DNA from: Actinomyces sp. 432 | Lineage (GTDB): Bacteria; Actinomycetota; Actinomycetes; Actinomycetales; Actinomycetaceae | NCBI RefSeq assembly: GCF_009930875.1 | Contig: NZ_CP025249.1 | Location: 2,480,001-2,544,000, forward strand | Length of the DNA stretch: 64,000 bases | Direction of reading: 5' to 3' | In this document: positions 1 to 64,000 of the stretch, piece after piece | Layout: every line of letters begins with the position of its first letter | Position numbering within the stretch: position 1 is the stretch's first letter | Position numbers and translations under genes: made by a program | The notes under the pieces: generated by a model | The model's input: the letters and a program-made list of their open reading frames with translations, nothing else | Told to the model about the DNA's origin: nothing | Databases searched by the model: none

Positions 1-153
1 AGCCGCGCCCGGAATGGACGACAGCAGCGTGCGGCGCAGTGAGTTGCCGAGCGTGTAGCCGAAGCCGGGCTCCAGGGGCTCGAGGACGAACCGCGAGCGG
101 CGGTCCTCCTCAATGACCTCCTCGGAGAGTGTGGGTCGCTGTGCAATGAGCAC
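1..153 (-). CDS. rpoA: RNA polymerase alpha subunit, N-terminal fragment
   Basis: The first 51 codons of the alpha subunit, which dimerises to start assembly of core RNA polymerase. The translation begins [13 protein letters not shown] and runs through the conserved [18 protein letters not shown] block of the dimerisation domain. The start is a GTG at 153 with a purine-rich AAAGGAAA just upstream. The gene is cut by the left edge of the window. It lies directly after rpsK with no rpsD between them, unlike Streptomyces or Mycobacterium. The frame is open to base 1. Confidence 0.95.
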
Positions 154-309
154 TAGAGGTTTCCTTTCGTCGCGGCGCCCGCTATATGACGCCGTTCCTC
201 ATGGTGTTGGCCGCCGACGTGCGCCGGCGGCCGGCCCGTCGTGTCCGGGCGGGCCGATGGGCCGGCGCCTTCCCCTTATGCGCAGGGAGTAGGCCGACCG
301 GTGGTCGGG

Positions 310-709
310 TCAGACGCGGCGCCGCTTCGGCGGGCGGCAGCCGTTGTGCGCCTGGGGGTGACGTCCGTGATCGAGCCGACCTCGAGGCCGGCCGCCTGCA
401 GGGACCGGATAGCGGTCTCGCGACCGGAGCCGGGGCCCTTGACGAAGACGTCTACCTTCTTCATACCGTGGTCCTGCGCGCGCCGGGCGGCGGCCTCGGC
501 GGCGAGCTGGGCGGCGTACGGCGTGGACTTGCGGGAGCCCTTGAAGCCAACCTGGCCGGAGGACGCCCAGGCGATCACGGCGCCGTTGGGGTCGGTCAGG
601 GAAACGATCGTGTTGTTGAACGTGGACTTGATGTAGGCGTGACCGTGGGTAACGTTCTTCCGGTCCTTGCGGCGCGGCTTGCGCGCGGTGGAACGAGTCT
701 TGGGGGCAT
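310..709 (-). CDS. rpsK: 30S ribosomal protein S11 (two apparent frameshifts)
   Basis: S11 forms part of the small-subunit platform near the mRNA exit. The central block ([18 protein letters not shown], then [16 protein letters not shown]) is typical. The conserved ends lie in other frames. The ATG at 709 is followed by five C where MPPKTRST needs six. After ITDVTP, near 355-360, a C5 run again needs six to reach the usual [14 protein letters not shown] and the TGA at 310-312. The span is 400 nt; adding two bases gives 402 nt, or 133 aa, the normal size. Two C6-to-C5 losses in an essential gene suggest consensus error, not a pseudogene. It follows rpsM. Confidence 0.9.
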
Positions 710-736
710 GCTTCCTTCTTCAGATGAGATCTAGTT

Positions 737-756
737 CCCGGGTCTCCGGACCCGGG
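737..756 (-). other. Short hairpin between rpsM and rpsK
   Basis: A 7-bp perfect stem (CCCGGGT / ACCCGGG) with a 6-nt loop lies in the rpsM-rpsK gap. It has no T-run, so it may affect mRNA processing or be a weak attenuator. Its role is inferred only. Confidence 0.35.
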
Positions 757-767
757 TGAGCGGGCTG

Positions 768-1142
768 TTACTTGGCCTTCTTCTTGCCGGCCACGGTGCG
801 CTTGGGCCCCTTGCGGGTGCGGGCATTCGTCTTGGTGCGCTGGCCGCGGACCGGCAGGTGCCGGCGGTGGCGCAGGCCCTGGTAGCAGCCGATCTCGATC
901 TTGCGGCGGATGTCTGCCTGGACCTCACGACGCAGGTCACCCTCAACCTGGTAGCTGGAGTCGATGTGGTTGCGCAGCGCAACCAGCTCGGCCTCGGTGA
1001 GGTCCTTCACGCGGGTGTCCGGGTTGACGCCGGTGGCCTCGAGGGTCTTGACGGCGCGGGTGCGCCCGATCCCGTAAATGTAGGTGAGCGCGATCTCCAC
1101 TCGCTTCTCGCGAGGCAGGTCGACGCCGGAAATGCGTGCCAC
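768..1142 (-). CDS. rpsM: 30S ribosomal protein S13
   Basis: S13 sits in the head of the 30S subunit and contacts P-site tRNA and the 50S subunit. The 124-aa product starts [20 protein letters not shown], contains the helix-hairpin-helix [10 protein letters not shown] and ends in a lysine-rich tail ([10 protein letters not shown]). The GTG at 1142 is chosen because AGGAGAA lies about 8 nt upstream and the product then has family length. The frame stays open further upstream but nothing conserved is encoded there. It lies between rpmJ and rpsK in the alpha-type operon. Confidence 0.97.
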
Positions 1143-1300
1143 TGTGTGGTTCTCCTGTGTGTTCCCGGAGGTCGTCACCCATCCCCTCCACCGCCAACCG
1201 GTGGCCCCGGCCTCCAGGAACCGGGGGTTGTGGCGCACGGCGCCACTGAGGTGAGTGCTGTTGATTCTGCCGCCTGCCCGTGGCCGACGGCGCGCGGGAT

Positions 1301-1414
1301 TCAGCCCTGACGCTGCTTGTGCCGCGGGTTGTCGCAGATGACCATGACACGACCGTGGCGACGAATCACCTTGCAGTTGTCACAGATCTTCTTGACGCTC
1401 GGCTTGACCTTCAT
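1301..1414 (-). CDS. rpmJ: 50S ribosomal protein L36, zinc-binding form
   Basis: A 37-aa protein beginning [19 protein letters not shown]. It has the Cys-x2-Cys (residues 11 and 14), Cys27 and His32 set that binds zinc, so this is the C+ paralogue and not the zinc-free stress form. The start is the ATG at 1414 with GGAGGAACATC upstream. It lies between infA and rpsM, its usual place. Confidence 0.96.
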
Positions 1415-1447
1415 GATGTTCCTCCGTCCTCCCGGCTAGGAGGACTG

Positions 1448-1669
1448 TCACTTGTACCGGTAGACGATGCGGCCCCGGGACAGGTCGTAGGGGCTTAGCT
1501 CAACAACCACGCGGTCCTCTGGCAGGATGCGGATGTAGTGCTGCCGCATCTTCCCGGAGATGTGCGCGAGCACGACGTGCCCGTTGCTCAGCTCAACCCG
1601 GAACATCGCGTTCGGAAGGGCCTCGACGACCGATCCCTCGACCTCGATGACGCCGTCCTTCTTAGCCAT
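1448..1669 (-). CDS. infA: Translation initiation factor IF-1
   Basis: IF-1 is a small S1-like OB-fold protein that binds the 30S A site during initiation. The 73-aa product starts [20 protein letters not shown] and contains the canonical [19 protein letters not shown] and [19 protein letters not shown]. The ATG at 1669 is preceded by GGAGGAAC. It leads the infA-rpmJ-rpsM-rpsK group and probably has its own promoter in the gap upstream. Confidence 0.97.
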
Positions 1670-2000
1670 GTTCCTCCATCGGTGCTTTCTCGCTGGATAC
1701 TCCTGCCGACGACGACGCCGCCGACATGGCGCCCTACCCCTAACGCCCGCATCCCATCCGCCACCGTGAGTCCGACGGGCAAGTATGCCGGGCGCTGGTT
1801 CTAGGGCGCGCCGCCCGCCAACGATACGGCATATGCGCCACGGCTGACCACCGCGGAGGGGCATTATCCGGCGGTGTTTCCCGACACACTGCGTGCCCCG
1901 AGTGCGCGTGTCGGCTTGTGCGGCGTCGGCTCGTCGCCGCCTCAGACGTTCTCAGTACGTAAGATCGACCGACCTCGGCGGGTGGGCTGGGAGATGGGCT
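1670..2000. other. Intergenic region between map and infA
   Basis: About 330 bp with no convincing gene. It must hold the infA promoter and leader and the 3' end of the map transcript. I cannot place promoter boxes with confidence and see no strong terminator hairpin. Confidence 0.5.
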
Positions 2001-2882
2001 TCAGCCGAGGGGGCGGGGCTCCAGGCCGTAGGGGGCCAGCCCCTCCACTCCCCCGTCGGGAGCCGTGAGCACCCACACTCCCCCGGGCACGAGCGCAACC
2101 GTGTGCTCCCACTGCGCCGCGCGAGAGCCGTCCCGAGTCACCACGGTCCAGCCGTCGTCAAGCTCGTCCACCTCGGCCGATCCCGCCGTCAGCATGGGCT
2201 CGATGGCGAGCACCATGCCGGGCCGCAGCCTGGGGCCCTTGCGCTTGACCGAGTAGTTGAGCACGTCCGGGGACATGTGCATGGCGGTGCCGATGCCGTG
2301 CCCCACGTAGTCGTGCAGGATGCCCAGGCGCACACCCTCGCGCTTGACCGCAGCGCCGACCGCCGCCTCGACGGCGTCGCCGACCACATTCAGTCTTCCG
2401 GCCCGGCCTCCGGCGTCGTCCGCGACGGCGCGGGCCACGGCGGCGATGGCGTCCCACAGGGCCTGGCGGGTAGTGCCGTCCAGTACCCGGTCCGCGTCGG
2501 AGGCGTAGCTCCCGCCCACCACCGTGGTGAAGGCGGCATCGCCGTGCCACTGGGTGCCGTCGTCGTCGACGATATAGGCGCCGCAGTCGAAGGTGACCAG
2601 GTCGCCCGGCTCGAGCACCCGCTCGCCGGGGATACCGTGCACCACTTCGTCATTGACTGATACGCACACCGTCGCCGGGTAGTCGTAGTAGCCCAGGAAG
2701 TTGGAGTGCGCACCGGCACGGGCGATCACGTCGGCCGAGACTGCGTCCAGTTCTCCCGTGGTGACGCCGGGGCGTACCGCCTCCCGCAGCGCGGCGTGGA
2801 TATCGGCAACCACGAGCCCGGCCTGCCGCATGCGCCGCACCTGATCGGGGCTCTTGAGCTGAATGCGTTCACGCGTCAGCAT
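2001..2882 (-). CDS. map: Methionine aminopeptidase, type I
   Basis: Cytosolic metallo-aminopeptidase that removes the initiator methionine from nascent chains. The 293-aa product has the pita-bread fold signatures: VNDEVVHGIPG with the substrate-contacting His; VTFDCGAYIVDDDGTQWHGD carrying the two metal-binding Asp; VGHGIGTAMH with the metal-binding His; LAIEPML and WEHTVALV with the two metal-binding Glu. All five metal ligands are present. It starts 24 nt after adk in a secY-adk-map cluster. The start ATG at 2882 gives a short N-terminus without the SH3-binding extension seen in some actinobacterial paralogues. Confidence 0.95.
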   Translation of the reverse strand: MLTRERIQLKSPDQVRRMRQAGLVVADIHAALREAVRPGVTTGELDAVSADVIARAGAHSNFLGYYDYPATVCVSVNDEVVHGIPGERVLEPGDLVTFDCGAYIVDDDGTQWHGDAAFTTVVGGSYASDADRVLDGTTRQALWDAIAAVARAVADDAGGRAGRLNVVGDAVEAAVGAAVKREGVRLGILHDYVGHGIGTAMHMSPDVLNYSVKRKGPRLRPGMVLAIEPMLTAGSAEVDELDDGWTVVTRDGSRAAQWEHTVALVPGGVWVLTAPDGGVEGLAPYGLEPRPLG

Positions 2883-2906
2883 GCTGCTCCGCCCGTACTA
2901 CCCCGC

Positions 2907-3491
2907 TCAGGCGGTCACGCCGCGGGACGCCAGCGCAGCCATGATGCGGTCAGTGACCTGGTCCAGCTCACCCACGCCGTCCACGCGCACCAGCAGGCCC
3001 CGCTGCTCGTAAAGGGCGGCCAGGGGCTCGGTCTGCTCGGCGTACACCTCCAGCCGCCGCCGAATCACCGGCTCGGTGTCATCGGCACGGCCCTGCTCGG
3101 CGGCGCGCCCCAGCAGCCGCTGCACCACCACCTCGGCATCGGCGGTGATCTCCAGAACAACGTCAAGGGCGATTCCGGCCGCGGCGAGCATGGCGTCCAG
3201 CTCGTGCACCTGCGCCTCGGTGCGGGGGTAGCCGTCCAGCAGGAAGCCGACGGCTGCGTCGTCGGCGGCAAGGCGGTCGGCGACCATGGCGTTGGTGACC
3301 GAGTCGGGCACGTACTCACCGGCATCCATGTACTCCTTGGCCTGCCGCCCCAGCTCCGTGCCCCCGGCTACGTTAGCGCGGAAGATGTCTCCCGTTGAGA
3401 TCGCCGGCACGTCCAGTCGCTCGCAGATGCGGGCTGCCTGGGTGCCCTTGCCGGCACCGGGAGGACCGAGGATGACCATGCGTGCGCTCAT
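2907..3491 (-). CDS. adk: Adenylate kinase
   Basis: Catalyses ATP + AMP = 2 ADP in the cytosol. The 194-aa product has the P-loop GPPGAGKGTQ near residue 10, the AMP-binding region ISTGDIFRANV, and DGYPRTEAQV. The LID is the short form (LGRAAEQGRADDTEPVIRRR) without zinc cysteines. The ATG at 3491 overlaps the secY stop as ATGA, indicating translational coupling; the Met four residues on (MVILGPPG) is the alternative start. Confidence 0.96.
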   Translation of the reverse strand: MSARMVILGPPGAGKGTQAARICERLDVPAISTGDIFRANVAGGTELGRQAKEYMDAGEYVPDSVTNAMVADRLAADDAAVGFLLDGYPRTEAQVHELDAMLAAAGIALDVVLEITADAEVVVQRLLGRAAEQGRADDTEPVIRRRLEVYAEQTEPLAALYEQRGLLVRVDGVGELDQVTDRIMAALASRGVTA

Positions 3492-4780
3492 GAGAGGAAC
3501 CCTTCGTAGTGCCGCTGCTGCAGCTGGGAGTTGATTTCCTTAACCGTCTGCAGGCCGACCCCCACCATGATCAGGATGGTCGTCCCTCCGAACGGCAGAT
3601 TCTGGGACAGCCCCAGCCACATCACGGCAAGCGTCGGCACCAGGGCCAGGATCAGCAGGTAGACGGCACCCGCCGCCGTGACCCGGTTGATGACGTAGCT
3701 GAGGTAGCGCACGGTCGGCTCTCCGGCGCGGATGCCGGGAATAAAGCCGCCGTAGCGCTTCATGTTGTCAGCGATCTCCTCCGCGTTGAAGGTGATCGCC
3801 GTGTAGAAGAAGGTGAAGGCGAAGACCAGCAGTCCATAGCCAACCAGGTAGATCGTGTCCGTCTGCCGCAGGTTGGTGGCGATCCACTGCACCCAAGAGC
3901 TGGTGGGGCTGCCGAACTGCGCCACCAGCTGCGGCATGGCCAGCAGCGAGGAGGCGAAGATGACCGGGATCACGCCGGCGGTGTTGATCTTGATGGGGAT
4001 GTAGGTGGTGGAGCCGCCATACTGGCGCCGCCCGACCATGCGCTTGGCGTACTGCACGGGAATGCGGCGGGTGGCCTGCTCCACGAACACCACCGCCAGC
4101 GTGGCCACCAGAATCACGGCCACCACCGCCAGGAATCGGGACGGGCCCCCGGAGCCGGCCAGGATGGAGAACAGGTTCTGCGGCATGCGGGCGACGATCG
4201 AGGTGAAGATCAGCAGGGACATGCCGTTGCCGATGCCGCGCTCGGTGATGAGCTCCCCCAGCCACATGATCAGGCCCGTGCCGGCTGTCATGGTCACGAT
4301 CATCAGCGCCAGATTCGCCGGCGAGTCATCGGGAATCACCGGTACGGAGCAGCCGGTGAAGAGATTGCCATTGGCTGCGGTGGCGACGATGGTGGCGGAC
4401 TGGAGTACGCCCAGACCGATCGTCAGGTAGCGGGTGTACTCGGTGAGCTTCGCCGTTCCGGACTGCCCCTCCTTGTACAGCTCCTCAAAGCGCGGAATCA
4501 CCACGCGCAGCAGCTGAATGATGATGGAGGCGGTGATGTAGGGCATGATGCCCAGCGCGAATACGCTCAGCTGCAACAGCGCGCCGCCGGAGAAGATGTT
4601 GATCAGCCCGAGCAGACCCTCGTCCTGGCTCTCACCCACGCAGATCTGCACATTGGCCAGGTCAACGCCGGGGGTCGGCAGCACCGAGCCGAAGCGGAAC
4701 AGCGCCATGATGCCCAGGGTGAACAGGAGCTTTCTCCTCAGGTCCGGCGTCTTGAACGCCTGGATGAACGCACTGAACAC
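3488..4780 (-). CDS. secY: Preprotein translocase channel subunit SecY
   Basis: The pore subunit of the SecYEG translocon in the cytoplasmic membrane. The 430-aa product starts MFSAFIQAFKTPDLRRKLLF and shows the expected succession of ten hydrophobic segments, the first-helix plug region (TPGVDLANV), and LGIMPYITASIIIQLLRVV. It ends in the cytosolic tail TVKEINSQLQQRHYEGFL. It is separated from rplO by about 470 bp with a strong hairpin, so unlike in many bacteria it is probably transcribed apart from the spc genes, with adk and map. Confidence 0.96.
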   Translation of the reverse strand: MFSAFIQAFKTPDLRRKLLFTLGIMALFRFGSVLPTPGVDLANVQICVGESQDEGLLGLINIFSGGALLQLSVFALGIMPYITASIIIQLLRVVIPRFEELYKEGQSGTAKLTEYTRYLTIGLGVLQSATIVATAANGNLFTGCSVPVIPDDSPANLALMIVTMTAGTGLIMWLGELITERGIGNGMSLLIFTSIVARMPQNLFSILAGSGGPSRFLAVVAVILVATLAVVFVEQATRRIPVQYAKRMVGRRQYGGSTTYIPIKINTAGVIPVIFASSLLAMPQLVAQFGSPTSSWVQWIATNLRQTDTIYLVGYGLLVFAFTFFYTAITFNAEEIADNMKRYGGFIPGIRAGEPTVRYLSYVINRVTAAGAVYLLILALVPTLAVMWLGLSQNLPFGGTTILIMVGVGLQTVKEINSQLQQRHYEGFLS

Positions 4781-5248
4781 TCGGTCTCCTGTAACGGGCT
4801 GTGTCGGATGTTGATATCGGGTGAACCGGCGCGCCTATCACGCCGGCTGTTCGGGTCCGCCCGGGGACGCGTCTCTTGCCGGTCCGGGGCATACCCTGGG
4901 CTACCCTACCCCGCTCGGCCGACGCCACCCGACCTCAGCAGGCGCAGGCGGCGGGGTATCGGTCACGCACTGCGCACCCACCCGGCCGGCCCGCACGCCG
5001 GCCCGGCGGCTGCCGACGTGCGCGGGTTCCCGCCACGAGTACGCGTTCTGGAGCCCTGCGACGGCAGGGCACGGGAAAGCCTCCAGGAGGACGTACACGG
5101 CCACGCCCGTACCACAGACGGGCACGGAAACGGCGCTAAACGGCGCAGAAACACGGTTCCGGCCGGGCTAGGGGTATCCCCCCGCCCGGCCGGAACCGTG
5201 ACACCTGCGCTGCTTGTCGGCCCCGCGCTAGCGGCAGCCGACCAGCGA
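4781..5248. other. Intergenic region between rplO and secY
   Basis: About 470 bp without a credible gene. The part next to rplO holds a strong hairpin (listed separately). The rest must carry the secY promoter and leader. No repeats or mobile-element remnants were recognised. Confidence 0.5.
5152..5200 (-). terminator. Hairpin terminator after rplO
   Basis: A perfect 17-bp inverted repeat (5152-5168 with 5184-5200) whose loop can pair further through GGGG/CCCC. It lies about 50 nt past the rplO stop and is followed on the minus strand by GTGTTTCTG. It probably ends the spc operon before secY. Confidence 0.8.
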
Positions 5249-5719
5249 TCAGCGCGCGGCTAGCGTGCCGCCCGCGGCCTCGATCTTCTCCTTGGCGGAG
5301 TCGGACCAGGCGTCGACCGTGAGGTCCAGCTTGACCGCCACGTCGCCGCCGCCCAGCACCTTGACGAGGCTGCGCTTGCGGACCGCGCCCTTGGCAACCA
5401 GGTCCTCAACCGTGACCGCGCCGCCCTCCGGGAACAGCTCGGCGATGCGGCCTACGTTCACGGGCTGGTACTCAACGCGGTTGGGGTTACGGAACCCGCG
5501 CAGCTTGGGCAGGCGCATGTGCAGCGGCATCTGGCCGCCCTCAAAGCCAGGCCGTACCTGGTAGCGGGCCTTAGTGCCCTTGGTACCGCGACCGGCAGTC
5601 TTGCCCTTGGAGGCCTCACCGCGGCCGACCCGCGTCTTGGCCTTCTTGGCGCCCGGCGCCGGGCGGAGGTCGTGCAGGCGGATGATCTGACCCGCCTCCT
5701 GCTTGTTCGTGTCACCCAT
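5249..5719 (-). CDS. rplO: 50S ribosomal protein L15
   Basis: A late-assembling large-subunit protein. The 156-aa product starts [20 protein letters not shown] and has the glycine-rich [19 protein letters not shown] and the [19 protein letters not shown] block. The ATG at 5719 is chosen because it follows the rpmD stop by one base; an in-frame upstream start inside rpmD adds nothing conserved. It is the last gene of the spc operon here, followed by a hairpin. Confidence 0.96.
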
Positions 5720-5720
5720 C

Positions 5721-5936
5721 TCAGGCCTCCTCAACGGTGACAAGGTGCGCCACCTTGGCGATCATGCCGCGCACGGACGGGTTGTCCGCACGGACCACTG
5801 AGTGGCGGATCCGGCGCAGGCCGAGTGCCTTCAGGGTCTCGCGCTGGCGGCGCGTGCCCCCGATGGTTGAACGGACCTGGGTCACCTTGATCTGCCGCGC
5901 GTCCTGCTGGGTCTTTTCGGTTGCGGCTTCAGCCAT
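5721..5936 (-). CDS. rpmD: 50S ribosomal protein L30
   Basis: A small large-subunit protein of 71 aa. It contains [20 protein letters not shown] and the [10 protein letters not shown] motif and ends [17 protein letters not shown]. The ATG at 5936 shares one base with the rpsE stop (TGATG); a GTG one codon earlier is possible. It has a short N-terminal extension before the conserved core. Confidence 0.94.
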
Positions 5937-6643
5937 CACGCACCCACTCCTTCAGCGGCCTTCTCGGCCTCCTTCTTCTCGGCCTCGGCCCGCTTGGCGG
6001 CCTCGCCCTCGGCGCGGGCGCGCAGCATCGACTGCGGCGCGACCTCCTCCAGGGGCAGGCCACGGCGAACCGCGACCGACTCGGGCTGCTCGAGCTGCTT
6101 GAGCGCGGCCACCGTCGCGTGGACGATGTTGATCGCGTTCGAGGAGCCGAGCGACTTCGACAGGATGTCGTGCACGCCCGCGCACTCCAGCACGGCGCGC
6201 ACCGGTCCACCGGCAATAACACCGGTACCGGGCGCGGCGGGGCGCAGCAGCACAACGCCGGCGGCGTCCTCGCCCTGCACCAGGTGCGGGATGGTGCGGC
6301 GGATCATCGGGACGTGGAAGAACTCCTTCTTCGCCGCCTCGACGGCCTTGGCGATGGCGGCGGGAACTTCCTTCGCCTTGCCGTAGCCGACGCCGACCGT
6401 GCCCTCGCCGTCTCCGACCACTACCAGCGCGGTGAAGGTGAAGCGGCGGCCGCCCTTGACGACCTTGGACACGCGGTTGATCGTGACGACGCGCTCGATG
6501 TACTTGTCGTCGTTGCCCCGACCACTGTTGCGGTCGCGGCGGTCAGTGTTGCGGTCACGGCGGCCGCGGCCCTCGCCGCGGTCGCTCTCGCGCCGGGCCG
6601 AGCCGTCGGACGACGCTGACCTGTCTCGCTGCGGTGCAGCCAT
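5936..6643 (-). CDS. rpsE: 30S ribosomal protein S5
   Basis: S5 helps control decoding fidelity and mRNA helicase activity of the 30S subunit. The 235-aa product has a long Arg/Asp-rich N-terminal extension (about 45 residues, [16 protein letters not shown]) typical of actinobacteria, then [20 protein letters not shown], the RNA-binding core. The C-terminal domain has [20 protein letters not shown] and ends with an acidic/alanine-rich tail. It overlaps rpmD by one base. Confidence 0.96.
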
Positions 6644-6674
6644 CAGAAACTCCTTAGCTTTCTCGTCGTCTGGC

Positions 6675-7049
6675 TCAGAACTCCAGGCCGCCCTCGCGGG
6701 CGCCCTCGGCTACGGCCGCCACGCGACCGTGATACTTGTAACCGCCACGGTCGAATACGACCTTCTCGATGCCCAGTGCCTTGGCGCGCTCGGCAACCAG
6801 CTCGCCCACGCGGCGGGCGGCACCGACCTTGTGACCCTCGACACCCTGGGCCGCGGCCTCGTGGGTGGAGGCGGAGCACAGGGTGTGCCCGATGGTGTCG
6901 TCGATGACCTGCGCCACCATGTGCCGGTTGGAGCGGCTGACGACCAGCCGGGGGCGCTCGGCCGTGCCGGACACGTGCTTGCGCACGCGCTGGTGGCGGA
7001 TCTTGCGGGCGACGCGCTTGGTCTTGTCCCTCTTGATCGCGTAAGCCAT
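6675..7049 (-). CDS. rplR: 50S ribosomal protein L18
   Basis: L18 binds 5S rRNA in the central protuberance. The 124-aa product runs [20 protein letters not shown], then [20 protein letters not shown] and the C-terminal [20 protein letters not shown]. The ATG at 7049 is preferred over an in-frame GTG two codons upstream that overlaps the rplF stop. Confidence 0.95.
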
Positions 7050-7051
7050 GG

Positions 7052-7591
7052 TCACTTACCAGCCTTTCCGACCTTGCGGCGCACGTTCTCGCCGGCGTAG
7101 CGCACGCCCTTGCCCTTGTAGGGCTCCGGCGGGCGGATCTTGCGAATGTTCGCGGCAACCTCGCCGACCTGCTCCTTGGAGATGCCGGAGACGATCACCT
7201 TGGAGGTGCCATCCACCTTCAGCTCGATGCCCTCGGGGGCGTCGACGACGACGGTGTGGGAGAAGCCGAGCGACAGCTCGACGCTGCTGCCCTTCTGCGC
7301 GGCGCGGTAACCGGTGCCTACGATCTCCAGCTGCTTGGAGTAGCCGTCCGTCACACCGATGACCATGTTGTTGATCAGCGTGCGGGACAGGCCGTGCAGC
7401 GACCGGGAACGGCGCTCGTCGTCGGGGCGGGTCACCAGGATGGAGCCGTCCTCCTGGCGCTCGACCTTCAGCGGCTGGGCGATGGTGCGGCTCAGGGTGC
7501 CCTTGGGACCCTTGACCGTCACGTCGTTGCCCTCGATGATGACGTCCACTCCGGCGGGTACCGGAACGGGAAGGCGTCCAATACGAGACAT
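7052..7591 (-). CDS. rplF: 50S ribosomal protein L6
   Basis: L6 lies near the factor-binding site. The 179-aa product starts [17 protein letters not shown] and ends with the family signature [20 protein letters not shown]. It lies between rpsH and rplR with a 21-nt gap upstream. Confidence 0.97.
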
Positions 7592-7612
7592 GGTTCTTCT
7601 CCGCTCCTTCTC

Positions 7613-8011
7613 TCACCAGACGTAGGCGAGCACTTCGCCGCCTACGCCCCGGGACTCGGCCTGCCGATCGGTCAGGAGGCCGGAGGAGGTGGACAGGATC
7701 GCCACCCCCAGGCCGCCGAGGACCTTGGGCAGGTTCGTGGACTTCGCGTATACCCGCAGACCGGGCTTGGAGACGCGCTTGAGGCCCTGGATGGCACGCT
7801 GCCGGTTGGCACCGTACTTCAGGTTAAGCGTGAGCGTCTTGCCGACCTGCGCGTCGGTCACCTCGTAGCCGTCGATGTAGCCCTCAGCCTGCAGCATCTT
7901 GGCGATATTCACCTTCAGCTTGCTGGAGGGCATCGAGACGGACTCGTGGTAGGCGTTGTTTGCGTTACGCAGACGAGTCAGCATGTCTGCGATTGGGTCT
8001 GTCATTGTCAT
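7613..8011 (-). CDS. rpsH: 30S ribosomal protein S8
   Basis: S8 binds 16S rRNA helix 21 and, in other bacteria, represses spc-operon translation. The 132-aa product starts [20 protein letters not shown] and ends [22 protein letters not shown] second Met two codons in (MTDPIADM) is an equally plausible start. Confidence 0.96.
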
Positions 8012-8069
8012 TAGTGGGCCTGCGCCCTTCCTCGTCGCGGTTTCCTCCTCGGACCTGCGACGTAAGTTC

Positions 8070-8255
8070 TTACCAGCTGGACTTGCTCACGCCGGGGAGC
8101 TGGCCGTTCAGGGCCATCTCGCGCAGGCAGATGCGGCACAGGCCGAACTTGCGGTACACCGAGCGCGGCCGGCCGCAGCGCTGGCAGCGCGTGTAGGCCC
8201 TGACGCCGAACTTCGGCTTGCGGTTCGCCTTCGCGATCAGAGAGGTCTTTGCCAT
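8070..8255 (-). CDS. rpsN: 30S ribosomal protein S14, type Z (zinc form)
   Basis: A 61-aa protein that completes the head of the 30S subunit. Cys24-x2-Cys27 (RCQRCG) and Cys40-x2-Cys43 (LCRICL) form the zinc site, so this is the short zinc-dependent form (also named rpsZ). It lies between rplE and rpsH, its usual spc position, one base after the rplE stop. Confidence 0.97.
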
Positions 8256-8256
8256 G

Positions 8257-8837
8257 TCACTTCTCCTTGAAGGGGAAGCCGAGCTGCTTCAGCAGCGAGC
8301 GGGCCTCCTCATCGGTCTTGGCCGTGGTTACAACAGTGATGTCCATGCCGCGCACGCGGTCGATGGCGTCCGGGTCGATCTCGTGGAAGACGGACTGCTC
8401 GGTCAGGCCGAAGGTGTAGTTGCCGTTGCCATCGAACTGCTTGGGGCTGAGCCCGCGGAAGTCACGGATGCGCGGCAGCGAGATCGAGATGAGCCGGTCC
8501 AGGAACTCCCACATCCGGTCCCCGCGCAGCGTCACGTGAGCGCCGATAGGCTGACCGGCGCGCAGCTTGAACTGTGCGATGGACTTGCGAGCACGCGTGA
8601 CCTGCGGCTTCTGGCCGGTGATGGCTGCGAGGTCGCGCACGGCGCCCTCGATCAGCTTGGAGTCGTGAGCGGCCTCACCCACACCCATGTTCACGACGAC
8701 CTTGACGACGCGCCCGGCCTCCATGACGTTGGAGTGGTTGAACTCCTCCAGCAGGGCCGGAAGCACCTGGTCGGTGTACTTCGCCTTCAGGCGGGGGCGA
8801 CGGCGGTCGCCGTGGTCTCAACCGTGTTCTCAGCCAT
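8257..8837 (-). CDS. rplE: 50S ribosomal protein L5 (one apparent frameshift)
   Basis: L5 binds 5S rRNA and contacts P-site tRNA. The long in-frame part contains [20 protein letters not shown] and [20 protein letters not shown]. The natural start is the ATG at 8837 ([15 protein letters not shown]) with the rplX stop two bases upstream. Near 8792-8798 the frame is lost: a C5 run needs six C to read [18 protein letters not shown], and as written it hits TGA at once. With one base restored the gene gives 193 aa. The missing base fits the same homopolymer error seen in rpsK. Confidence 0.9.
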
Positions 8838-8839
8838 GG

Positions 8840-9184
8840 TCACAGATCCTCCCCGGACTTCTTGGCGTAACGCACGCGTACGGTGCGCTTGCGCCCGTTG
8901 GGACGCACGCCCTCCTCAACCCGGAAGCCGACGCGGGTGCGCTGCTTGGTCTTAGGGTCGATGGGCATGACATTGGAGATGTGGATGGGCGCCTCGACGG
9001 TCTCGATACCGCCGGCGGTGGCGCCCTGAGCGGTCTGGCGGGGCCGCGTGTGCTTGGTGACACGCTGCACACCCTCGACCACGACGCGGTCCTCCTTCGG
9101 GATTACCCGCAGCACGCGCCCGGTCTTGCCCTTGTCCTTGCCGGCGATGACGATGACCTGGTCGCCCTTCTTGATGCGTGCCAT
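8840..9184 (-). CDS. rplX: 50S ribosomal protein L24
   Basis: L24 starts 50S assembly. The 114-aa product has the KOW motif [20 protein letters not shown] at the N-terminus and the usual [20 protein letters not shown] in the second half. It lies two bases after rplN and just before rplE. Confidence 0.97.
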
Positions 9185-9187
9185 GGA

Positions 9188-9559
9188 TCAGATCACCTCC
9201 GGTGCGAGCGAGACGATGCGCATGAACTTCTTGTCACGAAGCTCGCGGCCGACGGGGCCGAAGATGCGCGTGCCGCGCGGTTCCCCGTCGTTGTTCTTGA
9301 TGATGACGGCCGCGTTCTCATCGAAGCGGATGTACGAGCCGTCCGGGCGGCGACGTTCCTTGGCAGCGCGCACGACCACCGCCCTGACGACCTCGCCCTT
9401 CTTGACGCTGCCGCCGGGGATGGCGTCCTTCACGGTGGCGACGATCTGGTCGCCGATGCCCGCATAGCGCCGACCCGAGCCGCCGAGCACACGGATGCAC
9501 AGGATCTCCTTGGCACCGGTGTTGTCGGCGACCTTTAGTCGCGACTCCTGCTGGATCAT
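9188..9559 (-). CDS. rplN: 50S ribosomal protein L14
   Basis: L14 forms an inter-subunit bridge. The 123-aa product starts [20 protein letters not shown], the family signature, and ends [12 protein letters not shown]. The ATG at 9559 is preceded by AGGAGAACACTCA. It is the first spc-operon gene and is separated from rpsQ by an inserted plus-strand gene, so it must use a promoter in 9560-9979. Confidence 0.97.
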
Positions 9560-9979
9560 TGAGTGTTCTCCTGTCGTCGAGCCGGTTCTCACTGCGCGCG
9601 GGGCGAAGCGAGCCTGGCCGAACGTTCCTTCTTCTTGTGCGCGCCGCCCGCCACTGGCGGGCCGATCAGGTGCGCGGGCCCCAGCAGACACAGGCGCACA
9701 GGCGCGAGGTCTCTGCCGGGCGCACCATTGCACGCAGCTCTACAACCTTAGTGCAACGCGGGGAATTGCCGGTAGTCATGCCACGATTCCCGCCCTGTGC
9801 CTTTGCTCACCGCCTTGGCAGCAGGGGCTGTCCCGGTCCGCCTGGACAGGCCGACCCCGCACGTCCCGGCACCCGGGGACGGCCGTCGCCGACACGCAGC
9901 GGCACATCAATTGTGATCTGGCACTCAGACTAGTAATCTTGGCGAGTCCTGCTATGACCCTGATCGAGGAGACCTTGAA
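9560..9979. other. Divergent intergenic region between rplN and the CHAP-like repeat gene
   Basis: About 420 bp between two divergent genes, with no credible coding sequence. It must carry the spc-operon promoter on the minus strand and the promoter of the repeat gene on the plus strand. No inverted repeats marking an insertion boundary were found. Confidence 0.5.
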
Positions 9980-11290
9980 ATGACCGCTCAACTGTCCCGC
10001 CGTCGGATGCTGTCTGCCGCCACGGTCACCGCCCTAGCCGCGGTGGGCGCTCCGCTGCTGGCGCCCTCCCCCGCCTTCGCAGCCGATGGCAACGACCTGT
10101 ACTTCATCAAGACCAACAACACCGGCCAGGGCAAGATCGAAGTCCACGCCCTCACCGCCGCCTCCAACTACACCTCCTTCTCCCGCCACAACATCACCAC
10201 CCTGACCAACGGCGAACGCAACAACGGCACCTTCCACATGGTCGGCAACGACCTGTACTTCATCAAGACCAACAACACCGGCCAGGGCAAGATCGAAGTC
10301 CACGCCCTCACCGCCGCCTCCAACTACACCTCCTTCTCCCGCCACAACATCACCACCCTGACCAACGGCGAACGCAACAACGGCACCTTCCACATGGTCG
10401 GCAACGACCTGTACTTCATCAAGACCAACAACACCGGCCAGGGCAAGATCGAAGTCCACGCCCTCACCGCCGCCTCCAACTACACCTCCTTCTCCCGCCA
10501 CAACATCACCACCCTGACCAACGGCGAACGCAACAACGGCACCTTCCACATGGTCGGCAACGACCTGTACTTCATCAAGACCAACAACACCGGCCAGGGC
10601 AAGATCGAAGTCCACGCCCTCACCGCCGCCTCCAACTACACCTCCTTCTCCCGCCACAACATCACCACCCTGACCAACGGCGAACGCAACAACGGCACCT
10701 TCCACATGGTCGGCAACGACCTGTACTTCATCAAGACCAACAACACCGGCCAGGGCAAGATCGAAGTCCACGCCCTCACCGCCGCCTCCAACTACACCTC
10801 CTTCTCCCGCCACAACATCACCACCCTGACCAACGGCGAACGCAACAACGGCACCTTCTGGGTGCCCTCATCCGTGGGCAACACGGCCGGCTCGGCTCCG
10901 ACCGGCCGGCTGAACGCCAAGATAATTGCGGCGGCCCAGGCCTACGCGGAAGGTGACGTGGGAGGCCAGTGCGCGGCGTGGGTACAGACCGTGATCCGCG
11001 CGGCGGGCGGCACGCCGGTGTACCTGGAGAACTTCCCCTGGGGCTACAACGCCTCCTGGGCGAAGATCTGCACCGAGATCGTCGGTTGGGAGAATGTACA
11101 GCCGGGCGACATCTGCCAGTGGGTCTACCCGGACATCGCCAGCGGGCACACAGCCATCATCACGGCGGGAGGCTCCGCCTCCACGGCGCAGGTCATCGAC
11201 TCCAACTACGGTTACGGCGAGCGCGTCCACCGCGGCAGCTTCGCCTCCCGCAACACGGGTGGCTACTACAAGATCTGGCGCCTGAACTGA
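9980..11290 (+). CDS. Tat-exported tandem-repeat protein with C-terminal CHAP-like domain
   Basis: A 436-aa secreted protein. Residues 1-34 form a twin-arginine signal (SRRRML, hydrophobic stretch, cleavage near AFA/AD). Residues 38-293 are five copies of a 52-aa unit (the last 48 aa) beginning NDLYFIKTNNTGQGKIEVHA, identical in DNA as well as protein. Residues 294-436 look like a CHAP or NlpC/P60-type cysteine domain: Cys331 in GGQCAAWVQ, His390 in SGHTAIIT, preceded by VQPGDICQW. Likely role: a cell-wall amidase or endopeptidase with glycan- or surface-binding repeats (inference). It is the only plus-strand gene inside the ribosomal protein clusters and sits exactly between the S10 and spc operons. 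The repeat copy number may be collapsed or variable. Confidence 0.8.
   Translation: MTAQLSRRRMLSAATVTALAAVGAPLLAPSPAFAADGNDLYFIKTNNTGQGKIEVHALTAASNYTSFSRHNITTLTNGERNNGTFHMVGNDLYFIKTNNTGQGKIEVHALTAASNYTSFSRHNITTLTNGERNNGTFHMVGNDLYFIKTNNTGQGKIEVHALTAASNYTSFSRHNITTLTNGERNNGTFHMVGNDLYFIKTNNTGQGKIEVHALTAASNYTSFSRHNITTLTNGERNNGTFHMVGNDLYFIKTNNTGQGKIEVHALTAASNYTSFSRHNITTLTNGERNNGTFWVPSSVGNTAGSAPTGRLNAKIIAAAQAYAEGDVGGQCAAWVQTVIRAAGGTPVYLENFPWGYNASWAKICTEIVGWENVQPGDICQWVYPDIASGHTAIITAGGSASTAQVIDSNYGYGERVHRGSFASRNTGGYYKIWRLN
10091..10858 (+). repeat. Five tandem 156-bp identical repeats
   Basis: Units start at 10091, 10247, 10403, 10559 and 10715. Four are 156 bp and the last is 144 bp. I find no base differences between units. 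All are in frame with the secreted protein gene, so gain or loss of units would change protein length without a frameshift. Confidence 0.97.
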
Positions 11291-11350
11291 GCCGCGCCGA
11301 ACGGCCCGCCCGCCTCAGCATCGGGTGAGCGCGGCCCTGAATACGACGAC

Positions 11351-11401
11351 ATACGACGACGCCGCAGACCGGGTGATCCCGTGCCTGCGGCGTCGTCGTA
11401 T
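11351..11401. terminator. Bidirectional hairpin between the repeat gene and rpsQ
   Basis: A perfect 17-bp inverted repeat (11351-11367 with 11385-11401) built on ACGACGACGCCGCAG, between the converging plus-strand repeat gene and minus-strand rpsQ. It probably ends both transcripts. The left arm is preceded by an extra copy of ATACGACGAC. Confidence 0.75.
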
Positions 11402-11449
11402 ATGCGGGTGAAGGGCTACCGGATGGTGCCCACTGGGCTCAGCGAGAGG

Positions 11450-11755
11450 TCACTTGGCCTTCTCGATGATCTCCACCAGCCGCCAGCGCTTGGTGGCGCT
11501 GAGCGGGCGGGTCTCCATGATGAGCACGAGATCGCCGGGATGGGCGTCATTGTGCTCGTCGTGGACCTTGTACTTCTTCGAACGACGCAGCACCTTGCCG
11601 TACAGGGAGTGCTTGTAGCGCTCCTCAACCTCGACGACGATCGTCTTCTGCATCTTGTCCGACACGACGTAGCCCCGCCGCACCTTGCGGTGGTTGCGCT
11701 CGGGGGCGCCGGGCTGATCCTGGGCGGTCTCGTTCTGAGTAGTCTGCTCGCTCAC
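11450..11755 (-). CDS. rpsQ: 30S ribosomal protein S17
   Basis: A primary 16S rRNA-binding protein with an OB fold. The 101-aa product has an N-terminal extension, then [20 protein letters not shown] and [20 protein letters not shown]. It overlaps rpmC by 4 nt (ATGA) and is the last gene of the S10 operon here. Confidence 0.96.
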
Positions 11756-12000
11756 TTGGCCTCCTCCTGGGTGCTCGGAGCGGTGCGGATTCCGAGCTCA
11801 CGCTCGCGCACGATGGTGTAGATGCGGGCAATATCGCGACGCACGGCCTTCATACGGCCGTGGTCCTCGAGCTGGCCGGTCGCGGAGGCGAACCGCAGGT
11901 TGAACAGCTCGGCCTTCGCCTTGGAGAGCTCCTCTTCAAGACGCTCATTGTCCATGGCGTCGAGGTCGGCCGGGGTCAGGCCCTTGGAACCGATAGCCAT
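11752..12000 (-). CDS. rpmC: 50S ribosomal protein L29
   Basis: L29 lies at the peptide exit tunnel, near the signal-recognition-particle site. The 82-aa helical product includes [20 protein letters not shown] and [20 protein letters not shown]. It shares one base with the rplP stop (TGATG) and overlaps rpsQ by 4 nt, so the three are translationally coupled. Confidence 0.96.
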
Positions 12001-12419
12001 CAGACGTCACCACCCTCACGAGTCACGAAACGGGTTTTCATCGGAAGCTTGGCCTGAGCGCGCCGCATCGCCTCCCGGGCGAGGTCCACGTCAACGCCAC
12101 CGAGCTCGAACATGACGCGTCCGGGCTTGACGTTGGCGACCCACCACTCCGGGGCACCCTTACCGGAACCCATGCGGGTCTCGGCGGGCTTCTTGGTCAG
12201 CGGACGGTCCGGGAAGATGTTGATCCAGACCTTCCCACCACGCTTGATGTGGCGGGTCATGGCAATACGGGCCGCCTCAATCTGCCGGTTGGTGACGTAG
12301 GCGGGCTCCAGGGCCTGGATGCCGTAGTCGCCGAAGGAGATCTGGTTGCCGCCCTTGGACATACCCGAACGGTGCGGACGGTGCTGCTTGCGGTACTTGG
12401 TACGGCGGGGAATGAGCAC
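12000..12419 (-). CDS. rplP: 50S ribosomal protein L16
   Basis: L16 helps position A-site tRNA. The 139-aa product starts [20 protein letters not shown] and has [20 protein letters not shown] and the [18 protein letters not shown] signature. It lies 3 nt after rpsC. Confidence 0.97.
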
Positions 12420-12422
12420 GGC

Positions 12423-13223
12423 TCAGGCCTCCGTTCCCTGGTCGGGGGCAGCGTTCTCGGTGGCCGGCGCCTGCTCGACCTGCTGCTCGCTTTGGCGCGG
12501 GGCGCGCTCACCACGACGACCGCGGCGCTCACCACGACCGCGACCGCGCGGGGCGGACTCGGCCTGCTGGCGGGCGAACTCGCGCTCGGTCATGTCGCCC
12601 TTGTAGATCCAGACCTTCACGCCAATGCGGCCGAAGGTCGTCCTGGCCTCGTAGAAGCCGTAGTCGATGTTGGCCCGCAGGGTGTGCAGTGGCACGCGGC
12701 CCTCGCGGTAGAACTCGCTGCGGCTCATCTCGGCGCCGCCCAGACGGCCCGAGCACTGCACGCGCACGCCCTTGGCACCGGCCCGCATGGCGGACTGCAG
12801 CCCGCGACGCATAGCGCGGCGGAAGGACACGCGGCTGGCGAGCTGCTCGGCGATGCCCTGGGCAACCAGCTGAGCGTCCAGGTCCGGGTTGCGGACCTCG
12901 AGGATGTTGAGCTGGACCTGCTTGCCGGTCAGCTTCTCCAGCGACGCGCGCAGGCGCTCGGCCTCCACGCCGCGCCGCCCGATCACGATGCCGGGGCGGG
13001 CGGTGTGCAGGTCGACGCGGACCCGGTCCCGGGTGCGCTCGATGTCTACCTTGGAGATGCCGGCCCGCTCCATGCCGTCCTCCATGAGGCGGCGGATCTT
13101 GACATCCTCATCCACGAAGTCGCGGTAACGCTGACCGGGCTTGGTGGAGTCGGCGAACCAGCGTGAGCGGTGGTCCGTAGTGATGCCCAGGCGGAACCCG
13201 GTCGGGTTGACCTTCTGCCCCAT
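12423..13223 (-). CDS. rpsC: 30S ribosomal protein S3
   Basis: S3 lines the mRNA entry channel. The 266-aa product starts [20 protein letters not shown], has the KH domain ([20 protein letters not shown]) and the C-terminal VKVWIYKGD. An Arg/Glu-rich, unconserved tail ([19 protein letters not shown]) extends it beyond the E. coli length, as is common in actinobacteria. It overlaps rplV by one base. Confidence 0.96.
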
Positions 13224-13600
13224 TACCGGGCTCCTTCCTGCTTGTTAGCGTCGGCGCGGTCGCCGACGACGACGGTGATGTGACTGGTGCGCTTCAGGAT
13301 CCGGCCGGCGCGTCCCTGGGCGCGCGGGCGGAACCGCTTGAGGGTCGGGCCCTCGTCGGCGTACACCTCGGTGATGAAAAGGTCGTTCTCGTCGAAGCGC
13401 TCGCCGTCGCGCTCGGCCTGATACCGGGCGTTGGCGATGGCGGACTCGATTACCTTGCGGACTGGCACCGCAGCGGCCTGCGGTGCGAAACGCAGCACGC
13501 CCACGGCGTCGACGGCGCGCTTGCCGCGGACCACGTCCACGACACGGCGTGCCTTCATCGGCGTGCAGCGCACGTATTTGGCCTGCGCCTTGGCTTCCAT
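13223..13600 (-). CDS. rplV: 50S ribosomal protein L22
   Basis: L22 sends a beta-hairpin into the exit tunnel. The 125-aa product starts [20 protein letters not shown] and has the tunnel loop region [20 protein letters not shown]. The loop has no insertion or duplication. Confidence 0.96.
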
Positions 13601-13632
13601 GTTCTTCAGCCTCTCAAACTCTCCGGCGCCCG

Positions 13633-13911
13633 TCAGCGACGCGCCTTGCGGTCGTCCTTGACGTGCCCGCGGAAGGTGCGGGTCGGGGCGAACTCACCGA
13701 GCTTGTGCCCCACCATCGACTCGGTGACGAACACCGGGACGTGCTTGCGGCCGTCGTGGACAGCAAAGGTGTGGCCGATGAAGTCCGGCGTGATGACCGA
13801 ACGACGTGACCAGGTCTTGATGACGTTCTTGGTGCCCTTCTCGTTCTGGACGTCCACCTTCTTCTGCAGGTGGTCGTCGACGAAGGGGCCCTTCTTCAAG
13901 CTTCGCGACAT
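13633..13911 (-). CDS. rpsS: 30S ribosomal protein S19
   Basis: S19 pairs with S13 in the 30S head. The 92-aa product starts [20 protein letters not shown] and contains [20 protein letters not shown] and the C-terminal [16 protein letters not shown]. It lies between rplB and rplV. Confidence 0.97.
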
Positions 13912-13922
13912 GATGGCTCCTA

Positions 13923-14759
13923 TCAGCGCTTCTTGCCGGTCCGACGACGACGCACGATAAGCCGGTCGCTGGACTTGTTGGGACGGCGGGTACGGCCCTC
14001 AGGCTTGCCCCAGGGCGAGACGGGGTGGCGACCACCGGAGGTGCGGCCCTCACCACCACCGTGCGGGTGATCCACAGGGTTCATGACCACACCGCGGACG
14101 GTCGGGCGCACGCCCTTCCAGCGCATACGGCCAGCCTTACCCCAGTTGATGTTGGACTGCTCGGCGTTGCCGACCTCGCCCACGGTCGCCCGGCAGGCGG
14201 CCTCGACATTGCGGATCTCCCCGGAGGGCATGCGCAGCTGCGCGTACTTGCCCTCCTTGGCCACCAGCTGCACCGAGGTGCCGGCGCTGCGGGCGATCTT
14301 GGCGCCCCCGCCGGGGCGCAGCTCGACGGCGTGCACCACGGTACCGGTGGGGATGTTGCGCAGCGGCAGGCAGTTACCGGGCTTGATGTCGGCCCCGGGG
14401 CCGGCTTCCACGCGGTCGCCCTGGCGCAGCCCATTGGGAGCAAGGATGTAGCGCTTCTCGCCGTCCAGGTAGTGCAGCAGCGCGATGCGGGCAGTGCGGT
14501 TGGGGTCGTACTCGATGTGCGCGACCTTGGCGGGCACGCCGTCCTTGTCGTGGCGACGGAAGTCGATCAGCCGGTAGGCGCGCTTGTGCCCGCCGCCCTT
14601 GTGCCGGGTGGTGATGCGCCCGGAGGAGTTGCGGCCCCCGGACTTGCTCAGCGGCCGCACCAGCGACTTCTCGGGCCGGTTGCGAGTCAGCTCGCTGAAG
14701 TCGGCGACGGAGGCGCCGCGACGACCGGGGGTCGTCGGCTTGTACTTACGGATTCCCAT
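13923..14759 (-). CDS. rplB: 50S ribosomal protein L2
   Basis: L2 is needed for peptidyl transferase activity and subunit joining. The 278-aa product starts [20 protein letters not shown] and has the conserved [20 protein letters not shown] near the C-terminus, with the functionally important His. It is 11 nt upstream of rpsS. Confidence 0.97.
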
Positions 14760-14780
14760 CTCGGTCTTCTACCTTCCGTG

Positions 14781-15086
14781 TCAGTCCGTCACGTCGCCGA
14801 AGATGTCGATGGTGCCCTCGCGCAGCGTGACGATCGCGCGCTTGGTGTCCTTCGACTTGCCGATGCCCGTGCGGGTGCGGCGGGTCTTGCCGCGGCGGTT
14901 GATCGTGTTCACCGACTCGACCTTGACGTCAAAGATCGCCTCGACGGCAATCTTGATCTCGGTCTTGTTGGCGCCCGGGTCTACCAGGAAGGTGTACTGC
15001 CCACGGTCCATGCAGGTGTACGACTTCTCCGAGACGACCGGCGCGAGGATGACATCGCGGGGGTTCTTGCTCTTCTCGAGGCTCAC
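14781..15086 (-). CDS. rplW: 50S ribosomal protein L23
   Basis: L23 sits at the tunnel exit and docks trigger factor and SRP. The 101-aa product contains [20 protein letters not shown] and [19 protein letters not shown]. It overlaps rplD by 4 nt. Confidence 0.96.
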
Positions 15087-15730
15087 TTGGACTCCTCCTC
15101 ACCCTTGCCGAGGAATGCGTCCAGGGCGGCGGCGGTGAAGACGACGTCATCGGAGTTGAGGACGTCGTAGGTGTTCAGCTGGTCGGCCTGAAGCACATGC
15201 GCCTCGGGGGCGTTGCGCAGGCTGAGTCGGGTGAGCTCGTCACCGCGGGCGGCGACCACCAGGGACTTGGGACGGTCCGTGAGGTTGCGCAGTGCCGTGA
15301 GCGCCGACTTGGTGGACGGCTTCTCAGCGGTGACGAACTCGGTGATGACGTGGATGCGGCCGTGACGAGCGCGGTCCGAAAGGGCCGAGCGCAGGGCGGC
15401 TGCCTTCATCTTCTTCGGGGTGCGCTGGGAGTAGTCGCGCGGCTGCGGGCCGTGCACGGTGCCACCGCCGGTGAACTGGGGCGCGCGGATGGAGCCCTGA
15501 CGTGCGCGGCCGGTGCCCTTCTGGCGGTAGGGCTTGCGGCCACCGCCCCGGACCATGCCACGGGTCTTGGTGGCGTGCGTGCCCTGGCGGGCCGCGGCCA
15601 GCTGGGCCACGACGACCTGGTGCATCAGCGGGATGTTGGGCTCGACGTCGAAGATCTCGCCGGGCAGCTCCGCGGTGCCGGTCTTAGCACCCTTGGAGTC
15701 GACGATGTCGACGGTGATGGTCTCTGCCAT
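15083..15730 (-). CDS. rplD: 50S ribosomal protein L4
   Basis: L4 stabilises domain I of 23S rRNA and, in enterobacteria, regulates the S10 operon. The 215-aa product has the tunnel loop [20 protein letters not shown] and the [20 protein letters not shown] segment. It lies between rplC and rplW. Confidence 0.96.
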
Positions 15731-15734
15731 GGTG

Positions 15735-16394
15735 TCAGGCTCCCTTCACGGCGGTGCGGATGACGACCACCGAGCCCTTGGGGCCGGGGATGGCGCCGCC
15801 CATGAGCAGCACGCCCTTGTCGGTGTCGACGCCCCGGACCTTGAGGTTCTGGACGGTCGTGGTGGCGTGGCCCATGCGGCCGGCCATGCGCAGGCCCTTG
15901 AAGATTCGGCCCGGGGTGGCGCAGGCGCCCACGGAGCCGGGCTTGCGGTGGTTGCGGTGCGCACCGTGGGAGGCGCCGACGCCGGAGAAGCCGTGACGCT
16001 TCATGGTTCCGGCGAAGCCCTTGCCCTTGGAGGTGCCGGTGACATCGACCAGCTGGCCTACCTCGAAGGTGTCAACGTTGAGCTCCTGGCCGGGGGTGTA
16101 GTCCCCGGCGAGCGCCGTGCGGACCTCGGCGACGTGGCGGCGGGGCGCTACCCCGGCCTTGGCGAAGTGGCCGGCGAGCGGCTTGGTTACCTTGCGCTCG
16201 TCGATCTCGCCGAAGGCGAGCTGGACGGCCTCGTAGCCGTCGTTCTCTACGGTGCGGACCTGGGTGACGACGTTGGTGTCTACACGCACGACCGTGACCG
16301 GGCGCAGGACGCCGTTCTCGTCCCAGACCTGGGTCATGCCGAGCTTGGTGCCGAGCAGCGCCTTGGTGGGCGCGGTGGGCGGGTTGGTTGTCAT
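15735..16394 (-). CDS. rplC: 50S ribosomal protein L3
   Basis: L3 lies next to the peptidyl transferase centre. The 219-aa product begins [20 protein letters not shown] and has [19 protein letters not shown] followed by [17 protein letters not shown], the family core. It starts 11 nt after rpsJ. Confidence 0.97.
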
Positions 16395-16405
16395 GGCTTC
16401 AGTCC

Positions 16406-16714
16406 TCAGAGCTTGATCTCAATGTTGACGTCGGCCGGCAGGTCGAGCCGCATGAGCGAGTCGACGGCCTTCGGGGTCGGGTCGACGATGTCGATAAGCC
16501 GCTTGTGCGTGCGCATCTCGAAGTGCTCGCGGCTGTCCTTGTACTTGTGGGGCGACCGGATAACGCAGAACACGTTCTTCTCGGTCGGCAGCGGCACCGG
16601 ACCCACGACCGTCGCGCCCGCGCGGGTCACGACGTCGACGATCTTGCGCGCCGAGGAGTCAATGACCTCGTGGTCGTAGGACTTGAGCCGGATGCGGATC
16701 TTCTGTCCCGCCAT
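16406..16714 (-). CDS. rpsJ: 30S ribosomal protein S10
   Basis: S10 is a 30S head protein and also a transcription antitermination partner of NusB. The 102-aa product starts [20 protein letters not shown] and contains [20 protein letters not shown]. It is the first gene of the S10 operon, preceded by about 480 bp of non-coding DNA. Confidence 0.97.
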
Positions 16715-16744
16715 GGCGCCTAACCTCTCTTGCTTTCGGTTACC

Positions 16745-17002
16745 GGTCCACGCGCTCGGGCGTGTCGCGTTGCGACGCGCACCTCGGCCCCGTCAAGGGC
16801 TGGTGGGCCGGTCTGGACACACGGAAGCCCGATGGCAATCGGGTCCGTCAGACTGGATTCCGGGGTGGGCCCCCGGGGCGGCCGGGCAGGCTTACGCCTG
16901 TCGACCGGCCTACGTTATCAACGCCTCGGCCACCGGTGAAAGCCGGAAGCCGCCCGAAGCGCTGTGAGACCGCGCACGGGTCCACGCGCTCGGGCGTGTC
17001 GC
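16745..17002. repeat. 24-bp direct repeat pair in the S10 leader region
   Basis: Identical 24-bp copies at 16745-16768 and 16979-17002, 234 bp apart. Each contains a small inverted repeat (CACGC, 6 nt, GCGTG), so each can form a hairpin. One copy is 30 bp upstream of the rpsJ start codon. They could be a duplicated regulatory site or a recombination product. Confidence 0.7.
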
Positions 17003-17103
17003 CCCAGCCGCAACCCGCTCAGGCGGCTCGCCGGTGCTGCCGAGGCCGCGGAGAGCCGCTCCCGCCACGGCAGGTAATTACTACCAGCTGCAGGGATATG
17101 CCG

Positions 17104-17136
17104 GGAGGCCCGCCACCCCAAGGGCGACGGGCCTCC
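17104..17136 (-). terminator. Hairpin terminator after tuf
   Basis: A 9-bp perfect stem (GGAGGCCCG / CGGGCCTCC, 17104-17112 with 17128-17136) about 60 nt past the tuf stop. There is no clear T-run, as is common in high-GC genomes. Confidence 0.7.
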
Positions 17137-17194
17137 TGCGTGCATTCAGCGGGCGGTGAGCCCGCGGCGGACCAGCGTTACCGCTGGGACCGGG

Positions 17195-18385
17195 TCACTT
17201 GATGATCTTGGTGACGCGACCGGAGCCGACGGTGCGGCCACCCTCACGGATGGCGAAGCCGAGGCCCTCCTCCATGGCGATGGGCTGGATCAGCTCAACC
17301 GACATCTCGGTGGTGTCGCCGGGCATGACCATCTCGGTGCCCTCGGGCAGCGTGATGACGCCGGTGACGTCCGTGGTGCGGAAGTAGAACTGCGGACGGT
17401 AGTTGGAGTAGAAGGGGTTGTGACGGCCGCCCTCGTCCTTGGTCAGGATGTAGACGTGGCCCTCGAACTCGGTGTGCGGGGTGATGGAGCCCGGCTTGCA
17501 GACGACCTGACCGCGCTCGACGTCCTCGCGGCGGGTACCGCGCAGCAGCAGACCGCAGTTCTCACCGGCCCAGGCCTCGTCCATGGACTTGTGGAACATC
17601 TCGATGCCGGTGACGGTGGTCTTCTGCGGGTCGCGGATACCGAGGATCTCGACCTCGGAGTTGATCGGCAGCTTGCCGCGCTCAACACGACCGGTGACGA
17701 CGGTGCCGCGACCGGTGATGGTGAAGACGTCCTCAATCGGCATGAGGAACGGCTTGTCCATGTCACGCTCGGGGGTCGGGATGTACTCGTCGACCGCGTC
17801 CATGAGCTCCTTGATCTTGCCGGTCCACTCGGGGTCGCCCTCGAGGGCCTTCAGCGCGGAGACGCGGATGACGGGGGCCTCGTCACCGTCGTAGTCCTGG
17901 GAGGACAGCAGCTCGCGGACCTCCATCTCGACGAGCTCGAGGAGCTCCTCGTCATCGACCATGTCGGACTTGTTCAGCGCCACCAGCAGGGCGGGGACGC
18001 CGACCTGGCGGGCCAGCAGCACGTGCTCGCGGGTCTGGGCCATGGGGCCGTCGGTGGCGGCGACCACCAGGATGGCGCCGTCCATCTGCGCGGCACCGGT
18101 GATCATGTTCTTGATGTAGTCGGCGTGACCGGGGGCGTCCACGTGGGCGTAGTGACGCTTGTCGGTCTCGTACTCGACGTGCGCGATGTTGATGGTGATA
18201 CCGCGCTGGCGCTCCTCGGGAGCCTTGTCGATCTCGTCGAAGGGGGTGAAGGGGTTGAGGTCCGGGTACTCGTCGTGCAGGACCTTGGAGATCGCGGCGG
18301 TCAGCGTCGTCTTACCGTGGTCGACGTGACCGATCGTTCCGATGTTGACGTGCGGCTTGGTCCGCTCGAACTTGGCCTTGGCCAC
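17195..18385 (-). CDS. tuf: Elongation factor Tu
   Basis: The GTPase that delivers aminoacyl-tRNA to the ribosome. The 396-aa product has the P-loop GHVDHGKTT (residues 19-27), the G3 box DAPGHADYI, the G4 box NKSD, and all three domains, ending with [16 protein letters not shown]. It is about 195 bp downstream of fusA with a hairpin in between, so it may be transcribed both from the str operon and from its own promoter. Confidence 0.98.
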
Positions 18386-18531
18386 TGGTGTCCTCCTGGG
18401 ACTCGGGTAGTTCTCTTCGTCGGGAGTCGACTAGCACATGTTAGCCGTACCGACTGCGAGAGTGTCTACGGGTGAATTGTTGGAAATCTTACTTGGATGG
18501 GTTGCCCCGGGCGCAATTCCGGGGCCGGGGC

Positions 18532-18565
18532 CGCCGGGGCGGGGCTGTTCGCCTCCGCCCCGGCG
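18532..18565 (-). terminator. Hairpin after fusA
   Basis: An 11-bp stem (18532-18542 with 18555-18565; CGCCGGGGCGG / CCGCCCCGGCG) begins 15 nt past the fusA stop. It may partly terminate before tuf, giving tuf independent expression. Confidence 0.65.
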
Positions 18566-18580
18566 ACTGCGCAGGCCGGG

Positions 18581-20716
<2,136 letters not shown>

Positions 20717-20791
20717 TAGTGATGTCCTTCGTTCGTTAGGTGAGGGAGTTGGGCCCGTACGAGCCGGCGGGCCCGGACGGCGTGGGGATGC

Positions 20792-21262
20792 TTACCAGCG
20801 GTAGTGAGCGAAGGCCTTGTTGGACTCGGCCATTCGGTGCATGTCCTCGCGCCGCTTGACAGCGGCGCCGAGGCCGTTGGAGGCGTCCAGAATCTCGTTC
20901 ATCAGGCGCTCGGTCATGGTGTTCTCGCGGCGCTGGCGGGAGAAGTCCACCAGCCAGCGCAGCGCGAGGGTGGTGGCGCGGTTCGGGCGGACCTCGACGG
21001 GAACCTGGTAGGTGGCGCCGCCGACGCGGCGGGAGCGCACCTCCAGGGCCGGGCGGATGTTGTCCAGAGCACGCTTGAGCACCGAGACCGGGTCCTGGTC
21101 GGTCTTGGAGCGCACGCCCTCGAGGGCGCCGTAGACGATGCGCTCGGCGGTTGCCTTCTTGCCGTCGAGCAGTACGCGGTTGACGAGCTGGGTGACGACG
21201 GGCGAGCCGTAGACCGGGTCGACGGCAAGCGGGCGCCGGGGTGCGGGACCCTTACGGGGCAT
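20792..21262 (-). CDS. rpsG: 30S ribosomal protein S7
   Basis: S7 starts assembly of the 30S head. The 156-aa product starts [20 protein letters not shown], contains [20 protein letters not shown] and ends [16 protein letters not shown]. Its ATG shares a base with the rpsL stop (TAATG). Confidence 0.97.
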
Positions 21263-21636
21263 TAGTTCTTCTCCTTCTTGGCGCCGTACTTGGAGCGTGC
21301 CTGCTGACGACCCTTGACACCCTGGGTATCGAGGGAGCCGCGCACGATGTGGTAGCGGACACCGGGAAGGTCCTTCACACGACCCCCGCGGACGAGCACG
21401 ATCGAGTGCTCCTGGAGGTTGTGGCCCTCACCGGGGATGTAGGCCGTGACCTCAATACCGGTGGACAGGCGCACGCGGGCGACCTTACGGAGGGCGGAGT
21501 TCGGCTTCTTCGGGGTCGTGGTGTACACACGGGTGCATACGCCACGACGCTGCGGGCTGGACTTGAGCGCCGGCGTCTTGGACGCCGCGCGCTTGGTTGA
21601 GCGGCCCTTGCGGACCAGCTGCTGAATTGTGGGCAC
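21262..21636 (-). CDS. rpsL: 30S ribosomal protein S12
   Basis: S12 acts in decoding. The 124-aa product starts (GTG) [19 protein letters not shown]. The lysines in [12 protein letters not shown] and GGRVKDLPG, positions altered in streptomycin-resistant strains of other bacteria, are the normal residues here. The GTG at 21636 gives the family length; the frame is open upstream but encodes nothing conserved. It is the first gene of the rpsL-rpsG-fusA unit and is cut off from rpoC by about 24 kb of accessory DNA. Confidence 0.97.
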
Positions 21637-22170
21637 TACTGATTCTCCATCTTGAAGTGCTTTGCGGGCTGTCGTTGCCCACGTGCCGACCCGCTCTTCC
21701 CCGACGGCGCACTCCGCCACGGAATGGGCCGGTCCGCAGGGAGTCGGCCGGGCCGACGGCGCTGCGTCCGGAGCCCCGTGACGGGGCCCGTCGGTTCCCA
21801 CCGCGGCAGACCCGCGTCACCCCTCGACGTCTGGCGCCGATCGGCTGGGAACGGAATGGAGAACGGTAGCCCGCACACGGGCACCAGTGGGGCACACTAC
21901 CCGGGCACGACGCCGCACGCCAGACGGGCTCAGGGTGTTCCTGGCCACGTAAAACCGCCCCACCAAAACCGGGAACTGCAACCGGCTCGCGCCCGGGGTG
22001 CGGTCGGCTTACTGGCGCGGGGACCGATCACTGGTGCGGGGCCGAGCGACGGACGCTGCGCGCGGATCCCGGTGCCACGGCCCGTACTGGGTGGGCGGGG
22101 CGCTCAGGATGGAGCCTAATGGGGGTTTTCGTGTTTGTGGGTGTGGAGGCAAGGACTCGGGCTGTTGCGT

Positions 22171-22230
22171 GGTGGTCGTGTTCGGGTTGACGAGGTCGTG
22201 TTCAGGGTGCCGAGGTCGTGTTCGGCGGGT
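22171..22230. repeat. Three 20-bp direct repeats, possible IS end remnant
   Basis: Units start at 22171, 22191 and 22211 with an exact 20-bp period and share the core GGTCGTGTTC. The layout matches the 20-bp arrays that flank the IS481-type elements at 25.1 and 26.7 kb, although the sequence differs. This suggests a solitary end of another element. Confidence 0.6.
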
Positions 22231-22250
22231 GCCGGCCGCATCGGCTGGAC

Positions 22251-22323
22251 GTTAACAACGCTACTTAACGGCCTGCTGTATACCTCCCAGCCCTTCAGCA
22301 GGCCGTTAACAGGCGTTGTTAAC
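22251..22323. repeat. Large imperfect palindrome (28-bp arms)
   Basis: The arms 22251-22278 and 22296-22323 match at 25 of 28 positions; the three mismatches are contiguous (TAC against CAG). Each arm starts with GTTAACAACGC and ends with TTAACGGCCTGCTG or its complement. It lies between the IS256-type element and the rpsL promoter region. It could be a strong terminator, a small non-autonomous element or an operator pair. Confidence 0.8.
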
Positions 22324-22358
22324 CCCGAAGTGGCGTTACAGATGATCCCGCGGGTCAA

Positions 22359-23757
22359 GTCTCTTGGTGTGGTGTAAATGTTCTAGGCGGTGATGGCCAT
22401 GATGGGGTGGGTGGTTTCGGCTTGTTCGTGGAGGATCCGTGTGAGGTGGCGCAGGGAGGTCTCCGACAGGTAGCGGCGTTCGCCGTACTGCCATTCCTCG
22501 TGCTGCTCCTGTAGGACGGCACCGACCAGTCTGGTGACGGAGTCTCGGTCGGGGAAGACCTGGACCACATCCGCGCGGCGCCCGGTCTCACGGTTGAGAC
22601 GCTCAATGGGGTTGTTGGACCAGATCTTGGGCCAGTGCTCCCTGGGGAAGGCGGCGAACGCGGTCAGGTCCGGCTCGGCCTCGGCCAGCATGTCGGCTAT
22701 CTCAGGGAACGAGGAACGCAGAGAGGCTGTGACCTGCTTGTAAGTGTCCTTCACGGCCTCGCCAGTGGTCTGAGCGAAGATCGTCGTAATCAGGGCGTTT
22801 ACGGGCTTGGAGCGGGCCGAGCCGAGCTTGGAGGCCGATGTTGCGGGCGAAGTGCACTCGGCACCGCTGCCACGAGGCGCCCGGCAGGATCGCCTTGACC
22901 GCGTTCTTGATGCCCCAGTGGGCATCGCTGGTTACCAGCACCACCCCCTGTGGGTCCTCCTGGGTAGGCACTTTCAGCCCCCGCTCGCGCAAGGACCGCA
23001 GAAAAGCGGTCCAAAAGTCCGTGGTCTCCGCGTCCCCGACGCCCCGTGCCCAGGATCTCCCTCCTGCCCTGGGCCGAGACCCCGGTGGCCACTACCAGGG
23101 CCTGGGAGACGACCCGGTGGCCCAGCCTTACGTCCACGTAGGTGGCGTCAACGAACAGGTAGGGGAACCAGGTGTGATCCAACGGTCGGGACAGGAACTC
23201 GTGCACGCCCTCGTCTATGTCCTTGCAGACCCGCGAGACGGTCGCCCTGCCAGATCCCGGACTCGTTGCCCAGGGCCTTAACCAGGTCATCGACCTTCCG
23301 GGTGGACACACCCTCGATCCAGGCCTGGCAGATCACTGCGTACAGGGCCTTGTCCACCCGCTTACGCGGGGACAGCAGGGACGGGAAGAACGAGCCCTGC
23401 CTCAGTTTGGGGATGGCCAGGTCAACCTCCCCGGCGGTGGTCGCCAGCCTTCTGGGACGGGTGCCGTTACGACGGTTGGTGCGCCTCTCGGTGCGCTCGT
23501 ACCTGTCGGCACCGATCACCGCGGAGGCTTCGGCGTCCACGAGGTCCTGCAGGCCGGCCTGAAGCAGCCGGCGGAAGACATCATTGTGGGCCAGGTCGGG
23601 GTCCGCAAGGACTTCCGCGATCAGTGTGGACACGGCAGACTTGTTCTCGGGCATCGTGGGTGAACCTTCCTGGTGAATCTTGGTCGAGAATCTGGGCTCC
23701 CACGATGCCCCCTACCACAGGGAACCCCTCGCGGGAATTGCCACCACACTACGAGAC
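22359..23757 (-). mobile_element. IS256-family insertion sequence (decayed)
   Basis: About 1.4 kb bounded by imperfect inverted repeats. The left end 22359-22379 begins GTCTCTTGGTGTGGTG. The right end, reading inward from 23757, begins GTCTCGTAGTGTGGTG. About 17 of 21 positions match. The enclosed gene is an IS256-type transposase. No matching 8-9 bp target duplication is evident at these boundaries, which fits an old or rearranged copy. Confidence 0.75.
22383..23654 (-). pseudogene. IS256-family transposase, multiply frameshifted
   Basis: A mutator-type DDE transposase. The N-terminal part (MPENKSAVSTLIAEVLADPD, FRRLLQAGLQDLVDAEA, YERTERRTNRRNGTR) is intact. The catalytic pieces follow in other frames: the first Asp in LFVDATYVDVR, the second in VLVTSDAHWGIKNAV, and the Glu region in WSNNPIERLNRETGRR. 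At least three frame changes are needed, near 23265, 23040 and 22830, and some look like insertions, unlike the pure homopolymer deletions in the core genes. It is probably truly inactive, though some breaks could be sequence errors. Confidence 0.8.
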
Positions 23758-24091
23758 CCACCCATCCCGCGCCGTCGACGACCGCCCGCCGGCAGCGAGG
23801 ACGCTTCCGATGGGCGCGGGACGTGCTAGGGCCGGCGCCTGACGCACGTACGCCGTTGCGGGGCACTCCCGGGCGGACGGTCCGTGTATTGCGTCTGACC
23901 CGCAGCAGCGACGACCCGCCATGAACGGCAACGGTTCACGGGGGGCACCCGACAAACCGCCGCGGGCGACGCCCCAGCACCCAGGCAACATGACGAACCG
24001 TAAGGTCAACCCAAGAACTTGTTATGTGTCAGGACATCGGTGACAGTTCAGGGGTTGTTGGTGGTGACAGTTCTGGCGTGTTTTTGGATGC

Positions 24092-25008
24092 ATGAGCCCA
24101 GTCAGGAAGTCCAACAGTGGTGGTGTTGATCCGCGTATGCGTCTGGCGATCACCCGGTGGCCTGATGACGCCCCGCGCGGGGCGGTGACCACGTTCTGCG
24201 AGCATGAGGGCATCTGCCGCAAGACCTTCTACGCGCTGCGGGCCAGAGCCCGAGCTGACGGGGAGGCCGCGATACTCGAGCCCCGCTCTCGCCGTCCTCG
24301 CACAAGTCCGGGACGTATAAGCGAACAGGTGCGCTACCAGGCCCTGGACGTGCGTGCCGCGCTAGAAGGCTCTGGCCTGGACTGCGGCCCGATTCAGCGT
24401 GCACGACAAGATGCGGGCCATGGGCCTTCAGGCGCCCTCGTCGGCGTCCCTGGCCCGGATCTTCCGCGCCGCCGGCGTGGCCCACGCCGAGCCGGCCAAG
24501 AGGCCCCGGGCGGCATGGCGCCGTTTCGTCTACCCCGCCCCGAACGCCTACTGACAGATGGACGCCACCGAATACGTACTGGCCGGCGGCCGCAAGGCCG
24601 TCATCTACCCGGCTCATCGACGACCACTCCCGCCTGGCGGTGGCGTCCCTGGTCGCCGCCTCCGAGACCAGCCAGGCAGCCATCGCCACCTCCGATAAGG
24701 CCGTCGCCCGCTACGGAGTGCCCCAGCGGCTGCTGACCGACAACCGGGTCGCTGTGAATCCCACCCGACGCGGCCGCAAAGGCGAGCTGGACGGGCCACG
24801 TGCGCGCCCTAGGGGTGGAACCCATCACCGGCAAGCCGTACAAGCCCACCCCCAGGACAAGAACGAGCGCCTCCACCAGACCCTGTTCCGCTACCTCGAC
24901 GCCCCGCCCCTGGCCCGCGCCCGGCACCCGCTACGTCTCGACCCGCACACACCCAACCCCGCCAACCACCACACCCCACAAGACCCAGAACTGTCACCGA
25001 TATCCTGA
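24092..25008 (+). pseudogene. IS481-type transposase, broken
   Basis: The N-terminal helix-turn-helix region reads FCEHEGICRKTFYALRARAR. After CGPI near 24393 the reading moves to another frame (SVHDKMRAMGLQAPSSASLA). In it a TGA replaces the expected Trp in AY(W)QMDATEY, so there is a true nonsense change. A further shift near 24610 leads to LIDDHSRLAVASLVAASETS, LLTDNRVAVNP and, in yet another frame, NERLHQTLFRYL, the Glu region. The DDE triad can be traced but not in one frame. It is an inactive remnant. Confidence 0.8.
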
Positions 25009-25068
25009 CACACCAAGTGTCACCGATGTCCTGGCACAAAACTGTCACCGATCTCCTGAGACATCACA
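24989..25068 (+). repeat. Triple right-end repeats of the IS481-type remnant
   Basis: Three tandem copies related to ACTGTCACCGATATCCTGAC, starting near 24989, 25016 and 25040, inverted relative to the left end at 24027. They are probable transposase-binding sites. Confidence 0.7.
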
Positions 25069-25143
25069 GCGACGGTTCGTACCTCGTGGTGACGGTTCGT
25101 ACGTTCCGGTCGACGATTCGTACCCTGTGGTGACGGTTCGTAC
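25069..25143. repeat. Array of four GACGGTTCGTAC repeats
   Basis: Copies of GACGGTTCGTAC start at 25071, 25091, 25112 (one mismatch) and 25132. The spacing is 20, 21 and 20 bp. An inverted array of six related copies lies at 26647-26759, so the two arrays bracket the intact IS481-type element. Confidence 0.8.
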
Positions 25144-25168
25144 TGTAGGGGTACTGTGCTGTCTCCAC

Positions 25169-25263
25169 ACTTCTGGGACGGTTGAGTCTCATGACTTCTG
25201 GGACGGTTGAGTCTCATGACTTCTGGGACGGTTGAGTCTCATGGGTTTTGGGACGGTTGGGAG
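25169..25263. repeat. 25-bp tandem repeats at the left end of the IS481-type element
   Basis: Three identical 25-bp units followed by a diverged fourth. The transposase stop codon falls inside the third unit, so coding and end sequences overlap. Confidence 0.85.
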
Positions 25264-26552
25264 CGGGGTGAGCGGGGTGGCCTGCTGATGATTCTGTTGG
25301 GTGGTTTGGAAGCGTTGATGGTGGCCCGGCTGTGGGTCTGGGCCTGGGTGGGCTGGGGCCAGGGGATCGCGGCGAAGTGTGTTCCGGCCTGGTCGTAGAG
25401 GTCCAGGCGGGTGGGGTACTGGCGGAACTCGATTGTCTGGCCGGCCATGAAGGATCCGACGTAGATGATGCGGCCTTTGTAGGTCACGGTCCCGTTGCTC
25501 AGGGACTGTCTGCTGGTGATGGTGGGGTCGGTGCTGGCAGCCTGCGGCAGGCTCAGCGGCACAGGCCCGGATAGCGCGTCAAGGTTGATTGGGGAGGGAT
25601 TGGGCAGGGCCCGGGGGACCTGGTGCCACACGCGTATGGGGGTTATGGATATTCCCAGCCCCTGGTGCTGGCGCTCGGTGTTGTAGTAGGCGGTGAAGTG
25701 CACCAGTCCGGCGTTTAGGTCCTCCAGGGTGGTGTAGGGGTGCGCTGCCAGCCACAGCTGGAGGGGCTTATGGGAGCTTTCGACCTTGCCCTGGGTCTGT
25801 GGGTGACCGATGGCGCCGCTGATCGGACGGATCCCCAGGCTGGCCAGCCACCTCTCTGTCCGCCCGAATCCGGTGGTGCGGTGAGTGTTGAAGGCCCTGC
25901 CGTTGTCGGTCAGGATGGCTGCGGGCCGCCCCCAGGAGTCGAACGCCTCGGACAGGATCTGGCGTGTGGCCTCATGCGTCTCCCCGCCCCAGGCCGCCTT
26001 GAGCGCCACCAGCACCCTGGAGCAGTCATCGATGACCTGGTAGATGGTCACCGCACGCCCCTGGATACTCCACTCGATACCGTCCAGCTGCCACAGCTCG
26101 TTAGCGCTGGTACGCGTGAACCGCTTGAAAGACACCCGCGGGCGCTTGCGTGGCGCCGGGACCACCAGCCCCATGGCCCGCATGCGCCTGGCAATAGTCG
26201 CCCGCGACGGGGCCGGGTTTGCCCCCGCCCCGGACAGCACCCACCACACCGACCACGGACCCGCATCCTTCCCGTCGGCAACCAGCTCCCGGCGTACCTG
26301 GGCGATACGCTCATCAACCCGCTCATCCCAACGGCGCGCCGGGTGCAGCGGCGCCCTGGAACGGGCGACCAGCGCCGCCCCCGGCCCCTCCTGCTTGGCC
26401 CGCTTACGGATCCGGTAGAACGAGGACTTCGAGACCCCCACCTGCCGGCAGAACTCCTCCACGCTCACACCCGCAACCCGCGAGTCGAACTCAATGATGC
26501 GCTGACGCTTGAACGGCGAAACTGCATAGCCCATCCCCCAACCCAACCCCAC
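25239..26552 (-). CDS. IS481-type DDE transposase
   Basis: A 437-aa integrase-core transposase. Residues 12-55 form a helix-turn-helix (VSVEEFCRQVGVSKSSFYRI). The catalytic core shows Asp157 in WQLDGIEW, Asp216 in ILTDNGRAF and Glu258 in QGKVESSHKPLQ. Beyond about residue 330 there is a beta-rich tail with TYKGRIIYVGSFMAGQTIEF, as seen at the C-terminus of larger IS481-type enzymes. The frame is uninterrupted, so it may be active, in contrast to the two neighbouring transposase remnants. The start at 26552 (MGLGWGMGYAVSPFKRQR) may be a few codons too long; the second Met is also possible. Confidence 0.85.
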   Translation of the reverse strand: MGLGWGMGYAVSPFKRQRIIEFDSRVAGVSVEEFCRQVGVSKSSFYRIRKRAKQEGPGAALVARSRAPLHPARRWDERVDERIAQVRRELVADGKDAGPWSVWWVLSGAGANPAPSRATIARRMRAMGLVVPAPRKRPRVSFKRFTRTSANELWQLDGIEWSIQGRAVTIYQVIDDCSRVLVALKAAWGGETHEATRQILSEAFDSWGRPAAILTDNGRAFNTHRTTGFGRTERWLASLGIRPISGAIGHPQTQGKVESSHKPLQLWLAAHPYTTLEDLNAGLVHFTAYYNTERQHQGLGISITPIRVWHQVPRALPNPSPINLDALSGPVPLSLPQAASTDPTITSRQSLSNGTVTYKGRIIYVGSFMAGQTIEFRQYPTRLDLYDQAGTHFAAIPWPQPTQAQTHSRATINASKPPNRIISRPPRSPRSQPSQNP

Positions 26553-26571
26553 CCAGGGCCTCCCAGAATCT

Positions 26572-26635
26572 CACGACTTCTGACACTCCCAGATGTCATG
26601 AGATCCAACAGTCCCAGAAGTCATGAGACATCACA
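26572..26635. repeat. 25-bp repeats at the right end of the IS481-type element
   Basis: Two 25-bp units (26572-26596, 26597-26621) and a partial third (26622-26635), inverted with respect to the array at 25169. The best copy reads CATGAGATCCAACAGTCCC at its start. Confidence 0.75.
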
Positions 26636-26646
26636 GTACCGTAGGG

Positions 26647-26759
26647 GTACGTAGCGTCACCGGAAAGTACGAAGCGTCGGTGCCAAGGTACGAACCGTCG
26701 CCGGAAGTGCCGAACCGTCATGCGAAGTGCCGAACCGTCACGGGAAGTGCCGAACCGTC
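26647..26759. repeat. Array of six inverted GTACGAACCGTC-like repeats
   Basis: Units end with CGTC at 26658, 26678, 26699, 26719, 26739 and 26759, a period of 20, 21, 20, 20, 20. They are the reverse complement of the array at 25069-25143. The outer three read GTGCCGAACCGTC and the inner ones GTACGAA(G/C)CGTC. The remaining 260 bp to the end of tpx show no gene. Confidence 0.8.
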
Positions 26760-27019
26760 ACGCGGGGCGCACGAGCAGTTCCGTCCCCGACGTCGGCGCC
26801 CACCGTGCAGAAGATGTTCACATCAGCCCAGAACGTCCTCATCAACCCGAGTACGACTACCCGAACGCGACCCCCACACCACACCGCAGTCCGGGCCTTG
26901 CCCAGCGCCGGGTCCCGGCCCCGCACCCTCAAGCACGCAGAGGCCCTAATGGTCAGCCCTGGTCCCGACGCGACAGTCGGCGCCTTCACCCGCCCCGCGG
27001 ACGCGTACCGCAGGCCGGG

Positions 27020-27517
27020 CTATGCGAGCGCAGCGATAGCGGCGTCATAGTCGGGCTCCTGGCGGATCTCCGGCACCTGCTCGGTGTACAGGACGGTGCC
27101 GTCGGTGTCGAGCACCACGATGGCACGGGACATCAGTCCGGCCGTGGGGCCGTCCACCAGCACAACGCCGTAGTCCTCGCCGAAGCTGGAGCGGAAGGTG
27201 GAGCCCGTCACGACCCGGTCCAGGCCCTCGGCACCGCAGAAGCGCGCGGCCGCATAGGGCAGGTCCGCGGAAACGCACACCACGGTGGTGTTATCCAGGC
27301 CGGCCGCAAGCTGATTGAACTGGCGCACCGACATGGCGCAGATGCCGGTGTCCACCGACGGGAAGATGTTCAGCACGACACGGCGGCCGGCGAGTTGCGC
27401 TGACGTGACCGGCCCTAGGTCCGCGCCCACCAGCTCGAAGTCGGGAGCCTTAGTGCCTACGGCGGGGAGGTTGCCGACGGTGTGTACCTGGACGCCTTCG
27501 CGAGTGATCGTAGCCAT
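27020..27517 (-). CDS. tpx: Thiol peroxidase (atypical 2-Cys peroxiredoxin)
   Basis: Reduces hydroperoxides using thioredoxin. The 165-aa product has the Tpx-type active site [17 protein letters not shown], with the peroxidatic Cys60, and the resolving Cys94 in ARFCGAEG, matching the Tpx spacing. The N-terminus [20 protein letters not shown] and the C-terminal [17 protein letters not shown] are typical. It lies 94 nt downstream of the last gene of the tubulin-like operon on the same strand. It is more likely an independent oxidative-stress gene at the edge of the cargo than part of the system. Confidence 0.93.
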
Positions 27518-27611
27518 GCATTAATAATGGCATCTTCTCATTTCAGAGAACAACGCCCTGCGCAACCTATTTTCCGCCTCGGCGCTGAGCGCCCGGCCCA
27601 CGTAGCAACCG

Positions 27612-28319
27612 CTACTCGCCCTTGGCGGCCCGCAGGACGCCAAGGATCTCCTGCTTACCGGGGACTTCCACCCCCAGCGCCTCCACCCGCGCGATAACGG
27701 CGTCGACTTGCGCCGCGTCAACCGAGGCCGCGTAGGTCCGGGCCTGGGCGGCCGTACGCTCCTTGAGTGCCTCGGCCCCGTAATAGGCGCCACCGACCGT
27801 TGCCGCCGTCGGTAGGGCGATTGAAGCCAGGAGCAGGAGCGTCGCAGCCGTCTTGGGACGGGCACGGACCACGGCGACCACCGCCACTATGAAGGCGACG
27901 AAGGCCAGCACCCCGCCCGCGCCGAAGGCCGCCAGCGCCGACGTATTGACGAACGAATCGCTGCCCAGAAACGCTGAGAACACGTCGACGGAGACCAGCA
28001 ACCAGTAGATACCGCCACCCAGTAGCGCGCTGGCGAGGACAACCAGGACGCTGCCCAGGGGCAACGCCGCCGTGCGTCTGCGCCGCGGGGGCCGCGGCAG
28101 CCGTGGCGGCGCCGACCGGTATTGCGGCGCAACCGGCCAGGCAGCCGTAGGCGCCGGCTCTTGTGCAGCCTCCGGACTGGACCCGAAGACTGCCGCAGGC
28201 AATATCTGCGTCGCCGACGGCGGCTCAGGCTCGGTGGGCACGCCGAAGACGGGCGTCGTAGCCCGCTGCGGATAGGGCTCGTAATCGGGCGGGGTCGGGT
28301 TGGTCGGGGGATTGGACAC
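27612..28319 (-). CDS. Proline-rich small membrane protein
   Basis: A 235-aa protein of unknown function. Residues 1-83 are Pro-rich and disordered, ending with [19 protein letters not shown]. Three hydrophobic segments follow, near residues 86-112 (VLVVLASALLGGGIYWLL), 128-150 (AAFGAGGVLAFVAFIVAVVA) and 158-180 (TLLLLASIALPTAATVGGAY). The last 50 residues form a soluble tail. It starts 32 nt after the double-GTPase gene, so it is probably the last gene of the tubulin-like operon. A DUF4190-like small membrane protein is possible but not established. Confidence 0.7.
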   Translation of the reverse strand: MSNPPTNPTPPDYEPYPQRATTPVFGVPTEPEPPSATQILPAAVFGSSPEAAQEPAPTAAWPVAPQYRSAPPRLPRPPRRRRTAALPLGSVLVVLASALLGGGIYWLLVSVDVFSAFLGSDSFVNTSALAAFGAGGVLAFVAFIVAVVAVVRARPKTAATLLLLASIALPTAATVGGAYYGAEALKERTAAQARTYAASVDAAQVDAVIARVEALGVEVPGKQEILGVLRAAKGE

Positions 28320-28351
28320 GCTGAGGACTCCTTTCGGCCGCGGTCAGAACC

Positions 28352-29527
28352 TCAGTCCCACACGGTGAAGCCCCAGAGAATCGGGTCAAGGACCCGGAAC
28401 GGGGAGATCCCGCGCTCGGTCAGTTGATCCGCGTGCTGCGGGCTCTCGCCAACCGCCGACACCGCGAAGTGCCGTACCTCGGCGAGGGCACCGTTTTGCT
28501 GTGCCGAGTCGGCGGAGAGCGTCACCGAGTCATCGCCAATGCGATTGAACAGGGAGCGGACCTCCGCGTCTAGGAAGACCACATCATTCTCAAAGGCAGT
28601 CATCGCGCTATCGATGTCCTGCCGCGCGCGCAGCATCGTGTCATCCCGGTTGAAGTGGGCGGCCGGGTTTGCCAGCAGCGGTGTCAGGGCGCTGTCCGCG
28701 TCGGTCATCTTGTGCAGTGAGTCGAACTTGGAGATCGTCAGCGCAAGTCGGGCCGAGCCGGAGGACAGCTGCAGCAGCACCTTCGGCAGCACCTCCCCAG
28801 GCATGTCCCCCAGCCGGTTGCGGTCGATCTCCGGGATGATTCCCGCCAGCACCTGCCTAACGGAGTCCAGCATGAGCGGGTCGAAGAGGAACACCACCAA
28901 GTCGGCCCGGTCCATGAAGCTGAAGTGAAGCGGCTTGCCTACAACCTTCTCGATGTCCTCACCGGCCACGTCGCGCATCACGATGTAGAAGCGCTCAATG
29001 TCATTACCGCGAAACTCCCAGATCAGGGGGTCCTGCTGGTATGCGCCACCACCCGCGATGGGAGGTGTGCCCTCCATGACCACGTTCTCCTTGAACAAGG
29101 GCTTGTAGTACCGCTGCGAGTACACCTCGTAGGTGCCGGTCGTGGTGGGGGTCATGGTGCATCCCCGGGACTGCGCGTAGCGCCTGAGCAGGTCCACGGC
29201 CACCGCGATGTAGACGGACTTGCCCGAGCCCCGCGCCCCGACCAGCGTCATGGTGAATACCCGCGCATCCTCCCATCCCGGCGGCAGATCCCGGTGGCAT
29301 ACGCTGCAGATCCGCTGCCGGCACGGCTGCCCGCACCGCCGGCACGGGACTGTGGTACGCACCGGCTCGTCCTCATTTTGAACGATGCGGTAGAAGGGAG
29401 TAGTTCTGGTTTCGTATCCGGCCAGAGCGGTGCCCTGCGGATCCGGGACGGGCTGGCACTGCCCCGTGCACCGCACGGTGATCTCTCCGCCGGGAATGGC
29501 GGAGTAGCAGTAAGGACAGGTACTCAT
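28352..29527 (-). CDS. Zinc-ribbon double-GTPase-like protein (DO-GTPase2 type)
   Basis: A 391-aa cytosolic GTPase. It starts MSTCPYCYSAIPGGEITVRC, a zinc ribbon, with a second Cys cluster CRRCGQPCRQRICSVC at 62-77. The P-loop GARGSGKS is at 97-104, a G3-like DVAGED at 186-191 and a G4-like SKFD at 266-269. This layout matches actinobacterial proteins assigned to the Double-GTPase 2 family, reported in NTP-dependent conflict systems. The ATG at 29527 is chosen because it overlaps the stop of the upstream vWA gene as ATGA; an in-frame start 15 codons earlier lies inside that gene. It is probably the NTP switch of the operon. A single GTPase domain is visible; the doubled architecture was not verified. 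Confidence 0.75.
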   Translation of the reverse strand: MSTCPYCYSAIPGGEITVRCTGQCQPVPDPQGTALAGYETRTTPFYRIVQNEDEPVRTTVPCRRCGQPCRQRICSVCHRDLPPGWEDARVFTMTLVGARGSGKSVYIAVAVDLLRRYAQSRGCTMTPTTTGTYEVYSQRYYKPLFKENVVMEGTPPIAGGGAYQQDPLIWEFRGNDIERFYIVMRDVAGEDIEKVVGKPLHFSFMDRADLVVFLFDPLMLDSVRQVLAGIIPEIDRNRLGDMPGEVLPKVLLQLSSGSARLALTISKFDSLHKMTDADSALTPLLANPAAHFNRDDTMLRARQDIDSAMTAFENDVVFLDAEVRSLFNRIGDDSVTLSADSAQQNGALAEVRHFAVSAVGESPQHADQLTERGISPFRVLDPILWGFTVWD

Positions 29528-30420
29528 ACGTTTTCTCCGTTTCCGTGGTGTCCAGCGGGTGTCGACAGCCAAGTGAGCAAAGGTGCAAGAAGCTCCAGCG
29601 TGCGCGGCCCGAAACCGAGGTCCTCACGCATCAGCTCCGCCCACGCCGCACCATCCAGCGCGAGGGCTTCCGGGGCGGGGAGCACGCTGAGTACCTCCGT
29701 CGGCCCAGCCAGGAGCACGTCGGAGCGTGCCGGCTCAGGAGGCAGGTCGGTGACTACCGCCACCCGCGCGCCGGCGTCGTCGTCCGGAGCGGCCACCTGC
29801 CCGACGCCGTGGCTCTCCGCGCCCCCTACCGAGACCCGACGCACCGTCGGCGCCGGGACTCCGACGGTCCCGTACAGGTCGTCGAGGAACCGTAGCAGGG
29901 CATCCACCCGGTCCTGGTACTGCTGCATCGAGGCGGATGTATCGATCACCAGGGAGGTGACGCTCGGATGGAGCCTGTGCCCCTGCTCCTCCCAGCGCCG
30001 GGCGCACCATCCCCCCAGGCCGAGGGTGACCGTGCCGCCCTCGCCCGGTCGAACCGTGATGGTGCTGCCAGCTCGCGTCACCGAAAGCACCGCCACGACG
30101 GACCGTCCTGAAACCGGCACGGAGCGCAACAGGTAGGACTGTCCGCCGACGACGCCGATGGCGAGGTCCACCGTGTAGTCCCCGGGGAAGGGATCACCCG
30201 AGGCGGTCATGACACGCACTGTGGTGGGCGCGTCCTCCGCAACCGCCTGTGCGGGGAAGGCCACGGCTCCGCGTGCCGCCCCGAGGTACTTCGGGGCCCG
30301 GGTTGTGCCGACGACCTCAATCTGGGCGGGCACGGAGCGTGATACGAGGTTCAGCTCGACTGCGCCCTTGACCGCCAGCGCGAGCTCTTCCCACTGACCG
30401 TGGTCCAGGATGTCTGACAC
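29524..30420 (-). CDS. Cytosolic vWA-domain protein
   Basis: A 298-aa protein without a signal peptide. Residues 1-150 are a beta-rich region of unknown type. A von Willebrand A domain starts near residue 152 with SLVIDTSASMQQY, whose Asp160, Ser162 and Ser164 form the metal-dependent adhesion site. The GTG at 30420 is chosen because AAAGGAAG lies about 7 nt upstream. Longer in-frame starts run back into the preceding gene. It overlaps the double-GTPase gene by 4 nt, so the two are probably made in fixed ratio. vWA proteins commonly pair with GTPases or AAA ATPases as scaffolds in bacterial effector complexes. Confidence 0.75.
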   Translation of the reverse strand: MSDILDHGQWEELALAVKGAVELNLVSRSVPAQIEVVGTTRAPKYLGAARGAVAFPAQAVAEDAPTTVRVMTASGDPFPGDYTVDLAIGVVGGQSYLLRSVPVSGRSVVAVLSVTRAGSTITVRPGEGGTVTLGLGGWCARRWEEQGHRLHPSVTSLVIDTSASMQQYQDRVDALLRFLDDLYGTVGVPAPTVRRVSVGGAESHGVGQVAAPDDDAGARVAVVTDLPPEPARSDVLLAGPTEVLSVLPAPEALALDGAAWAELMREDLGFGPRTLELLAPLLTWLSTPAGHHGNGENV

Positions 30421-30446
30421 GAGGCTTCCTTTCGTAATTCCGCCGT

Positions 30447-31058
30447 TCAGCGGCTGCCGAAGAATTTGGATCGGATGTTGAAGCGGCTCGACTCCCCGAA
30501 CACGTTCTTCGCGAGCCAACGCTCCGCACCCGGGGCGTCGTACAGCGCTTGTCCCAGTTTGCGGATGGCCTGCTGCCGCCTGTTCTCATCGAGCATTCCG
30601 ACCCAGGCGCGCACGGCCGCCAGTGCGACGTCGTCGCGATCCGTCAGCTCGGGTGCCGAGCGCTCCTGCACGAAGTCGAATTCATCTAGCACCGCGTCGC
30701 TCCATGCACGCAGGTCCTCATGCACACGCCCCTCCCGCTCCCGCAGGAACAGCTTTGCCGCCAGGCGGCGTGCGGTGTTCCCCAGCGCGTAAGGCGGCTG
30801 CGGCGACAGGCTGTAGGGATTCCGCTCCACCCACTCGGCCAGCGTCTGCAAGGACCTGGACCAGTTCACTCCGTGCGGGAGCTGCGGGACGGATACCCCG
30901 GCCCACATGGCAATGACCAGCGCCGCCAGCGCCTTGTTCGTGGCCTCCGTAATCGGCAGGCGCGGAATGTCGACTCCGGGTCGGCCGCTGCGGATCTGCG
31001 CTATCCCTTTCAGGACGTTCACGGCCATATTCGCCACCTCGGTGGGCGGGGCGCTCAT
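30447..31058 (-). CDS. Unknown mostly helical protein of the GTPase operon
   Basis: A 203-aa soluble protein I do not recognise. It begins MSAPPTEVANMAVNVLKGIA. It appears mostly helical, with TNKALAALVIAMWAGVSV near residue 40 (too polar around it for a clear TM helix), LGNTARRLAAKLFLREREG, and a basic C-terminus ending RSKFFGSR. The ATG at 31058 overlaps the stop of the GAP1-like gene as ATGA, and the next gene starts 26 nt later, so it is tightly embedded in the operon. It is probably a structural or adaptor subunit (inference from position only). Confidence 0.65.
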   Translation of the reverse strand: MSAPPTEVANMAVNVLKGIAQIRSGRPGVDIPRLPITEATNKALAALVIAMWAGVSVPQLPHGVNWSRSLQTLAEWVERNPYSLSPQPPYALGNTARRLAAKLFLREREGRVHEDLRAWSDAVLDEFDFVQERSAPELTDRDDVALAAVRAWVGMLDENRRQQAIRKLGQALYDAPGAERWLAKNVFGESSRFNIRSKFFGSR

Positions 31059-33180
31059 GAGCGGAGTCGAGTGAAAGACCACTGCTGTGCTAACCGCCTG
31101 CTGCCATGATGCGCATCTGACCGGCCCTGCCCCAGGCGGTGCTCGGAAAGACCGATAGAACCGAGGTGCCTGCGCGCGAACTCCACGGCGGCGGGCTCAC
31201 CGGGATTCCGCATTAGGCAGGGCCCGGCAATCCGCCACCACCCGGGGAGGGACTCGGGAAGAGCCAGTGCCTGTCCCGCCGTGAGGTGCTCGGCGAGTGT
31301 GTTGAGTGCGTACTCGGGCAGCTGCGGACCGCCGGGCAGCCCCTGCAGCGCCTGTGCCAGGCCGACGGCGTTGCTCCTGTCCGGCTCGGCTTGCAGTCTC
31401 GCCAGCGCCGTCTCCAGGCGGACCTGTCGCAGAGTCCCCAGCTCTAGGCCGGGGACCAGCCAGGCCAACGCCGCCGGTGGCGCGGCCGGCAGCGTTCGCG
31501 CGGTGCCGTAGGCGTGCCGGTCGCGCAGCAGGTCATCCACCAGTATCGCCAGCTGCTTGCGCGTATCCGCGCACAGGTCCAGGGACAGCATCGCGGTGTG
31601 GCCGGGATCGGACTCGTTGAGCAGTGCGCCCGCCGCCGCCCCCAGCAGAGCGGGTGCCGTGGACTCGGGCAGGGTGAGGCCGTCTCGTACCAGTGAGTCC
31701 ACCGCCTGCGCGCCTGCGGCCGGGCTGGCGGGGCGCCGTTGCTCGGCCGCGGTCGTGTATGCGGTGGTGAACGCGGCCGCCACTAGCGCCTGATTCGCCG
31801 GCATCGCGCTCCAGTCCCGGAGCAGCTGCGTGGCGTCCTCGCGGCCGGGCCGTTCAGCGGCCAGCCAGCGCGGGTTCCGGGAGGCGGTATCCAGGTACTT
31901 CCTGACCAGTCCGCCCGCGACGCCGTCGACCGGCGAGCCTGCCGGAACCGCCGAGAGCTTGTCATACCAGGACTCGGGATCATCCTGCGTCGATCCCAGC
32001 ACCCGGTCATTGACAATGGCAGTCAGGTACGCGCTGGTCGCCAGCGCGCGGGGCTGGCAGGCAACCAGTTCTCGTTCCACCAGCGAGACGAAGTCCGTAT
32101 CCGGCGTGGCCGAGAGCAGGTTCGGCTCGCAGGCCTCCGCCATCGCCAGTGGCCACGCCGGGCTGATATCCCGGTGATCCGAGAGCACTGACAGGACGTC
32201 ACGCAGCGCCTCGGTGGCAGCAACCCATGCCCCCAGGTCATTCGCGCCGGCCCGTACCAGCCGCCCCCAGGCGCCGGTCGGCGGCGGCTGGTGCGCCTGC
32301 GCCGGGTCGATCACCACTACGTTGGACCGGCTGAGGCTCCCGCCGAGCACATCGCTGCGCGGCACGAAGGCCAGCCCAATACCCTGCTGCGCCAGCCCCT
32401 CGGCGTCGCCGACACCCGCAATGCGCTCCAGGGTCGACACGCCCAGACGGCGAAAAGTCGCGCCGGCACAGGTGCGGGCCAGTGCAGCAGCCCACAGCGC
32501 CGCTTCATCGGTGGAGTCGCAGGCCACCACCACTAGCCGCCGCGTTTGTGGCGGCACCGGCCCGAGCATGGGCTCAAGGGCATCGGCTATGGCGGCCAGG
32601 ACCGGCCCTCTGTCGCCGGCGGCGATGAAGTCGGCGACGGCGTCGTCATCCAGGCCGCCCCGGGACAGGGAACCGGGATCGGGCAGCTGGGCCGCGCGGA
32701 CGTTCTCGGCGCCGAAAGGAGCAACCCACCAGTCTGAACGCCACAGATCGGGCGCGGTCAGCGCGGGAGCAGCCTCTTCCCGTACCCGCAGCAGGTGGGT
32801 GAAGCTGTTCGGCCTGCCAGTAGTGTCGAGCCCGGCGGGGCAGTATGGATGAAGACAGTGTCACGCCCCACTGGTACCTGCGCGAGCCGGCGCTCGGCGC
32901 CCGCGATCTCCTCCGCTGTAGGGAAGGACGGCAGCGACCGGGCCGGGGAGAGCACCGGCTCGATCAGGCGGCTGAGCGACTGCGCCTCCTCCTCATCCAG
33001 GTCCCCGGATGCAGCCATGATCTGCCAGCCAGAGAACGTCCGGCCGTCGACTACGCGGTCGACATTCGTGTAGAGCAGCTGGGAGGACGTCGGCGCCGCG
33101 CTCGCGCCAGGCGGGATAGACGGCGGCAGCGCGTCTGCCCGGTAGGGGCGGGAACCTGTGTCCTGACTTCGAGGCGACAT
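31055..33180 (-). CDS. GTPase-associated protein 1 (GAP1)-like (one apparent frameshift)
   Basis: About 708 aa once one base is restored near 32840, where GCCCCGCCGGGCTC needs one more C. The frame then runs from TVFIHTAPPG into LDTTGRPNSFTHLLRVREEA. The N-terminus QLLYTNVDRVVDGRTFSGWQ, with FTHLLRV, resembles the N-terminal domain of GAP1 proteins that accompany double-GTPases. A P-loop-free middle region begins RRLVVVACDSTDEAALWAAA and a long helical C-terminal half follows. It starts 4 nt after the beta-sandwich gene and overlaps the next gene by ATGA. Probable role: partner or effector-coupling subunit of the GTPase. Family assignment is from sequence memory. Confidence 0.6.
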
Positions 33181-33184
33181 CCGC

Positions 33185-35475
33185 TCACCGCTCCTTGCGC
33201 AGATTCGCTAGCTCAGGGTCAATCAGCGCGTAGTGCTCAAGCGAGCGGGGGGAAGCCTCTTCGTCCGCCCGTACGGAGGCGGCGGCCGGGGAGTCGACCA
33301 GCAGCCTGAAGTACCCGGGTTGCCGCGTTGCGTGATCGAACCACAAGGACATGATGGACCCATCCGGTGGAATGAGCACTGAGCTGTGGGCCTGCTGCCC
33401 CCCATCCTTGGTGGGGCGCTCCAGGAAGAACTTCACCTTAGTGCCGTCCGCCGGATTAAGCGGCAAGTGATCGGTATTGTGCACCAGGACGACGCCGACC
33501 GCGTCCGGCTGTGCCCGCACGCCGTGCACCGGGGCGATCTGCAGCTCCACCAGCGTCTGTCCGAAGGCCACCGCAGCCCGGCGCAGCAGCCCGCTCGCGA
33601 TGCGCCCTTCCCCCGGCCAATGCAGGCTGTACTTGTATACCCATTGCGAGGGCACCTCTACGGTCACCGGCAGCGAGGTGATCTGCTGGCCCGACAAGTA
33701 GGTCAGAGAGTTCAGGTGAATAGTCCCCCCGGATGCCGGCAGCATCCCCTCGCTCAGCACGCACCCGCCGGCTGCCCGGTAGTCGTCGTGGCTGACATCG
33801 AGCAGCGGCGCCGCAGCGGGGTCGAAGGCCTCGCCGGGGGCGGTGAACCGAATCTGCACCGAGGCGGCATCCCCGGCCAGGTGAAAGTCACCAGGTCCCA
33901 GGTAAGACGCCGGGTGAGCACCGCGTTGTGGATCTTGCCCGCGCGCTTGCACACGATGGGCTTGCCGATAGTGGCCTGCCCATCGGAGTGCTGCGTAACC
34001 GGGGTGAGGTACAGCGCGTCCCACTGGTCGCCCTCCGGCCAGCGCACCAAGTCAAGCTGGTAGCGCTTGTGCGTGGGGTCATCGCTGTCGCTGATGGCGG
34101 CCAGGCGAGTATTCAGCCGCGCCTCCTCGGGCAGGCCCGCCGTGGCCAGCTGGCTGAGGGGAATGACTTCCAACGCGCTCGCCTGCGCCGAGACCGGTTC
34201 CCGGGTTCGGTAGATCTCGGTTTTGGCCAGCGGGTGCTGCGTCCAGGTCAGCGACAGCGTCAGCCCCGTGCCGTCGGCGTCGGGCACCTGCACCGCCTGC
34301 AAGTCCTCAATCGCCTCTACCGTGATTTCCGGAACGATCCGCCGAGGAATCGGTCTTGAGGTGTAGGTCTGGCCCTCGACGACGACCTCTACGGCAGCCA
34401 CATAGGTGTAGGGGACGCCGCCCACGATCTGCGCGTCCTGAAACCCCTGGCCGTTGTTAGGCAGTGCGAAGCTCATCCACGACGAGCTGCGCAGGTGCGG
34501 TCCCGGCGGCTCGTCCTGGGGCAGGCGGGCCGTGAGCACGGTCAGCGAGGCACCGGGCGGGGCTTTGGGCGGCACCCAAGTACCAACGACGGCGCGCGCC
34601 TCCGCATCGAACTCCACCGTCCAGTCCGCCAGGTCGTGGATGACCACCCCACTGGCCACGCGCCTAGGCTGCCCCAGCACGCCGGCCTCAGCGCCGGCCT
34701 CATAGCCCCATACGGTCACGAACCGGACTGCCGTCGTAGCCGGGGAGTCGTCACGCGCAGTGGTGCCGGTGGTAACCGCGACTTCCTGGAAGTCATCGGG
34801 GTTATAGGGCATGGCGGTGTCCGAGACGACCACGCGGTAGGTCTCCCCCTCACCGGGATCCGGCCAGGTGTAGCGCAGGCCACCGCCCACGCGCTGCCAT
34901 GACACCGGGATGTGCGCACCCTCCTGGTCCGCAGCATCCAGGTCCATGCGCTCATAGGTGTAGTCGGGAAAGGCGACGTCCAGCTCGGGTTCCGCCGCGG
35001 CGCCGACGGCGGGCTGGGCCGCCGTCGGCGCCGCGGGGCCACCCACCGACTCACCCGCGGACTCGTCCACGGGCCGACCGGGTGAGCCCGCGGGCTCGCC
35101 CTCCCCCGCCTGGTAGCTCGGCTCCGGCACCGATGGTGGGCGGGCCGCGTCCTCGATGACCGCTTCATCCGCATTTTCATTCGCACCGCCCACCGGTGCC
35201 TGCGCCGGGGCGGAAGCGCCTGTTGCCGGTCCGAAGGTGCTGTTGAGCATCTCGGCTACCGGAACCGCTACGGACTCGTACAGGTCATCACGTCCCTCGA
35301 GCAGTTCCTCGGTGATGACTTCCGGATCAAACACCGTGGCGCCGCCCACCTCGCGGCCGGTCAGCATCAGCCGCCTCCACATCGACGGGCGTAGCACCTC
35401 CTTGGCCTGCGCTCCGGTTTCACAGCCGATCCACTGCGTCATTGCCTCGGTGAATTCACGGAAGTTGAGCGACAT
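33185..35475 (-). CDS. Multi-domain beta-sandwich (fn3-like) protein (one apparent frameshift)
   Basis: About 763 aa after restoring one G near 33877. There the frame of VTFTWPG passes into DAASVQIRFTAPGEAFDPAA. N-terminal residues 1-105 (MSLNFREFTEAMTQWIGCET) are a distinct small domain. Residues of about 110-195 are a disordered linker rich in Ala, Gly, Pro and Glu. The remainder is a series of fibronectin III-like or Ig-like beta-sandwiches, seen as repeated W/Y-rich strands (GLRYTWPDPGEGETYRVVV, LTLSLTWTQHPLAKTEIYR, DLVTFTWPG). It has no signal peptide or TM helix, so it is a large cytosolic scaffold or binding protein of the operon (inference). Confidence 0.65.
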
Positions 35476-35578
35476 TGTTAATCCTTATTGCGGGAATTCG
35501 GGAATGGGGACTTGCTGTGTTGCGGGAAGGGATGGCGTGGAAGATCGCTTCGCCTCCGACTGACCGGTACGCGACGCG

Positions 35579-38341
35579 TCAGTACTCGAGCGGACCGAAC
35601 GGGGGCTGCGGGATAGCAGGCGGGGCGTCATCCGGGCCGCCGGAGTCCGCCGCGGCAAAATCTGCGTGGGCAGCCGCGGCTGTCCGGCCAGTTGCGGCGC
35701 TCCTGTCCGCCCTGTCATAGACGGGCTCGTCCAGCCGGAAGCTGTTCCCGGAGTCGGCTGCCTGCGGGAAGACGAACTCCCCCGAGGGGATCGGATCCGT
35801 GGATGCGGCCAGCACCATGGTCTGGCTCAGCCCCCTGGTGGACTCGGTGAACCAGTGGTTGGCCAGACTGGTCAGTGCCCGCCCGGTGGCGTGCGCCGCC
35901 GGGCTCAGCACCTGTGAAATCACTGGCCGGGAGGCAGGCGTGGACAGGTCCTCCCGGTATGCCGCTACTGCGCGGCGCTCGCCGTCGGAGGTGATGACGG
36001 CCAGGTCAAGCCGCGGACCCGTGGAGTCCGCGAGCAGTCCCAGACAGGTGCGCCACTTGTCCAGGCCCGCGCTGGAGCGCACTCCGGCGTGTAGGACGCC
36101 CTGCTCCCAGTTGGCCAGCGCGGATCCCGCATGCCCCGGTTCGTTGAGCAGGTTCAAGTGCCCGGCGTTGTAGGCACTGCGCTGCTCCGGGGTCAGGTCA
36201 TCGGCGACCGCCGCCTCGAATGCGTCCCAGGCCTCGGACAGCCAGCCAACAGTGAATACCTGTCGGCGCAGCTCAGCAGCCACGTCCGCCGCGTGCCGCT
36301 GGTCGACCTCGACCGTGACGTGCTGGAGCGGCTCCGGCGGGACTCCGCGGGAATCGTGGGTAGGGGCGGTCGCCTGCTGCTCGCCGAGCGGATCAGCGAG
36401 GAACTCGGTGATGATCGCCGCCCACCGGTTGAATTGTGCGTAGGCCTCGCCGATCGCCGACAGGTCCTCGATCGCCATGCGCAGATTGGCCTCCAGCTCA
36501 GGCAGCTGCGCGCTTCGCGACTCGGTGAGGAAGATCAGGCGGAACACCTCTCTCTGCCGCACAGCGAAGATCCACACCGATGCCAGCAGCCAGATCAACA
36601 GCGCGCCGCCGACCGTGATACCCAGCGCGAACCAGCTCATCCGGCCCAGGACGGTCAGCACCAGTGGCACCCCGACGGCAATCCCCAGCACCAGCAGCAG
36701 GAGACGAAGAATCTTCGCCAGGGACCTCTGCTCGTGCTCGATCTCCTGCCCGAAGTCCTGCGCCCGAAGCTCATCGAGCCTGGCCTGCGTGTCCCGGATA
36801 TCGGCCCTGGCCGCCTCCCAGTGCCGGGCGATCGCCCGGCCGATCAGCGGTACGAAACGCCTGCTGTTCCGGGTGTGCCAGCTCTCAATCCGCCGCAGGT
36901 ACTCCTGGGCGGTTGCGGCGCGCGGACCGTTTTCCGCAGCCGCCTTCTGCAGCACCCGGCGAACACGCTGCGTCTCCAGCTCGTCCCAGGCGTGGAGCAC
37001 GGTGTCGGCGGGCAGGGGGTCGATGGCCTGCGGCAGGCGCAGGCTGCCCTCGTCCTCACCCGAGGGCGCCACCAAGTCACGCTCGGGCACGTATCCCTCG
37101 TATGCCGTGAGCCGCAGCTCCTCGCACCCGGACCCGTCCAGCAGCGCGCGCGAGCCGCTGATCAGGTCCTGCCACAGCCCGCCGAAGTCCCGTGCCGCCG
37201 GCTGTGGTGCCCGCGGGAACTCCTCGGGGATGGATGCGCTCGCCTGCGCCGCCAGGCGGGACAGCTCCTGCCAGCTGGCCGGCTGTCCGGAGGCATCCAC
37301 CCCGCCGACGACGACGCGGACGGGTGAGTCGGGCCCGAACACGGCCGCCGAAACCGACCCGGCGATGCCGGCCTTGATCCCGGCGATCTGCTTGCGCAGC
37401 CAGTCCCCGGGGGCGCCCGCAAGCGCTTTGAGCAGGAACGCGAAGAACATCTTCAGGAGCTTCCACGCTCCCATGGAGCGCGGCGGCGACGCATCCGCCA
37501 ACCGGGCGGGTGGGCGGCGCAGGTGCTTGCCGTGGCGCCGCTCCCAGTCTGCGGCCGCCTGCACCACGCGCTCCCCGGGATCGGGGAAGCCCGCGACCGG
37601 CACACCGGTGTCGGAGCGGATCGGCTGCGGGTAGTGCGCGGCTATGGACGTCACCTGGGACCGCAGCGCGTCTTCGACCGCGCGCGCATCGGCAACCCGC
37701 ACAAAGGTGCGGGTGATCTTCACGTAGTCGGACGTGGATGGGCGCTGGTCGTCCTCGGGCGCCGCGCTCACCGTGCCGGTGATGCCACCCTGTACGGCGA
37801 GCCCAACCGCGGCGCAACCGGGAATCGCCTCCGGCGTCAGCCACCAGCCGGACACGGTAAAGGCCGGGTCGGCCGATACCTCGGGAGAAAGCATTACGTT
37901 GTGCCAGCCCTGGTGCCCGAGCTCCCCGGGGATGGGCGCGTCCGACCAGGGCACCAGGACGCGCACGCATTCACGCCGGGCCTGCCCGGGTATGCCCAGC
38001 CCCTGGAAGTGAAGCTCCGCGAGGGCTGAAAGAGCATCACGCGCCTCGTGCCCGACGGGCACCACGACGATCAGCCGCACGACTTCAACCGCATGGCGAT
38101 TCACCGCGCGCGAGAAGCGCAGCGCGGACACCTGGCCCTGGTTGACCGCGAGCGTCAGCGGGTCCTGCTGGGCGGGATCCGCTGACGGATCGGGCCCAGA
38201 CTCGATCCAGTGGAAGGGAGACAGCAACCCGGCGGCAGACAGGTCCGTCAATGCCGCCAGCACTGGGCGCTGGCTCCGGGGAGCGATGTAGATGGTTACC
38301 GCCTTGCCGGGCGCCTGGTCCGCAACAGATGAGATGGCCAT
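35579..38341 (-). CDS. Large two-TM protein of the tubulin-like operon
   Basis: A 920-aa protein of unknown function. Residues 1-300 are soluble and begin MAISSVADQAPGKAVTIYIA. A helical, charge-rich region (about 450-545, with LRRIESWHTRNSRRF and QARLDELRAQDFGQEIEHEQ) may be a coiled coil. Two hydrophobic helices follow at about 545-565 and 568-594, then a soluble 325-residue C-terminal part. Both large parts are therefore probably on the same, cytosolic, side of the membrane. It lies 2 nt after the tubulin-like gene and about 100 nt before the beta-sandwich gene. It could tether the complex to the membrane (inference). Confidence 0.65.
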   Translation of the reverse strand: MAISSVADQAPGKAVTIYIAPRSQRPVLAALTDLSAAGLLSPFHWIESGPDPSADPAQQDPLTLAVNQGQVSALRFSRAVNRHAVEVVRLIVVVPVGHEARDALSALAELHFQGLGIPGQARRECVRVLVPWSDAPIPGELGHQGWHNVMLSPEVSADPAFTVSGWWLTPEAIPGCAAVGLAVQGGITGTVSAAPEDDQRPSTSDYVKITRTFVRVADARAVEDALRSQVTSIAAHYPQPIRSDTGVPVAGFPDPGERVVQAAADWERRHGKHLRRPPARLADASPPRSMGAWKLLKMFFAFLLKALAGAPGDWLRKQIAGIKAGIAGSVSAAVFGPDSPVRVVVGGVDASGQPASWQELSRLAAQASASIPEEFPRAPQPAARDFGGLWQDLISGSRALLDGSGCEELRLTAYEGYVPERDLVAPSGEDEGSLRLPQAIDPLPADTVLHAWDELETQRVRRVLQKAAAENGPRAATAQEYLRRIESWHTRNSRRFVPLIGRAIARHWEAARADIRDTQARLDELRAQDFGQEIEHEQRSLAKILRLLLLVLGIAVGVPLVLTVLGRMSWFALGITVGGALLIWLLASVWIFAVRQREVFRLIFLTESRSAQLPELEANLRMAIEDLSAIGEAYAQFNRWAAIITEFLADPLGEQQATAPTHDSRGVPPEPLQHVTVEVDQRHAADVAAELRRQVFTVGWLSEAWDAFEAAVADDLTPEQRSAYNAGHLNLLNEPGHAGSALANWEQGVLHAGVRSSAGLDKWRTCLGLLADSTGPRLDLAVITSDGERRAVAAYREDLSTPASRPVISQVLSPAAHATGRALTSLANHWFTESTRGLSQTMVLAASTDPIPSGEFVFPQAADSGNSFRLDEPVYDRADRSAATGRTAAAAHADFAAADSGGPDDAPPAIPQPPFGPLEY

Positions 38342-38343
38342 GC

Positions 38344-41300
38344 TCAGTACTCCAGCCCGCCCGTCTCGGCTGCCGCGCCAGGGGCGAATCCAGCCGGATC
38401 CACCCGCGCCAGGTCATCGCGAACCGCTATCAGCTCCTCGCTCATCTCCCACGCCAGGTCCACGCTCAGGGGCGTAGTCGCCACCAGCTCGCGGCGGTGG
38501 TAGTTGGTCCAGTGCCCCGGTGCGTCTGCCTTGCCCTGCCCGGGAAGGTAGTTCTGATCAAGATCCGCCAAGATCGCATCGCAGTACGCCAGCAAGCGCT
38601 CCCTGCGCTCCTCGGCGTTGCGCGCATCCGCCAGGTCCACTCCCGGGGTGAGGTCGTCAACGGCCCCCCGGCCGAGTAATTCGGCAAGCATGCTCTGCAC
38701 GGGGGTGTCCCTGCCGAAGGCCTCCTGGTGCTGGTTGGCGCCGTCGTCGGCCCAGCGGCGCAGCACGCTCCAGGGCCGGAACACCTCCAGGCCTTCCCGG
38801 CCTATCCGCAGGTACGCGAGCAAGGTGGCCTCCAGGATCGCGGGCAGCCAGGCGTTCGGGGCGATCATCCGGGAGGGCGGAGTCAGCATGGGTGCGGGGA
38901 AGGCGACCCATTCGCCCTCGGCGCGGTCCCATACGCGCACCGGGTGGTTGTCGGTGGCGGAGCGCCACGGCTCCCGGTCGATCCCTCCGGCGAGGGTGGC
39001 GGCCCACCAGCCACGGATGATGGCACGGCGCTCATCATCACCCATCGGCAGGCCCCCGGGCAGCGGGCGCGCCCGCCGGAACTGCCAGAAGGCGCTACGG
39101 CCGCCGTCCGATCCGGATACGGTGTCCCACCTGTCCGCCACGGACTTCAGCAGTCCCGAGTAGGCCACCGGCAGTGTGCGCGGGTAGGAGCCGAAGATGT
39201 CCACCCGCGCCACGTCGTCGTCTGCGAGGCGCTTGCGCACGTTGTCCACCACCAGGTCCGTGGCGAAGGACGTGTTGTGCCGGAGGTAGTCGAGGAACTC
39301 GTCAGCGACTTGGTGGTTAAGGAAGGGAATCGCGGAGAAGGTGAAGGACAACTGCGGCACCTGCCCGTCGTGCAGCCGGGCGTAGACCTGCGGATCGATC
39401 TCCACCAGCGGGCGCGCCATCTCCAACGTCCGCTTCAGGCCCGTCAGGACGGCGGCAGAGCGCTCGGCGCGCTCGTGCTCCCCTACCGAGTCATCGTTGA
39501 GATAGCCGCGCAGGGACTGCGAGGTGAACTGCTCGAAGGCCTCACCACGACGGGCCACGAATGCCCGCGCCCGGTCAAGCAGCACCGACGGCTGCAGCCG
39601 AACCGTGGCACGCGCCGGGTTGGGCACCTCCCCTGAGCCGCGATTTGCAGGCCCCGGGGCACCCAGCCGGACACGCTCAGGAGATTATCCGGGGCGGGGT
39701 CGCCGGCCCCCTGCGCCCAGCGTCCGGTAACCACGGCCCTGACCACCGACGTATAGGGGTTATCACTGTCATCCGGGGCGGCATCGCGCACATGCTCGGA
39801 GAAGTATGCGGGGTAGTCGCGCACGTCCATGAGCACGACCTCGTTGTGCGCCGTGGCGAATCTGGCAGGCACCGCGGCCACCTGCCCCTCTCCGGGGGAG
39901 CCTCCTCGGGCCAGGCGGCGTACAGGTCCGTGGACACGTCAGCGACACCGAAGGCGCTGTGGCGGTCATTGCGTGCGGACTCCAGCACCCGCCGGGCATC
40001 GTTGAGCGCGTTCGCCAACGGAGCCACCACTGAATCAGCCATATCCCGCAGCGCGGGCGCAAGGTCCACCGCCGTGGTGCAGCCCACCCACTGTGCGAGC
40101 CGCTTGACCAGCTGAGTGCGCAGCTGGTTCATGATCTCCTGCTGCGCCTGCGACGACAGGGTTCCCTTGTGACCCATGGTCGCCAGCTGCTGGGACAGCT
40201 CCCGGGGCAGGGCCAGCGGCTGGTTCGGGCGCTGCGTCACCGCACCCGCAAGGCGCTCCGCCAGGCCCGGCAGCTCGCCGCCCGGCCGCCGCAGCCGACC
40301 CAGTACCGTCAGGGCGTAGGGGATGCCGTACTCGGAGATGTTGAGCCTAATCGTGTCGGTGAGCCTGCCGGCGATCTCCTCCGCGCGGGCCCGGGCCATG
40401 TCGCGTGCAATCGTCTCAAGCTGCGCGGTAACCGCCGGGGCCTGGCCCCGCAGCCAGTCGCTCAGCGCGTTCTGCAGCGCCGCGGCCGTGACCCCGTCGC
40501 CGAGCGCGATCTGCCGGGCGAACAGCCCGTCCACGACGTCCCGCATCCGCGCCACAATCGTGTCGTTGTTGACCACCCTGCTGGCCTGTGCGGATGCGAG
40601 CCACAGCAGTGCCTCCTGGTCCGCCGCGCCCGACACGCCGACTACGTTCGTGCCCGACGTCGTCGGCAGACCGATCCGCTCCAGCTCCAGGTCCCGGTTA
40701 GTGCTCCACAGGTCGTTGAGCGCCTGTGTGTCGCCGATGTTCACGCCCGGGCGCCGGAATCCGTCCAGCACGTGGTCCACGCACCGCCTGGCAATCCGCT
40801 GCGCGGCGTACTCGGCGTAGCGGTCCCGCCCCGTGCTCAGGGAGGCATAGCCGAAGGAGCTCCAGGCCGTGTCGGTAGCGTCCACCCCCCAGCTGACGTA
40901 CTCCTTGTCGGAGACGCTGACGCCGTTCCCCATGTCATAGGAGACGTAGTCATTGAAGGCCGGGGAGGCGATGTAGCGCGCCAGCCCGCGTCCCATGCCA
41001 TGGAACACGGCCTTTGCCGACCCGTCCCCGAACACCGCCCCCGTACCGCCGGCCTTGATTCCGATGGGGGTTACCCGCTTGAAGGCGCGGCCCGCGCGAT
41101 TGGTAATCCCGAAGCAGGCGTACAGCTCCTCGTCAAGGCGGGCGGCCCGCCCCTCCGCCCCCGCCTGGGCGGCGACAATCTCTCCGAGCATGGCCAGGGT
41201 GTTGCCGGGCATCCCGGTGCGCTTGTCAGGCGAAACCGACCCGAAGGCCTCGGCGGTGTACAGGAACACCGAGATCAGCTGCGGGTCAATCGGCGGGGTC

Positions 41301-41929
41301 GACTGGACGCCGGCAACCAGACGGCACACGTCCAGCGCCATTGAGGCCCCCGACCCTCCGGCCATTGAGGAAATGACGAGCACCATGGGCGGCGCCAGAG
41401 GCTCCGGGGGATTCCCCGCACCCGGTACCTTGCCACAGACGCGCGCGGCCTGCTCCTGCACCTCCGGACCGGCCATTCGCGCCAGGGAGGCCTGCACCGC
41501 ACGCGATACCTCGTCCAGTTTCGTGAGCACAAGCAGGCGGCCGATGCCGCGATACTGCCCCGCGCCAACAGACACTGGAAATGTTACATCCCTGGGGCGA
41601 CGCGGCATCCACGTCGCAAGGTGGCGCAACCCGGCCGTGCTGTTCTGCTGCACCCGGCCCGTCAGCGCCCGGTCAACCACGGAATAGTCGCCGTTAGCGA
41701 TACCGCAGCCCACATACGCACCGCCCTGCTGCGTCACGGTTCGCACGGCGTCCGGGTCCTGGGGGTCCACCGGCTCCTCCTGTAGGGGCGTGTCCACGCT
41801 CAAGAACTGCCAGCACTCGGGTATCTCCCCGATGCCGTGTACGGCGAGGTCGGCCCGGATCTGATCCATCATGTACGCCAGTGTCTTAGCGCCCGAGCCA
41901 CCGCAACCGATGACTAGAACCTTATGCAT
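38344..41929 (-). CDS. Tubulin/FtsZ-like GTPase (Tubulin_2 type, two apparent frameshifts)
   Basis: About 1195 aa. The N-terminal 380 residues form a tubulin-like domain: a glycine-rich phosphate-binding start VLVIGCGGSGAKTLAYMM (residues 5-22) and the tubulin-type signature SSMAGGSGAS at 187-196. A long helical C-terminal region follows. The frame breaks twice in G4 runs that need five G: near 39887 (PPERG into QVAAVPARFATAHNEVV) and near 39633 (IAAQG into EVPNPARATVRLQPSVLL). Without these the gene would appear as two or three proteins. The family resembles long tubulin-like proteins found beside vWA and GTPase genes in actinobacteria. It may polymerise or act as a GTP-dependent switch. Confidence 0.75.
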
Positions 41930-42039
41930 TTCCGTGTAGTCCTTTCCGCCCGCGATCTCACCGGGGGGCGCCCTGGGGGTACGGGTGGCCCGCCAAGGGC
42001 CAAGTTATCGCGCGCGCCATATCGGTGCGCGGTATGTCA
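41930..42039. other. Spacer between the membrane vWA gene and the tubulin-like gene
   Basis: 110 bp within the operon, with a 6-bp hairpin (TGGCCC / GGGCCA near 41986-42002). It may carry an internal promoter, but none can be placed. Confidence 0.4.
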
Positions 42040-44748
42040 CTATCCGAACGGGGATGAGTCCTCGGCGGGAGCGGAGCCCCCTAGAGGCGCCGAGTCACCG
42101 AAGGGATTGGCCCCATCCGGGCCCGGGTCTGCGGCGCCCGCATCTGCCCCCAGCCCGGCGCCCGCATCCTGGGCCACGGCCGGGCGGGACGAACTCGCGA
42201 CCGAGGCGACCGCCGTCCCCAGGTGCTCTCTGGCGTCGGCCACCACCTTCTCGATCGCCTCCGGGGCCGCCGAGGCGAGCAGTACCAGCAGCGTTACGTG
42301 CTTGGGCGAGTCCGGCTGATCAAGGATCGCGACCCAGTTCCCGCGCACCGCCAGCGGCAGCACGGCGTGGCCGTCTCGAGCGCCGCCGGCCGCGCCGGAT
42401 ACGGACGGGGCCGCGGCGTCGGCCAGGATCACGTAGGGCGGCGCGGTGGGGGACATCCCCGCCACTGCCCGCAGGCGGTAGCCCGCAAGCGAGTACTCGC
42501 GCTGCCGCCGGGGCAGGGAGTGCATCGTCAGGTCCTCGGGGCCGAAGTCGATGGAGCCGACGCCGCCGGCCTGCGGAACCTCGACCACCTTCGTCCCGGC
42601 GATCAGTGTTCCCGCGGGGATTCGTGCCGACAGCGACTTGAACAGGTAGAGCAGCGCCAGGGGAATGCCGATGCCCGCGACCAGGGCGATGGCGAAGGTG
42701 CTCCACGTGGTGGCGACGTTGAGCGGCCGGCGCATCTCCGCGGTCATGGGGACCTCGATGACCTGCACCCGGTCGGGTTCGTCCAGCGGCGAGACCGAGA
42801 CCTTGACGGTACCCGTCACGGCACCGTTGGCCTGACCGCCGACGCTCAGCGTGAGCGGGAGCGATGCCTTGACGCCGTCAGCCGCGCTTACGCACTGCTC
42901 GGGCGTGGAGGCCGCGGCGCTCACCGTGATGTCGCCGGCCCCCTGGGGGGCGCCCGTGAGCTTAAGCGAATCCGCGCCCACCCAGACGCATCCGGGACCG
43001 GTGACATCCAGCTCGGCCGTCGCGGTCGTCTCCTTCTCGAGTCTTCCAAAGTCGATCGTGGCACCCAGCTCGGGGAAGTTCGACGGCGGGTTCACGGTCA
43101 CCGGGACCGAGCTGGTGGTCGGGTCCAGCTGCGTGCCCGGAACCGTCTTTCCGCCGTCGGTCGCATCCGCGGTCGTCACCGTCACTGAGGTCGTAACCGC
43201 TCCCGTGCCCACGGCGACGTCCTCGCCGATTGCGAGCTCCACCGGCTGCTCGATGTCGCCCAGGTCGTCCGAGTCCAGCAGCGTGTGCTCCTCCCCCGCG
43301 GCATCCGTCAGCGTCACGGAGTAGGAGACCGAGCCGGTGAACTTGTCAGCCCGCACTACATCGCCGTCGACACGGGACAGCAGCACGATGGTCGCCTCCA
43401 CGCTCTCTCCCTGGCGCAGCGTGGTGGTCTCCAGGTCCTTCCAGCTCAGCGTGAGCGGTGACGTCAGGTGCAGGTTCACATGCACCTGCTTGTCCTCGGA
43501 CTGCGCCCGCGTGTCGACGAAGGCGATCCGCCACTGCCCGTCCCAGGCCTTGGAGGTGGCCGCGTCAAGGTCGATCTCCAGTGTGCGCCGAGTGCGCCAC
43601 TGGTAGCTGATGCCGTCGGCGGGCTGTGCGTCGCCCGCCTGCGCCGACAGGATCATCGGCGCAGACGCCCCCGGCGGGTACAGGTATGCGTCCAGGTCAT
43701 CCACGTCCGTTGTGGCCAGCACGTGCACCGTGTCCACCGACTTGTCCAGGACGAAGGACAGCTCGCCGTCGGCGCAGACCTGCCCCTGGCAGATCTCGAC
43801 CGAGGACGAGCGGACCGTGTCCCCAGGGGTCCCGATCGCGTCGAATGCGAGCAGGAGCTGGTCTATGCCGCCCGCCGTGTAGAAGGCGCCCGGCGGGGAG
43901 GACAGGGCCCCGCATGACTCAAGCCCGGCAGAAGCGGCGTTATCTCCGCCGGCGAGCGTCACCCGGCGCATCAGCGTCAGGTCGGTGTCTCCTGCCTCCA
44001 GCCCAATTCCCAGGAGCACCACGCCCGAGCCGCGGAGCTGATCGGCGAGCCCGGTGTCGCGGCAGATGTCCGCAACACCTGCGGCCTCTGCCCGTGCCAC
44101 GCCGGACTCCTCGTCCAGCGATACGCCCGGCGCATAGGGCTTCTCACTGCCGATGGCGTCACGGACCGCGCGCGTGTCCCGCACGTCCAGGTCGAAGGCG
44201 CCGTCGGAGAACCAGGCGATCGCACGGCAGCCCGACTCGTCATGATCCACGAGGTCCTGCCGGGCCCCCTCCAGCGCAGTCCAGTAGTCGGTGTCGTAGT
44301 CCCGGATGTCTGAGCCAATCGCCTCGACCGACTGCTTGACAGCCGCGACGTTGTCCGGGGAGATCCCGGTCCACTCGCCTACAGGTGCGTAGGAGTCGGA
44401 GAATCCGGCGACGCGGACATCCACCACCGCACCGCTGCGTTCCGAGAAGTCGGCGAGGCGCTCGGCGAGATAGCTCGCGGCCTGTACCCGGGTGCCCTCC
44501 GGGTCGGTTTCGCGCAGTGACCCCGACTGGTCCAGGAGCAGCAGCAGGGACCCGCTTCCCCGCCCGACGAGGCAGGCTCCGAAGTCATCCATGCCAGAGC
44601 GCGGCGGCGTGGCCGGCTCCTCGTCGGCGGCCGCCCGCGGCGGAGCTGCCAGCAGCGTCAGGCCGAGGCAGACGGCTCCCACCAGCGCGATCAGGCAGCG
44701 CAGGATCCCCCTGCGGCGCAGCTCGGGCCGTACCGTGCTCCCTGCCAT
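42040..44748 (-). CDS. Membrane-anchored extracellular vWA protein with cytosolic tail
   Basis: A 902-aa type I membrane protein. A Sec-type signal peptide (GILRCLIALVGAVCLGLTLL, cleavage near AAA/DEE) is followed by a vWA domain with the metal site LLLDQSGSLRE near residue 70 and SDGAFDLDVRD. Further on come Ig-like beta domains (such as GSVSYSVTLTDAAGEEHTLL). One TM helix lies at about 681-703 (TFAIALVAGIGIPLALLYLF), then a 199-residue cytosolic tail ending in repeated (D/G)-P-F-G motifs (GANPFGDSAP, EDSSPFG). The ATG at 44748 is used; a GTG two codons earlier overlaps the upstream stop as GTGA. The architecture suggests a sensor linking the surface to the cytosolic GTPase and tubulin-like proteins (inference). 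Confidence 0.75.
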   Translation of the reverse strand: MAGSTVRPELRRRGILRCLIALVGAVCLGLTLLAAPPRAAADEEPATPPRSGMDDFGACLVGRGSGSLLLLLDQSGSLRETDPEGTRVQAASYLAERLADFSERSGAVVDVRVAGFSDSYAPVGEWTGISPDNVAAVKQSVEAIGSDIRDYDTDYWTALEGARQDLVDHDESGCRAIAWFSDGAFDLDVRDTRAVRDAIGSEKPYAPGVSLDEESGVARAEAAGVADICRDTGLADQLRGSGVVLLGIGLEAGDTDLTLMRRVTLAGGDNAASAGLESCGALSSPPGAFYTAGGIDQLLLAFDAIGTPGDTVRSSSVEICQGQVCADGELSFVLDKSVDTVHVLATTDVDDLDAYLYPPGASAPMILSAQAGDAQPADGISYQWRTRRTLEIDLDAATSKAWDGQWRIAFVDTRAQSEDKQVHVNLHLTSPLTLSWKDLETTTLRQGESVEATIVLLSRVDGDVVRADKFTGSVSYSVTLTDAAGEEHTLLDSDDLGDIEQPVELAIGEDVAVGTGAVTTSVTVTTADATDGGKTVPGTQLDPTTSSVPVTVNPPSNFPELGATIDFGRLEKETTATAELDVTGPGCVWVGADSLKLTGAPQGAGDITVSAAASTPEQCVSAADGVKASLPLTLSVGGQANGAVTGTVKVSVSPLDEPDRVQVIEVPMTAEMRRPLNVATTWSTFAIALVAGIGIPLALLYLFKSLSARIPAGTLIAGTKVVEVPQAGGVGSIDFGPEDLTMHSLPRRQREYSLAGYRLRAVAGMSPTAPPYVILADAAAPSVSGAAGGARDGHAVLPLAVRGNWVAILDQPDSPKHVTLLVLLASAAPEAIEKVVADAREHLGTAVASVASSSRPAVAQDAGAGLGADAGAADPGPDGANPFGDSAPLGGSAPAEDSSPFG

Positions 44749-44750
44749 GC

Positions 44751-45245
44751 TCACAGCCTCCCCACGTACAGGGCGATCCGCACAGCCGCCGCGACGACGG
44801 CGACGACGGCAAGCACCACGCTGAACCGGTGGAACATGACAGCGCGCTTCTTGTAGAGGTACCACGGGTTCGCCTGCCGCTGGGCGTCCTTGACCACGAA
44901 GAGCGTTGCGAGTCCCAGGCCGACCAGCGCGGCGAGCGCCCACGCAACTGCGGCGACGGCGATCTGCTCGAACAGGATAGCGAGCACGAGTCCCAGCGTA
45001 GACGCGGCCAGGGATCCGGCGAGTAGCCCCACCGGCGCACTGGTCGTGGCGTACCCGGCCGTAGTCTCCGCCGCCCGGCCTGCAAACGCGCTAGCCGAGC
45101 CCTCGCCCCCGCCCTCAAGCGGGGCTTGCGCATCGAATACACCGTGCGGCTGCGGGTCCTGATCGGCCCCCGGAGCCGAGGAGGGCGTCTTGGCCTGACT
45201 GTCCCACGCCCCCAGCGCGGGTGAGTCCGATCTTGGCGACGTCAT
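44751..45245 (-). CDS. Small three-TM membrane protein
   Basis: A 164-aa protein with a disordered N-terminal 68 residues. Three hydrophobic segments follow: about 71-94 (PVGLLAGSLAASTLGLVLAI), 96-118 (AVAAVAWALAALVGLGLATL) and 138-160 (FSVVLAVVAVVAAAVRIALY). The last two are separated by a basic loop (KDAQRQANPWYLYKKRAVMF). Its stop overlaps the GTG of the membrane vWA gene, so the two proteins may act together in the membrane. Function unknown. Confidence 0.7.
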   Translation of the reverse strand: MTSPRSDSPALGAWDSQAKTPSSAPGADQDPQPHGVFDAQAPLEGGGEGSASAFAGRAAETTAGYATTSAPVGLLAGSLAASTLGLVLAILFEQIAVAAVAWALAALVGLGLATLFVVKDAQRQANPWYLYKKRAVMFHRFSVVLAVVAVVAAAVRIALYVGRL

Positions 45246-45433
45246 CGTAGACGACTTCCTTCCAGGTCCAGGGCGGCCGCATTGCGCACCCGCAGGGCGT
45301 CATGTCCGGGCACGGGCCACGTGGCCGACTGCCCGGGGCCCAAGCGTAGTACTTCCATCACTCTCATACTCGATTGCCAGTAGTCAATTCCGGGCGCCCC
45401 ACTGCCCCAGCACCCTAAGCACCCTGCGAGCCC

Positions 45434-46285
45434 TCAGAACACTGTGTACTCGGTCCGGGAGACGGTGAAGCCGGAGCCGGTGACCTGATTCCAGCAGGTC
45501 ATACCGCTCTCCCGCGAAGTACAGGCGAACGTGTCATTCGCTGCTGACGAGCCGTAGTCGAGCGTGATCAGCACGCCATCGGCGCTACCGATGAAGTCAT
45601 TCCCGCAGCTGAGCGAGGCCCAGCCGTCGGCAACACCGATGGAGAATAGGGACTGGCTGCAATCCTCCTGGCCGGCCTCGGCGTAATACCGCTCCGCCAC
45701 CGAGCAGCCGACGATGTCATCATGCAGCTCGCAGGAGATGTTCTGCGAGGGGCTCTGAATCCAGAAGGCCTCGACCGCGTCGTCCGGCGCCGGGCTGACA
45801 AGGTCCCCGGCCGACGGATCCTGTGTGTCGGCGGCGTTACCCGAGTGGCTGGTGTCGCTGAGCGTGGTAAGCACCCCGTAGGCGCACTGGTAGAGCATGA
45901 ACAGCGCGACCAGGACCAGCACAACCACCAGGATCGCTCGCGGGCCCCCGCTGCGCTTCGGTTGCGCCATGGGCTGGGGCGGGACTCCGGGCTGGGACGG
46001 CACTCCAGACCGGGGCGGTACTCCGGGCCGGGGTGGCACCGGTCCCGCAGCCGGGGTCATGGCGCCGCCGGGCGGCTGCTGCGCGCCCTGGTGCTGCTCC
46101 CACGCGCGCCGTACCTCGGACGAACCGAGCGACAGGATCCACTGGCGCAGGCCCTCCGGGCATGCCGGATTGACCACGATTCGCGCATGCAGCTCCGGGT
46201 AGTTGTCGGCGAGCTCCTCGAGCCTGTCCGGGCTGGTTTTAGGGGAGGAGGCGTCATTGGCCGCGTCACCGGGAATCATGTCCAT
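45434..46285 (-). CDS. Membrane protein with LRV-like N-terminus and secreted Cys-rich C-terminus
   Basis: A 283-aa protein. Residues 14-66 (LEELADNYPELHARIVVNPA, then GLRQWILSLG) resemble the variant leucine-rich-repeat module found at the N-terminus of actinobacterial regulatory membrane proteins. A Pro-rich linker and one TM helix (about 117-138, AILVVVLVLVALFMLYQCAY) follow. The extracellular C-terminal domain begins FWIQSPSQNISCELHDDIVG and has paired cysteines (SCELH, GCSVAE, DCSQS, SCGND, ACTSRES, TCWNQ), resembling DUF6636-type domains. The ATG at 46285 is preceded by AGGAGG. It lies between rpoC and the vWA/tubulin-like genes with a 188-nt gap, so its membership of that operon is uncertain. 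Confidence 0.7.
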   Translation of the reverse strand: MDMIPGDAANDASSPKTSPDRLEELADNYPELHARIVVNPACPEGLRQWILSLGSSEVRRAWEQHQGAQQPPGGAMTPAAGPVPPRPGVPPRSGVPSQPGVPPQPMAQPKRSGGPRAILVVVLVLVALFMLYQCAYGVLTTLSDTSHSGNAADTQDPSAGDLVSPAPDDAVEAFWIQSPSQNISCELHDDIVGCSVAERYYAEAGQEDCSQSLFSIGVADGWASLSCGNDFIGSADGVLITLDYGSSAANDTFACTSRESGMTCWNQVTGSGFTVSRTEYTVF

Positions 46286-46397
46286 CGTGTCCTCCTGGCT
46301 CAGGTCCGCGCGGCGGCGGCGTGCGCTCCACGTTGCGCACGCCGCCGTTACTGTGGGCGACACTACATCATGCCGCGCGAGCGCGGGCCCGTGTAGC

Positions 46398-46438
46398 GAG
46401 TTGGCCCCGGCGAGCGGAGTGCTCGCCGGGGCCAACTC
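46398..46438 (-). terminator. Hairpin terminator after rpoC
   Basis: A perfect 18-bp inverted repeat (46398-46415 with 46421-46438) with a 5-nt loop, about 50 nt past the rpoC stop. It should isolate the downstream accessory operon from rpoBC transcription. Confidence 0.85.
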
Positions 46439-46488
46439 ACAAGCGGCAACGGTGCGGCGGCTGCCCGCCGCCCGTCAGCTTCGGGGTG

Positions 46489-50456
<3,968 letters not shown>

Positions 50457-50585
50457 AGTTCCTACTTCCGAATCAGAGTGGTCAGCTCAAAAGTCTTGGG
50501 GTCCCCGCACCGCGGTTCCACGGCGGCACAGGGCCCGATGGCCTGCGGGAGCGGCCGACGGCGCCCCTCCCGCAGGCGTTGAGGG

Positions 50586-54104
<3,519 letters not shown>

Positions 54105-54451
54105 AGGGGATCCTTCCCTCATCTCGGGGACCACTCTGCGTACACTGCGGTGCGGGTCCGGGCGACCGCCACCCTTTTCCCTTCCGGTTATTCCCTTCCG
54201 GTTGGTCCAGCCATCCGGCTGACCGTTGGGCAGCGCCACTGGGGCCAGTACACACAAGGTACGCGAAGAGCTAGCCTACACGCTCACGCCGCACCGATCC
54301 ACGCCGAGGCGGTGTTCCTCCTTGCGATTCCCGCCACAATCCCCCATACTGCCCCGCGCTCTGGCGGTACCCGCTCTCCCCGCACCGGCTCCGCCCCGCG
54401 GCAAGCAGGCGTTTGGACCGCCCCAACCAGGCGGGTCCGTCACGTATGTAC

Positions 54452-54490
54452 GACGTCGCCCCGACCACGCATAGCGGTCGGGGCGACGTC
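54452..54490 (-). terminator. Hairpin after rplL
   Basis: A perfect 15-bp stem (54452-54466 with 54476-54490) with a 9-nt loop, about 60 nt past the rplL stop and before rpoB. It may partly terminate, lowering rpoBC expression relative to rplJL, as in other bacteria. Confidence 0.75.
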
Positions 54491-54547
54491 GGTGCTTATG
54501 CGATCCCCGACGGCGTCGGCTCGGTGCCGGCCCCGCCGGGGCCGGGA

Positions 54548-54933
54548 TCACTTGAGGGTGACGGTGGCGCCGGCGCCCTCGAGCTGGGCCTTGGCCTTCT
54601 CGGCAGCGTCCTTGGCGGCGCCCTCGAGGATGGCCTTGGGGGCGGCCTCAACGAGGTCCTTGGCCTCCTTCAGGCCGAGGGAGGTCAGGGCGCGCACCTC
54701 CTTGATGACCTGGATCTTCTTGTCGCCGGCGGACTCGAGGATGACGTCGAACTCGGTCTTCTCCTCCTCGGCGGCCGGGGCGGCGGCACCGGGGCGGCAG
54801 CGACGACGGCGGCGGCCGGGGCGGCGGCGGTCACGTCGAAGGTCTCCTCAAAGGCCTTGACGAACTCGGACAGCTCGATGAGGGAGAGCTCCTTGAAGGC
54901 CTCGATGAGCTCGTCGGTGGTCAGCTTCGCCAT
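54548..54933 (-). CDS. rplL: 50S ribosomal protein L7/L12 (one apparent frameshift)
   Basis: The stalk protein that recruits translation GTPases. The N-terminal dimerisation domain [20 protein letters not shown] is intact. In the hinge near 54795 the frame is lost: GCCGCCCCGGTGCC needs one more C to read [18 protein letters not shown] and the normal C-terminal domain ending GATVTLK at 54548. Restoring the base gives 128 aa. This is another C5-to-C4 loss in an essential gene. It follows rplJ by 84 nt. Confidence 0.93.
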
Positions 54934-55017
54934 GATGGGGCGTTCCTTCCTGGAAAAGGGGTCCTGCACCGCTTTTGCGCGCAGGGAAGTGGTGTTGGTG
55001 TTGGTGGCGCACGCGGC

Positions 55018-55539
55018 TCAGGCCGCGGTCTCCTGCTTCTCGCGCAGGGCGTCGACGGTGCGGACCGCCTTGGAGGCGGGCGCGGCGAACAGGTATGCCG
55101 CCTTGGACAGGGACGCCTTCATAGCACCCGCTGCCTTGGCCAGCAGAACCTCGCGGGACTCCAGCGAGGCGAGCTTGTCAACCTCATCGGCGCTCAGGGC
55201 GTTGCCCTCCATGACGCCGCCCTTGACGATGAGGTTCTTGTTGTCCTTGGCGAAGTCACGCAGCGCCTTGGCCGCCTCCACCGGCTCGCCGGTGACGAAC
55301 GTAAGTGCCGTGGGGCCCTTCAAGTCGTCCACGATCGCGTCGAGTCCGACGCGCCGCGCCGCAATGGCAGCAAGCGTGTTCTTCGCCACGGTGTACTCGG
55401 CGTTGCCGGCGAGCGAGCGGCGCAATTCCTTGAGGTCGGCGACGCTCAGCCCACGGTACTCGGTGAGCAGAACGGCGTTGGCCTCACGGAATTTGTCCGC
55501 CAGCTGTGCAACAGCCGCGTCCTTCTCAGGCCTTGCCAT
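55018..55539 (-). CDS. rplJ: 50S ribosomal protein L10
   Basis: L10 anchors L7/L12 dimers to the ribosome. The 173-aa product starts [20 protein letters not shown] and contains [20 protein letters not shown] and [12 protein letters not shown]. The ATG at 55539 has GGAGGGCCC upstream; the in-frame upstream extension crosses the leader hairpin and is not coding. It is preceded by an attenuator-like leader and the lipoprotein/kinase cargo instead of rplA. Confidence 0.97.
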
Positions 55540-55582
55540 GGGCCCTCCTTCCGTGGTCTGCCACAGGCTCCGGCACTGAAAA

Positions 55583-55608
55583 AGCCCCGCGCCGGTGGGC
55601 ACGGGGCT
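55583..55608 (-). promoter_or_regulatory. rplJ leader attenuator hairpin
   Basis: Reading on the minus strand, AGCCCCG, a 12-nt loop and CGGGGCT are followed directly by a T run, 40-70 nt before the rplJ start. This is an intrinsic-terminator shape in the L10 leader position. Autoregulation of rplJ by L10 or L10-L12 binding to leader RNA is known in bacteria. The mechanism here is inferred. Confidence 0.75.
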
Positions 55609-55829
55609 CGCTTGTGCACTCAGAGTACTCGGCGTACTCCGAGAGCCGCTGGCGGCTCGTTCTCACCTGCGCCGGCTCCGCCACATGCGGACTTGGCCCC
55701 GCCTGCGCGGGGAACCTGCGGTCTTTGGCAGGCGCCACCATACACGCGCCCACACCCAGGCGCGCAAGCCCATCGGGGCCCTGCGGCGGTGCTTTCGGTC
55801 ACGGCCGGGCGCCCCGGCCGCGCCGGTCC

Positions 55830-57446
55830 TCATCCCGCGACCACGGGCACATCGGTCAGCCGCCAGGGGTAGGCGACGGCGCCTTCCTCCGCGGAGCCGC
55901 CCGGATGGTCCACCACAACGTTGTCCTCCGCGGTGTCCGGCCACACCACGCACACCGTCATCCGCTCCCCCTCACCGAGCTCCTCGGTCAAGTCCAGCTC
56001 GGTCAGGGCGCGGTGGGCCGTGGTACCCGCGAGCAGGTAGTCCACGGGGTAGATGCGATCAGAACCGGATAGCAGCGTCAGCCCGCCCGCGGAGAATACG
56101 CTGGCCAAGCCGCCCAGCTCCCCGCGCGCGTTGGCCAACGCGTCACCGGGGTCGTTGACCCAGCCGAGGTTCATAGCCGTCCCGGAACCGCCCTTGCCGC
56201 CCTCCAGCTTCAGCTCCCCAAACAGCAGTCCGTCCCGTCGGGTCACCTGCTCCAGGAAGACGACGACCTGACCGGAATCGGGCTCGGCGGCATCAACAGT
56301 CACTCCGCCGGGCCCACGACCCTGGGGGCCGGCCGGGTCCGGGAGCGTGGTGTCGCCGTCGGAGCGGGACAGGGAGCCGTCGGTGCCGCCGGCGGGGGTG
56401 ATGACGATCTCCACCCTCCGGTTGGCCTGCCGGTGCGCATCGGAATCGTTGGTGACCTTCGGCTCGCTCTCCCCCTTTCCGGAGACGGACACGTCCCAGC
56501 CGCCCAGGTCGGTCAGTTCGCCCAGGCGGCTGGAGACGGCTTGGGCGCGCTGCTCGGACAGGGACTGGTTGTGGGCGTCGTCGCCGACGTCGTCGGTGTG
56601 CCCGATGATCTCCAGGTCGCCGCCGTCATACTCGGATATGGTCTGTGCGACGCCGGAGAGGACGGCATCGGCAGCGGCGGACAGCTCGGCGGAGTCGGAG
56701 TCGAAGGTTATGTCACTGGAGACCTCGACGGTGGTCTCCTCATCGGTGGTAAGGCCGCTGGAGGAACCGTCAAGCGCCTCGGCGTAGCGCTCCAGCGGCA
56801 CCGGGGCGCGCAACGGGGCGTGCGGGTTGGCGGCGGCAACAATTGCGTCAACGTCGAGCCTGGGCGCGCCGTCGGCGTCGGCATCCACCACCGCCACCTG
56901 TGCGAAGCCGAAGCCCGAGAGGAAGACCGTGACCGTGTCGACGTCGACCGGCCCGAAGGTCGCGCGCAGGTCCAGGCCCTGGCCGGGCTGAAGCGGCTTG
57001 AACAATCCCTGCAGGCTGGTGGTGGACCACAGGCGCGACCCGGCGGTGTCAATCAGCCTCAGGGGCTTGTACTCAGCAACCGAGGACAGCAGCGAGCCGA
57101 TCAGCCGCTCGCCGATGCTCACCGCCTGCGTGTTGCTGCCCGCCGATTCCGCGCGAATCGGCAGGATCGCCAGCTCCTCGCCCGCATGCTCGGTGCGCAC
57201 CACGGGGCCGACGGAAAGCAGGATCTCCTGGCCCGCAAGGGTTCCCCTGACCTCAACGGGCCCGTTCACGGCGGCTGAGGCCGTCGCGGATGCTCCGCCG
57301 CCGGCAGTGGGGGTCGCCTGCACCACCGGCGCCTGCCGGTTCTTGCCGCAAGCCGCGACGGCGCCGACGCCGGCGAGTGCCGGCAGCGCCAGCACCATGC
57401 GGCGGGGCAGCCGAGTGTCGGCGCCGGGGCGGGGCCTATCGCGCAT
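55830..57446 (-). CDS. OmpA-domain lipoprotein, paralogue 1
   Basis: A 538-aa lipoprotein: an N-terminal basic region with PRRMVLALPALAGVGAVAAC and the lipobox VAAC near residue 33. After a 240-residue N-terminal domain, an OmpA-like domain (about 285-395) has ITFDSDSAELSAAADAVL, IIGHTDDVGDDAHNQSLSEQ and the peptidoglycan-contact NRRVEIVITP. A 140-residue C-terminal domain ends YPWRLTDVPVVAG, a tail shared with its two paralogues. The ATG at 57446 has AAAGGGGAG upstream. It is the downstream member of the minus-strand pair, with an operator-like motif 35 bp upstream. Likely a surface protein bound to peptidoglycan. Confidence 0.8.
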   Translation of the reverse strand: MRDRPRPGADTRLPRRMVLALPALAGVGAVAACGKNRQAPVVQATPTAGGGASATASAAVNGPVEVRGTLAGQEILLSVGPVVRTEHAGEELAILPIRAESAGSNTQAVSIGERLIGSLLSSVAEYKPLRLIDTAGSRLWSTTSLQGLFKPLQPGQGLDLRATFGPVDVDTVTVFLSGFGFAQVAVVDADADGAPRLDVDAIVAAANPHAPLRAPVPLERYAEALDGSSSGLTTDEETTVEVSSDITFDSDSAELSAAADAVLSGVAQTISEYDGGDLEIIGHTDDVGDDAHNQSLSEQRAQAVSSRLGELTDLGGWDVSVSGKGESEPKVTNDSDAHRQANRRVEIVITPAGGTDGSLSRSDGDTTLPDPAGPQGRGPGGVTVDAAEPDSGQVVVFLEQVTRRDGLLFGELKLEGGKGGSGTAMNLGWVNDPGDALANARGELGGLASVFSAGGLTLLSGSDRIYPVDYLLAGTTAHRALTELDLTEELGEGERMTVCVVWPDTAEDNVVVDHPGGSAEEGAVAYPWRLTDVPVVAG

Positions 57447-57480
57447 GAGCTCCCCTTTCTCATCACCGCTGCTGCGTTCA

Positions 57481-57515
57481 CCCAGGTACACCCGGGCTCT
57501 CCCAGGTTCACCTGG
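57481..57515 (-). promoter_or_regulatory. Operator-like motif pair upstream of OmpA-lipoprotein 1
   Basis: Two near-palindromes about 20 bp apart: CCCAGGTACACCCGGG at 57481-57496 and CCCAGGTTCACCTGG at 57501-57515. They resemble the paired motifs in the divergent promoter of paralogues 2 and 3. Confidence 0.65.
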
Positions 57516-57619
57516 ATGTCGGCCGTCGCCGCGTGCCGCCTCCCGAGCACGGCGGCGACACCCGGATAACGAATTGGGTCGACCATACCGCGCCCAGGGC
57601 GCCCGAGCCACCCACGCCC

Positions 57620-59170
57620 TCACCCGTCGACGACGGGGATGTCGGTGAGGCGCACGGCCAGATGCTGACCGAATGCGTCATCCTCACCGATCATGTCCAT
57701 GATGACAGTGTCCTCACCCGTGTCCGGCCACACAACCGGAAGACTGCGAACGTCATCCGCCTTCATGGTCCCCGATATGTAGCCGGCCAGGACAACGCTG
57801 TCTTCATCGGAGTTCATGAAGTCGACGACCAGATGCCGGGAGTCCCCCTTCAAAAGGGTACAGCCCGAGGTCGCATACGACGACCACATCCTAATGAAAA
57901 GCAAATCATGAGGGATCTCCATCAAGAACGGCGGGACACTCACCTCCTGCTTCGAGGCGATCGTGACCGTGCCGATCAGGTACCCCTCATGCCTGGTGAC
58001 ACTCGCAAGGGAGATACGGGCGGGCACGCCATCGATCTCGATGTCCACGCCGTCCGGCCCTCGCCCAGCCGGCCCCTTGGGATCTGGCATATCACCCGAA
58101 CCTCCAGTCGAGGTAGCGCCTGCCGCAGCGCCCTCGTCAGGGTCGGCGGGTGTAAGCACGATCTCCACCCGCCGGTTCAGCTGCCGGTTCTCATCCGAAT
58201 CGTTAGCCACCCGCGGCTCCGACTCCCCCTTACCCGACACGGACGTCTCCCAAGCAGACAAGTCGGTCAGCTCCCCCAGGCGATCCGACACGGCCTTGGC
58301 CCGCTGCTCCGACAAGTCCTGGTTATGCGCATCGGTGCTCACATCATCCGTATGCCCCGTAACCGCCAGCTCACCGCCTGAGGGGTGAAGCTCCAGCTGC
58401 TCCACCACCGACGCCAGGACCGCATCAGCGGCATCACTCAGATCCGCCGAGTCCGTCGCGAACAACACGTCCCCCGACACATTCACCGTCGTCGAGGCAT
58501 CATCTTTCTCTGTATCCGATGAACGATCCGCAGCCACCACCAATGAATTCAACTCAAACGGGCCGGAATGAATACTCTCATCGATTTGAGCATCAGCAAT
58601 CGCCGCCGTCACATCAAACCCCGCAGCACCGGCAGCCACCACCGGCACATTCAGTGCCATGCCCATTGTCGGCAGCAACAGCTCGACCGACTCCACACCA
58701 TCCGGCAAGGCGCCGAACACCGGGAACAACTCCGCCGAGGCGCCCGGTTCGATATACCCGGCCACTACGCGGGCTCGTCCCACCTCGCGATACACAACAT
58801 TATCCCTGAGGGAGGTCAACTTGACGGACGCCAATGTGCCTATATTCAACCCGTCACCAAACATAGAATTCCCGAGCGAAAAGCGCTCGCCGGAATCAAC
58901 GGAAATGGTCATCATCACCACGGTGTAGCCGCCCTGCACCACCGCAGGACCCACACGCGTAGTCAGCGCCTCGCCCTGCCACACCGACTTCAGCACCACC
59001 GGATCGGAAGACACGGGCGCCGGCGAGGTACTACTCGCCATGGTCGACTCGCCGGACGACGTCGCCACAGCATCCTCACCCTCACCACCGGCTCCGCTCG
59101 AGCAGGACGCCAGCACCACGCCCACCGCCATAGCCGCCGAACCGGTCAGCACCTCACGACGACGCAACAT
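57620..59170 (-). CDS. OmpA-domain lipoprotein, paralogue 2
   Basis: A 516-aa lipoprotein starting MLRRREVLTGSAAMAVGVVL with the lipobox LASC near residue 23. The OmpA-like domain has VLFATDSADLSDAADAVLAS, VTGHTDDVSTDAHNQDLSEQ and LNRRVEIVLTP. The C-terminal domain ends LAVRLTDIPVVDG. The order of domains is the same as in paralogue 1, 173 nt downstream. The ATG at 59170 has AGGAG about 12 nt upstream; a longer in-frame start would read through the operator repeats and is rejected. It diverges from paralogue 3. Confidence 0.8.
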   Translation of the reverse strand: MLRRREVLTGSAAMAVGVVLASCSSGAGGEGEDAVATSSGESTMASSTSPAPVSSDPVVLKSVWQGEALTTRVGPAVVQGGYTVVMMTISVDSGERFSLGNSMFGDGLNIGTLASVKLTSLRDNVVYREVGRARVVAGYIEPGASAELFPVFGALPDGVESVELLLPTMGMALNVPVVAAGAAGFDVTAAIADAQIDESIHSGPFELNSLVVAADRSSDTEKDDASTTVNVSGDVLFATDSADLSDAADAVLASVVEQLELHPSGGELAVTGHTDDVSTDAHNQDLSEQRAKAVSDRLGELTDLSAWETSVSGKGESEPRVANDSDENRQLNRRVEIVLTPADPDEGAAAGATSTGGSGDMPDPKGPAGRGPDGVDIEIDGVPARISLASVTRHEGYLIGTVTIASKQEVSVPPFLMEIPHDLLFIRMWSSYATSGCTLLKGDSRHLVVDFMNSDEDSVVLAGYISGTMKADDVRSLPVVWPDTGEDTVIMDMIGEDDAFGQHLAVRLTDIPVVDG

Positions 59171-59265
59171 AACCGCCACCACTCCTAAACAACACCTGTA
59201 GAGGCTCTTGAACCCGACAACCGTAACAAAACAAATAATTGGGCGCCATGGGCACCACTGCCACA

Positions 59266-59308
59266 CTCCCCGGGTGTACCCGGGGAGTATCCGGGTGTAC
59301 CCGGGGAG
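59266..59308. promoter_or_regulatory. Paired palindromic operator in the divergent lipoprotein promoter
   Basis: Two copies about 21 bp apart (centres near 59276 and 59297). The first (59266-59287) is a 22-bp palindrome broken only at its centre: CTCCCCGGG, TGTA, CCCGGGGAG. The second begins ATCCGGGTGTACCCGGGGAG at 59289. Two-turn spacing and the position between divergent genes suggest a regulator binding as a pair of dimers. Confidence 0.75.
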
Positions 59309-59401
59309 ACGTTGAGTTCTGCCCATCGCGGTCGTCGCGTACCGGCAATAGCGTCTTCGCGCCAGCCCAATTGATTCCAGATGAGTTCAGAAAGGCGCAT
59401 C

Positions 59402-61003
59402 ATGAAGTCCACACTTCACAACCCCAGCGGTCTTCCCCGCCGCTCCCTGCTCTCCCTCCTGTCGCTGTGCGCGGCAGGCACCGGCCTGGCCGCCTGCTCC
59501 GGCGGGCCCCTTTGGCAGGCGACCGATTCCACCGACGACTCGAGCAGTTCTGTGGCGTCTCCCGCGGTGAGCGCACCCCCGGTGCCGACCGCGGACGCGA
59601 GCGGCGCGGTCGCACTGGAATCAGCTCTCGACGGGGTGGCTGCCACTTTCCGTGTAGGGCCTGCCACGGTGCAGGACGGTTACACCATCGTCCGGGTGGA
59701 GGTGTCCACTGACTCCGATGAGGAACTGACTCTCTCCTCGACCTTCAGTGCACCCTCGTCGCCCTACTCGATGCGCGGAATGCGATTGCTCTCGTTGCGG
59801 CAGTCCCTCGTATTCCCCGAGCTCGGAGATCGCTCCGACGAGATGTTCGACGAGATCTCGCGCTTGTCCTCGGTAGAGGTGTTCCCGGTGTTCGAGGCGG
59901 TAGATGACGGCGTCGAGACGGTTGAGCTGTTCCTTCCGAGCGTCGGCGTGGCGGTGGGAGTCCCGGTAGTCGACCCCGAGGACGCCGGCTTTAAGGTCGG
60001 TGAGATGCTCAGCGTGGCGGAGATCGACCGCGAGGCCGACCCCGGCCCCTTCCGCCTCAGTTCGCTGGTGGTCGCCACCGACGGCTCCTATGACACCGAT
60101 GCGGATGAGGACTCCACGACGGTGACGGTCTCTGGAGACGTGACCTTCGGATCGGACTCGACGGAGCTGTCCGCACAGGCTGATGACGTCCTGGCCAAGG
60201 TGGTCGAGCAGCTGACGCTTTACCCGTCCGGCGGGGAGCTGTCGGTTACGGGACACACGGACGACGTCGACGAGGAGGACTACAACCAGGACCTGTCTGA
60301 GCGGCGCGCCCGGGCGGTCGCCGACCGACTGGGCGAACTGACGGACCTGACTCACTGGGACACCACTGTCAGGGGCAAGGGCGAGGCCGAGCCGCGGGCG
60401 GAGGGGACTTCGGATGAGGCGCGTGCCGTGAACCGCCGGGTTGAGGTGGAGCTGACGCCGAAGAACCCTGCGGAGGCGACAGCACTGTCCGCCACGGCTA
60501 CTGCCCCGTCCGCGCCGGCGGACACCTCATCGACTTCATCGGGGCAGGTGCCCAGGTCCGTCGGCCCGGTGGGCACTGGCGCCGACGGCGTGGACGTGCG
60601 CATCAATGATCAAACGGTCCACCTGTCGATGGAGTCCGTGACGCGCGTCGGCGACTATGTGACGGGCTCACTCCTGCTGAGCACGCAGGAGGACGTCAAC
60701 ATCACGGTGAGCCTGTTCGCCCTGCCCGACGAGCTGCAGATTCTGCACTGGCCGGCCTCATTCAGCGCGGTCCACAATCCAACGCTGCTGGAGGGCGGCG
60801 CGCGCTACCTGGCGGCCAACTACCTGGACGCCGAAGGCGAGTACGTCCCCGTCACCAATCGGAGTGTGCGTGAGATCGTGCGCGGCGAGGCCATGCGCCT
60901 GCCGATCATCTGGCCGTACCCGGGTGGCGAGACCATCACACTGGACCTGCCCGGCAAGAACCTCGCCGCGCGCCTGACCGACATTCCGGTGGCCCAGGCC
61001 TGA
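59402..61003 (+). CDS. OmpA-domain lipoprotein, paralogue 3
   Basis: A 533-aa lipoprotein on the plus strand, starting MKSTLHNPSGLPRRSLLSLL with the lipobox LAAC near residue 32. The OmpA-like domain has VTFGSDSTELSAQADDVLAK, VTGHTDDVDEEDYNQDLSER and VNRRVEVELTP. The C-terminal domain ends ARLTDIPVAQA. The ATG at 59402 is preferred because AAAGG lies 7-8 nt upstream; an ATG seven codons earlier has no ribosome-binding site. It converges with the kinase gene, whose end is 13 bp away. Confidence 0.82.
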   Translation: MKSTLHNPSGLPRRSLLSLLSLCAAGTGLAACSGGPLWQATDSTDDSSSSVASPAVSAPPVPTADASGAVALESALDGVAATFRVGPATVQDGYTIVRVEVSTDSDEELTLSSTFSAPSSPYSMRGMRLLSLRQSLVFPELGDRSDEMFDEISRLSSVEVFPVFEAVDDGVETVELFLPSVGVAVGVPVVDPEDAGFKVGEMLSVAEIDREADPGPFRLSSLVVATDGSYDTDADEDSTTVTVSGDVTFGSDSTELSAQADDVLAKVVEQLTLYPSGGELSVTGHTDDVDEEDYNQDLSERRARAVADRLGELTDLTHWDTTVRGKGEAEPRAEGTSDEARAVNRRVEVELTPKNPAEATALSATATAPSAPADTSSTSSGQVPRSVGPVGTGADGVDVRINDQTVHLSMESVTRVGDYVTGSLLLSTQEDVNITVSLFALPDELQILHWPASFSAVHNPTLLEGGARYLAANYLDAEGEYVPVTNRSVREIVRGEAMRLPIIWPYPGGETITLDLPGKNLAARLTDIPVAQA

Positions 61004-61016
61004 GCGGGAACGCGTC

Positions 61017-63437
<2,421 letters not shown>

Positions 63438-63621
63438 GGGCGTCTCCTCGAGAGTGGGTGAGGTGGGGCTGGGCGGATTCCTCGGTCCTGCCGCCTGCGG
63501 GACATCCTAGACGGAAAGTCTCGTTCGGATGACGGTCAGTCCGGAGCCATATCTACCGAACTCGGCACGTAACAACTACCGAACTCGGCGGGGGTGGTGC
63601 AGCCGCGTACCGGAGACGCGA

Positions 63622-63663
63622 AGGCGGCGGGCCGGCACCGCTTGGGGAGCCGGCCCGCCGCCT
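63622..63663 (-). terminator. Hairpin terminator after rplA
   Basis: A perfect 15-bp stem (63622-63636 with 63649-63663; it starts AGGCGGCGGGCC) with a 12-nt loop, about 55 nt past the rplA stop. It probably ends the rplKA transcript. Confidence 0.8.
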
Positions 63664-63718
63664 CGGTCTAGCAGTGAGCGCGGGCGCGCTCAGGGCCTCT
63701 CAGGCCGCTGAGGGCCGG

Positions 63719-64000
63719 TCAGAGCTTGGCCACATCCAAGGGGATGCCGGGGCCCATGGTCGTCGCCACGGTCGCCTTGAGGATGTACCGCCCCTTGGAG
63801 GTCGACGGCTTGAGCCGCTGCACCTCCTCCAGCGCAGCCTGGAAGTTCTCGGCCAGCTGCTCCTCGGAGAAGGAGGACTTGCCGATGACAAAGTTGAGGT
63901 TGCCGGCGCGGTCGACGCGGAACTCGATACGTCCCCCCTTGATGTCGGTCACGGCCTTGGCCACGTCCATGGTGACAGTGCCGGTCTTGGGGTTGGGCAT
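63719..64000 (-). CDS. rplA: 50S ribosomal protein L1, C-terminal part
   Basis: The last 93 residues of L1, a stalk protein that controls E-site tRNA release. The visible part runs [20 protein letters not shown] to [14 protein letters not shown], the standard end of L1. The Met at the window edge is an internal residue of the family, so the gene continues beyond 64000. It is separated from rplJ by about 8 kb of cargo. Confidence 0.96.

What the first reader, a model, noticed from the sequence alone, without database searches (positions are those of the whole stretch)
28352..45245. Operon joining a tubulin-like GTPase, a double-GTPase, GAP1-like, two vWA proteins and beta-sandwich and membrane subunits
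Nine genes lie on one strand and most are coupled by ATGA overlaps or gaps under 30 nt. Seen directly: a tubulin signature (GGSGAS), a P-loop GTPase with zinc ribbons, two vWA metal sites (one cytosolic, one outside a membrane anchor with a 199-aa cytosolic tail), fn3-like domains and a two-TM 920-aa protein. Double-GTPase and GAP1 families are known from predicted NTP-dependent conflict systems. The combination with a tubulin-like protein and a surface vWA receptor suggests an envelope-sensing, GTP-switched, perhaps polymerising complex, for defence or for envelope or cell-contact responses. No toxin or nuclease was recognised, so the effector mechanism is unknown.
Basis: partly seen in the sequence, partly recalled or inferred. 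Interest (0 to 1): 0.85.

Follow-up and report, generated by a model that had tools for sequence, protein, structure and literature searches.

The report
Tubulin double-GTPase operon with matching tails
This is an actinobacterial example of a predicted bacterial conflict system already described in 2020, built around a tubulin-like protein and GTP switches; new here is that the tubulin and its membrane partner often end in matching short peptides, like the shared tail of animal tubulin and one of its partners, which points to a common docking partner that can now be looked for.

Summary
The window (a 3.14 Mb genome, very probably Actinomyces) holds eight genes, three broken by five frame changes: a small membrane protein, a surface vWA receptor, a ~1190-aa tubulin, a 920-aa two-TM protein (P920), an FNIII-like protein, GAP1, a cytosolic vWA protein and a double-GTPase. 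Relatives carry them unbroken; the core order is recognised in 75 of 95 sequence sets. The combination is not new: Kaur et al. 2020 describe this actinobacterial GAP1-N2/DO-GTPase system, and Makarova & Koonin 2010 its tubulin (FtsZl1) with vWA and GTPase neighbours. Our searches listed no experimental work on it.

New here: (1) tubulin and P920 of one operon end in matching C-terminal peptides that change between lineages (LEY/LEY, DDTF/DETF, REFL/REFL; 13 lineages, z 7.7, 0 of 10,000 shuffles; vWA-TM, FNIII, GAP1 flat, DO-GTPase weak); (2) the receptor tail is a [DNS]P[FW] repeat; (3) vWA-tubulin-P920 occurs without GAP1 or DO-GTPase in four genomes read; (4) a model puts a tubulin-like second domain in the "uncharacterised" C-terminal half. 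Likely mechanism: a receptor-gated tubulin scaffold on the membrane, tubulin and P920 docked through one reader, DO-GTPase/GAP1 as switch. Trigger and output remain unknown.

The parts
44751..45245 (-). TM164: small membrane protein, first gene of the operon
   Evidence: tblastn (E up to 1) finds relatives just upstream of the vWA-TM gene in many of the 95 sets, weaker with distance (listing cut)
42040..44748 (-). vWA-TM receptor, 902 aa from the likely ATG: signal peptide, vWA with DQSGS site, beta-rich part, one TM, cytosolic part ending in a disordered-looking tail with [DNS]P[FW]
   Evidence: VWA_2 28.5 bits; two hydrophobic segments; start; tail motif
38344..41929 (-). Tubulin-like protein (FtsZl1/Tubulin_2), two ORFs of one gene (39677-41929 and 38344-39627) broken near 39885 and 39625; C-terminus LEY
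   Evidence: PF13809 E 4.4e-43; intact 1190-aa relative in G030; end; model of the A. bovis relative
35579..38341 (-). P920: alpha/beta N-terminal domain, helical stalk, two TMs, low-confidence tail ending LEY
   Evidence: No Pfam hit; model pLDDT 79, pTM 0.71; recognised in 93 of 95 sets
33185..35475 (-). FNIII-like protein, two ORFs of one gene broken near 33860
   Evidence: weak fn3 in relative L056 (E 0.055); place in the operon as in Kaur et al.
30447..33180 (-). GAP1 (N2-M-C), three ORFs of one gene broken near 32835 and 31120
   Evidence: GAP1-N2 27.6 bits, GAP1-M 17.4 bits (under cut-off) in the pieces; both over cut-off in L048 and L056
29524..30519 (-). Cytosolic vWA protein with N-terminal beta domain (ORF; the true start probably lies inside)
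   Evidence: DTSAS site by eye; VWA_2 E 0.094; orthologues in 19 sets by profile; an ORF of like size between GAP1 and DO-GTPase in 11 of 12 loci printed, DxSxS by eye in 10 of these 11 (L111 and G056 are one genome)
28352..29527 (-). DO-GTPase2 with zinc-ribbon cysteines; GARGSGKS, RDVAGED and SKFD motifs intact
   Evidence: PF19993 E 4.1e-4; invariant motif columns in 27 rows; ATG in the ATGA overlap

Best explanation
The locus is an actinobacterial tubulin-type GAP1-N2/DO-GTPase system (shown by sequence and synteny). Proposed mechanism: the vWA-TM protein senses a ligand outside the membrane (inferred). Inside, the FtsZl1 tubulin assembles into a GTP-dependent scaffold at the membrane (fold predicted, assembly inferred). 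The [DNS]P[FW] tail of the receptor adds a second, multivalent contact. DO-GTPase with GAP1, the FNIII-like protein and the cytosolic vWA protein form a separable switch (inferred). The output is probably made at the membrane through the P920 two-TM stalk, since no toxin domain was recognised in the operon. The patchy distribution fits a conflict or stress role better than housekeeping.
For: Identity; order in 75 of 95 sets. Matching tails: last 4 residues of tubulin and P920 score 166 against -2.4 +- 21.8 for shuffled pairs over 13 lineages (tubulin identity under 45%), 0 of 10,000; tubulin or P920 against vWA-TM, FNIII and GAP1 show no excess; against DO-GTPase z is 2.1 (tubulin) and 1.2 (P920) in 8 lineages where tubulin/P920 has 4.6; the match is confined to about the last 6-10 residues; in 16 loci 20 of 54 identical residues use a different codon, so not gene conversion; last residue F/Y/W in 40 of 47 tubulins and 42 of 47 P920s but 5 of 45 vWA-TM, 3 of 45 FNIII, 4 of 44 GAP1, 4 of 23 DO-GTPase. 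Receptor tail: [DNS]P[FW] 210 seen against 12.7 +- 3.4 expected, in 69 of 82. Separable switch: G132, G160, G048, G047, G313 and G368 give no hit for the DO-GTPase profile or GAP1-N2, six of six carriers do. Tubulin fold. Patchiness: 12 carriers among 29 same-genus genomes need 10 changes on an RpoB tree, no fewer than shuffled labels.
Against: No experiment. In the 9 divergent large-genome loci (my label: Streptomyces-type) 7 had a next gene to compare and only L129 and L133 give a hint of a match. Over all 88 loci the last residue is identical in 68, the last two in 23, the last four in 3; mycobacteria mostly share only the final F. Lineages are related, so shuffles overstate significance somewhat. 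P920 is near-universal only in loci fetched with this tubulin: class-wide its profile matches 8 of 394 genomes (two of them barely), against 28 with Tubulin_2 and 50 with GAP1-N2. The acids that I place by eye at a T7-like position are kept in Actinomyces but not across the family, so GTP turnover in filaments is doubtful. Profile comparison with FtsZ supports only the first loop. A conserved gene order also suits an ordinary envelope function.
Confidence: 0.4

Rival explanations
1. Membrane remodelling machine (Makarova & Koonin): the FtsZl1 tubulin, vWA proteins and GTPase shape membranes or move envelope material, without any conflict role.
For: Paper text; conserved order across genera; no effector domain recognised in the operon by Pfam or PADLOC.
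Against: No tubulin match in 25 of 36 other same-genus genomes (two of the 25 are under 90% complete) and many changes of state, unlike a basic envelope machine; a canonical FtsZ gene lies elsewhere, so division is unlikely.
Confidence: 0.3
2. Abortive anti-phage system in which P920 is the effector: tubulin assembly clusters its two-TM stalks and permeabilises the membrane, as predicted for the SLATT two-TM effectors of other GAP1-N2 systems.
For: Kaur et al. place two-TM SLATT effectors in GAP1-N2 systems; P920 has two predicted TMs in 49 of 78 relatives, three in 25; a TIR gene beside one divergent relative; variable rpoC-rpsL site.
Against: No significant structural match for P920 (best Foldseek E 0.084, prob 0.15, to an alpha-pore-forming toxin subunit); head and stalk look more like an anchor. 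TIR seen in one locus only.
Confidence: 0.25
3. The matching tails are not docking signals but a shared processing or degradation signal, or a by-product of ribosome-binding sequence at the gene ends.
For: Some tails read through GGAG at the DNA level (window tubulin end CTG GAG TAC, directly before the stop and the next start).
Against: P920 ends 103 nt before the next gene in the window yet carries the tail; tails such as REFL, TGIL and DDTF are not of that kind; FNIII and GAP1 ends show nothing; a general protease signal would not change by lineage in step.
Confidence: 0.12

Closest known systems
Actinobacterial tubulin-type GAP1-N2/DO-GTPase system (Kaur et al. 2020, eLife, PMC7159879; passages seen)
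   Same: Single tubulin with extra C-terminal region, GAP1-N2, DO-GTPase with zinc ribbons, FNIII-like protein, membrane-bound vWA protein in one neighbourhood
   Different: The passages seen do not mention P920, a cytosolic vWA protein in the actinobacterial tubulin form, matching C-terminal tails, the [DNS]P[FW] tail, or the GTPase-free three-gene form; HRDC was not detected here
FtsZ-like 1 (FtsZl1) operons (Makarova & Koonin 2010, PMC2875224; parts 1-2 of 5 and passages seen)
   Same: Tubulin with long coiled-coil and helical C-terminal part, next to vWA, GTPase and membrane proteins
   Different: They found no similarity of the C-terminal part to known FtsZ/tubulin domains; the model here aligns residues up to 943 and 1040 with CetZ and tubulin. 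OmpA-domain genes lie near the window's system but also in genomes without it
Eukaryotic shared -EEY tail of alpha-tubulin and EB1 read by CAP-Gly proteins (PMC3303835, start of abstract seen in a listing)
   Same: A tubulin and a partner end in the same short C-terminal peptide with a terminal aromatic residue
   Different: Analogy only; no CAP-Gly domain was reported in the Pfam scans, tails vary by lineage, the partner is a membrane protein

Membership tests
GAP1-N2 DO-GTPase system, tubulin theme (Kaur et al. 2020) | GAP1 with N2 and M domains | tested here: met
   GAP1-N2 27.6 bits over cut-off 24 in the window; GAP1-M under cut-off in the window but over it in L048 and L056
GAP1-N2 DO-GTPase system, tubulin theme (Kaur et al. 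2020) | DO-GTPase with N-terminal zinc ribbons and Walker B glutamate | tested here: met
   PF19993 E 4.1e-4 (under cut-off) in the window, 28.3 bits in L056; invariant GAR..GK, RD..GED, KFD columns; cysteines by eye
GAP1-N2 DO-GTPase system, tubulin theme (Kaur et al. 2020) | Tubulin with extra C-terminal domain in the same neighbourhood | tested here: met
   PF13809 E 4.4e-43; ~1190 aa in relatives
GAP1-N2 DO-GTPase system, tubulin theme (Kaur et al. 2020) | FNIII-repeat protein fused to HRDC | tested here: inconclusive
   Only a weak fn3 hit (E 0.055) in L056; no HRDC hit reported
GAP1-N2 DO-GTPase system, tubulin theme (Kaur et al. 2020) | Membrane-bound vWA protein | tested here: met
GAP1-N2 DO-GTPase system, tubulin theme (Kaur et al. 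2020) | Role in biological conflict | not testable with these tools
   Predicted in the paper; only indirect support here
FtsZl1 family | FtsZ-like GTP-binding loops, coiled coil, C-terminal helical part, vWA neighbour | tested here: met
   GG[SA]GAS and GAGQ.R each in 80 of 80 named relatives; long helices within 477-648 in the model; vWA-TM adjacent
FtsZl1 family | Second (C-terminal) tubulin domain | tested here: inconclusive
MoxR-vWA ternary system | MoxR AAA+ ATPase beside the vWA protein | tested here: not met
   No AAA hit in any operon ORF scanned
PADLOC defence systems | Match to a defence protein model | tested here: inconclusive
   10 ORFs scanned, not the 140-aa GAP1 piece or TM164; only a weak ZorG match in the tubulin helical part (E 9.8e-4, 17.1 bits), which I take as coiled coil

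The most novel reading that the evidence does not exclude
Bacterial FtsZl1 tubulins use a C-terminal tail code: the tubulin and its two-TM membrane partner carry one matched, lineage-specific terminal peptide that a dedicated reader in the same three-gene module recognises, a convergent counterpart of the eukaryotic -EEY code, and the DO-GTPase/GAP1 unit is a detachable switch added to this receptor-tubulin module.
Probability: 0.5. Interest if true: 0.82.

Novelty: new member of a known kind. Interest (0 to 1): 0.6.

Why it matters
FtsZl1 tubulins were reported in 2010 and placed in predicted conflict systems in 2020, yet our paper searches (titles and abstract starts seen, open-licence papers only) listed no experiment on a partner, assembly mode or function. 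A matched C-terminal peptide on tubulin and membrane partner names two partners and a binding site a few residues long, so the open question of what these tubulins do becomes a peptide pull-down. It would also be a second, independent invention of a tubulin tail code.

Tried and rejected

Rows dropped: in the tail tests I removed G-handles that duplicate named loci (G003, G006, G029, G034, G035, G056) and the near-copy G007; one search also left out the window itself and the 9 divergent loci (L128-L134, L141, L142), whose next gene is not shown to be P920 (their tails). The greedy choice of 13 lineages follows the order of the list; thresholds of 55% and 65% gave z 6.9 and 7.7 for the last four residues. 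In the RpoB tree 17 of 25 same-genus non-carriers were used.
Full report
What is there. The window lies in a 3.14 Mb single-contig genome. Between rpoC (46437-50456) and, further on, rpsL/rpsG/fusA/tuf (21720-17198) lies a one-strand gene block. The ORF list suggests more genes than there are: tblastn with the intact proteins of the nearest relative, G030, shows that several ORFs are pieces of one gene. The tubulin is two ORFs, the FNIII-like protein two, GAP1 three. The real list is eight genes: TM164, vWA-TM, tubulin, P920, FNIII-like, GAP1, cytosolic vWA, DO-GTPase. rpoC is broken too. Purifying selection is seen in the pieces on both sides of the breaks (dN/dS 0.15-0.42; RpoB 0.05). Runs of four or five G or C lie near five of the six breaks, none at rpoC (no chance control). 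Assembly errors are the likely cause, but decay of this copy is not excluded.

Synteny. From 80 named loci and 15 unnamed-genome stretches (six of these are the same genomes as named loci) I built profiles and mapped the genes. In 75 of 95 sets the order vWA-TM, tubulin, P920, FNIII, GAP1, (vWA), DO-GTPase is recognised unbroken. The other 20 include the window itself (split ORFs), G015 (complete, with extra genes), G048 (reduced form), and sets cut by contig ends or missed by my ORF choice. The cytosolic vWA gene diverges fast: the profile finds 19 sets, yet 11 of 12 loci printed have an ORF of like size in that slot (L111 and G056 are one genome). The named carriers include Mycobacterium, Mycolicibacterium, Rhodococcus, Gordonia, Williamsia, Nocardia, Arthrobacter, Corynebacterium and Propionibacteriaceae. 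TM164 has relatives just upstream of vWA-TM in many of them.

Known or not. Kaur et al. 2020 (PMC7159879; passages seen) define DO-GTPases and GAP1 and describe actinobacterial GAP1-N2 neighbourhoods with a single tubulin fused to an uncharacterised C-terminal helical domain, an FNIII protein with HRDC and a membrane-bound vWA protein. Makarova & Koonin 2010 (PMC2875224; parts 1 and 2 of 5 and passages) described the tubulin as FtsZl1 with vWA, GTPase and OmpA neighbours and proposed membrane remodelling. The locus is therefore a new member of a known kind. Paper searches listed no experimental work on it; I opened only these two papers, and the library lacks most subscription papers.

Distribution. 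11 of 36 other same-genus genomes carry the tubulin. The system lies downstream of rpoB on the same strand in 11 of 12 carriers counting the window, and about 84 kb away on the other strand in G021. On an RpoB tree of 12 carriers and 17 of the 25 non-carriers, presence and absence need 10 changes, no fewer than shuffled labels (mean 9.4; 386 of 500 as low). The rpoC-rpsL interval varies from about 0.4 kb (G031) upward; in other species it holds a MoxR/FHA/PP2C cluster (G033; like ORFs in G036) or a ZnuA zinc-uptake gene (G008). Such patchiness suits an accessory system. Class-wide, 28 of 394 genomes have Tubulin_2 and 50 of 394 GAP1-N2, while the P920 profile matches 8 of 394, two of them barely: the P920 type is one branch of the tubulin systems, or P920 diverges beyond the profile.

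Separable switch. In G048, G132, G160 and G313 the vWA-TM and tubulin genes are followed by a P920-like gene, split in two in G132 and G313 (L137, L136), with no FNIII, GAP1 or DO-GTPase gene recognised in the stretch. The P920-like protein of G160 (L135) missed the profile but matches those of L136 and L137 by blastp. Whole-genome searches with the DO-GTPase profile and GAP1-N2 were negative in these four and in G047 and G368, and positive in 6 of 6 controls; G047 is 89% complete and its contig ends inside P920, and the neighbourhood of G368 was not read. The receptor-tubulin-P920 unit can thus exist without the switch, while divergent operons of large genomes (my label Streptomyces-type; their names are not given) keep a tubulin with DO-GTPase and add a kinase gene (L131) or, in one case, a TIR gene (L129).

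Matching tails. Comparing the protein ends showed that tubulin and P920 of one operon tend to end alike. In 11 of 14 Actinomyces, the window included (its tubulin end), both end in EY; in A. urogenitalis both in VY, in G017 and G021 both in F. Corynebacterium sp. has DDTF and DETF, C. ulceribovis DGLV and EGLV, a Bifidobacteriaceae MAG EVF and EVF, G048 REFL and REFL, L136 TGIL and TGIL. Over 13 lineages with tubulin identity under 45% the last four residues score 166 against -2.4 +- 21.8 for shuffled pairs, 0 of 10,000; at 55% and 65% (21 and 30 lineages) z is 6.9 and 7.7; pairs with vWA-TM, FNIII or GAP1 show nothing. DO-GTPase pairs looked raised in a first test (9 to 50 of 5000 shuffles reach the observed value in five of six tests, 23 loci); by lineage tubulin/DO-GTPase has z 2.1 and P920/DO-GTPase 1.2 for the last four residues in 8 lineages, against 4.6 for tubulin/P920 in the same lineages; at 75% identity tubulin/DO-GTPase reaches z 3.4 with a raw score of 29 against 175. 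A weak third tail is not excluded. The tubulin-P920 match spans about the last 6-10 residues and falls to background beyond. Of 54 identical residues in 16 loci 20 use different codons; in L105 DLDDTF is written with five of six codons different. Limits: over 88 loci the last residue is identical in 68, the last two in 23; mycobacteria mostly share only the last F, and the Streptomyces-type loci give no consistent match. Both tails lie in stretches of low model confidence, as expected for docking peptides on flexible linkers.

Receptor tail. The cytosolic end of vWA-TM is rich in [DNS]P[FW]: 210 in the last 120 residues of 82 proteins against 12.7 +- 3.4 after shuffling, with at least one in 69 of 82; of the other five proteins only DO-GTPase shows an excess (15 against 5.7 +- 2.4). 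Several corynebacteria have GFG repeats instead.

P920. The model (pLDDT 79, pTM 0.71) shows an alpha/beta head, a helical stalk and two TMs; no confident structural relative. It is recognised in 93 of 95 sets and is not named in the passages I saw.

Verdict. A known kind of predicted conflict system, correctly picked out though miscounted, with an unreported regularity in its protein ends (not found in the two papers by the word searches) that makes its wiring testable. Shown: identity, synteny, separability of the three-gene unit, tail match, receptor-tail repeats. Inferred: sensing, assembly, common reader, switch role, membrane output.

Noticed in passing
window 46437-50456: rpoC changes frame near 46740, like five places in the system; points to assembly errors in this genome
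   Followed up: partly
L143 (G033) 10374-16332 and L155 (G036): The rpoC-rpsL interval holds a MoxR AAA+, RDD/FHA, PP2C and FHA gene cluster where other species hold the tubulin system (Pfam run on L143 only)
   Followed up: partly
L026 (G015) and L160 (G022) 2874-5022: A second, divergent FNIII-like and DO-GTPase pair in the same region, present in G022 which lacks the tubulin system
   Followed up: no
L135, L136, L137, L043: Receptor-tubulin-P920 genes without GAP1 or DO-GTPase; P920 split into two genes in L136 and L137
   Followed up: yes
L129:539-1813 (-): TIR-domain gene (TIR_2, 53.2 bits) beside a divergent tubulin/DO-GTPase operon
   Followed up: partly
window 55836-60991: Three OmpA-like paralogues near rplJ, two on the minus and one on the plus strand; two such matches lie near rpoB in G005, which lacks the system
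   Followed up: partly
window 25239-26552: Integrase-core transposase gene between the system and rpsL
   Followed up: no
window 10088-10858: Overlapping matches to G030 about 156 bp apart inside an ORF at 9980-11290, a likely tandem repeat
   Followed up: no
vWA-TM tails of L104-L106 and L108-L110: GFG repeats in place of [DNS]P[FW] in corynebacteria
   Followed up: no
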